Below the pieces are notes generated by a model. That model saw only the letters and a program-made list of their open reading frames with translations. It did no database searches and was not told where the DNA came from. A stretch of DNA of 33,914 nt from an uncultured Microbacterium sp. GTDB taxonomy: Bacteria > Actinomycetota > Actinomycetes > Actinomycetales > Microbacteriaceae. This document shows, piece after piece, positions 1 to 33,914 of this stretch. Position 1 is the first letter of the stretch, and every line of letters begins with the position of its first letter. Location: assembly GCA_947647645.1 (NCBI GenBank), contig CANSLE010000003.1, positions 1-33,914 on the forward strand, in the 5' to 3' direction. The translations under genes and the position numbers were made by a program.

Positions 1-2
1 CC

Positions 3-59
3 CCGGGCTACGGCGGCTACCCGCCGGCTCCGCCCCTGCCGCCGCAGCAGCACGGCTGA
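3..59 (+). CDS. C-terminal tail of a Pro/Gly-rich protein (partial)
   Basis: The window opens inside a reading frame that ends with TGA at 57-59. The 18 visible residues are rich in Gly, Tyr, Pro and Gln (PGYGGYPPAPPLPPQQHG). Such low-complexity tails are common at the ends of actinobacterial membrane or secreted proteins, but no function can be assigned from this piece. The start lies outside the window. The frame is chosen because its composition is coherent and it stops just before the next gene's promoter-like region. Confidence 0.5.
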   Translation, partial: PGYGGYPPAPPLPPQQHG

Positions 60-83
60 GCGCGCAGCGCGCAGCGCGTAGCG
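60..83. repeat. short tandem repeat of a 7-mer (GCGCGCA)
   Basis: Three full units plus three bases of a 7-bp repeat (GCGCGCA, GCGCGCA, GCGCGTA, GCG) fill the gap between the upstream stop codon and the next gene. The last unit overlaps the TAGCGT hexamer that may act as a -10 box. The repeat may have arisen by slippage and no function is evident. Confidence 0.6.
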
Positions 84-84
84 T
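79..84 (+). promoter_or_regulatory. candidate -10 box (TAGCGT) for a leaderless start
   Basis: TAGCGT fits the TAnnnT pattern of actinobacterial -10 boxes and ends 6 nt before ATG 91, the spacing expected if transcription begins at or next to the start codon. No clear -35 is visible. GGAGG at 85-89 is too close to ATG 91 for a normal ribosome site but could serve GTG 94. Confidence 0.4.
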
Positions 85-90
85 GGAGGC

Positions 91-882
91 ATGGTGGATG
101 CCGAGCAGTGGGAACAGATTGCCGTGGACATCGCTCGGGAGGCTGGCGCGCTCGCGCGCCGGCGTCGCGCCGAGGGCGTCGCGGTCGCCGCGACCAAGTC
201 CTCGCTCGCCGACATCGTCACGGAGGCCGATCGCGAGGTCGAGCAGCTCATCCGCGACCGTCTTGCCGAGGCCCGTCCCGACGACGGATTCCTGGGCGAG
301 GAGTCCGACCCCCGGGTCGGAACGAGCGGGGTCACCTGGGTCGTCGATCCGATCGACGGCACGGTCAACTACGCCTACGGCATCCCGCACTACGCCGTGA
401 GCATCGCGGCGGTGACGGGCGAGCCCGTTCCCGGTGCTTGGGAAGCGCAGGCCGCGGCCGTCTACAGCCCGGTCATCGACGAGCTCTTCCACGCCCGCCG
501 GGGCGGGGGCGCCTGGCTCGGCGAGCGGCGTCTCGAGGTCTCCCGCGTGACGGATGCCGGGGCCCTCCTCGCGACGGGGTTCGGCTACGACCCCGCGACC
601 CACGACGGCGATCTCGCGCGCGTGCGGCGCATGATGGTGCTCGCCCGCGACCTTCGTCGTGGCGGCGCCGCGGCGCTCGATCTCGCATACGTCGCGGCCG
701 GACGGCTCGACGGCTACTTCGAACGCGGCCTCAAGCCCTGGGACCACGCGGCAGGCGCGTTGCTGGTCACCGAGGCGGGCGGGGTCGTCGGCGGTCGCCC
801 CGGCGGTGCGCCCGGCCCGGAGATGACGGTCGCCGCAGGAGCGGCGCTGTTCGCTCGGATGCAGGATCTCCTCGACGAATGA
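91..882 (+). CDS. inositol monophosphatase family protein
   Basis: A 263-residue, Mg2+-dependent, Li+-sensitive-type phosphatase of the inositol monophosphatase superfamily, acting in the cytosol on a small phosphorylated substrate (inositol-1-phosphate, histidinol phosphate or a related sugar phosphate). The family signatures are clear: DIVTEAD at about residues 41-47, the metal-binding GEES near 69-72, motif A WVVDPIDGT at about 83-91, and motif B WDHAAGALLVTEAGG near 216. The length is normal. ATG 91 follows TAGCGT by 6 nt, suggesting a leaderless message; GTG 94 is an alternative start. The gene stands alone between a Pro-rich tail and an M23 peptidase. Without its histidine or inositol partner genes beside it the exact substrate cannot be fixed; HisN, SuhB/ImpA and CysQ-like relatives share these motifs. 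Confidence 0.9.
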   Translation: MVDAEQWEQIAVDIAREAGALARRRRAEGVAVAATKSSLADIVTEADREVEQLIRDRLAEARPDDGFLGEESDPRVGTSGVTWVVDPIDGTVNYAYGIPHYAVSIAAVTGEPVPGAWEAQAAAVYSPVIDELFHARRGGGAWLGERRLEVSRVTDAGALLATGFGYDPATHDGDLARVRRMMVLARDLRRGGAAALDLAYVAAGRLDGYFERGLKPWDHAAGALLVTEAGGVVGGRPGGAPGPEMTVAAGAALFARMQDLLDE

Positions 883-1011
883 CGTGCCCGCCGATTGACA
901 GGGATGTGGACCGCGCGTCCATGGCGTTCCCAGCGTGCAGCATGTAGTGTTTACCCGATCGTTATCTTTGTCGGCCCGAACGGCAGAGTGATCCAAAGCC
1001 CGTTGTACGTC

Positions 1012-1040
1012 GTCGCAGGGATATCCCCCTCCTCTGCGAC
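1012..1040 (+). promoter_or_regulatory. hairpin in the leader of the M23 peptidase gene
   Basis: GTCGCAG (1012-1018) and CTGCGAC (1034-1040) form a perfect 7-bp stem, and the loop carries the small palindrome GGGATATCCC (1018-1027). It lies 18 nt upstream of the GTG start, so it would sit in a transcribed leader. Actinobacterial cell-wall hydrolases often have structured leaders (for example ydaO c-di-AMP riboswitches), but I do not see that family's conserved blocks here. Whether it is regulatory is inference. Confidence 0.35.
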
Positions 1041-1058
1041 CTGACGAGAGCCTGTGAT

Positions 1059-2471
1059 GTGACCTTCGACACCCCCACGGCTGATGCCGCGCCCTCGCGC
1101 CGCACAAGCCGGCGACCCGAAGCGGCCGCAACGCCGCCCGGGCTGGGTGTGATGACCCGCGCCGAGTATCGGAGGCTGCAGGCCCAGGGTGCTGCCCCGT
1201 CCGCCGACGCTCCGGCTCCGATCGACACGGCCGCGCCGGCCGAGCTCGTCGCCGTCGCGTCGGAGGAGCCCTCGCTCGCCGAGACCGTCGTCGCCGATGT
1301 GGCGGCCGCGATCGTGGCCGAGACGGTGGCGGGGGCCCAGCCCGACGACGCCTCCCGGCGACGCCTCCGCAGCGCCACCCGCGCGGTGTTCGAGACGGTT
1401 GCCGTCGACGAGGAGCACACCGTGGTCGCGGTGCCGACGGATGCCGAGACGTCCGTGATCGCTCCGGTCGAGGTTCCCGCCGCCGAGCCTCAACCGCTCT
1501 CGGTCGCCGATCAGCTCGGTTCCGACTCCGCCTTCGCGGCATCGACCGATGACTGCGACCTCGACGAGTTCGAGTTCGCCGCGCGACTGTTCTCCTTCAC
1601 CGGCGAGATGCCGGTTCAGTCCCCGGTGACCGGCGCCCCCGGGGAGCCCAGCGCCGAGGCCCACGCCGCCGTGCACGTCGCCCCGCGAGGCGGCTCGCGC
1701 GGGATGGCGATCGCCAAGCGGATGGCGGCGGCATCCTTCTCCGTCGGTGTCATGGCCGTCGTGGGGCTGCTCGCCGTCGGGACGACGACCCCGGCCGCGG
1801 CGATCGCCTCGGCATCCGACTCATCCGCATCCGCTGCGCAGCCTGCCGTTGTGACCGCCAGTCAGAAGCTGACCAAGGCCTCGCCCGAGCAGATCCAGGC
1901 GTTCGTCGCGTCCGGAACCGACGCGCCCACCGCGCTCGACCGCCCGGAGAGCTACAACGTCACCTCGATGGCGGAACTCGCCGCGGAGTCGGGCGTCCGC
2001 CTGTTCGCGAACACGTGGGTCAACGACCCGTCGGCGCCGATCCAGTATCCGTTCCCCGTCGGTGTGCCCATCTCGGCGGCCTTCGGCTCGATCGCGTACC
2101 TGTCGGAGTTCGCGACGCCGCACAACGGCGTCGACCTCACCCCGGGTGCAGGCGCGGAGATCCACGCAGTCGCCGCGGGCACCGTGCGCATCGCCACCGA
2201 GGCGGGCGGCGACTACGGCGTGACGGTCCTCATCGACCACATCATCGACGGCAAGCTCGTCTCGACCCGCTACGGTCACATGCAATACGGCTCGCTGCAG
2301 GTCAAGCAGGGTGACAAGGTCACCGCCGGTGAGGTCATCGGGCGTGTGGGACAGACCGGCAAGGCGACCGGCCCCCACCTGCACCTGGAGGTGCTTCTGG
2401 GCGGCACCACGCGCATCGACCCGATGCCCTGGCTCGCGGAGCACACCAAGCCGGGGCACACCGTCGGTTGA
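1059..2471 (+). CDS. M23 family (LytM-type) peptidoglycan hydrolase
   Basis: A 470-residue cell-wall metallopeptidase. Residues ~1-210 are acidic, Ala/Pro-rich and apparently disordered, with a short MTRAEYRRLQAQ element near residue 30. A hydrophobic segment follows at about 218-250 (SFSVGVMAVVGLLAVG), which would anchor the protein or act as an internal export signal so that the C-terminal half faces the wall. The C-terminal ~120 residues form the lysostaphin-like domain with the zinc ligands of HNGVD (H355, D359) and HLH (H440, H442). It is expected to cut peptide cross-links in peptidoglycan, or to act as a scaffold if inactive. The GTG start is the first in frame with coding character; the ribosome site is weak. 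Two tRNA genes follow on the same strand. Family assignment is firm, while the cleaved bond and topology are inferred. Confidence 0.88.
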   Translation: MTFDTPTADAAPSRRTSRRPEAAATPPGLGVMTRAEYRRLQAQGAAPSADAPAPIDTAAPAELVAVASEEPSLAETVVADVAAAIVAETVAGAQPDDASRRRLRSATRAVFETVAVDEEHTVVAVPTDAETSVIAPVEVPAAEPQPLSVADQLGSDSAFAASTDDCDLDEFEFAARLFSFTGEMPVQSPVTGAPGEPSAEAHAAVHVAPRGGSRGMAIAKRMAAASFSVGVMAVVGLLAVGTTTPAAAIASASDSSASAAQPAVVTASQKLTKASPEQIQAFVASGTDAPTALDRPESYNVTSMAELAAESGVRLFANTWVNDPSAPIQYPFPVGVPISAAFGSIAYLSEFATPHNGVDLTPGAGAEIHAVAAGTVRIATEAGGDYGVTVLIDHIIDGKLVSTRYGHMQYGSLQVKQGDKVTAGEVIGRVGQTGKATGPHLHLEVLLGGTTRIDPMPWLAEHTKPGHTVG

Positions 2472-2500
2472 CCCGATTCTGTGGGACGCTCCGGCTCTGA

Positions 2501-2506
2501 TATTCT
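2501..2506 (+). promoter_or_regulatory. candidate -10 box (TATTCT) for the tRNA-Thr/tRNA-Met genes
   Basis: An AT-rich patch in GC-rich sequence contains TATTCT 28 nt before the mature 5' end of tRNA-Thr. TTGACC at 2468-2473 lies too far away (27 nt) to be its -35, so only the -10 is credible. Confidence 0.35.
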
Positions 2507-2534
2507 TTTCTGGTTGCCCCGTGAGGGTCAGCAC

Positions 2535-2606
2535 GCCCCGATAGCTCAGTGGCAGAGCACTTCCATGGTAAGGAAGGGGTCGTCAGTTCAATCCTGACTC
2601 GGGGCT
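2535..2606 (+). tRNA. tRNA-Thr (anticodon GGT)
   Basis: A complete cloverleaf can be drawn: acceptor GCCCCGA/TCGGGGC, D stem GCTC/GAGC, anticodon stem CTTCC/GGAAG with loop ATGGTAA (anticodon GGT), and T stem GTCAG/CTGAC around TTCAATC. The discriminator is T and CCA is not encoded. It is followed 35 nt later by tRNA-Met on the same strand, a pairing common in actinobacteria upstream of rpmG and the hadAB genes. Confidence 0.95.
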
Positions 2607-2641
2607 CGCAGCATCCACATCTCGCCGTGTGGGTGCGGCGC

Positions 2642-2718
2642 GGCGGGGTAGCTCAGTTGGTGAGAGCGCACGACTCATAATCGTGAGGTCGCGGGTTCAA
2701 GCCCCGCTCCCGCTACCA
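2642..2718 (+). tRNA. tRNA-Met (anticodon CAT), CCA encoded
   Basis: Acceptor GGCGGGG/TCCCGCT (G-T pairs at both ends), D stem GCTC/GAGC, anticodon stem CACGA/TCGTG with loop CTCATAA (anticodon CAT), T stem GCGGG/CCCGC around TTCAAGC, discriminator A and encoded CCA at 2716-2718. The paired first position and the neighbouring tRNA-Thr fit an elongator Met tRNA, though a lysidine-modified tRNA-Ile cannot be formally excluded. Its 3' half is also read on the opposite strand as the end of the recombinase frame, which makes it the probable insertion site of the island that follows. Confidence 0.93.
2675..2718. other. probable attachment-site junction inside tRNA-Met
   Basis: Read on the minus strand, the 3' half of tRNA-Met encodes the last residues of the serine recombinase frame (VAGAGLEPATSRL), whose stop lies in the anticodon loop. 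A terminal peptide of this kind arises when an integrase gene lies directly against the tRNA gene used as attachment site. I found no second copy of the tRNA 3' end elsewhere in the window, so the other attachment site is either lost or outside. Confidence 0.5.
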
Positions 2719-3911
2719 AACTAGTCATACTCGAACAAATGACCTTGAGATAAAGGTCCAGGCGTTCGACATAAGAAGCGTCGGAGATCTCTCCGGCGCT
2801 TTTCGTGTTGGTGGGCGTGTGGGAGCTGTTGAGGGCGGCGTCGCGGATGTCGGCGACGAGCGGCTGGAACTCGCGACCGACGTGGAGAAGGTGGCCGTCG
2901 TCGTCGACCCAGATGCGGCCGAAGAAGGCGGCGAGGAGCTTGCGCTTCACCGCCCCGGTCGCCGCTGTGAAGAGGGCGTCGGGCCTGGCCATCAGGTCGA
3001 GGTAGCTGAGGACCATTTCGGTGCGTTGTTGGAGTGACTCAGTGGTGGTGTCGAGGCCGGTGCGGACCTCGTGTTTCTTGATCTGGAGGTTGCGGAGCCG
3101 GGAGCGGAGCTTGTCGGTGGGGAGCGCACCGTCGGCAGCGAGATCGACGAGGCGTTCTTCTTGTACCTCGAGCTTCTTCAGCTCCTTCTGAAGGCAGGCG
3201 CGCTGCTCCTCCTGGCGAGTCAGGATGTGGCGCAGTGCCGCCTGGACTTCCTCTTTCGCGGTCTCAATGGACTCGGGGGAAAGACGCAGACTGGCGAACT
3301 CGCGGGTGAGGGCGCGTTCGATCTACAGTGACGGGAGGAACGGCAGGTCGCAATGACGGTCCTGTCTACCCCGGCATATGAAGTACTCGTAGATCTGATC
3401 GGCATGGTTCTTGGCCTCGGTGAAGATGAGGCGGTGCTCCTGGCCGACGTCGTGGCAGCGACCGCAGTGCAGCATGCCGCGGGCGAAGTGGTTGTGGACG
3501 CGGTCACGCTGTCCCCTCTTCACGCGGGCATCGATCACCTGTTGCACGCGGTCGAAGAGTTCGGGCGTGATGGGTGCTTCGTGCCTGCCCGGATAGAGGT
3601 GGCCTTTGAAGGTGACCATGCCGAGGTAGTACGGGTCGCGGAGGATCATGCCGAGTTGGCTGCGAGAAAGTGGCCGCTCCGGCCACTTCGTGGACTTCCT
3701 TGTGGTGAGGCCCTGTTCGGCGAGCATCGCGGCAAGCTTGGTAGTGCTGTACTCACCGGTTGCGTACTGCTCGAACGCCCACCGGATCAGCGGGGCACGC
3801 TCTTCGTCGATACCGATGGTGTTGACGAGACGTCCGTCGAAGTCTTTGCGGGCGTTGGTGTAGCCGAGTTTGGCGCGACCGACCGTGCCGCCGTTCTTCG
3901 CGTTGTTGAGG
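2675..3911 (-). pseudogene. serine recombinase (large resolvase/integrase), truncated and with a nonsense codon
   Basis: The minus-strand frame encodes the middle and C-terminal parts of a large serine recombinase: the recombinase domain (AKNGGTVGRAKLGYTN onward, then LSRSQLGMILRDPYYLGMV), a zinc ribbon with CGRC and CRGRQDRHC, a long charged coiled coil (KKLEVQEERLVDLA) and a tail ending inside tRNA-Met. The frame is interrupted once, by an in-frame TAG at 3323-3325; the 223-aa and 113-aa ORFs on either side are in the same frame, so this is a single nonsense change rather than a frameshift. The N-terminal catalytic domain with the nucleophilic Ser is missing beyond about 3911, where homology-like sequence stops. 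It cannot catalyse recombination. Its position identifies it as the former integrase of an element inserted at tRNA-Met. Confidence 0.85.
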
Positions 3912-4056
3912 GATAGAGCCGTCCTCACGAACGTGCTCTTCCACCGGTCGCTCGCGCACCACCCTCTACATTCACGACCATGCCTCGTTCGCATTCAGCA
4001 GTTCAGACAGAGAGCATTCCCCGTTCCCTGGCCGCATGTGTGAAGGAGGACATCTC

Positions 4057-4725
4057 ATGGTGCAGGGCATCATCATCCCCGCATCGGAATCGAAGGCAGT
4101 GGTCTGCGCCGAGTTCGCGACGCTCGAGGACTACCAACGACTGGTCGGCGGCTGGATCGAAGCGGTCGACATTCCAGTTCTCAATGCGACGATGTACGTC
4201 AACGAAGAAGGGCCGCTTCGGGGGCTGCCGTTCAACCGGCGTGCCACCTTCCCATTGTGGTTTCACGTGCCCGCAACTCGTGGCCGCGCGCGGCTTGTCG
4301 ACAACGCGGTACCGGTCGGGGGTGGAGAGACCGCTGGCAACCGCACCGACCTGTCGACCGCGGTATCGCAACTGCTCCTCGGGCACGGGGAACACAACGT
4401 CAGCACCCGCGAGCCGGGTGGTACGCGGTGGCGATCCGAGCCGGAGCCGCACGAGGACTATCTCGAAGCGATCATCTGGGCCACGGTGCTTCAGGAGTAC
4501 GCGCCAGGCCCGCAGGTCCGTGAGCGCCCGGTCGACGACAACTACGAGAAGCAGCGACACTCCGCACATAGCGGTGGGCACCGCAGGAATGCGAGTCCTA
4601 TGTCGGTATCCACCGCCTTTTCGATATGTGGCGCGATGACAGTTCACGCACGCCGGTCAGCCGGAGGGTCGCGCGGACGATCAGTTGGGTCAGCAAAATC
4701 GAAGCACGCCCGGCTGTGCGGCTAG
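4057..4725 (+). CDS. DUF3846 domain protein with an unusual C-terminal extension
   Basis: A 222-residue protein. The first ~150 residues match the DUF3846 family in pattern (MVQGIIIPASESKA at the start, then YVNEEGPLRGLPFNRRATF, and EAIIWATVLQEYAPG near residue 145). DUF3846 proteins are small proteins of unknown function typical of actinobacterial plasmids, phages and integrated elements. I chose ATG 4057 over the track start 4036 because AAGGAGG at 4043-4049 lies 7 nt before it. After RERPVDD the last ~60 residues are basic, Ser/Gly-rich and shadow-like, suggesting the original stop was lost or the frame shifted, with read-through up to just before the ISL3 insertion. It belongs to the mobile island; no biochemical role can be stated. 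Confidence 0.7.
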   Translation: MVQGIIIPASESKAVVCAEFATLEDYQRLVGGWIEAVDIPVLNATMYVNEEGPLRGLPFNRRATFPLWFHVPATRGRARLVDNAVPVGGGETAGNRTDLSTAVSQLLLGHGEHNVSTREPGGTRWRSEPEPHEDYLEAIIWATVLQEYAPGPQVRERPVDDNYEKQRHSAHSGGHRRNASPMSVSTAFSICGAMTVHARRSAGGSRGRSVGSAKSKHARLCG

Positions 4726-4750
4726 CACCCTCAGTTGGAGGTACGCGGGG

Positions 4751-4758
4751 GTGTTCGG
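4751..4758. repeat. 8-bp target-site duplication, left copy
   Basis: GTGTTCGG directly abuts the left inverted repeat of the ISL3 element and is repeated exactly at 6216-6223 beyond the right end. Eight base pairs is the usual duplication length of the ISL3 family. Confidence 0.9.
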
Positions 4759-4782
4759 GGCTCTTCGGACATTCGGTGGGGT
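4759..4782. repeat. ISL3 left terminal inverted repeat (24 bp)
   Basis: Begins GGCTCTTCGGACATTCGG; its complement matches 6192-6215 at 23 of 24 positions. Confidence 0.92.
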
Positions 4783-4872
4783 GAGGCTCGCCGGGTGAGG
4801 TTCGAGGGGTAGGGGTCGAGGTCCCCGAGGATCAGAAGCGCTAACTCTCTGATCGACTACGAGGACCTCGAC

Positions 4873-6192
4873 GTGCTTCACCCTACTTCGGGGTGCGCTG
4901 ACGCGCGCTCCGCCTTCTGCCCCTGTCCCCGCTGCGACGTTCTGCTCGGCTTGGAGGGCGTCCATGTCGAGCACGTCGACCGCCGAGACGCACTGCTGAT
5001 CGTGACGGTCTCAAGCCCCGCGTTCCCGACGGGGTGCCCGTCGTGTGGGGTCCTCGCGGCCGGCGGCGGGTGCCGAAGCCGGGTGCTCCATGACGTGCCC
5101 GGCGTATCGCGAGTGCGGATCGTATGGCGGCAGCGGACATGGCGATGCGTCGACGAGGGCTGCGAGCGGAAGGCGTTCGTGGAGCAACTGCCGACTCTGG
5201 TCGCTCGGCGCGGGTCAATCACCAAGCGAGCCATCGACTGGGCGGTCGGGCAGTTGCGGCGCGAGCATGCCACAATCGCGGGACTTGCCCGTCAGCTCGG
5301 AACGTCATGGAAGACGGTGTGGCGCGCCATCGAGCCCGAGCTGGTGCGGCTCGCGGCTGACGAGTCCCGGTTCGATGGCGTCACCACGCTCGGTGTCGAC
5401 GAGCACGTCTGGCATCACGTCGACCCCCGTACGCGCGGCCCGAAGGAGCTGACCGGGATGGTCGATCTGTCCCGTGACAGTCGCGGAAAGACGCGGGCCA
5501 GACTGCTCGACCTCGTGCCGGGCAGATCGGGGAAGGCCTACGCAACTTGGCTCGGTGCACGCGGCGACGCGTTCCGAAACAACGTGAAGGTCGCCGCGTT
5601 GGATCCGTTCGCCGGTTACAAGACCGCGATCGACGACAAGCTCGACGACGCCGTCGCGGTCCTCGATGCGTTCCACGTCGTCAAGCTCGGCACCGCCGCC
5701 GTGGACGAGGTCCGCCGCCGGATCCAGCAAGACACCCTCGGGCATCGCGGCATGAAGGGCGACCCGCTCTACGGGATCCACACCATCCTCCGCGCCGGAG
5801 CCGAGAACCTCACCGAGAAGCAGCGGCTCAGGCTGGCAACGGCGCTCGAGGCCGACCCCGCGCACGACGAGGTGTTCATCGCATGGCAGTGCGCACAGCA
5901 GCTGCGTTCCGCCTACCACCAGAAGGACCTCACCGAGGGGCGACGCATCGCGGAGAAGGTCGTCGAGTCGTTCCACAGCTGCCCGATCCCCGAGATCGCA
6001 CGCCTGGGCCGCACCCTCCGCCGCTGGCGCGACGCGTTCCTGGCCTACTTCACCACCAGCCGCGCGAACAACGGCGGCACCGAAGCCGTCAACGGGATCA
6101 TCGAGCTGCACCGCCGCCTCGCCCGCGGCTACCGCAACCGGCACAACTACCGCCTCCGGATGCTCCTCGCCGCCGGCGGACTCACCCCATGA
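4873..6192 (+). CDS. ISL3-family transposase
   Basis: A 439-residue transposase of normal family length. The N-terminal region has a zinc-finger-like CPSCG (C55, C58) with later WRCVDEGC, followed by a helix-turn-helix region (ATIAGLARQLGTSWKTVWRA, near 135-155) that would bind the terminal repeats. The DDE catalytic core shows TLGVDEHVWHH, VAALDPFAGYKTAI and the C-terminal TEAVNGIIELHRRLARGYRN. The GTG start at 4873 follows a GAGGA ribosome site; upstream in-frame starts are not better. The gene fills the element and ends inside the right inverted repeat. Nothing in the sequence suggests inactivation. Its last 22 codons are the segment found degenerate beyond the arsenic cluster. Confidence 0.93.
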   Translation: MLHPTSGCADARSAFCPCPRCDVLLGLEGVHVEHVDRRDALLIVTVSSPAFPTGCPSCGVLAAGGGCRSRVLHDVPGVSRVRIVWRQRTWRCVDEGCERKAFVEQLPTLVARRGSITKRAIDWAVGQLRREHATIAGLARQLGTSWKTVWRAIEPELVRLAADESRFDGVTTLGVDEHVWHHVDPRTRGPKELTGMVDLSRDSRGKTRARLLDLVPGRSGKAYATWLGARGDAFRNNVKVAALDPFAGYKTAIDDKLDDAVAVLDAFHVVKLGTAAVDEVRRRIQQDTLGHRGMKGDPLYGIHTILRAGAENLTEKQRLRLATALEADPAHDEVFIAWQCAQQLRSAYHQKDLTEGRRIAEKVVESFHSCPIPEIARLGRTLRRWRDAFLAYFTTSRANNGGTEAVNGIIELHRRLARGYRNRHNYRLRMLLAAGGLTP

Positions 6193-6215
6193 CCCCACCG
6201 GATGTCCGAAGAGCC
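6192..6215. repeat. ISL3 right terminal inverted repeat (24 bp)
   Basis: ACCCCACCGGATGTCCGAAG... mirrors 4759-4782 with one mismatch. The transposase TGA (6190-6192) touches its inner edge. Confidence 0.92.
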
Positions 6216-6223
6216 GTGTTCGG
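6216..6223. repeat. 8-bp target-site duplication, right copy
   Basis: GTGTTCGG, identical to 4751-4758, directly outside the right ISL3 end. Confidence 0.9.
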
Positions 6224-6675
6224 CAGAGCGGCGATTCTGGGCTACCGCTCCCGCGGTTCCCTTCCGACCCTGACCCTGCCCCTGACGTCCGGCGCAAGTA
6301 CACTCGATGAGGCGCAGTCCTCGAAGTGGAGTTTCAGTGCTCACTCGCTTGAGCGTTCGTGCCCCCGCTGGGCCGGGCTGCTCCTTTGCCCCGTGCGCAT
6401 GGACAAACGCGCCCGACATCGCTCGGGGAGTGACTTCGGCGCGCGTTCCGTCCGGCGCCCCTTCGCGCCTGGAGAGTCTTTTTTCGCAGTTCAGTGGTAG
6501 TTTTCGTCGACGCAACAGGACTGACATCGCATCGATACCCATTCAGCGAACTCTTATGTCGCGCTTCGAATGTGTTCAGCCATGGAACTTTCGGTCGATG
6601 GCTCACGGCGCTAGGTTCGAAATGAAAGTTCACGACGCCTTCTTACGAAATCACCATTCATCATTGAGGGGTAAT
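6224..6675 (+). other. non-coding stretch upstream of the neuB operon
   Basis: About 450 bp between the ISL3 element and neuB. The ORF track extends the neuB frame back to 6307, but the added 123 residues are Arg/Ser/Pro-rich with no family resemblance, so I treat them as untranslated. The right half (6480-6675) is AT-richer than anything nearby (GTCTTTTTTCGCAG, ACTCTTATGTCG, CACCATTCATCATTG) and is where the operon promoter should lie, but I cannot name a convincing -35/-10 pair. GAGGGG at 6666-6671 is the ribosome site of neuB. Confidence 0.5.
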
Positions 6676-7737
6676 ATGCGTGCTTTGAAGATCGGATCGA
6701 CTGAAGTTTCTGACACTTCTCCGGCGTATGTAATCGCCGAGATCGGTCACAACCACGGCGGAGATCTCGCTGCCGCCAAGGATCTGTTTGTCGCCGCCGC
6801 AGAAGCAGGTGCATCCGCGGTAAAGCTGCAGAAGCGAGACAATCAGGGCCTCTTCACTAGGGAAATGCTCGAAAAGCCGTATGGCGGTCGCAATAGCTAC
6901 GGTGCAACCTACGGTGAGCATCGGCAGGCGCTGGAATTCGGTGAACGTGAGTATCGAGAGCTTGCGAGTCTCGCCGCCGAGCTAGGGATCGACTTCTTCA
7001 CCACCGCTTTTGATGAGGTGAGCCTGGACTTCATCGTGAGTCTCGGTCTTCCCGCAATCAAGATTGCCTCCGGGGATCTCACCAACTCGCCGCTGCTCGA
7101 AGCGGCCGGCAAGACCGGCGTGCCGGTCATCGTGAGCTCCGGTGGTGCAAACCTGTCGGACGTTGTGACCGCGGTGTCCGTTCTGGACGGTGTGGGCGCC
7201 AGCTTCGCTCTGCTGCAGTGCACGGCCACCTATCCCGCACAGCCTGAGCAGCTGAATCTTAGGGTAATCGATACCTATCGACGGCTTTTCCCGAACGCCG
7301 TGATCGGATACTCCGGCCATGACGTCCTTCCTACGGCGCCGATTGCGGCGTACACGCTAGGAGCCCGGGTAGTGGAGCGGCACTTCACCCTCGACAAGGG
7401 AGCTCCGGGGAGCGACCACCACTTTTCTCAAACCCCCGCTGAGCTGAAGGCGATGGTGGAGGATCTCGCCGTAGTGCGGGTGGCGCTCGGCTCCTCGGTC
7501 AAACAGCAGCTGCCCGAAGAAGCCCCGGCCCTGGCAAAGATGTCCAAAACGCTCGTCGTTCGCGGGAATCACCGGGCGGGTGCTGTTGTGGACCGGAGCA
7601 TGCTCGTTGCGAAGACGTCAGGGCGGCCGGGGATTCGCCCGGCAGCATTGGGCGAGGTCGTCGGATCACGTCTCGCTCGAGATGTTGAGGATGAACACGT
7701 ACTCCGGTTCTCAGATCTCGTGGATGCGACGGCGTGA
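6676..7737 (+). CDS. neuB: NeuB-type nonulosonic (sialic) acid synthase
   Basis: A 353-residue cytosolic enzyme expected to condense phosphoenolpyruvate with an N-acylated hexosamine (ManNAc or its 6-phosphate in known members) to a nine-carbon 2-keto-3-deoxy sugar acid. The TIM-barrel part shows IAEIGHNHGGD (20-30), AVKLQKR (48-54), KIASGDLTN (129-137), LLQCTATYP (179-187), IGYSGHD (210-216) and VVERHFTLDKGAPGSDHHFS (232-251), which include the metal and substrate residues of NeuB/NANS. Residues ~288-350 form the SAF (antifreeze-like) domain with the usual GRPGIRP. The start is ATG 6676, 4 nt after GAGGGG. It is the first of five overlapping genes; its stop overlaps the SDR start by 4 bp. 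No CMP-sialate synthetase or epimerase is adjacent. Legionaminate, pseudaminate or another sugar could be the product; family confidence is high, substrate unknown. Confidence 0.9.
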   Translation: MRALKIGSTEVSDTSPAYVIAEIGHNHGGDLAAAKDLFVAAAEAGASAVKLQKRDNQGLFTREMLEKPYGGRNSYGATYGEHRQALEFGEREYRELASLAAELGIDFFTTAFDEVSLDFIVSLGLPAIKIASGDLTNSPLLEAAGKTGVPVIVSSGGANLSDVVTAVSVLDGVGASFALLQCTATYPAQPEQLNLRVIDTYRRLFPNAVIGYSGHDVLPTAPIAAYTLGARVVERHFTLDKGAPGSDHHFSQTPAELKAMVEDLAVVRVALGSSVKQQLPEEAPALAKMSKTLVVRGNHRAGAVVDRSMLVAKTSGRPGIRPAALGEVVGSRLARDVEDEHVLRFSDLVDATA

Positions 7738-8519
7738 GCGCAGGAGCGCCGGTTGCGCTGATCACCGGCGCCGCCGGCGGCCTCGGGACGGGGATGTGTG
7801 AGGCGCTTCTCAAGCGGGATTGGAGGGTGCTCGCCCATGTCCGGAACGTCGAGCAGGGCCGACAGCTCGCTGCCGCGGGCGCGCATGTCCTGGCCGCGGA
7901 CCTAAGCTCGCGCACTCAGGTAAGGAGCCTTATCTCACATGTCCGACGAACGACTGCGCGGATCGACGTCCTCGTCAACAATGCCGCGCTCGGATACGGA
8001 GCTCCGGACATTACCAGGCAGGTGACGGAAGACGGCATTGAATCACGTCTCGCTGTGAACGTCCTCGCACCCCTCGCTCTCATGGAGGGACTCAAAGGTC
8101 TGCTAGGTAACGGGAGCCGTGTCCTCAATATGGCGTCGACCAATCAGGAGTTAGTCGACGTCGATGATCTTCAGCTGATCCGTTGTTGGAACCGTGAGGC
8201 CTCGTACCGACAGTCAAAGGCGCTCATGCTCGTCTTGACGCAGGTGTTCGCGGAGCGCTGGAAGCCTCTAAACGTGGCGGTGAATGCAATCCATCCTGGG
8301 ACCCGCTTGCCGACGAAGATCGTGTTGGAGAGCGGCGTCGAGCCCATGGGTTCGCTTGAACGCGGGATCGAGATTTGCGTGGATCAGCTATTGCAATCCG
8401 ATCCCGGCAAGGCGATGTTTGTCAGAGCAGGCGAGTTACCCGTGCGACTCGACGAGCTCTACCCCGTGACTGAGGAGGGGGAGGCGCTGGTCGCGAAACT
8501 GAAGGATCTTCTGGCATGA
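7734..8519 (+). CDS. short-chain dehydrogenase/reductase (SDR)
   Basis: A 261-residue NAD(P)-dependent oxidoreductase with a full SDR signature: cofactor loop TGAAGGLG (11-18), VNNAA (81-85), catalytic S135, Y158 and K162 (YRQSK), and HPGT at 188-191. Classical SDRs of this size interconvert hydroxyl and keto groups. The GTG start overlaps the neuB stop (GTGA), and its own stop overlaps the transporter start (ATGA), so translation is coupled on one message. In this context it probably oxidises or reduces a carbon of the sugar or sugar acid made by NeuB, before or after condensation. The segment between S135 and Y158 is longer than in typical classical SDRs, as in SDRs with unusual substrates. 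The direction of the reaction is not predictable. Confidence 0.85.
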   Translation: MSAGAPVALITGAAGGLGTGMCEALLKRDWRVLAHVRNVEQGRQLAAAGAHVLAADLSSRTQVRSLISHVRRTTARIDVLVNNAALGYGAPDITRQVTEDGIESRLAVNVLAPLALMEGLKGLLGNGSRVLNMASTNQELVDVDDLQLIRCWNREASYRQSKALMLVLTQVFAERWKPLNVAVNAIHPGTRLPTKIVLESGVEPMGSLERGIEICVDQLLQSDPGKAMFVRAGELPVRLDELYPVTEEGEALVAKLKDLLA

Positions 8520-9664
8520 CACTGAGTATCCGTGCGTGGGTCTCGACCAGGTTCTTGACGTTTTTTGTCAGCTGGGCGGTGTTCCAGTCCTACTGGGGCC
8601 TGTGGCTGGCGGACCGAGGCTTCTCGGTCAAGGAGATTGGCACTGCCGTCGCTTGTTCGCTGGTGGCGCGGTCCGTGACCGTCGCACTCATCTACCCAGC
8701 TTTGAACCGCCACGCGACACTGCTGAGGTTGAGCAGGGTGATGCCATGGTTGATCACAGCGGCCGCAGTCCCGTACATCGTCGTGACCGGCTTTCCCATG
8801 CTTGTTGTCGTCTCGGTGGTCTTCGGGCTGATCTACCCGATCATGTTGCCGCTCAACGAGACGGTCGCAACCGTCGCCGCGCGGCAGAAGCTGTTGCCGT
8901 ATGGGCCCACCCGGGCACTAGGCTCCGCTGGCTTCATGATCGGGACGCTCGTCGCGGGCTGGCTGGCCTCGGCACTTGGTACACCAGTCCTCGCTTACGC
9001 TCTTGTCGGATCATGTCTATTGATGGCGCTGATTGGCTTCATCCACCCTCGGGAAGCCGCGGCCCTCGATCTCCGAGGGTCCGGCGCGCACGGGTTCGTT
9101 GCTCTCTTCCGCAATCGTTCGTTCCTTGCCTGCCTGGCGATCGCAACGCTCGTGCAGGGCTCACACGCGGCGTACTACAGTTTCGGTGCGATACGTGCGG
9201 GAGAGATCTCCTCGCCGACCGTGGTGCCGTTGCTGCTTGTTCTCGCACCGCTCAGCGAATTCGCACTTTTCTCCCTGGCGCGTGCGAGGTTCGAAAGCCT
9301 TGGATACCAGTCGCTGTTCGCCATTGGTGCGCTGGTCGCCGCGGGACGGTGGGCACTTCTCGCCGTCGCCGGCAACTGGGAGCTTCTCGCCGTCTCCCAG
9401 CTCCTTCACGCCGGGTCCTACGCGACGACTCACATGGCATTCGCGATGTACGTCCGCGATCACATCGACGTCGACAACCAAGGCGCAGCGCAGGGGCTAT
9501 ACGCATCGCTCGCCATGGGGTTGGGCACCGCCGTGCTTACATTCGTCGCGGGGCAACAACTGAGTGCGAGTTTCTCCACTGCACTACTCACTATGGCGGG
9601 CGCAGCGGTCGTCAGCCTAATTTTCCTGCCATTGACCCGAGTCGACAGAAAGGCCGCCCCATGA
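8516..9664 (+). CDS. MFS transporter (MFS_1-like type)
   Basis: A 382-residue integral membrane protein with about eleven to twelve hydrophobic segments and short loops. The N-terminal WGLWLADRGFSVKEIGTAVA is the kind of first-helix/loop motif seen in the MFS_1-like group (HcaT phenylpropionate and nucleoside:H+ symporter relatives). A basic/acidic loop (IHPREAAALDLRG) separates the two halves. ATG 8516 overlaps the SDR stop and the last codons overlap the aldolase ATG, so it is an integral part of the operon. By context it moves the sugar acid or its precursor across the membrane; import and export are both possible from sequence. Export would make sense because the locus has NeuB but no activation or transfer enzymes. 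Confidence 0.82.
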   Translation: MTLSIRAWVSTRFLTFFVSWAVFQSYWGLWLADRGFSVKEIGTAVACSLVARSVTVALIYPALNRHATLLRLSRVMPWLITAAAVPYIVVTGFPMLVVVSVVFGLIYPIMLPLNETVATVAARQKLLPYGPTRALGSAGFMIGTLVAGWLASALGTPVLAYALVGSCLLMALIGFIHPREAAALDLRGSGAHGFVALFRNRSFLACLAIATLVQGSHAAYYSFGAIRAGEISSPTVVPLLLVLAPLSEFALFSLARARFESLGYQSLFAIGALVAAGRWALLAVAGNWELLAVSQLLHAGSYATTHMAFAMYVRDHIDVDNQGAAQGLYASLAMGLGTAVLTFVAGQQLSASFSTALLTMAGAAVVSLIFLPLTRVDRKAAP

Positions 9665-10551
9665 CGCTGGATCTGACTGGCGCAAACACGCTCCTCGTGA
9701 CGCCATTCCACGCGGATGGTTCCATAGATGAACTCTCGCTCCGCCGACTCATCGACCATGTTATTGAGGGAGGAGCACGAGGCGTGATTCTGCTCGGTTC
9801 CACCGGAGAGTTCTTTTGTCTCACCCATGACGAGCGAATCCGTGTCACGCGGGCCGGGATCGCTCACGTCGCAGGTCGAGTCCCGGTCACCGTCGGTGTC
9901 GGTAGCGATGGTACCGCCGAAACCATCGAACTGACTGCCACCGCAGAGAATGCTGGCGCCGACTGCGTGATGGTCATTCCGCCCATCTATTTCGACAGCA
10001 GCGCCGATCCGCAGATAGCCCACTACACCGCCGTCGCCGCGTCGACGACGCTCGACGTGATGCTTTACGACGGATCAAACGGGATTCGTCTGACCGCACC
10101 GGTCCTTGAGCAAGCCAGCAGGCAGGCTCCGAACATCAAGTATGCGAAGATCGCCACCGCCGACCCCACTCTGTTCCGGATCTTCCGCGAGGCCGCGCCG
10201 AGCATCACCACAATCGTCGGAGAGGACATGATGCTGTTTCAGGGGTTACGAGCAGGCGGGAGAGGTTCTGCCACCGCGATCGGGAACATCTTGCCCCGTC
10301 AGATTGCCGCCCTACATCGGGCGCATGAGAACGGGGACGCCGAAGAGGCGTATCGGATCGCGACCTGGTTGTCTCCCGTCACGATGTTCCTGTCAGTACC
10401 CAAGGGAGGCTTCATCGCGAAGTTCAAGCACATCCTCGCGCTCGAAGGAATCATCGAGTCCGACCGGGTACGCGCCCCGCTCCTGCCCTTGACAGCCGAA
10501 GGAAGAGCGGAGATCGTCCAGGACGTCTTGCCACTTCTCGCCCGTGGATAG
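9661..10551 (+). CDS. DapA/NanA-family (class I) aldolase
   Basis: A 296-residue TIM-barrel enzyme of the dihydrodipicolinate synthase/N-acetylneuraminate lyase superfamily, which adds pyruvate to an aldehyde or cleaves the product. LLGSTGEFF (44-52) holds the carboxylate-binding GSTGE, MLYDGSNG carries Y136, and NIKYAKIATAD carries the Schiff-base lysine, best placed at K163. These positions match Y133/K161 of DapA. The Y-D-G-S-N-G segment differs from the YNVPGRTG of true DapA and the YNIPALSG of NanA, so neither substrate should be assumed. ATG 9661 overlaps the transporter stop by 4 bp. Its pairing with NeuB is odd because both families build or break 2-keto-3-deoxy sugar acids: it could recycle the product, make a second keto acid, or provide the aldehyde precursor. 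Confidence 0.87.
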   Translation: MTLDLTGANTLLVTPFHADGSIDELSLRRLIDHVIEGGARGVILLGSTGEFFCLTHDERIRVTRAGIAHVAGRVPVTVGVGSDGTAETIELTATAENAGADCVMVIPPIYFDSSADPQIAHYTAVAASTTLDVMLYDGSNGIRLTAPVLEQASRQAPNIKYAKIATADPTLFRIFREAAPSITTIVGEDMMLFQGLRAGGRGSATAIGNILPRQIAALHRAHENGDAEEAYRIATWLSPVTMFLSVPKGGFIAKFKHILALEGIIESDRVRAPLLPLTAEGRAEIVQDVLPLLARG

Positions 10552-11227
10552 TCGCAAAATCGAAGGAGTGCTCTTCGACCTCGACGACACGCTTCTGGAT
10601 CACAGTGGTTCCGCTAAGCGCGCCTTTAGCCAGTGGGCATGCGCGAACAGGATCCAGCCCACCTCGAAAAATTGGTCCCTTTGGCGTGAAACCGAGCATC
10701 GATTTCCGCCGGAACCACACAAGAGCGTCCCCATGTCCCGTACTCGGACGAAACGAATGCAGGCGTTCTTGGCAGCCGTGCTTCCGGGGTCCGCGACATC
10801 TTCAGACCGGAATCTCCTGAAGCTCTACGACGACTACCTCCTTCGGTACAGCGAAAGCTGGAGTCTTTATCCCGACACTCTCGACTCGTTGGATCTACTA
10901 CGCGGCAGATTCCGGCTGGGGATTCTCACCAACGGCGCGACACTTATGCAGCGAAGAAAACTACGCCGCACCGGATTGAACAGCCGCGTCGAGTTTGCGC
11001 TGATCTCCGAAGAGATCGGGGTTGCGAAGCCGGCCCCAGAGGCCTTCATCATCGCGTGTGACCGGTTACGACTCCGCCCCGACGCAGTCTTGTACATCGG
11101 AGACGATCCGCAGATTGATGTCGACGGAGCCCGCAACGCAGGTCTGCACAGCACGCAAGTCCTACGAAAGACCGCCGCAGGACCAACGGCGCTACGCGAC
11201 TTGTGCGAATCCCTCTTGAAGACATAG
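10544..11227 (+). CDS. HAD-superfamily hydrolase (probable sugar phosphatase)
   Basis: A 227-residue haloacid-dehalogenase-type phosphatase of subfamily IA. Motif I is FDLDDT (nucleophile D12, acid D14), motif II is LTNG (128-131), motif III is K162 in GVAKPAPE, and motif IV is GDDPQIDVDGA (186-196). An alpha-helical cap occupies about residues 17-105. The closest functional analogues by architecture are the Neu5Ac-9-phosphate phosphatases (NANP), which remove the phosphate left when the synthase uses a 6-phosphorylated hexosamine; that match is an inference from context. The GTG start overlaps the aldolase gene by 8 bp and the gene ends the operon. The small hairpin AGGGC-GAT-GCCCT just after the stop (11226-11238) is too weak to call a terminator. 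Confidence 0.86.
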   Translation: MDSRKIEGVLFDLDDTLLDHSGSAKRAFSQWACANRIQPTSKNWSLWRETEHRFPPEPHKSVPMSRTRTKRMQAFLAAVLPGSATSSDRNLLKLYDDYLLRYSESWSLYPDTLDSLDLLRGRFRLGILTNGATLMQRRKLRRTGLNSRVEFALISEEIGVAKPAPEAFIIACDRLRLRPDAVLYIGDDPQIDVDGARNAGLHSTQVLRKTAAGPTALRDLCESLLKT

Positions 11228-11340
11228 GGCGATGCCCTGTCGCAGCAGAGATGCTCGGCCTGCAAGCCCCCGAGGGTTCGGTGCGAAAGCGGTGCTCGGA
11301 CACGTATCGGCCAACACCAGCGTGGCTCGTTCAGTGACTC

Positions 11341-11656
11341 TGACTCGCCCCGGCATGTGCGGAGACATGATTCCTTGGAAGGATCTGTCTCATGGGACGT
11401 CCCAGTAAGTATCCGCGCGAGCTTCGTGAGCGCGCTGTCCGTATGGTCGCCGAGGTGCGGTCCGACTACTCCAGTGAGTACGCGGCGATGACCGCGGTCG
11501 CGCAGATGCTCGGCATCGGGTCGCCGGAGACGATCCGGACGTGGATCCGCCGCAATCAGGTCGACGCCGGCGAACGCCCCGGTATCAGGACCGAAGCATC
11601 GGAGGAGATCAAGCGGCTCAAGCGGGAGAACGTGGAACTGCGGCGGGCGAACGAGG
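11341..11656 (+). mobile_element. left-end remnant of an IS3-family element
   Basis: TGACTCGCCCCGGCATGTGC at 11341 resembles an IS3-group terminal repeat, and a ribosome site (GGAAGGA) plus the first part of orfA follow. The element breaks off at about 11656 where IS30-type sequence begins; no right half is present in the window. Confidence 0.6.
11392..11656 (+). pseudogene. IS3-family transposase orfA, truncated
   Basis: The first ~88 residues (MGRPSKYPRELRERAVRMV, then GIGSPETIRTWIRRNQVDAG and the leucine-zipper-like EEIKRLKRENVELRRANE) are a standard IS3 OrfA: a helix-turn-helix followed by a coiled coil. After ANEV the frame runs on to 11919 in the ORF track, but those residues are a shadow of the inserted IS30 gene. 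The OrfB catalytic part is absent. The fragment cannot support transposition. Confidence 0.8.
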
Positions 11657-11726
11657 TGGCGGATTCAACCGGTCAGCGCAATGGGTGCTGTGAGATGAAG
11701 CAGACGCTGATCTCGGGAGGCATCGG

Positions 11727-12177
11727 TTGCAGGGCAAGCATGGTCATCTCAGTCGCGAGCAGAAGCAGCTCGCGATCCGTCTCCACTCGAAGGGGTGGCG
11801 TCTCATCGACATCGCCCGCGAAGTCGGCTGCACGGCGCCGATGGTCGGGAAGATGGCCCGGGAGGGGCGTCACCTCGATGCGAAGCCGTTCGGGTGGGAG
11901 CCGCGGGAGGGGCATCTGACGGTCCTCGACCGCGAGCAAATACTCGTAGGGCTTGCCCGCGGTGACACACTCACCGCGATCGCGCGCAGTCTTGGGCGGG
12001 GCGGTGTCGACCGTCAGCCGCGAGGTCAAGCGCGGCGGCGGACGCGACGGGTACTCGGCGTGGCGGGCGCATGAAGACGCGCGTGAGCAGGCGCGCAGGC
12101 CGAAGCCATTCAAGCTCGACGGCGGCCGGCTACTCCATGCCGTGACCGCGGAGTTGGAGAAGCTATGGTCACCGCAG
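11727..12177 (+). pseudogene. IS30-family transposase, N-terminal fragment with a frameshift
   Basis: Residues from MQGKHGHLSREQKQLAIRL through DIAREVGCTAPMVGKMAREG and ILVGLARGDTLTAIARSLG are the double helix-turn-helix N-terminus of an IS30-type transposase. The frame then shifts at the G-run near 11998-12001: one extra G separates the end of the first frame (SLGR) from the continuation in the next frame (VSTVSREVKRGGGRDGYSAW). The second part continues to KLWSPQ and is cut at 12178 by the end of the minus-strand IS3 element. The DDE domain is missing. The left boundary is around 11658, where the upstream IS3 orfA stops. Confidence 0.8.
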
Positions 12178-12201
12178 GGGTCTGCCGCACCGGCAGGTGA
12201 C
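12178..12201. repeat. IS3 terminal inverted repeat (24 bp), orfB side
   Basis: Exact reverse complement of 13422-13445; lies 9 bp beyond the orfB stop codon. Confidence 0.92.
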
Positions 12202-12210
12202 GGTTTGTAG

Positions 12211-13089
12211 TCATGCCGCGAGGGCGATGTTGGTGTTCATGATTGCTTCGTGCTCGATGGGGGTCAAACCGTGCAGCCGTTTCTGGCGGCGGCGTCGGTG
12301 GTAGGTGCGTTCGATCCAGGTGACGATGGCGATGCGGAGCTGTTCGCGGGTGTCCCAGGATTGCCGGTTGAGGACGTTCTTTTGCAGCAGGCTGAAGAAC
12401 GACTCCATCGCGGCGTTATCGCCCGCCGCGCCGACGCGGCCCATCGATCCGACCATCCCGTGGTGGTGCAGAGCGCGGACCATCTTGCGGGCGCGAAATT
12501 GCGATCCTCTGTCGGTGTGGACGACGCAGCCTGCGACGTTCCCGCGCCTGGCGACGGCGTTGCCCACCGCGTCGACGGCGAGACGCGCTTTCATCCGGTC
12601 GCTGATCGAGTAGCCCACGATCCGATTCGAGAACACGTCCTTGATGGCGCAAAGGTAGAGCTTGCCTTCCGCGGTCTTGTGTTCCGTGATGCCGCTGAGC
12701 CAGAGCCTGTTCGGGGCGCCCGCGGTGAACTCGCCACGCACGAGATCGTCGTGAACGGGCGGGCCGGGACGTCGGCCCTTCCCACGACGACGCTTGCCGA
12801 ACGTGGACCACCAGCCGTTGTCGCGACAGATCCGCCACGCCGTCCGCTCGGCCATGACCTCACCCGCGTCGCGGGCCTCGTCGAGCAGGAACCGGTAACC
12901 GAACTCCGGATCGTCGCGGTGCGCGTCGAACAGCGCGTTCGCACGATACGCCGCGATGAGTTCGGCATCGGTGATGGGGTTCGCCAACCACCGGTAGTAG
13001 GGCTGGCGAGCGAGCTTGAGCACCCGGCACGTCACCGCGACGGGAACACCGTCAGCGGCGAGCTCGGTCACGAGCGGGTAAAGCCTTTT
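12211..13089 (-). CDS. IS3-family transposase OrfB (rve core), first catalytic Asp replaced
   Basis: About 292 residues made by -1 frameshifting from orfA, entering near RLYPLVTELAADG. It has the HTH_21 segment (ALFDAHRDDPEFGYRFLLDE) and the integrase core with VVHTDRGSQFRARKMV (second Asp) and GDNAAMESFFSLLQKNVL (Glu). Where relatives read WLTDITEH this copy reads WLSGITEH: the first Asp of the DDE triad is Gly (codon GGC, complement of 12691-12693), a single-base change from GAC. The protein should therefore be catalytically dead. The track ORF extends to 13251 only because that frame is open behind orfA. The rest of the protein is full length, so the substitution is probably recent. Confidence 0.88.
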   Translation of the reverse strand, partial: KRLYPLVTELAADGVPVAVTCRVLKLARQPYYRWLANPITDAELIAAYRANALFDAHRDDPEFGYRFLLDEARDAGEVMAERTAWRICRDNGWWSTFGKRRRGKGRRPGPPVHDDLVRGEFTAGAPNRLWLSGITEHKTAEGKLYLCAIKDVFSNRIVGYSISDRMKARLAVDAVGNAVARRGNVAGCVVHTDRGSQFRARKMVRALHHHGMVGSMGRVGAAGDNAAMESFFSLLQKNVLNRQSWDTREQLRIAIVTWIERTYHRRRRQKRLHGLTPIEHEAIMNTNIALAA

Positions 13090-13376
13090 CCCGGCAGGTT
13101 CGCCTGCGACAGATACGCCGCCGCACGCCGCAACACCTCGACCTCCTGCTCGAGCAACCGGATCCGCTTTCGCGCCTCCCGCAGCTCGGCACCTTCGGAC
13201 CGCGTCACACCCGGCTTTGCACCATCCTCGACGGCGGCACGCCGCATCCACTTCGTGAGCGTCATCGGGTGAACACCGAAGCCGGCCGCGATCTGCTCGA
13301 TGGTCACTCCGGGCTCGCGGTTCCTGGCGACACGCACGACGTCGTCACGGAACTCACTCGGGTAAGGCTTGGGCAC
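13068..13376 (-). CDS. IS3-family transposase OrfA
   Basis: A 102-residue DNA-binding subunit: helix-turn-helix (EQIAAGFGVHPMTLTKWMRR) followed by a leucine-zipper-like segment (ARKRIRLLEQEVEVLRRAAAYL). I chose GTG at 13376 (MPKPYPSEFRDDVV) over the longer TTG start at 13409 because GGAAGGA lies about 8 nt before it and because family members start there. It overlaps orfB; the frameshift site GGGAAAAGG (complement of about 13084-13093) lies in its last codons. Confidence 0.88.
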   Translation of the reverse strand: MPKPYPSEFRDDVVRVARNREPGVTIEQIAAGFGVHPMTLTKWMRRAAVEDGAKPGVTRSEGAELREARKRIRLLEQEVEVLRRAAAYLSQANLPGKGFTRS

Positions 13377-13421
13377 AATGACATCCTTCCAGGGCACCCC
13401 TCCGGGCAACCCAACTCAGAT

Positions 13422-13445
13422 GTCACCTGCCGGTGCGGCAGACCC
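13422..13445. repeat. IS3 terminal inverted repeat (24 bp), orfA side
   Basis: Exact reverse complement of 12178-12201. Immediately beyond it the truncated toxin-like frame becomes open. Confidence 0.92.
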
Positions 13446-13632
13446 GTTCGTGGACGCTAACGGGGTGCTTCGCCTTACGCTCAAGACGGGAAGCGAACGG
13501 ACGCTCGGAAGTGAAACGCCGCACGTGGAGGTCCGCCGCGAGATGGGTCACCGCATCGACCCGGCGACCGGGGAACCCACCTCGCGAAGGTCCCCAGGTA
13601 ACCACCGAGAGATAACCTGGGATTGCGAATGA
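13446..13632 (+). pseudogene. C-terminal tip of a polymorphic-toxin-like protein, 5' part removed by IS3
   Basis: Immediately right of the IS3 end the + strand encodes about 62 residues ending in TGA at 13630-13632. They have the look of a secreted toxin tip: DANGVLRLTLKTG, then TPHVEVRREMGHRID, PATGEPTSRRSPGNH and a final ITWDCE. A HVEV..GHRI..RRSPGNH..I.WD end is a pattern I associate with the nuclease-like C-termini of actinobacterial and Bacillus polymorphic toxins; I cannot name the Pfam toxin family with certainty. The upstream export and repeat regions are missing. The stop overlaps the next gene's ATG (ATGA), the usual arrangement of toxin and immunity genes. The frame is open into the IS3 end, but no plausible start remains. 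Confidence 0.6.
13610..13620. repeat. 11-bp direct repeat, copy 1 (AGATAACCTGG)
   Basis: Lies within the last codons of the toxin-like tip (EITWD). The same 11 bases recur at 14102-14112 directly outside the solitary ISL3 end, so the two copies bracket the immunity-like gene. Confidence 0.6.
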
Positions 13633-14000
13633 ACTACTGGGAACTGCCCGAATTCGATGACGTCTACCTGGAGGACAGCTGGGTTCGCGACGTCCAAATC
13701 GGCGATAAGTCCATCAGGTTCACACTCGATCTTGTACTCCGCGAGAACAATCCACGGTACAAGCCCCCGCTGAGCGGTGAGCAATACTGTTACGCGCCCG
13801 CAACTCTCGAGTTCGACCATGCGACTCAAATCAGATGGATGCCGAGCGCTTTCATGCCAGCGGTAGACCCTGACGGGAGCGTCGACTTCGGCAACATCGA
13901 CAGCTTTGAGGTTGATGGAGACGTCTATCACCTCGAAGGCGACTGGGGTGAGGCAACAATTTATACGTCGACGCCGCCCCGGATCGACTTCGCCGACTGA
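13629..14000 (+). CDS. putative immunity protein of the adjacent toxin tip
   Basis: A 123-residue, strongly acidic cytosolic protein (MNYWELPEFDDVYLEDSW, later PAVDPDGSVDFGNIDSFEVDGDVYHLEGDWGEATIY) with no signal peptide or membrane segment. I place the start at ATG 13629, which overlaps the toxin stop as ATGA, rather than the track's TTG at 13623. Small size, acidity, aromatic content and translational coupling to a toxin C-terminus are the features of immunity proteins of polymorphic toxins; I do not recognise the family, so the role is inferred from context. Its GC content is clearly lower than that of the flanking chromosomal genes, in line with transfer as a cassette. The gene appears intact although the toxin is not. 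Confidence 0.65.
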   Translation: MNYWELPEFDDVYLEDSWVRDVQIGDKSIRFTLDLVLRENNPRYKPPLSGEQYCYAPATLEFDHATQIRWMPSAFMPAVDPDGSVDFGNIDSFEVDGDVYHLEGDWGEATIYTSTPPRIDFAD

Positions 14001-14077
14001 CGTTGTCGCGCCGCCTGGGATCAGAGACTACGTTGCGAGCCGGCGTTTCGGAGAGCAACGTCCGGTCTATATCAATG

Positions 14078-14101
14078 ACCCCACCGAATGTCCGAAGAGC
14101 C
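14078..14101. repeat. solitary ISL3 terminal repeat
   Basis: ACCCCACCGAATGTCCGAAG... equals the reverse complement of the left end of the ISL3 element (4759-4782) at all 24 positions and, with ATG just inside it, matches the right end over about 27 bp with one change. No transposase sequence adjoins it. It is the last recognisable trace of a second ISL3 copy at the right side of the island. The 8 bp outside it (AGATAACC) do not match GTGTTCGG, so it does not pair with the intact copy as one larger unit. Confidence 0.88.
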
Positions 14102-14112
14102 AGATAACCTGG
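14102..14112. repeat. 11-bp direct repeat, copy 2 (AGATAACCTGG)
   Basis: Same 11 bp as 13610-13620. In the toxin-tip phase it would also read ITW, followed by NKVAPIRGPNTSCSLF and a stop, so it may be the end of a second, mostly deleted toxin tip. Confidence 0.5.
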
Positions 14113-14182
14113 AATAAGGTCGCACCGATTCGTGGGCCGAACACGTCGTGCTCATTGTTTTAGTTGAAGGCAAGATTCTCAA

Positions 14183-14305
14183 TTGGTCGGCAGACTGGGC
14201 GCGCCCCGCGAGGTCGCTCAAGCGACCCTGTGGATCGCGAGCGACCTCGCTTCCTACGTCCGCGGCGCGACGCTCCACGTGGGGGGTGGCTTCGAGCTGC
14301 TGTGA
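14183..14305 (+). pseudogene. C-terminal fragment of an SDR gene
   Basis: In a frame not listed in the ORF track (too short), 14183-14305 reads [20 protein letters not shown], then [20 protein letters not shown] and TGA. This is the standard C-terminus of a classical short-chain dehydrogenase (GxPxEVA..xxxLASDxASYVxGxxLxVxGG). A stop at 14165-14167 closes the frame upstream, and no Rossmann half is present nearby. It is therefore the 3' end of a host gene cut by island insertion or a later deletion, and it marks the right edge of the island. The GC-rich codon use is like the chromosomal genes to the right. Confidence 0.8.
14208..14250. repeat. 12-bp perfect inverted repeat (possible stem-loop)
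   Basis: GCGAGGTCGCTC (14208-14219) and GAGCGACCTCGC (14239-14250) are perfect complements separated by 19 nt. It lies inside the SDR fragment, so it may be a coding coincidence. It is also about 110 nt downstream of the permease stop on the minus strand and could help end that transcript, though no T-run follows. Confidence 0.5.
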
Positions 14306-14359
14306 GTCGCGCCCACAGCTCGAATCTCGACCCGCCCGGCGGCTCGGACGAGGCCCGCT

Positions 14360-16003
14360 CTAGTAGTACACGCCGACCGCCTTCTCTGAGGTCGCTGAGG
14401 CGAGCCAGGCGATCGAGTCCCGCCGTCCCCACGCATAGAAGGCGACGGAGATCGCGGCCACCAGTGCCGAGTCCCACGGCCCGGCGATCGTGTTCGACCC
14501 GCCGAATGATCCGAGCGCGGAGGCGGCGAGGATGAACGCCATATACGCGACGAACCAGACGCCGCGCAGGAGCAGACGAGCGGTGAACACCTCGCGGTCG
14601 CGCATCATCACGAAGACCGCGATCGGGATCGAGATCGCGAACAGGACGATGCCGAGCCACACCTGGTTCCACCCCGACCAGAACAGGACGAGTCCGGAGA
14701 TCACGAACGAGATCGGCGCCACGATGCGCATGGACCGTCCCATCCAGGGTCGCGCCTTCAGTCGAGGGTCGTGGTTGCTGACGCCGGCGGCCACGGCGAT
14801 GACGGAGTAGCCGACGGCGAAGAAGAAGCCGAGCGATGCGACGAGACCCTGCCACGACTGGAAGATGAACAGGAACACGAGCGAGATCGCCAGGTTCACC
14901 ACGAGCGCGTGAGCGGGGATCCCGGTGCGTTCGTTCACCTTCGCCACCCACCGCGGCAGAAGCCGCCCTTGCGCCATGCCATAGGTCTGACGCGCGCCGA
15001 GCCCGATGCCGAGGAGCATGCTTCCGGCGGGGGAGACGACGGCGTCGACCAGCAGCAGCTGCGTCAGCCAGCCGAGGCTCAACAGACCGGCCAGCTGCGC
15101 GAACGGCGAGGCGAAGTTGATTCCGCTCCAGCCGCCCTCCGACAACAGTCCGGAGGGGACGGTCCAGATGTAGGCGGACTGCAGCAGCACGTACACGAGG
15201 AACGCCGCACCGAACCCGACGAATGTGCCGAGGGGAATGTTGCGACGGGGGTTCTCGGCCTCGCCCGCCATGACGGCGGCAGTCTGGATGCCGCCGAACG
15301 AGTAGATCATGCCCGCGCCGATCACGGCGCTGAGAACGCCGGCGCTCCCGTAGGGAGCGAAGCCGCCGCCGGTCGTGACGTTCGACGCATCGAAGCCGGA
15401 GGCCAGCAGCAGCACGATGGTGATCAGCGGGACGACGATCTTGAAGATCGTGATCGCGTTGCTCACGCGCGCCATGAGGACGACCCCGAACCAGTTCAGC
15501 GCGGTGAAACCGACGAGCACGACCGCCGCGATGATCAGCCCTACCGTGCTCAACTTGCCGTCTGCGACGAGCCCCGGCCACCAGTTGCTCGCGTACTGCA
15601 ACAGTCCGGACGCCTCGCTGGGCAGCCCGAAAGCGGTCTGCAGCAGGAGAACCCAGCCCATCATGATGCCCATGAACGGGCCCGACAACATCGATGGCCA
15701 CCGTGTGTTGCCGCCCGCGATCGGGCGGGTCACGCCGAGCTCGATGAAGGTGAGACCCACCATCGCCGTCGCGACGGCTGCGATGACCCAGGAGACGAGC
15801 GCCGCAGGCCCGGCCATGCCGGCCGCATAGTGCGCCGCGAAGAGCCAGCCCGAGCCCACCATCCCGGTGAAGGTGAGGAGGGCGAGGGAGAGCCAGCCGA
15901 CACGGCGTTTGAAGTTCCGGTCCTGATCGTCGATGACGGCCGAGGTGAGGGTGACGGTGGAGGAGTCGTCGCCGGCGAAGCCGGGCGCAGGGGCGTGAGA
16001 CAT
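14360..16003 (-). CDS. APC-superfamily amino acid permease
   Basis: A 547-residue inner-membrane transporter with about 12 hydrophobic helices. The first helix holds the substrate-binding Gly-rich segment (LALLTFTGMVGSGWLF), followed by ELGVTRPIAGGNTRWPS, and a later helix has IYSFGGIQTAAVMAGEAENP, typical of amino acid/polyamine/organocation permeases. The charged N-terminus (~45 residues) is cytosolic. I start at ATG 16003 (MSHAPAPGF), preceded by GAAAGAG, instead of the longer track ORF at 16084, whose extra 27 residues run through the promoter region. It is divergent from a YheO/PAS-type regulator and a MalY/PatB-type lyase, which suggests that it imports the lyase substrate, perhaps a sulfur-containing amino acid. 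Substrate is inferred. Confidence 0.88.
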   Translation of the reverse strand: MSHAPAPGFAGDDSSTVTLTSAVIDDQDRNFKRRVGWLSLALLTFTGMVGSGWLFAAHYAAGMAGPAALVSWVIAAVATAMVGLTFIELGVTRPIAGGNTRWPSMLSGPFMGIMMGWVLLLQTAFGLPSEASGLLQYASNWWPGLVADGKLSTVGLIIAAVVLVGFTALNWFGVVLMARVSNAITIFKIVVPLITIVLLLASGFDASNVTTGGGFAPYGSAGVLSAVIGAGMIYSFGGIQTAAVMAGEAENPRRNIPLGTFVGFGAAFLVYVLLQSAYIWTVPSGLLSEGGWSGINFASPFAQLAGLLSLGWLTQLLLVDAVVSPAGSMLLGIGLGARQTYGMAQGRLLPRWVAKVNERTGIPAHALVVNLAISLVFLFIFQSWQGLVASLGFFFAVGYSVIAVAAGVSNHDPRLKARPWMGRSMRIVAPISFVISGLVLFWSGWNQVWLGIVLFAISIPIAVFVMMRDREVFTARLLLRGVWFVAYMAFILAASALGSFGGSNTIAGPWDSALVAAISVAFYAWGRRDSIAWLASATSEKAVGVYY

Positions 16004-16083
16004 GGGAGCTCTTTCGTTCGGGTGGCGCACGTCCGACGCTGGACGACGCTCGAGTTTGCTGCAACAGTCAGTGGATGCCATCA

Positions 16084-16122
16084 ACTATGTGTTAATTTCG
16101 ATCAAGGTATCAACAGGAAATT
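16084..16122. promoter_or_regulatory. divergent promoter/operator region between permease and regulator
   Basis: A sharply AT-rich patch in a GC-rich region. Toward the permease, TTGATA (complement of 16108-16113) and CATAGT (complement of 16084-16089) are 18 nt apart and make a good promoter. AATTTC (16094-16099) and GAAATT (16117-16122) form an inverted repeat overlapping it, a candidate binding site for the divergently encoded regulator. Toward the regulator, TTGAAT (16121) and TAATCC (16143) are a weaker pair. Confidence 0.45.
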
Positions 16123-16197
16123 GAATGCCGCAACACTTTGTGTAATCCTGTGGGGAGCGCCCCGCACCGACAGTGGGCGTCGAGAGAGGGAGTCCCC

Positions 16198-16929
16198 ATG
16201 GCGAGAGCGCGCACCTCTGTCCGCGACACCGCGTCGGAGTCGTTCGACGAGCGCACGTTGCTCGTCCGCGCACTGGGCGAGCTGGTCGATGCTCTGGGTG
16301 CGGCCCTGCCGCCGGGCAGCGAGATGCTCGTGCACGACCTCGCGAAACTGCCGAACTCGGTCGTTGCCATTCACGGGGACCTGACCCATCGGCGCATCGG
16401 CGACCCGGCGACCGATCTGCTGCTCGCCGCTGCCCGCCGGGGCGATCTGCAGACCCGGGTCGGCTACGAAACCCGCCTGGCGGATGGGCGCCGGCTCCGC
16501 TCGTCGACGGTCATCGTGCGCGGGTCCGACGGCGAGCCGCTCGCCGCCGTATGTCTCAACAGTGATCTGTCGGTATGGGAGAGCATCCACCACCTCTCCG
16601 GGCTCATGCTCGCCCCCGTGAGCCTGCCCGCGCCCGGCGACGACTCCTCGGCCGACGCCTCGGAGGAGCTCTTCACCTCCGACGTCGACGAGCTCGCGCT
16701 CCACCTCATAGAGCGGGCGACGGCGGCATCCGGCATCCCGATCGAGCTCATGCGCAAGAAGCACAAGATCGAGATCGTCCGCGAGCTGGAGAGCCGCGGG
16801 TTCTTCATGCTCAAGGGTGCCGCTGACAAAGCGGCATCCGCCCTGCGGGTCAGCCGCTTCACGATCTACAACTACCTGAACGAGATCTCCGACGGCTCGG
16901 ACGCCGTCGCCGAGGAGGGGACAGCATGA
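16198..16929 (+). CDS. YheO-like PAS domain transcriptional regulator
   Basis: A 243-residue regulator. Residues ~20-130 form the YheO-type PAS-like domain (LGELVDALGAALPPGSEMLVHDLAKLP is cut here as ALPPGSEMLVHDL, then SVVAIHGDLTHRRIGDPATD and GEPLAAVCLNSDLS). Residues ~175-235 form the C-terminal helix-turn-helix (IELMRKKHKIEIVRELESRG, ADKAASALRVSRFTIYNYLN). Proteins of this build usually sense a small molecule and control an adjacent amino-acid uptake or catabolic gene. The start is ATG 16198, after GAGAGGGAG; the track start at 16138 adds residues from the promoter. Its stop overlaps the lyase start (ATGA), so the two are co-translated, and it faces the permease across the AT-rich operator region. 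Confidence 0.85.
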   Translation: MARARTSVRDTASESFDERTLLVRALGELVDALGAALPPGSEMLVHDLAKLPNSVVAIHGDLTHRRIGDPATDLLLAAARRGDLQTRVGYETRLADGRRLRSSTVIVRGSDGEPLAAVCLNSDLSVWESIHHLSGLMLAPVSLPAPGDDSSADASEELFTSDVDELALHLIERATAASGIPIELMRKKHKIEIVRELESRGFFMLKGAADKAASALRVSRFTIYNYLNEISDGSDAVAEEGTA

Positions 16930-18095
16930 GCGATTTCGCCCGCCGCGTCGACACGACGACCATCGAGCACCTGCGTGCGACCGGCGCGACCAAGTGGTCC
17001 GCCGCCGACGACAGCATCGGTGCGTTCGTCGCGGAGATGGACTTCGGCATCGCGCCGCCCATCACCGCCGCCCTGCACCGCGCGGTCGACGACGGCGCCT
17101 TCGGGTATATGCCGAAGAGGATCGCCGCGGACCTCTCCGAGTCGACCGCGGCCTTTCTCGAGCGCCGCTACGCCTGGACGGTCGCGCCGGGCGACGTCTG
17201 GCCGATCCCGGACGTCATCATGGGGCTCGAGCTGGCGATGGAGCATTGCTCGCGCCCGGGATCGAAGATCATCGTGCCTACGCCGTCCTACATGCCGTTC
17301 CTCATGGTGCCGCCGATGCGCGGCCGCGAGGTCATCGAGATGCCGCTCGCCGTGCGAGAGGGGCGCTACGAGTTCGACCTCGACGCGCTGCAGCGGGCGT
17401 TCGACGACGGCGGTGACCTGCTCCTTCTCTGCAACCCGTACAACCCCGTGGGCCGCGTGTTCGAGCGTGCGGAGCTCGAGGCCATCTGCGCCGTGGTCGA
17501 CCGCAACGGCGGGCGGGTCTTCTCCGATGAGATCTGGGCGCCGCTGGTCTACGACGGGTCGGCCCACGTGCCGTACGCGAGCATCTCGCCCGTCGCCGCA
17601 CAGCACGCGATCACGGCGATGAGCGCCTCGAAGGCGTGGAACCTCCCCGGCCTGAAGTGCGCGGAGCTGGTGCTCACGAGCGACCGCGACCGCGAGACGT
17701 GGGAGCGCATCGGTCCGTTCTCCGGTCACGGCACCAGCAACCTGGGCGCGATCGCGAACGCGGTCGCCTTCCGCGAGGGCGATGAATGGCTGCGAGAGCT
17801 CGTGCCGTACCTGCAGGCGAACCGGGACGCGCTGCTCGACCTGCTCGGGCAGGAGGTGCCGGGCGCCTGGATGCCGCGTCCCGAAGGCACCTACGTCGCC
17901 TGGATCGACTTCCGTGACGCGGGCGGGGGAGAGCGGCCCGCGGAGCTCTTCCTTCGTGAAGCGGGGATCGGGCTGACGGAGGGCACGATGTGCGGCGCCG
18001 TCGGCGCGGGCTCGGCGCGCCTGATCTTCGCCACGCCGCGGCCGATTCTGGAGCAGATCGTGCGATCGCTCGGCGCGTCGCTTCGCGCCAGGTGA
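16926..18095 (+). CDS. MalY/PatB-type PLP-dependent C-S beta-lyase
   Basis: A 389-residue fold-type I aminotransferase-family enzyme. The N-terminus (TGATKWSAADDSIGAFVAEMDF) and NPYNPVGR (170-177), DEIW (201-204) and SASKAWNLPGLK with the PLP lysine K236 identify the MalY/PatB subgroup, which splits L-cystathionine, cystine or S-conjugated cysteines into thiol, pyruvate and ammonia rather than transaminating. The C-terminal arginine that holds the substrate carboxylate is in the ARLIFATPR segment. The start overlaps the regulator's stop. Together with the divergent permease this forms an import-sense-degrade unit for a cysteine-type substrate. A plain aminotransferase role is the main alternative. 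Confidence 0.85.
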   Translation: MSDFARRVDTTTIEHLRATGATKWSAADDSIGAFVAEMDFGIAPPITAALHRAVDDGAFGYMPKRIAADLSESTAAFLERRYAWTVAPGDVWPIPDVIMGLELAMEHCSRPGSKIIVPTPSYMPFLMVPPMRGREVIEMPLAVREGRYEFDLDALQRAFDDGGDLLLLCNPYNPVGRVFERAELEAICAVVDRNGGRVFSDEIWAPLVYDGSAHVPYASISPVAAQHAITAMSASKAWNLPGLKCAELVLTSDRDRETWERIGPFSGHGTSNLGAIANAVAFREGDEWLRELVPYLQANRDALLDLLGQEVPGAWMPRPEGTYVAWIDFRDAGGGERPAELFLREAGIGLTEGTMCGAVGAGSARLIFATPRPILEQIVRSLGASLRAR

Positions 18096-18120
18096 TCTCG
18101 ATGCCCTCGCCGCTCGTCGC

Positions 18121-18519
18121 TCAGCGGGCGAGGAGCGTCTTCTGGATCTTCTCGGAGACGGAGTCGCGCAACGGACGCACCGCATCGGCGTCCCAGGACT
18201 CGGGATTCGGGAAGGACCACTCCAGCACCTCCCCGCGCGGCGTGGATGGGAGGGTGAGGCCCGGCTTCATGAGGACCACCACATCTGCCTGGTCGAGGTC
18301 GTCCGACGTGACCGCGCGAGGCACCCGGTCGCTGATGTCCATGCCCAGCTCGGCGACCGTCGCGGCCACGGCGGGGTTCACCTCGCCCGCGGGAGAGAGC
18401 CCCGCAGACGTGGAGGTGAACCGGCCTCCGGCGAGGTGTTCCAGGAGGGCGGCGCCGAGTTGAGAGCGTCCGGCATTGTGCTGGCAGATGAACAGGACGA
18501 TCGGAGTAGTGTCAGTCAT
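18121..18519 (-). CDS. arsC: arsenate reductase, LMW-PTP type with a single cysteine
   Basis: A 132-residue protein with the low-molecular-weight phosphatase loop ICQHNAGRS (C12, R18) near the N-terminus, STSAGLSPAGEVNP and DISDRVPRAV in the middle, and WSFPNPESW at the end, typical of arsenate reductases. It reduces As(V) to As(III) in the cytosol. C12 is the only cysteine, so it lacks the second and third Cys of the thioredoxin-coupled type; that fits the actinobacterial mycothiol/mycoredoxin-linked class described in Corynebacterium. It lies 18 bp downstream of the ArsR-ArsC fusion and is probably co-transcribed with it. Confidence 0.9.
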   Translation of the reverse strand: MTDTTPIVLFICQHNAGRSQLGAALLEHLAGGRFTSTSAGLSPAGEVNPAVAATVAELGMDISDRVPRAVTSDDLDQADVVVLMKPGLTLPSTPRGEVLEWSFPNPESWDADAVRPLRDSVSEKIQKTLLAR

Positions 18520-18537
18520 GGTCTTCTCTCTGAGGGA

Positions 18538-19212
18538 TCACGGGGTGGCGAGTCGCGGGGCGAGCTCAGCGATGCGGCGCTCCAGTTCGTCGTAGGCGCT
18601 GTCGAAGGCGTCCTCGGTGCCTACTCGCACGGGGTCGGGAATCGACCAGTGCAGATGTCCGGTCACTCCGATCTCCTCATGCGCGTTGTCGCAAACGGTC
18701 ACGACGAAGTCCGAGTCCGTCAGTACCGTCTCCAACGCTCGCGGCGGTCCGTCGGGGAGGTCGAGCGCGTGGCGATCGGCCGCCGCGACCGCGCCGGGGT
18801 CGATCCGGTCCGCGGGGTGAGTGCCGCCGGAGGCGGCGGGGATGCTGCTGCGAGTCGACCACAGCGCTGCGGCCAGCTGCGATCTGGCCGAGTTCGCCGT
18901 GCAGACGAACACCACTCTGCGCGCGCGTTCCACCCGGCCGGGAAGCAGGCCCAGGAGCGCGGTCTCCGTCAGGCGGACGTAGCTGCGTCGCCTGTCGGCC
19001 TCCGACCGCGACCGAGCCACCATGCCGGCATCCTCCAGCACGTTGAGGTGATGAGCGATGAGGTTCCCCGGCACGCCGAGCACCGTCTGGATCTCGGACG
19101 GAGACAGGTCGCCCAGCGTGAGGAGATCGACGATTCGCAGGCGCGACGGGTCGCCAAGAGCCGCGTGTCGAGCAGCGCGCGCCTCGATCGTCCTCGTTAG
19201 TTCAGTGTTCAT
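18538..19212 (-). CDS. ArsR-family regulator fused to an LMW-PTP/ArsC domain
   Basis: A 224-residue two-domain protein. Residues ~12-92 are an ArsR winged helix (ARHAALGDPSRLRIVDLL, then VLGVPGNLIAHHLNVLEDAG and RRRSYVRLTE). Residues ~97-224 are an LMW-phosphatase/arsenate-reductase domain with VVFVCTANSARSQ (C104 to R110), a second Cys at 174 (VVTVCDNAHEE) and HWSIPDP. No cysteine lies in the HTH helix where classical ArsR binds As(III), so sensing must use other residues or the fused domain. ATG 19212 is 2 bp from a perfect operator-like palindrome, implying autoregulation of both divergent transcripts. Such fusions are known in actinobacteria. Confidence 0.88.
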   Translation of the reverse strand: MNTELTRTIEARAARHAALGDPSRLRIVDLLTLGDLSPSEIQTVLGVPGNLIAHHLNVLEDAGMVARSRSEADRRRSYVRLTETALLGLLPGRVERARRVVFVCTANSARSQLAAALWSTRSSIPAASGGTHPADRIDPGAVAAADRHALDLPDGPPRALETVLTDSDFVVTVCDNAHEEIGVTGHLHWSIPDPVRVGTEDAFDSAYDELERRIAELAPRLATP

Positions 19213-19214
19213 TG

Positions 19215-19228
19215 AGTCAATCTTGACT
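19215..19228. promoter_or_regulatory. ArsR-type operator palindrome
   Basis: AGTCAATCTTGACT is a perfect inverted repeat (AGTCAA-TC-TTGACT) in the 48-bp gap between the divergent ArsR-ArsC and aquaporin genes, the sort of TCAA..TTGA site ArsR proteins bind. It lies 2 bp upstream of the ArsR start, so bound repressor would block both directions. A half-site GTCAAG recurs at 19245-19250. Confidence 0.65.
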
Positions 19229-19260
19229 GATCTAGGTGCGGGGGGTCAAGATGAAGCGAC

Positions 19261-20022
19261 ATGAACACCAGCATCCGCATTCATCCGGCCGCGACACGAC
19301 CGCACATACTGCGTCGAACTGCCGCCGAGTTCGTTGGGACCGGCATGCTCGTCACCGTCGTCGTCGGCTCCGGCATCGCCGCGCAGCGCCTGTCGCCGAA
19401 TGACGTCGGCCTGCAGCTCCTCGAGAACAGCCTGACCACGGCGCTCGGTCTCGCCGTGCTGATCCTCGCTCTGGGGCCGGTCTCGGGGGCGCACCTCAAC
19501 CCCGTGGTGACGCTCGTGGACTGGCTGCTCGGACGCCACGCCAGAACCGGGCTGCCGCTGCGTGACGTCGCTCCCTACCTCGCCGCACAGCTGCTCGGGG
19601 GCATCGGAGGCACCCTTCTGGCGGGAGTGATGTTCGACACCTCGCCGGCGCTGTCCGGGAATGAACGCGCAAGCGGCGGCCATCTGGTCGGCGAGGTGGT
19701 CGCGACCGCCGGGCTCGTGCTGCTGATCTTCGCCCTCGCCCGTCTCGGAAGAGGGGCGGCGACCCCAGCCGCGGTCGGCGCCTACATCGGTGCGGCGTAC
19801 TGGTTCACGAGTTCCACCTCCTTCGCCAACCCCGCCGTCACGGTCGCCCGCATGTTCACCGACACGTTCGCGGGCATCGCTCCCTCCGCTGTCGCTCCCT
19901 TCGTCCTGGCTCAGCTCGTCGGGGCCGCCCTCGGGCTCGCGCTCCTTCTCGCCCTCTACCCGACCGCCGCCCGCGCTGCCGGCGACGTCGTCGTCCCCCT
20001 GCATCCCGAAGCCACGTCCTGA
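19261..20022 (+). CDS. MIP/aquaglyceroporin channel (AqpS-like)
   Basis: A 253-residue membrane channel with six transmembrane helices and two half-helices. The first box is HLNPVV (NPV instead of NPA, about residue 80) and the second is FANPAVTVAR (about residue 189), with the pore Arg present. The N-terminal RTAAEFVGTGMLVTVVVGSG is the usual family start. In arsenic loci such channels let As(III) made by ArsC leave the cell down its gradient, as described for Sinorhizobium AqpS; that role is inferred from the neighbours. ATG 19261 has no strong ribosome site. It is followed 11 bp later by a flavoprotein gene and is divergent from ArsR-ArsC across the operator. Confidence 0.88.
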   Translation: MNTSIRIHPAATRPHILRRTAAEFVGTGMLVTVVVGSGIAAQRLSPNDVGLQLLENSLTTALGLAVLILALGPVSGAHLNPVVTLVDWLLGRHARTGLPLRDVAPYLAAQLLGGIGGTLLAGVMFDTSPALSGNERASGGHLVGEVVATAGLVLLIFALARLGRGAATPAAVGAYIGAAYWFTSSTSFANPAVTVARMFTDTFAGIAPSAVAPFVLAQLVGAALGLALLLALYPTAARAAGDVVVPLHPEATS

Positions 20023-20033
20023 AAGGCACCCCC

Positions 20034-21410
20034 ATGCACCTCGTCGCCATCGGCGGAAGCGATGCCGGAATATCCACCGCCCTGCGCGCTCGCGAACTCG
20101 ACCCCTCCGTCGACGTCACCGTCGTCGTCGCGGACGCCTATCCCAACTTCTCCATCTGCGGCATCCCGTATTACTTCTCCCGCGAGGTGCAGCCCTGGCA
20201 ATCCCTCGCGCACCGCACGCACGCCGACCTCGAGGCGACCGGCATGAACCTGCGCCTCGACACTCTCGCCACCAGCATCGACGTCGACGCCCGCACGCTC
20301 ACCGTGCGCGACCGCCAGGGGGCGGAGTCGACGATCGCCTACGACGCGCTCATGGTCGGCACCGGGGCGTCGCCGGCCACCGCTGGCATCGCGGGGCTCG
20401 GCGAGCTCGGCCCCGACGACGGCGTGCACCTGCTGCACTCGATGGGCGACACCTTCGCCCTGGAGCGCTACCTCGACGACCGCCGGCCCGAATCCGCCAT
20501 CATCGTCGGGGCCGGGTACGTCGGCCTGGAGATGGCCGAAGCCCTCACCGTCCGCGGCCTCCAGGTCACCCAGCTCCAGCGCGGAACCGAAGTTCTCTCC
20601 ACCCTCGACGCCGAACTGGGCGCGCTCGTCCGCGACGAGCTCACGCGGCACGGCGTCGACGTCCGTACCGAGACCCGGGTCGCCTCCATCAGCCGCGAGC
20701 GCGGTCGCCTCACCGTCGCCGGGACGCATCGTGGCGAGCCCGTCTCTCACACCGCCGACCTCGTGCTCGTCGTCGTGGGCGTACGCCCCAACACCAGCCT
20801 CCTCACCGCGGCCGGCGCGACCACGGGCGCGGGCGGTGCGGTCGTCGTCGACGAGCAGATGCGCACCGGGCTACCCCAGGTGTGGGCAGCCGGAGACGGC
20901 GTGGTCACCCACCATCGGCTGCTCGGCCTCACCTACCTGCCCCTGGGCACCACCGCACACAAGCAGGGTCGCGTCGCCGGCGAGAACGCCATCGGCGGTG
21001 ACGCGCTGTTCGCGGGCAGTCTCGGAACTCAAGTCGTCAAGGTCTTCGATGTCGTCGCCGCCCGCACGGGCCTCCGCGACCATGACGCCGCCGCGGCGGA
21101 CTATGCACCGCAGAGCCACACCGCGATCGCCGACGACCACAAGCGCTACTATCCGGGAGCCACCCCGATCAGCATCCGCATCACCGGGGACACTCGCGAC
21201 GGTCGACTGCTCGGGGCCCAGCTCGTCGGCACGCGCGGCGCAGAGATCTCCAAGCGCGTCGACACCTACGCCACCGCCGTGCACCACGGCATGACCGTCG
21301 CCGCAATGAGCGACCTCGACCTCTCCTACACGCCCCCGCTCGGCTCGCCCTGGGACGCGGTGCAGATGGCGACCCAGGCATGGGAACGGAGTTATGCCCG
21401 CCCGATCTGA
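20034..21410 (+). CDS. CoA-disulfide reductase-like FAD/NAD(P) oxidoreductase
   Basis: A 458-residue flavoprotein with an N-terminal FAD-binding GGSDAGISTA (7-16), the redox-active single cysteine in FSICGIPYYF (C42), the NAD(P)-binding AIIVGAGYVGLEMAEAL (about 160-176), an FAD-binding VWAAGD and a C-terminal dimerisation domain. One Cys in SxCGIPYY is the hallmark of CoA-disulfide reductase/NADH oxidase-type enzymes, which keep low-molecular-weight thiols reduced or reduce persulfides. It is downstream of the aquaporin (11 bp) and probably under the ArsR-like operator. A role in supplying thiol reducing power, or in acting on thiol-bound arsenic, is inference. The gene ends just before an ISL3 fragment, and no efflux pump follows. 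Confidence 0.85.
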   Translation: MHLVAIGGSDAGISTALRARELDPSVDVTVVVADAYPNFSICGIPYYFSREVQPWQSLAHRTHADLEATGMNLRLDTLATSIDVDARTLTVRDRQGAESTIAYDALMVGTGASPATAGIAGLGELGPDDGVHLLHSMGDTFALERYLDDRRPESAIIVGAGYVGLEMAEALTVRGLQVTQLQRGTEVLSTLDAELGALVRDELTRHGVDVRTETRVASISRERGRLTVAGTHRGEPVSHTADLVLVVVGVRPNTSLLTAAGATTGAGGAVVVDEQMRTGLPQVWAAGDGVVTHHRLLGLTYLPLGTTAHKQGRVAGENAIGGDALFAGSLGTQVVKVFDVVAARTGLRDHDAAAADYAPQSHTAIADDHKRYYPGATPISIRITGDTRDGRLLGAQLVGTRGAEISKRVDTYATAVHHGMTVAAMSDLDLSYTPPLGSPWDAVQMATQAWERSYARPI

Positions 21411-21425
21411 GAGTTGAGGATCCCC

Positions 21426-21493
21426 CGACGCTTCGCCCACGGCTGCCGCAACCGGCACAACTGCCGCCTGCGCATGCTCCTCGCCGCCGGCGA
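21426..21493 (+). pseudogene. remnant of an ISL3 transposase 3' end
   Basis: About 67 bp here match 6112-6178 of the intact ISL3 transposase with 7 differences by eye, encoding RRFAHGCRNRHNCRLRMLLA against RRLARGYRNRHNYRLRMLLA. No inverted repeat or other part of the element remains. It is a trace of an older ISL3 insertion or deletion event at the downstream edge of the arsenic cluster. Confidence 0.85.
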
Positions 21494-21550
21494 AGAGGCC
21501 GGGGAGGAGAGCGCGCCGACCGTGTCCGCCCGGCCGACGCGCCCCGATTC

Positions 21551-22636
21551 CTACCGGTCGAGGGCCTCCCGATGCAGGCGCCGCGCGTTCTGGATGAGCT
21601 CCACGCCATCGGGTCCCCACAGCAGGCGCATGAGGCGAGCCTCGTTCTCCGGGCTCTGGAAGGCGCGGATGTCGGCCTCACGCCCGGCGATGATCTCCGC
21701 GGCGGCGGCGATCGTCTCGGGGGTGCGCCCCGCGGATGCCTGCAGATTCACGGGGAGGATCGCATCCATGACGTCCAGCCACTGCTGGTAGACCTCGTGG
21801 AGGGCGTCGACCGCGATCGCGTGGCTCGGGTGCCAGTTCTGCTTTCCCACGATCTGGTACTGCTCGAGCATGTCGATGCCCGTCTCCAGATCGCGGAAGA
21901 CGCTCGCGGCGTGGCCGAAGTACGGCCAGTACTTCTCGTAGAGTGCATCGAGTTCGGCCATGGTCTCGGGAATCTCGGACTCCTCCGCTCCGACGAGTCG
22001 CAGGTACGCGCCCATCTCCCGCACGTACTGGTCTCGCTGCGCCGCGGTCAGTGGCCGCGGCGGCTCGTCGCCGTGCCACGCGAGCTTCTCGTAGACGCCG
22101 AGGATCGCATGCATCTCGGTGATCGCCGCCCACATCGCATCCCGCGGCTCTGCCGCCGCGTAGCCGCCGAGGGAGGGGTCCTCCGGATCGATCACCGGCC
22201 CCTGGACGTGACCGTGGATCCGATGCAGATGCGTGGCCATGTTCGTGGCGGTCGCCGTGTCGCCCAGCCACATCGGCGCGTGCATTCCGGAGTTGCGCTG
22301 CAAGCGCTCGAAGAAGTCGAACATGGTGAATCGGCCCGTGCGTGCCTTGCGGCTGATCGGGTCCGCATCGCGGATGCCCGCGACGATGGGCTTGTACAGG
22401 AACTGGATGCCGCCCTGAGCGGCGGATTCGAAGACGATCGTCGCGGGGTGGAGGAGAACCTCCCACGTGACGGACCCCGGGCCGAAGAGGCCGTAGTCGG
22501 GCGTTCCGTCGGCCGCGAGGGAACCGCCCGCCGGAACGACCTCGCCGAACCGTCGCCACCGGGCCGCGTCGCCGTTGAGCAGGTCCTCCGTGATGACGGG
22601 GATCTTCCGGTCTTCCGGAAGCGTGGATACGGGCAT
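21551..22636 (-). CDS. MpaB family oxygenase (DUF2236)
   Basis: A 361-residue protein of the MpaB/DUF2236 family, relatives of heme-containing rubber oxygenase Lcp and fungal MpaB. It shows YGLFGPGSVTWEVLLHPA, GGIQFLYKP, RTGRFTMFDFFERL and the HRIHGHVQG region (His residues likely to serve the heme), later KYWPYFGHAASVFRD. Members are oxygen-dependent enzymes acting on lipids or isoprenoids; the substrate here is unknown. The start is ATG 22636, preceded by AAAGGAG; the 1198-aa track ORF that contains it is an artefact across the complementary strand of the ABC genes. It is divergent from a TetR gene, with a good promoter and a cluster of CGTACG repeats between, so TetR control is likely. Confidence 0.85.
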   Translation of the reverse strand: MPVSTLPEDRKIPVITEDLLNGDAARWRRFGEVVPAGGSLAADGTPDYGLFGPGSVTWEVLLHPATIVFESAAQGGIQFLYKPIVAGIRDADPISRKARTGRFTMFDFFERLQRNSGMHAPMWLGDTATATNMATHLHRIHGHVQGPVIDPEDPSLGGYAAAEPRDAMWAAITEMHAILGVYEKLAWHGDEPPRPLTAAQRDQYVREMGAYLRLVGAEESEIPETMAELDALYEKYWPYFGHAASVFRDLETGIDMLEQYQIVGKQNWHPSHAIAVDALHEVYQQWLDVMDAILPVNLQASAGRTPETIAAAAEIIAGREADIRAFQSPENEARLMRLLWGPDGVELIQNARRLHREALDR

Positions 22637-22656
22637 GTGGACTCCTTTGTCAGTTA

Positions 22657-22682
22657 CGTACGAAAAGCGTACGAAAGTACGA
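22657..22682. promoter_or_regulatory. repeated CGTACG motif, probable TetR operator
   Basis: The palindrome CGTACG occurs at 22657-22662 and 22668-22673, and a third near-copy AGTACGA at 22676-22682. The first two are 11 bp apart (one helical turn). They lie between the -10 box and the ribosome site of the MpaB gene, where a bound TetR protein would block transcription. Confidence 0.6.
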
Positions 22683-22707
22683 TAGGGCGCCGGGCGCGAT
22701 CTGGCAA
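22679..22707 (-). promoter_or_regulatory. promoter of the MpaB oxygenase gene
   Basis: On the minus strand TTGCCA (complement of 22702-22707) and TATCGT (complement of 22679-22684) are exactly 17 nt apart, a good housekeeping promoter. The third CGTACG-like repeat overlaps its -10. Confidence 0.6.
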
Positions 22708-22747
22708 GGACCGATCGGTATCGTGGTGACGGGAATGGGGTGGTGCC

Positions 22748-23392
22748 ATGGGTGACGTCGACGGCCGCCGGACGGGCCGGCCCCGCGACCCCCAGATCAG
22801 ATCGAGGGTGCTCCTCGCGGCTCAGCGGGTCTACGTGGCGAGCGGGCTCCCAGGATTCACCTTCGAGGCGATCGCCCGAGAAGCGGGCGTCGGCAAGCCC
22901 GCCCTCTACCGCCGGTGGGCGTCGACGGATGAGCTGATGCTCGATGTCCTCCGCTCCCACGTCCTCGAGCCGCTGACCGCTCCATCCGGAGACATCCGCG
23001 GGCAGCTGACCGAGATCGCGATGTCGATCCTGCAGCTCGCGCAGTCCGAACAGGGCGCGTTCGTCCTCCGCGTGAGCTCGGAGAGCGGCGTGCGCGAGGG
23101 TGTCTTCGACAAGTACTTCGATCGCTTGCGCGACGTCATCCACTCGAGCAACCGTGCTCTCGTCGTTGCCGCGATCGAGCGCGGCGACCTCGCCCCCGAC
23201 TGCGACCCGGACGTCCTCCTGCACTCCATCACGGGGGCCACCCTCGTGGGCGCGTTGCTGGCGATGGCACCCGCCCTCGACGAGAGCCGGGACTCCGCAG
23301 AGGAGTATTGCCGGCGGGTGGTCGACCAGGTACTCCAGGGCTCGAAGCCCCGCGCGGTCCGGTCGACGGTCCCGCCTTCCGAGACGGGGTGA
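22748..23392 (+). CDS. TetR/AcrR family transcriptional regulator
   Basis: A 214-residue repressor. Residues ~18-65 are the TetR DNA-binding domain (IRSRVLLAAQRVYVASG, then FTFEAIAREAGVGKPALYRR and WASTDELMLDVL). The C-terminal domain (ISILQLAQSEQGAFVLRVSS is in this part) is the TetR_C-like ligand and dimer domain with a long acidic helix. ATG 22748 is the only good start; TATCGT at 22719-22724 may be its -10. It is divergent from the MpaB oxygenase gene, whose promoter overlaps the CGTACG repeats it probably binds. The ligand is unknown. The ABC exporter genes follow 96 bp downstream and may also be within its reach. Confidence 0.9.
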   Translation: MGDVDGRRTGRPRDPQIRSRVLLAAQRVYVASGLPGFTFEAIAREAGVGKPALYRRWASTDELMLDVLRSHVLEPLTAPSGDIRGQLTEIAMSILQLAQSEQGAFVLRVSSESGVREGVFDKYFDRLRDVIHSSNRALVVAAIERGDLAPDCDPDVLLHSITGATLVGALLAMAPALDESRDSAEEYCRRVVDQVLQGSKPRAVRSTVPPSETG

Positions 23393-23488
23393 TGACGAGA
23401 TCGTCCGGGACCTTTCCGTGTCGGCACCCGGCGATAGCATGGACCGTCCCTCCCTCGCCGCAGACATCGCCCGGAGACAGGTCCCCTC

Positions 23489-25216
23489 ATGCTCGGAAAG
23501 CTCCTCGTCCGCTACCTCTGGACGTACAAGTGGTGGCTGTTGGGCGTGCTCGTCTTCCAGTTCGCCTCGGCCATGGCATCCCTCTACCTTCCCCGCCTCA
23601 ACGCCGACATCATCGACAAGGGCGTCGCCGCAGGCGACACCGCTTACATCTGGTCGCGCGGCGGATTCATGCTCGTCATCGCGCTCGGGCAGATCGTCGC
23701 CTCCGTGATCGCGACCTTCTTCGCGGCACGCGCGGCGATGAGCGCCGGCCGCGACATCCGCCGCGACGTCTACGACAAGGTCAGCGGCTTCTCCGAGCGC
23801 GAGGTCTCGTCGTTCGGCGCGGGCACCCTGATCACTCGCAACACCAACGACGTGCAGCAGGTGCAGATGCTCGCCATGATGGGCGCGACCATGCTCGTCA
23901 CCGCGCCGCTCCTCGCGATCGGCGGTGTCATCATGGCGGTGCAGCAGGATGCCGCGCTCAGCTGGCTCATCGCGGTCGCGGTGCCGTCGCTGCTCGTCAT
24001 CGCCGCCTTCATCATCAGTCGGATGGTGCCGCTGTTCCGCGAGTACCAGGGCAGGCTCGACGGCGTCAACCGCATCATGCGGGAGCAGCTCACCGGTGTC
24101 CGCGTCGTGCGTGCGTTCGTTCGCGAGCGCATCGAAGAGGCGCGGTTCCGCGTCGCCAACACCGACATCATGGTCGTCGGGCGCAAGGTCGGGTCGCTTT
24201 TCGTGATCATGTTCCCGCTGGCCATGCTGGTGCTCAACGTCACCGTCGTCGGCGTGATCTGGTTCGGCGGCATCCAGGTGGATGCCGGTGACATCGAGAT
24301 CGGCACCCTGTTCGCCTTCATGCAGTACGTGGGTCAGATCCTCATGGGCGTGCTGATGGCGACGTTCATGACGATCATGATCCCGCGTGCCGCGGTGTCG
24401 GCCGATCGCATCGGCGAGGTGCTCGACTCCACCGACGCCCTCCATCGCCCGGCGCAGCCGATCGGAGACTTCCCGGAGCCCGGCGCGGTCGAGTTCAGCG
24501 ACGTCACCTTCAGCTATCCCGGCGCCGAGTCCCCCGTGCTGGAGAACATCTCGTTCCGTGCCGAACCCGGTCAGACGGTCGCGATCGTCGGGTCCACCGG
24601 GTCGGGAAAGACCACGCTCGTCTCGCTCATCCCGCGCCTGTTCGACGTCTCCGGGGGAGCGGTGCGCGTCGGCGGTGTGGACGTGCGCGACGCAGACCTC
24701 GATGAGATGTGGCGCGGCATCGGCTACGTGCCGCAGCGGGCGTTCCTGTTCACCGGCACCGTCGCCAGCAACCTCCGCTTCGGGCGGGAGGACGCCACCG
24801 ACGAGGAACTGTGGGGCGCGCTCGAGATCGCCCAGGGACGCGACTTCGTCTCCGAGATGGAGGGCGGTCTCTCCGCCCGCATCGCGCAGGGCGGTACGAA
24901 CGTCTCGGGCGGTCAACGGCAGCGGCTCTCGATCGCGCGTGCGATCGTGCACCGTCCGCATGTCCTCGTGTTCGACGACTCGTTCTCCGCACTCGACGTC
25001 ACCACCGACGCGCGACTGCGCCAGGCGCTGTGGCGCGAGCTGCCGGAGGTGACGAAGATCGTCGTCGCTCAGCGGGTCTCCACGATCGCGGATGCCGACG
25101 TCATCGTCGTCCTCGACGACGGGAGGATGGTCGGCATCGGGACGCACGACGAGTTGCTCGCGGGCAACGAGACCTACCGCGAGATCGTCGAATCGCAGTT
25201 GGGAGTGGACGCATGA
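23489..25216 (+). CDS. ABC exporter half-transporter, degenerate-site subunit
   Basis: A 575-residue fused membrane/ATPase protein. Residues ~1-310 hold six transmembrane helices (ABC type-1 exporter fold) and residues ~335-575 the ATPase domain with Walker A GSTGSGKTT, signature NVSGGQRQR and Walker B VLVFDDSFSALD. The catalytic Glu after Walker B is Asp (FDDS), and the switch His is Gln (VVAQRVST), so its own ATP site is degenerate, as in one subunit of heterodimeric exporters such as TM287/288. It is followed by the partner gene with a 4-bp ATGA overlap. The pair probably exports drugs, lipids or peptides; substrate unknown. Confidence 0.92.
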   Translation: MLGKLLVRYLWTYKWWLLGVLVFQFASAMASLYLPRLNADIIDKGVAAGDTAYIWSRGGFMLVIALGQIVASVIATFFAARAAMSAGRDIRRDVYDKVSGFSEREVSSFGAGTLITRNTNDVQQVQMLAMMGATMLVTAPLLAIGGVIMAVQQDAALSWLIAVAVPSLLVIAAFIISRMVPLFREYQGRLDGVNRIMREQLTGVRVVRAFVRERIEEARFRVANTDIMVVGRKVGSLFVIMFPLAMLVLNVTVVGVIWFGGIQVDAGDIEIGTLFAFMQYVGQILMGVLMATFMTIMIPRAAVSADRIGEVLDSTDALHRPAQPIGDFPEPGAVEFSDVTFSYPGAESPVLENISFRAEPGQTVAIVGSTGSGKTTLVSLIPRLFDVSGGAVRVGGVDVRDADLDEMWRGIGYVPQRAFLFTGTVASNLRFGREDATDEELWGALEIAQGRDFVSEMEGGLSARIAQGGTNVSGGQRQRLSIARAIVHRPHVLVFDDSFSALDVTTDARLRQALWRELPEVTKIVVAQRVSTIADADVIVVLDDGRMVGIGTHDELLAGNETYREIVESQLGVDA

Positions 25217-27267
25217 GCGCGCCGAACACCGCAGCCCTCTCCGACGAGGAACGCGAAGAGCTCGAGCTGGCAGAACAGGCCCGGCTCACCTCCGGAGACT
25301 GGGATTCCGTCGCACCGGGCAAGGCCGCCAACTTCCGCCGCAGCTTCGGCCGGATGATCGGGCTCCTCGCTCCCTACAAGTGGGCGTTCGGCTTCGTCTC
25401 GGTCCTCGGCGCGATCGGCGTGGTTCTGGCCGTCATCGCGCCCAAGGTGCTCGGCGAGGCGACGAACATCCTCTTCGAGGGCGTGTTCTCGGCATCCCTC
25501 GGCGCCCAGTTCCCCGCCGGGACGAGCCAGGATCAGGTGGTCGACGCGCTCCGGGCGGCCGGGCAGAACGATGTCGCCAACATCGTCTCGGCGATGCACG
25601 ACTTCCAGGTCGGCGCCGGCGTCGACTTCGAGCGGTTGAAGTGGGTGCTGGTCGCCGTCCTGGCGATCTACGTCGTCTCCGCCGTGCTCACCTGGGTGCA
25701 GGGCTACGTCATCAACGTCATCATGGTGCGCACGATGTGGCGTCTGCGCGAGTCGGTCGAGGCGAAGATCAACCGCCTGCCGCTGTCGTACTTCGACCGC
25801 GTGCAGCGCGGCGAGCTGATCTCCCGCGTCACCAACGACATCGACAACATCACCCAGACGATGCAGCAGGCGCTGTCCACCGCGGTCACCAACGTGCTCA
25901 CGGTCATCGGCGTGCTCGTGATGATGTTCTCGATCTCCTGGCAGCTGGCGATCGTCGCGCTCGTCGCCCTGCCGCTCATGGGTGTCATCTTCGGCGTCAT
26001 CGGGCCGAAGTCCCAGAAGGCCTTCGCGACGCAGTGGCGCAAGGTCGGCCGGCTGAACGCCCGCGTGGAGGAGTCGTTCTCCGGGCATGCTCTCGTGCGC
26101 GTCTACGGCCGCGAGCAGGACTCGCGGGAGAAGTTCGAGAAGGAGAACGAGGAGCTGTATCAGGCGGCCTTCAAGGCCCAGTTCCTGTCCGGCCTGATGA
26201 TGCCCGCGATGATGTTCATCGGCAACCTCTCCTACGTCGGCATCGCGGTGCTCGGCGGTCTCATGGTCGCGTCCGGCCAACTGCGACTGGGTGATGTGCA
26301 GGCCTTCATCCAGTACTCGCAGCAATTCACCCAGCCGCTCTCCGAGCTGGGGGGCATGGCGGCCGTGGTCCAGTCCGGCACGGCGTCGGCCGAGCGCGTC
26401 TTCGAGCTGCTCGACCAGGACGAGCAGGAGCCGGATGCCGATGACGCCCCCGCGCTGCGCGAGGGCCGCGGCGTCATCGAGTTCCAGAACGTCGCGTTCT
26501 CGTACAGCCCCGACAAGCCGCTCATCCGCGATCTCTCCTTCCGCGTCGAGCCCGGCCAGACGGTGGCGATCGTCGGCCCCACCGGCGCCGGCAAGACGAC
26601 GCTCGTCAACCTCCTGATGCGCTTCTACGAGCTCGACGGCGGTCGTATCCTCCTCGACGGCCAGGACATCTCGGAACTGACCCGCGACGATGTCCGCTCG
26701 CGCACCGGCATGGTGCTGCAGGACCCCTGGCTGTTCGCGGGCACGATCCGGGAGAACATCCGGTACGGCAACGAGGCGGCATCCGACGCGGAGATCGTCG
26801 AGGCCGCCGTGGCGACGCGCGTCGACCGTTTCGTGCACTCCCTGCCCGACGGCTACGACACTGTGCTCGACGAGGATGCCGCGAACGTCTCGGCCGGCGA
26901 GAAGCAGCTCATCACGATCGCCCGTGCCTTCGTCGCGGAGCCGAGCGTCCTCATCCTCGACGAGGCGACGAGCTCGGTCGACACGCGCACCGAGCTGCTG
27001 CTGCAGCACGCGATGTCGGCGCTGCGCGAGGGACGCACCTCGTTCGTCATCGCGCACCGGCTCTCGACCATCCGCGACGCCGACCTCATCCTCGTGATGG
27101 AGCACGGGGACATCGTCGAGAAGGGCACCCACGAGGAGCTCATCGCGGCGGAGGGCGCGTACTGGCGGCTCTACCGTTCGCAGTTCGAGCAGGCCGCGAC
27201 CACGGTCGACGAGCCCGCTGCCGACTCCTCGACGGCCGCTGACACGGTCGCCGGAACCGACGCATGA
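25213..27267 (+). CDS. ABC exporter half-transporter, catalytic-site subunit
   Basis: A 684-residue partner of the preceding subunit. After an acidic ~40-residue N-terminus come six transmembrane helices with an unusually long first extracellular loop (about residues 95-135), then the ATPase domain with Walker A GPTGAGKTT, Walker B VLILDEATSSVD (catalytic Glu present) and the switch His in AHRLST. Its signature is NVSAGEKQL instead of SGGQ. In the heterodimer this weak signature faces the degenerate site of the partner, and the partner's SGGQR faces this intact site, giving one working and one degenerate ATP site. A ~30-residue Ala/Thr/Asp tail follows. The 852-aa track ORF simply extends this frame into the upstream gene. 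Confidence 0.92.
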   Translation: MSAPNTAALSDEEREELELAEQARLTSGDWDSVAPGKAANFRRSFGRMIGLLAPYKWAFGFVSVLGAIGVVLAVIAPKVLGEATNILFEGVFSASLGAQFPAGTSQDQVVDALRAAGQNDVANIVSAMHDFQVGAGVDFERLKWVLVAVLAIYVVSAVLTWVQGYVINVIMVRTMWRLRESVEAKINRLPLSYFDRVQRGELISRVTNDIDNITQTMQQALSTAVTNVLTVIGVLVMMFSISWQLAIVALVALPLMGVIFGVIGPKSQKAFATQWRKVGRLNARVEESFSGHALVRVYGREQDSREKFEKENEELYQAAFKAQFLSGLMMPAMMFIGNLSYVGIAVLGGLMVASGQLRLGDVQAFIQYSQQFTQPLSELGGMAAVVQSGTASAERVFELLDQDEQEPDADDAPALREGRGVIEFQNVAFSYSPDKPLIRDLSFRVEPGQTVAIVGPTGAGKTTLVNLLMRFYELDGGRILLDGQDISELTRDDVRSRTGMVLQDPWLFAGTIRENIRYGNEAASDAEIVEAAVATRVDRFVHSLPDGYDTVLDEDAANVSAGEKQLITIARAFVAEPSVLILDEATSSVDTRTELLLQHAMSALREGRTSFVIAHRLSTIRDADLILVMEHGDIVEKGTHEELIAAEGAYWRLYRSQFEQAATTVDEPAADSSTAADTVAGTDA

Positions 27268-28070
27268 GTGCCGCGGAGGCCACCTCGCTCCCGCGGCGCG
27301 ACTCCCGGTTCGTCCTCGCCTGTCTCGGGGTCGGTCTGGCGGCCGGGCTGCTGTCCGGCCTGTTCGGCGTCGGGGGCGGGACGGTCATCGTGCCGATGCT
27401 CGTCCTGCTGCTCGGCTTCGACCAGCGACTCGCGGCAGGCACCTCGCTCGCGGCCATCGTGCCGACGGCATCCGTGGGCGTGGTGTCCTACGCCGTGCAC
27501 GGATCGGTGGCGTGGATTCCTGCCCTGATCCTCGCCGCCGGCGCCGTCGTCGGGGCGCAGATCGGGTCGTGGCTGCTCGCCCGCATCCCTCAGAACACGC
27601 TCCGATGGGGGTTCGTCGGCTTCCTCGTCGTCGTCATCGTCATGCTCTTCATCGTCGTGCCCTCCCGTGAGGCGGTGCTCGAGCTGACGGTCGCCTCCGG
27701 TGTCGGGCTCGGCGTGCTCGGGCTGTTCACCGGCGTGATGGCGGGGCTGCTCGGCGTGGGCGGCGGTGTGATCGTCGTGCCCGCTCTGATCTTCCTCTTC
27801 GGCACCAGCGACCTCATCGCCAAGGGCACGTCGCTGCTCATGATGATCCCTACGGCCGTCTCGGGGACCGTCGGCAACATGAAGCGCCGCAACGTGGATC
27901 TCGTCGCGGCAGCGCTCGTGGGCGTCGCGGCGTGCACGACCACAGCGGTCGGCGCATGGATCGCCACGCTGCTGGCGCCGCTGGTCGCGAACATCCTCTT
28001 CGCCGCTTTCCTCACCTTCATCGCCGCCCAGATGGCCGCGCGCGCGGTTCGCGCCCGCCGCACGCGCTGA
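27264..28070 (+). CDS. TauE/SafE family sulfite exporter-like permease
   Basis: A 268-residue membrane protein with about eight helices arranged as two repeats, each starting with the family motif: GLFGVGGGTVIVPM near residue 35 and GLLGVGGGVIVVPA near 160. TauE/SafE proteins move sulfite, sulfoacetate or related anions. ATG 27264 overlaps the ABC subunit stop, so it is translated from the same message, though a functional link with the exporter is not obvious. A strong hairpin follows the stop. Confidence 0.88.
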   Translation: MSAAEATSLPRRDSRFVLACLGVGLAAGLLSGLFGVGGGTVIVPMLVLLLGFDQRLAAGTSLAAIVPTASVGVVSYAVHGSVAWIPALILAAGAVVGAQIGSWLLARIPQNTLRWGFVGFLVVVIVMLFIVVPSREAVLELTVASGVGLGVLGLFTGVMAGLLGVGGGVIVVPALIFLFGTSDLIAKGTSLLMMIPTAVSGTVGNMKRRNVDLVAAALVGVAACTTTAVGAWIATLLAPLVANILFAAFLTFIAAQMAARAVRARRTR

Positions 28071-28075
28071 CCTTT

Positions 28076-28130
28076 CCTCCGTCCCGATCGGCCGCCACCG
28101 GGCTTTTGATGCGGCGGCACGGGACGGAGG
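28076..28130. terminator. long hairpin after the ABC/TauE operon
   Basis: CCTCCGTCCCG (28076-28086) and CGGGACGGAGG (28120-28130) are perfect 11-bp complements, with a second stem CCGCC/GGCGG inside. It starts 5 nt after the TauE stop and ends 30 nt before the hadA start. There is no T-run, as is common for actinobacterial terminators. Confidence 0.7.
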
Positions 28131-28148
28131 GGAGCACCCCGCGCTCGG

Positions 28149-28154
28149 TAGGAT
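28149..28154 (+). promoter_or_regulatory. candidate -10 box (TAGGAT) for a leaderless hadA message
   Basis: TAGGAT fits TAnnnT and ends 6 nt before the GTG start at 28161, the spacing expected of a leaderless transcript. It lies just past the upstream hairpin. No clear -35 is visible. Confidence 0.45.
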
Positions 28155-28160
28155 CGAGGG

Positions 28161-28610
28161 GTGTCAGTGAATCCCGAGCTGGTGGGCCGCGCGTTCCCAC
28201 CGACCGCGTCGTATCTCGTCGGCCGGGAGAAGGTGCGCGAGTTCGCGCGCGCCGTCTTCGCCGACGCCCCCCAGCACCTCGACCCCGCCGCCGCCCAGGC
28301 CCTGGGCTACCGCGACGTGGTCGCACCGCCCACGTTCGCGATGGTCATCCAGGACCTGACGATGCAGCAGCTGCTGGCCGTCGAGGACTCCGGCATCGCG
28401 CTGGAGCGCACCGTCCACGCCGAGCAGCGCTTCCGCTACTCCCGCCCGATCGTCGCCGGTGACGAGCTGACGGCACAGCTGAGCATCACCGGCATCCGTC
28501 CGTTCGGGGCGGGTGCGATGGTCACCAGCGAAGCCGAGATCACGGACGTCGACGGCGCCCATGTCGTCACCGCCACGTCGGTGCTGCTGATCGGAGGCGA
28601 GGTCGCATGA
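28161..28610 (+). CDS. MaoC-like dehydratase subunit, HadA/HadC type
   Basis: A 149-residue single hot-dog-fold protein of the FAS1-like/MaoC N-terminal type (VNPELVGRAFPPTASYLVG, then HLDPAAAQALGYRDVVAPPT and AEQRFRYSRPIVAGDEL). It lacks the hydratase D..H motif itself and acts as the non-catalytic partner of HadB, forming a (3R)-hydroxyacyl-ACP dehydratase. In actinobacteria outside mycobacteria the pair is generally annotated as a fatty-acid-type dehydratase; its real substrate in this organism is uncertain. It overlaps hadB by 4 bp (ATGA). Confidence 0.85.
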   Translation: MSVNPELVGRAFPPTASYLVGREKVREFARAVFADAPQHLDPAAAQALGYRDVVAPPTFAMVIQDLTMQQLLAVEDSGIALERTVHAEQRFRYSRPIVAGDELTAQLSITGIRPFGAGAMVTSEAEITDVDGAHVVTATSVLLIGGEVA

Positions 28611-29020
28611 CGACGTCAGAACTCGAGGTCGGGACGGTCGTCGCGGAGCGCACCGTGCACCTCACGCGCGCGGCGCTCGTGCGCTACGCGGGCGCCTCAG
28701 GGGACTTCAACCCCATCCACTACCGCGACGACGTCGCCGAGCGCGTGGGCCTTCCGGGTGTGCTCGCGCACGGCATGCTCACCATGGGCCTCGCCGTCGA
28801 GACGATCGTGGCGTGGCTGGGCGACGCGGGCCGGATCCTCGAGTACGGCGTGCGGTTCACCCGTCCCGTCGTCGTGGATGCCGAGAGCGGAGCCGACCTC
28901 GTCGTCTCGGCGAAGGTCGGCGCGCTCGACGAGGACACCGCCCGCATCGATCTCACCGTGACGTTCGGCGAGACGACGGTCCTCGGCAAGGCGCAGGTGC
29001 GCGTGCGCCGGCAGGCGTGA
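28607..29020 (+). CDS. MaoC-family dehydratase, HadB type (catalytic subunit)
   Basis: A 137-residue hot-dog protein carrying the hydratase-2 motif SGDFNPIHYRDDVA, with catalytic D33 and H38, and GVLAHGMLTMGL downstream. It should dehydrate a (3R)-hydroxyacyl thioester together with the preceding subunit. The gene overlaps both neighbours: ATGA with hadA and TGATG with murB, so the three are co-translated. This hadA-hadB-murB order is common in actinobacteria. Confidence 0.88.
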   Translation: MTTSELEVGTVVAERTVHLTRAALVRYAGASGDFNPIHYRDDVAERVGLPGVLAHGMLTMGLAVETIVAWLGDAGRILEYGVRFTRPVVVDAESGADLVVSAKVGALDEDTARIDLTVTFGETTVLGKAQVRVRRQA

Positions 29021-30156
29021 TGGCCGAGATCACACCGGTGCCGCTCGCGCGGCTCACGACGCTGCGCGTCGGGGGAACCCCGGAGCGGATGGTCGAGGCG
29101 CGCACGCGCGACCAGCTCATCGAGGCGCTTCGCGAGGTGTGGGCCCAGGGCGATGCGTGGCTCGTTCTCGGCGGGGGATCGAATCTCCTCGTGGGTGACG
29201 AGCTCATCGAGGGCACGGTCGTGCTGATCCGCACGAGCGGCATCACGCGCGTCGAGAGCGGCCGCGCCGGCCGCGTGCGTCTGCGCGTGGAAGCCGGTCA
29301 CGACTGGGACGACCTCGTCGAGTACACCGTCGCGGCCGGGCTCGCCGGCATAGAGGCGATGAGCGGCATCCCCGGCTCGGCCGGTGCCGCGCCGATCCAG
29401 AACGTCGGTGCCTACGGTCAGGAGATCGTCGAGACGCTCGTCGAGGTCGAACTGCTCGACGAAGCGACGGGTGACGTCGAGACGGTGCCCGCCCGCGATC
29501 TCGAACTGGGCTTTCGCACGTCGGTGCTCAAGCAGCACTACGGCCGCGGAGCGCGGCGCTCCGGCGTCATCGTGTCGATCACCCTGGAGCTGGACGAGGT
29601 CGGCCACGGTGAGGTGCCGGTCCGTGGCGCCCAGCTCCGTCAGGCCCTGCGACTGGCTCCGGATGCCGCCGTCTCGCTCCGGTGGATCCGCGAGACCGTG
29701 CTCGCGACGCGCGCGGCGAAGGGCATGGTCCTCGACGATGCGGATCCCGACACGCACAGCGCCGGCTCGTTCTTCCAGAACGCGATCGTCTCGGCATCCT
29801 TCGCCCGGACGCTGCCGCCGGAGTGTCCCCGCTGGCCGCTCGCGATCGAGGTCGACCCGGTGACGGTCATCCCGCTCGCGTCCTTCGACGGCGTGGTGCC
29901 GCCGCCGGTGTCGGCCCCGCCCGACGTGAAGGTCAGCGCCGCCTGGCTCATCGAGCACTCCGGACTCGGCAAGGGGTTCCACCTGCCGCGCTCGCGTGCT
30001 GGACTGTCGACGAAGCACGCGCTCGCCCTCACCAACCGCGGCGGCGCCACCGCGGGAGAAGTGGCGGAGCTGGCTCGCTACATCCAGCACCGCGTGCAGT
30101 CCGAGTTCGGCCTGCTGCTGCAGCCCGAGCCGGTGCTCGTCGGCGTCGAGCTCTAG
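29020..30156 (+). CDS. murB: UDP-N-acetylenolpyruvoylglucosamine reductase
   Basis: A 378-residue FAD enzyme that reduces UDP-GlcNAc-enolpyruvate to UDP-MurNAc with NADPH, an essential cytosolic step of peptidoglycan precursor synthesis. The FAD-binding region shows LGGGSNLLV (50-58) and GIPGSAGAAPIQNVGAYGQE (about 118-137). The catalytic set is visible as the Arg in LGFRTSVLK, the Ser in HSAGSFFQN and the Glu in LQPEPVLVG near the C-terminus. The start is ATG 29020, sharing the A of the hadB TGA. The gene converges on the PAP2 gene; the two stops share one CTAG. Confidence 0.95.
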   Translation: MAEITPVPLARLTTLRVGGTPERMVEARTRDQLIEALREVWAQGDAWLVLGGGSNLLVGDELIEGTVVLIRTSGITRVESGRAGRVRLRVEAGHDWDDLVEYTVAAGLAGIEAMSGIPGSAGAAPIQNVGAYGQEIVETLVEVELLDEATGDVETVPARDLELGFRTSVLKQHYGRGARRSGVIVSITLELDEVGHGEVPVRGAQLRQALRLAPDAAVSLRWIRETVLATRAAKGMVLDDADPDTHSAGSFFQNAIVSASFARTLPPECPRWPLAIEVDPVTVIPLASFDGVVPPPVSAPPDVKVSAAWLIEHSGLGKGFHLPRSRAGLSTKHALALTNRGGATAGEVAELARYIQHRVQSEFGLLLQPEPVLVGVEL

Positions 30157-30929
30157 ACGTCGCCGCGGCGGCGGGGCCCCGGTACGGACTCGACCGGCGC
30201 GGGAGGGGGTACCTCCCGCAGAAACGGAACGAGGGGCATGGTCATCCGCGTCCAGATGATGCGGGCGGCGGGGAAGACGCCCAGCACCCACAGGACGGAG
30301 GCCAGGGCGTCCGAGGGGTAGTGGACCCCGATGACGGCCACCGAGACCGCCACCAGGGCGACGAGGAAGGTACCGAGCACGATCGCCGGCCGATGCCACC
30401 GCGAGCCCCTGAGCATGACGATCACCGTCACGGCCAGCGCGGTGACGAACACGACGTGGCCGCTGGGATATGACGGATCCACCGGCATGTTCGCGACCGG
30501 ATGCGGCAGCAGCGTGGCATCGGGTCGGGGCCGGTCGACGGCGATCTTGACGATCTCCGCGGGGATCCAGGTGAGCGCAATCGTCCCGGCGAAGGCCACG
30601 GCGAGGGCGACCCGGCCCGTCAGGGCCCAGATGAGCCCCGTCACGATGACCGTGAGGATGATCGCCGGGATCGGCGAGAAGAGATCGTAGACCAGCGCCG
30701 TCACCATGCCCACGCCGTCGACGTGCCACCCGTTCATCGCACGGGACAGATCGGCGTCGATGGGCGCCGCCCGCAGCGCCAGTCCGACGCTGATCATGAA
30801 GACGATGGTCGCCAACCCCACGACGAGCGTGGTCGCGGGACGATCGGACGGGGCGAGCAGCGCATTGCGCGGACGCCGCGCCCTGCGCGACGTCGAGGCG
30901 GGGGAGAGGGACGACAGACGCATGTGCAC
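30153..30929 (-). CDS. PAP2-family membrane phosphatase
   Basis: A 258-residue protein with about six transmembrane helices and the phosphatidic-acid-phosphatase motifs KIAVDRPRP (C1), PSGH (C2) and GVHYPSD (C3). The C3 motif normally reads SRxxxxxHxxxD; here it is SVAVIGVHYPSD, with Val in place of the Arg that helps bind phosphate, so activity may be reduced or changed. It would act on lipid phosphates at the outer face of the membrane, for example undecaprenyl or phosphatidyl phosphates. The GTG start at 30929 follows AAGGGGG at a good distance; ATG 30923 is possible. It shares stop bases with murB (CTAG) in convergent orientation. Confidence 0.88.
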   Translation of the reverse strand: MHMRLSSLSPASTSRRARRPRNALLAPSDRPATTLVVGLATIVFMISVGLALRAAPIDADLSRAMNGWHVDGVGMVTALVYDLFSPIPAIILTVIVTGLIWALTGRVALAVAFAGTIALTWIPAEIVKIAVDRPRPDATLLPHPVANMPVDPSYPSGHVVFVTALAVTVIVMLRGSRWHRPAIVLGTFLVALVAVSVAVIGVHYPSDALASVLWVLGVFPAARIIWTRMTMPLVPFLREVPPPAPVESVPGPRRRGDV

Positions 30930-30986
30930 TGATCGTCCCCCTTCCGCCTATGTGCTGTCTGAGGATGAGGTGGTGTGTCGATCCGG

Positions 30987-32192
30987 TCAGGCCGCGTCGA
31001 ACAGACGCTGCAGACGCCGCACGCCCTCGAGCAGATGGTCGTCGCCCAGGGCGTACGACAGGCGCAGGTAGCCCGACGGGCCGAACGCCTCACCCGGCAC
31101 CACGGCGACCTCGGCCTGTTCGAGGATCAGGTCGGCGAGCTCGAGCGACGTGTCGACGCGCGTGCCGTTCCACTCGCGGCCGAGCAGGCCCGTGACGTCG
31201 GGGTACACGTAGAAGGCCCCGAGCGGGTTCGGCACCGTCACGCCCGGGATCTTGGCGAGTTCCGAGGCGATCAGGCGCCGGCGGCGATCGAACGCCTGCC
31301 GCATCTGCTCGGCCTCGTCCTGGGATCCGGTGAGGGCGGCCAGCGCGGCCCGCTGTGCGATGTTGTTGACGTTCGAGCTGAGGTGCGACTGCAGGTTGCC
31401 GGCGAGCGTGATCGCGTCGGTCGGACCGACCATCCAGCCCACGCGCCAGCCCGTCATCGCGTAGGTCTTCGCGACACCGTTGACGAGGATCGTCTGACCG
31501 GCGAGTTCGGGCACGGCCTCCACGATCGACACGGCACGCGTGCCGTCGTAGACGAGGTTCTGGTAGATCTCGTCGCTGATCACCCAGATGCCGTGCTCCA
31601 GCGCCCACTGGCCGATCGCGGTCGTCTCTTCGGGCGTGTAGACCGACCCGGTCGGGTTCGACGGAGAGACGAAGACGAGCGCCGTCGTCTTGTCCGTCCG
31701 GGCCGCCTCGAGCTGTTCGACGGTGACCTTGTAGTCCTGCTCGGCCCCGGCGAAGACCTCGACGGGGATGCCGTCCGCCAGCGCGATCGCCTCGGGATAG
31801 GTCGTCCAGTACGGCGCGGGCAGCAGCACCTCGTCGCCGGGGTTCACGACCGCCTGGAAGGCCTGGTAGACGGCCTGCTTGCCGCCGTTGGTGACGATGA
31901 TCTGGGACGGCGCGACCTCGAGCCCCGAGTCGCGGAGCGTCTTGGCGGCGATCGCCTCGCGCAGCACGGGCAGGCCGGCCGCGGGGGTGTAGCGGTAGTT
32001 CGCGGGGTCGTGGAGGGCGTGCGCGGCGGCATCCACGATGAACTGCGGCGTCGGGAAATCGGGTTCACCAGCCGCGTACGAGATCACCGGTCGGCCGGCC
32101 GCCTGCAGGGCCTTCGCTTTCGCATCGACCTTGAGAGTCGCGGACTCGGCGATGGCGGACAGCTTGCGGGACAGGGGAGCGCGTTCGGTCAC
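30987..32192 (-). CDS. aspartate aminotransferase-type PLP enzyme
   Basis: A 401-residue class I aminotransferase. [12 protein letters not shown] (38-49), VSPSNPTG (175-182), SDEIY (206-210), the PLP lysine K242 in [15 protein letters not shown] with R250, and the C-terminal GYLRLSYA arginine are all present. It probably transfers the amino group between aspartate (or prephenate/aromatic amino acids) and 2-oxoglutarate. It is the aspC-like gene often found near murB in actinobacteria, here on the opposite strand beyond PAP2. The GTG start at 32192 lies 7 nt after TACGCT (minus strand), suggesting a leaderless transcript. Confidence 0.9.
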
Positions 32193-32199
32193 AGGGGAA

Positions 32200-32205
32200 A
32201 GCGTA
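32200..32205 (-). promoter_or_regulatory. candidate -10 box (TACGCT) for the aminotransferase
   Basis: On the minus strand TACGCT ends 7 nt before the GTG at 32192, fitting a leaderless start. No -35 is evident. Confidence 0.4.
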
Positions 32206-32250
32206 GTGGTCGCGGCCCTCCGGCGGCACGGGCCGGCCCCTCGTCTGCGC

Positions 32251-32256
32251 TAACGT
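32251..32256 (+). promoter_or_regulatory. candidate -10 box (TAACGT) for the ClC channel gene
   Basis: TAACGT ends 6 nt before GTG 32263, again a leaderless-style arrangement; it is divergent from the aminotransferase's TACGCT 45 bp away. Confidence 0.45.
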
Positions 32257-32262
32257 GACGAC

Positions 32263-33558
32263 GTGACAGGAGACCCACGAGACCAGCCACCTCGTCGCCT
32301 GGCCGGGCTCTGGGGACTCGCGCGTCTGGGGCTCGCCACGCTCGCCGTCGGTATCGCGACGGGTCTGGCGGTGCTGCTGCTGGTCGCGATCGTGCACTCG
32401 GTCGAGCACCTGGTGTGGGGGACCGCCGAGGGGCCCTTCCTCGACGGGCTCGCGCTGCCCTCCCCGTGGTGGATGCCGATCGTCAGCCTGAGTGCCGCCG
32501 GCGTGATCGCGGCGGTGGGCTGGTATCTGCTGCGCCGGTTCGGCCGGCGCATCTCGAGCGTGGAGGAGGGCGTCGCGGGAAAGCGGATGCCGGCGCTGGA
32601 GACCCTGGCCGACACCGTGATCCAGGTGACCTCGGTAGGACTCGGCGCGTCGATCGGGAAGGAGGTCGCGCCGCGTGAACTGTCCGCGATGGCGGGATCG
32701 AAGCTCGTCGGCTGGTTCCGCATCGACACGCGCTGGTCGATGATCCTCGTCGCCTCCGCTGCCGGCGCGGGTCTCGCCGCCGTCTACAACGTGCCGCTCG
32801 CCGGAGCCCTGTTCGCCATCGAGATCCTCCTCGCCCGCTTCAGCGCCGGAGCGGCCGTCGTCGCGCTCTCGGTGAGCGCCATCGCGACGACCGTCGCGCG
32901 TCCGTTGGTCTCCGACGCCTCGCTCTACCAGGTCGCGCCGGTCGCGGTGAGCCCGTCGTTGATCGTCGCCGCGCTCCTGATCGGTCCGCTGATGGGCTGG
33001 GGGGCGACCAGCTTCTCCGCGGTCACCGCTCGTCTCTCGCGGCGGCGCCCGACGGGCTGGAGACTGCTCGTGGTCCTCCCCCTGGCCTTCGCGGCCGTGG
33101 GCGTGCTCGGGGCGTTCTTCCCGCTGATTCTCGGTAACGGACGCGCGCTCGCCACGGCGGGCTTCGACCTCGCCCAACCCGCCTATCTGCTCCTCGCGCT
33201 CGCCGTCATGAAGTACGTCGCGACCTCGATCTCGCTCGGCTCGGGCGCGATCGGCGGCACCCTGCAGCCGTCCGTGGCGATCGGCGCCGCGCTCGGTGCG
33301 GCGGCCGCGGCGGGGTGGGCGTTCATCTGGCCGGGAGCCGACGGGACCGCTCTGGCGATCGTCGCGGCCGGCGCCTTCCTCGCCGCCAACATGCGCGCAC
33401 CGTTCACCGCGATCGCCCTCATCATCGAGTTCACCGGCACCGGGTTCACGCTGCTGGTACCGATCTTCCTGGCGGTCGCGGGCTCACTGGCCGCGTCACG
33501 TCTGACGACCGGGGGAGGGCTGCGCCGGTTCGCCCCCGTCGACCCCGGTCGCGAGTGA
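32263..33558 (+). CDS. ClC-family chloride channel/antiporter
   Basis: A 431-residue membrane protein with about ten hydrophobic segments. The family loops are recognisable but atypical: GLGASIGKEVAPRELSAMAG stands where ClC proteins have GxxxGREGP, and GSGAIGGTLQPSVAIGAALG where they have GxFxPxxxxGAxxG. AAVYNVPLAGALFAIEILL and the late NMRAPFTAIALIIEFTG match well. The Gly/Pro changes in the anion-binding loops could alter ion selectivity, for example toward fluoride or nitrate; that is inference. The GTG start follows TAACGT. It converges on a TetR gene with a gap of 2 bp. Confidence 0.85.
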   Translation: MTGDPRDQPPRRLAGLWGLARLGLATLAVGIATGLAVLLLVAIVHSVEHLVWGTAEGPFLDGLALPSPWWMPIVSLSAAGVIAAVGWYLLRRFGRRISSVEEGVAGKRMPALETLADTVIQVTSVGLGASIGKEVAPRELSAMAGSKLVGWFRIDTRWSMILVASAAGAGLAAVYNVPLAGALFAIEILLARFSAGAAVVALSVSAIATTVARPLVSDASLYQVAPVAVSPSLIVAALLIGPLMGWGATSFSAVTARLSRRRPTGWRLLVVLPLAFAAVGVLGAFFPLILGNGRALATAGFDLAQPAYLLLALAVMKYVATSISLGSGAIGGTLQPSVAIGAALGAAAAAGWAFIWPGADGTALAIVAAGAFLAANMRAPFTAIALIIEFTGTGFTLLVPIFLAVAGSLAASRLTTGGGLRRFAPVDPGRE

Positions 33559-33560
33559 CG

Positions 33561-33914
33561 TCAGGCGGGCCAGCTCGACAGCATGCGGTCGAGGCCGGCG
33601 ACCAGCTGTGCGAAGCTCTCCTCCGTGCTGACGGGGATCGCGAAGCCGCCGCCGTTCTCCAGCGCGCAGAAGCCGTGCAGTGCCGCGCGGAGCGCCCGAG
33701 TCGCATCGATCAGCTGGCCGTCGGAGATGTCGTAGCCGCGGAGCGTCGCAGAGACGACCGCTTGCACGTCCTCGGCCGCCGCCGCATGAGCCGTGTCACG
33801 GCGCTCGCCGGGCAGGGGGGCGCGCTGCGTGGCCGCGTAGCGTCCGGGATGGCGCAGGGCGTACCCGCGATACGCGTGACACAGGCGGCCCAGGGCCTCG
33901 GTCCGCGAGACGCC
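33561..33914 (-). CDS. TetR-family regulator, C-terminal part (partial)
   Basis: The minus-strand frame stays open from the window edge to TGA at 33561-33563 and gives 117 residues, longer than the 68 listed in the ORF track. They include LGRLCHAYRGYALRHPGRYA, ATQRAPLPGE and ATRALRAALHGFCALENGGG, which is the WHG-type C-terminal domain of TetR/AcrR regulators. The DNA-binding half is beyond the window. The gene is convergent with the ClC channel gene, so any regulatory link is not implied by position alone. Confidence 0.82.
   Translation of the reverse strand, partial: GVSRTEALGRLCHAYRGYALRHPGRYAATQRAPLPGERRDTAHAAAAEDVQAVVSATLRGYDISDGQLIDATRALRAALHGFCALENGGGFAIPVSTEESFAQLVAGLDRMLSSWPA

Follow-up and report, generated by a model that had tools for sequence, protein, structure and literature searches.

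Why should the gene of a large serine recombinase (LSR) run antisense into the 3' end of a tRNA gene and take its last codons from it? The question arose from a window of 33,914 nucleotides in which such a frame borders an island; it makes up the whole of contig G000:C3 in a draft genome of Microbacterium (374 contigs, 81% complete). The features at this border are as follows.

2535..2607 (+): tRNA-Thr(GGT), called by ARAGORN
2642..2718 (+): tRNA-Met(CAT), called by ARAGORN; the target gene, intact
2675..3910 (-): LSR remnant, recombinase and zinc-ribbon/coiled-coil part only, with its stop inside tRNA-Met
2694..2700 (+): B half-site motif GGTTCAA, the tRNA T-loop, 15 nt from N73/C74
2712..2716 (+): predicted crossover zone, tRNA positions 70-74, shared letters CTAC
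2731..2737 (+): P' half-site motif TCGAACA, 15 nt from N73/C74
2778..2803 (+): intrinsic terminator of the tRNA strand, within the recombinase tail
3323..3325 (-): in-frame TAG

A dead integrase remnant at tRNA-Met

A first-pass annotation of this DNA had described a defective recombinase anchored at tRNA-Met, and its reading of the frame was borne out. The minus-strand frame ends in ...SLVAGAGLEPATSRL*, with the stop at 2675, within tRNA-Met. The reported TAG is present in frame; relatives have Glu at this codon, and the TAG could be an assembly or sequencing error. The N-terminal catalytic domain, said to be lacking, is indeed absent: the sole Pfam domain of the window copy is PF07508 Recombinase (E=2e-14), and Pfam detected no Resolvase (catalytic) domain in it. 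Positions 2678-3910 align with residues 263-670 of the intact LSR of Microbacterium sp. T32 at 80% identity and with no frameshift. Since the alignment starts at T32 residue 263, the window copy has lost residues 1-262, which include the catalytic serine domain. A search for the missing domain elsewhere in the assembly matched only a different LSR at tRNA-Val. L290 (G000:C177), an LSR of the same clade that appears intact, reads into tRNA-Val(TAC) in the same genome and is 31% identical to the window remnant. The window copy is therefore a dead remnant and not an active LSR, the missing N-terminus alone being sufficient, whatever the status of the TAG.

A fixed motif geometry across nine tRNA isotypes

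A genome scan yielded 41 related loci, and where the contig continues nearly all of them reach the 3' end of an opposite-strand tRNA gene. A tRNA gene lies at the 3' end of the integrase gene (int) in 51 distinct related loci, almost all of which read into it, with nine isotypes targeted (Met, Lys, Pro, Val, Gln, Ala, Arg, Ser and Glu). Loci without a full tRNA mostly carry a tRNA 3' fragment in the same geometry, which is the result of later insertions into the same tRNA. Many family members are intact, and L054 and L056 sit at the same tRNA-Met in other Microbacterium genomes. The tRNA-derived ending, which had been regarded as odd and as a source of spurious annotations, is rather the normal C-terminus of intact LSRs of this family in the integrated state. 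Of the 30 best-scoring PF07508 loci in a sample from the class, 7 had a tRNA at the int 3' end.

On the tRNA strand, the loci share one geometry: the T-loop GGTTCRA, 15 nt, N73/C74, 15 nt, and TCGAACC. The motif TCRAACC stands at exactly +15 with at least 6 of 7 letters matching in 41 of 51 loci and at least 5 of 7 in 46 of 51; the expectation from shuffling is 0.125, and neighbouring offsets gave none. The window belongs to this T-loop LSR clade, as positions 2694-2737 carry GGTTCRA and TCRAAC, each 15 nt from the boundary at the tRNA. Among 161 other tRNA genes used as controls, only 6 carried the signature, and all 6 adjoin an LSR or an LSR remnant. A tRNA-Ala (L139, G026) and a tRNA-Ser (L141, G359) with the signature both adjoin LSR remnants; the motif is usable as a remnant finder.

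The intact proteins L054, L056, L068, L071 and L082 combine Resolvase, Recombinase and zinc-ribbon domains, the zinc ribbon of L054 and L056 lying below the Pfam cut-off. The T-loop LSRs group as a single clade in a tree, separate from phiC31, Bxb1, A118 and TP901-1. LSRs at tRNA-Leu fall elsewhere, in another clade, and T-loop geometry was absent from them when checked. Four loci (L261, L263, L264 and L265) make up a separate LSR group at tRNA-Leu(GAG) with a different geometry. With this group, tRNA targeting by serine integrases has more than one origin.

Integration splits the integrase gene

We obtained attP by joining the two ends of integrated elements. Across the joint, the int frame runs on for 148 codons in T32, ASV49 and ASV81. 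The three C-terminal tails are mutually homologous, match HTH_58 and resolvase HTH_7, and represent a double helix-turn-helix (HTH) domain of ~148 residues. A profile built from them detected more tails in LSR genomes, and 11 further left/right pairs fuse in frame; in 6 of these pairs, the two halves share a contig and have the expected order and orientation. In total, 14 elements fuse in frame through attP into a homologous C-terminal domain, 9 on single contigs; the other 5 fusions join separate contigs of one genome, so that their pairing is less certain and the halves may not belong together. Two fusions (L083/L312 and L056/L310), whose right ends have a different, tRNA-Ala-type ending, were left out of the count. 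At the core, a single codon phase with an open frame is common to 48 of the 53 left halves, the remaining 5 having another phase. The in-frame fusions and the common phase place attP inside the coding sequence, so that integration splits int. Searches of viral contigs returned no relatives, and those of phages and plasmids returned only distant LSRs and no unsplit gene.

The HTH frame could instead be a separate gene, for example for a directionality factor, whose start lies near attP by chance. An HTH protein could serve in this role, and the integrated-state frame of ASV49 does offer possible start codons near the core. However, the phase is the same in 14 elements, homology starts at the P arm itself, and the first start codon in G009 comes 26 codons into the frame; we thus regard a separate gene as unlikely.

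Nor is the antisense ending plausibly a chance open frame over the tRNA, annotated spuriously where an LSR and a tRNA gene are neighbours by accident. The antisense of the T-loop is open in 2 of 3 frames, such peptides are common around tRNA genes, and the peptide itself is not conserved between isotypes. Yet neither the single codon phase in 48 of 53 loci, the fixed motif geometry nor the homologous in-frame continuation beyond attP in 14 elements would follow from chance. This explanation, to which we give practically no weight, is already refuted by the phase conservation and by the homologous C-terminal domains of the fusions.

Judged from these sequences, 'GAGLEPATSRL' is a scar: the tRNA-antisense peptide 'VAGAGLEPATSRL' takes the place of the double-HTH tail. 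The C-terminal HTH half had no match in the window's own assembly, which is 81% complete, and was lost or is unassembled. We infer the split of this particular element from its relatives, as its far end is missing.

Far ends carry a P arm rather than a tRNA copy

At the far end of the elements, the motif stands 20 nt from the core, compared to 15 nt at the tRNA end. The last letters of the P arm are those of tRNA positions 71-73, after which native-type flank follows, often with a tRNA terminator. P arms were located by this spacing-20 rule, a PWM scan being too noisy, and those with the motif at +20 were found in G009, T32, M. chelonae, ASV49, ASV81 and further elements. They lie at 36.2 kb in ASV49 and at 47,039 in ASV81, for element lengths of ~34.6 kb and ~44.4 kb, respectively.

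The +20 spacing fits the 5-bp shift of the zinc-domain motif between attP and attB known from A118-family integrases (PMC3783163). This 5-bp rule holds only if crossover takes place ~2.5 nt inside the tRNA end, which would put the P and P' motifs 17.5 nt and the tRNA motif 12.5 nt away. The exact crossover, or core dinucleotide, is a prediction, and the zone marked in the window reflects attP/attL symmetry and the letters shared with P arms.

The first-pass annotation had proposed a second copy of the tRNA 3' end as the far mark. None was found in the window or the genome; these LSRs leave a P arm. A displaced tDNA fragment of the kind that defines an Islander-type tDNA island was likewise not found, and the island does not belong to that class. 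A 37-bp copy of the tRNA-Met 3' end in ASV81 at 69.5 kb (G358:C11:376476-376512, ~67 kb from tRNA-Met) was considered as the attR of the LSR and was displaced by the P arm at 47,039; it probably marks an older element beyond the LSR element.

Such copies bear on whether these are ordinary tyrosine-integrase tRNA islands with the LSR merely a passenger. Elements that leave long tRNA 3' fragments do use tRNA-Met as well (G029, G015, G022, G002), and the ASV81 copy would suit such an origin. The far ends of the LSR elements are P arms, though, directly followed by native-type tRNA terminators and with no long repeat; the LSR is in every case the gene that lies at the tRNA, and the six signature tRNAs predicted LSRs. 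We consider the passenger explanation very improbable.

At G007:C1 3352143-3356000, ~3.4 kb separate tRNA-Met from a P-arm-like sequence, with no LSR found between them. This stretch is perhaps a non-autonomous element or a remnant that uses the same att system.

The integrase tail supplies a tRNA 3' end and terminator

Native, element-free Microbacterium tRNA-Met copies mostly lack an encoded CCA, whereas occupied ones encode it; in the window, it lies at 2716-2718. The int tail of 31 of the 51 loci contains a strong intrinsic terminator of the tRNA strand, compared to 6 of 450 control windows taken from within int; on the opposite strand, none of the 51 tails has one. That the tail was kept, in the window and in a relative without the island alike, is best accounted for by the need of the tRNA for a 3' end and a terminator, a selective pressure that we infer.

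Decay of the island in the window

The LSR remnant marks the tRNA-side edge of the island, as had been proposed, and the close relative G416 lacks the island. There, ~94 bp of this int tail, with the frame unchanged, come after tRNA-Met, and the flank that starts at window position 18119 follows directly. This sets the island limits at ~2813-18118. An island-free relative already carrying the tail had been named as evidence against the recombinase reading. G416 is such a relative, but it leaves that reading standing; what it demonstrates is that persistence of the tail does not depend on the island. The island is ~15 kb long and composite, with the int remnant, IS3 pieces and the genes listed here, after which the native flank begins.

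4057..4725 (+): DUF3846 gene, homologue ~20 kb from int in the T32 element
4873..6192 (+): ISL3-family transposase
6307..11227 (+): cargo block with NeuB-like synthase, SDR, MFS transporter, DapA/NanA-family aldolase and HAD hydrolase
12211..13251 (-): IS3-type transposase (rve)
14360..16084 (-): amino-acid permease
16926..18095 (+): PatB-like C-S lyase, last island gene
18119..18519 (-): low-molecular-weight phosphatase gene, start of the native flank, which also adjoins tRNA-Met in G416

The DUF3846 gene is a relic of the original element. The cargo block possibly serves nonulosonic-acid metabolism; its NeuB-like synthase has a long N-terminal extension. Window positions 12.2-13.4 kb looked specific to the element but hold the IS3 transposase. 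In both the T32 and the ASV49 element, a coupling-type T4SS ATPase is encoded near int, along with defence-like genes.

The spacing-20 rule revealed no attR-type P arm in the window. The first-pass annotation had concluded that the island is fixed unless helped in trans. The integrase is dead, as it stated, but the wording was too mild: given that no attR-type P arm was found in the window and no C-terminal half in the assembly, the island is unlikely to excise as a unit even if helped.

A proposed T-loop-addressed, self-splitting integrase family

We consider it very likely that the feature in the window is the dead, integrated-state remnant of a tRNA-targeting LSR family that carries attP in its own gene. 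The circular element would encode, in order, the catalytic domain, the recombinase domain, the zinc ribbon with coiled coil, the P' arm, the crossover, the P arm and the double HTH. The T-loop of the tRNA gene would act as one attB half-site, read by the enzyme, probably through its zinc domain, and recombination would take place near tRNA positions 71-74. Integration would rebuild the tRNA 3' end, with the int tail supplying CCA and a transcription terminator encoded antisense to int. It would at the same time split int, moving the HTH part to the far end and leaving an N-terminal part that ends in the tRNA-antisense tail. The window would later have lost the N-terminus, ~20 kb of the element and the far end, while its tail was kept, probably since tRNA-Met depends on it. 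Of this scheme, the sequences themselves show the geometry, the split, the in-frame fusion, the terminators and the decay; the contact of the zinc domain with the T-loop, the crossover point, any functional effect of HTH loss and selection on the tail are proposals.

Self-altering integrases are known from other systems. In the tyrosine integrase of Myxococcus phage Mx8, attP lies within int, and a C-terminus of 112 residues is replaced by 13 residues with lowered activity (PMC4701971). The likeness lies in the att site inside int and the C-terminus exchanged on integration, and the window tail after the core also has ~13 residues; Mx8, however, uses an unrelated enzyme, a tyrosine recombinase, with no T-loop rule. 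The archaeal 'suicidal' integrases of SSV1, pTN3 and pT26-2 have their gene split by integration, and self-disrupting recombinases were stated to be exclusive to Archaea (review PMC8371274). Those enzymes belong to the tyrosine family, and the split cuts through their catalytic domain; the split described here removes only the HTH tail and leaves the catalytic part intact. In streptococcal rumA ICEs, serine integrases have att inside the gene and integration alters the C-terminus; their target is a protein gene, and PMC4701971 reports neither a double HTH nor a tRNA motif.

Serine recombinases at tRNA genes include Mycobacterium AICE integrases in tRNA-Leu and that of phage phiRSM (PMC3218068, PMC4471427), and such use of tRNA has been called rare, with the tRNA-Leu AICEs and phiRSM1 as named cases (PMC3218068). 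The tRNA-Leu LSRs of our sample differ in clade and are without the T-loop geometry. The A118 integrase, whose target is comK, lies outside the T-loop clade, and the sequence match to 4kis, used for comparison with the A118/LI integrase, is weak. The likeness to A118/LI consists in the LSR fold and the 5-bp P/B shift (PMC3783163).

A T-loop-addressed, tRNA-specific, self-splitting LSR family appears to be undescribed in the openly accessible papers that we searched. It contradicts the statements that serine integrases do not specify tRNA genes (Islander, PMC4383910) and that self-splitting is archaeal only (PMC8371274). Its single testable rule, which places a universal tRNA motif at a constant spacing from the 3' end, offers a way to map where serine-integrase islands begin and end; these limits normally escape detection because the common core is tiny (two to a few bases). 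The family also offers integrases with a portable tRNA address and accounts for the apparently spurious tRNA-antisense peptide at integrase C-termini.

More tentatively, and with less than even confidence, the split might act as a regulatory switch, in which the full-length enzyme with HTH integrates from the circle and the truncated form behaves differently, while the T-loop address eases moves between isotypes. With such a switch, the truncated integrated enzyme might be locked, for example, or competent for excision only with a partner, and small changes near the core could suffice for a change of isotype.

Several C-terminal HTH halves also occur in tandem (G009:C7 5010-8696, G369:C445 335776-339490 and G356:C5), which suggests stacked integrations and a possible swapping of int tails between elements.
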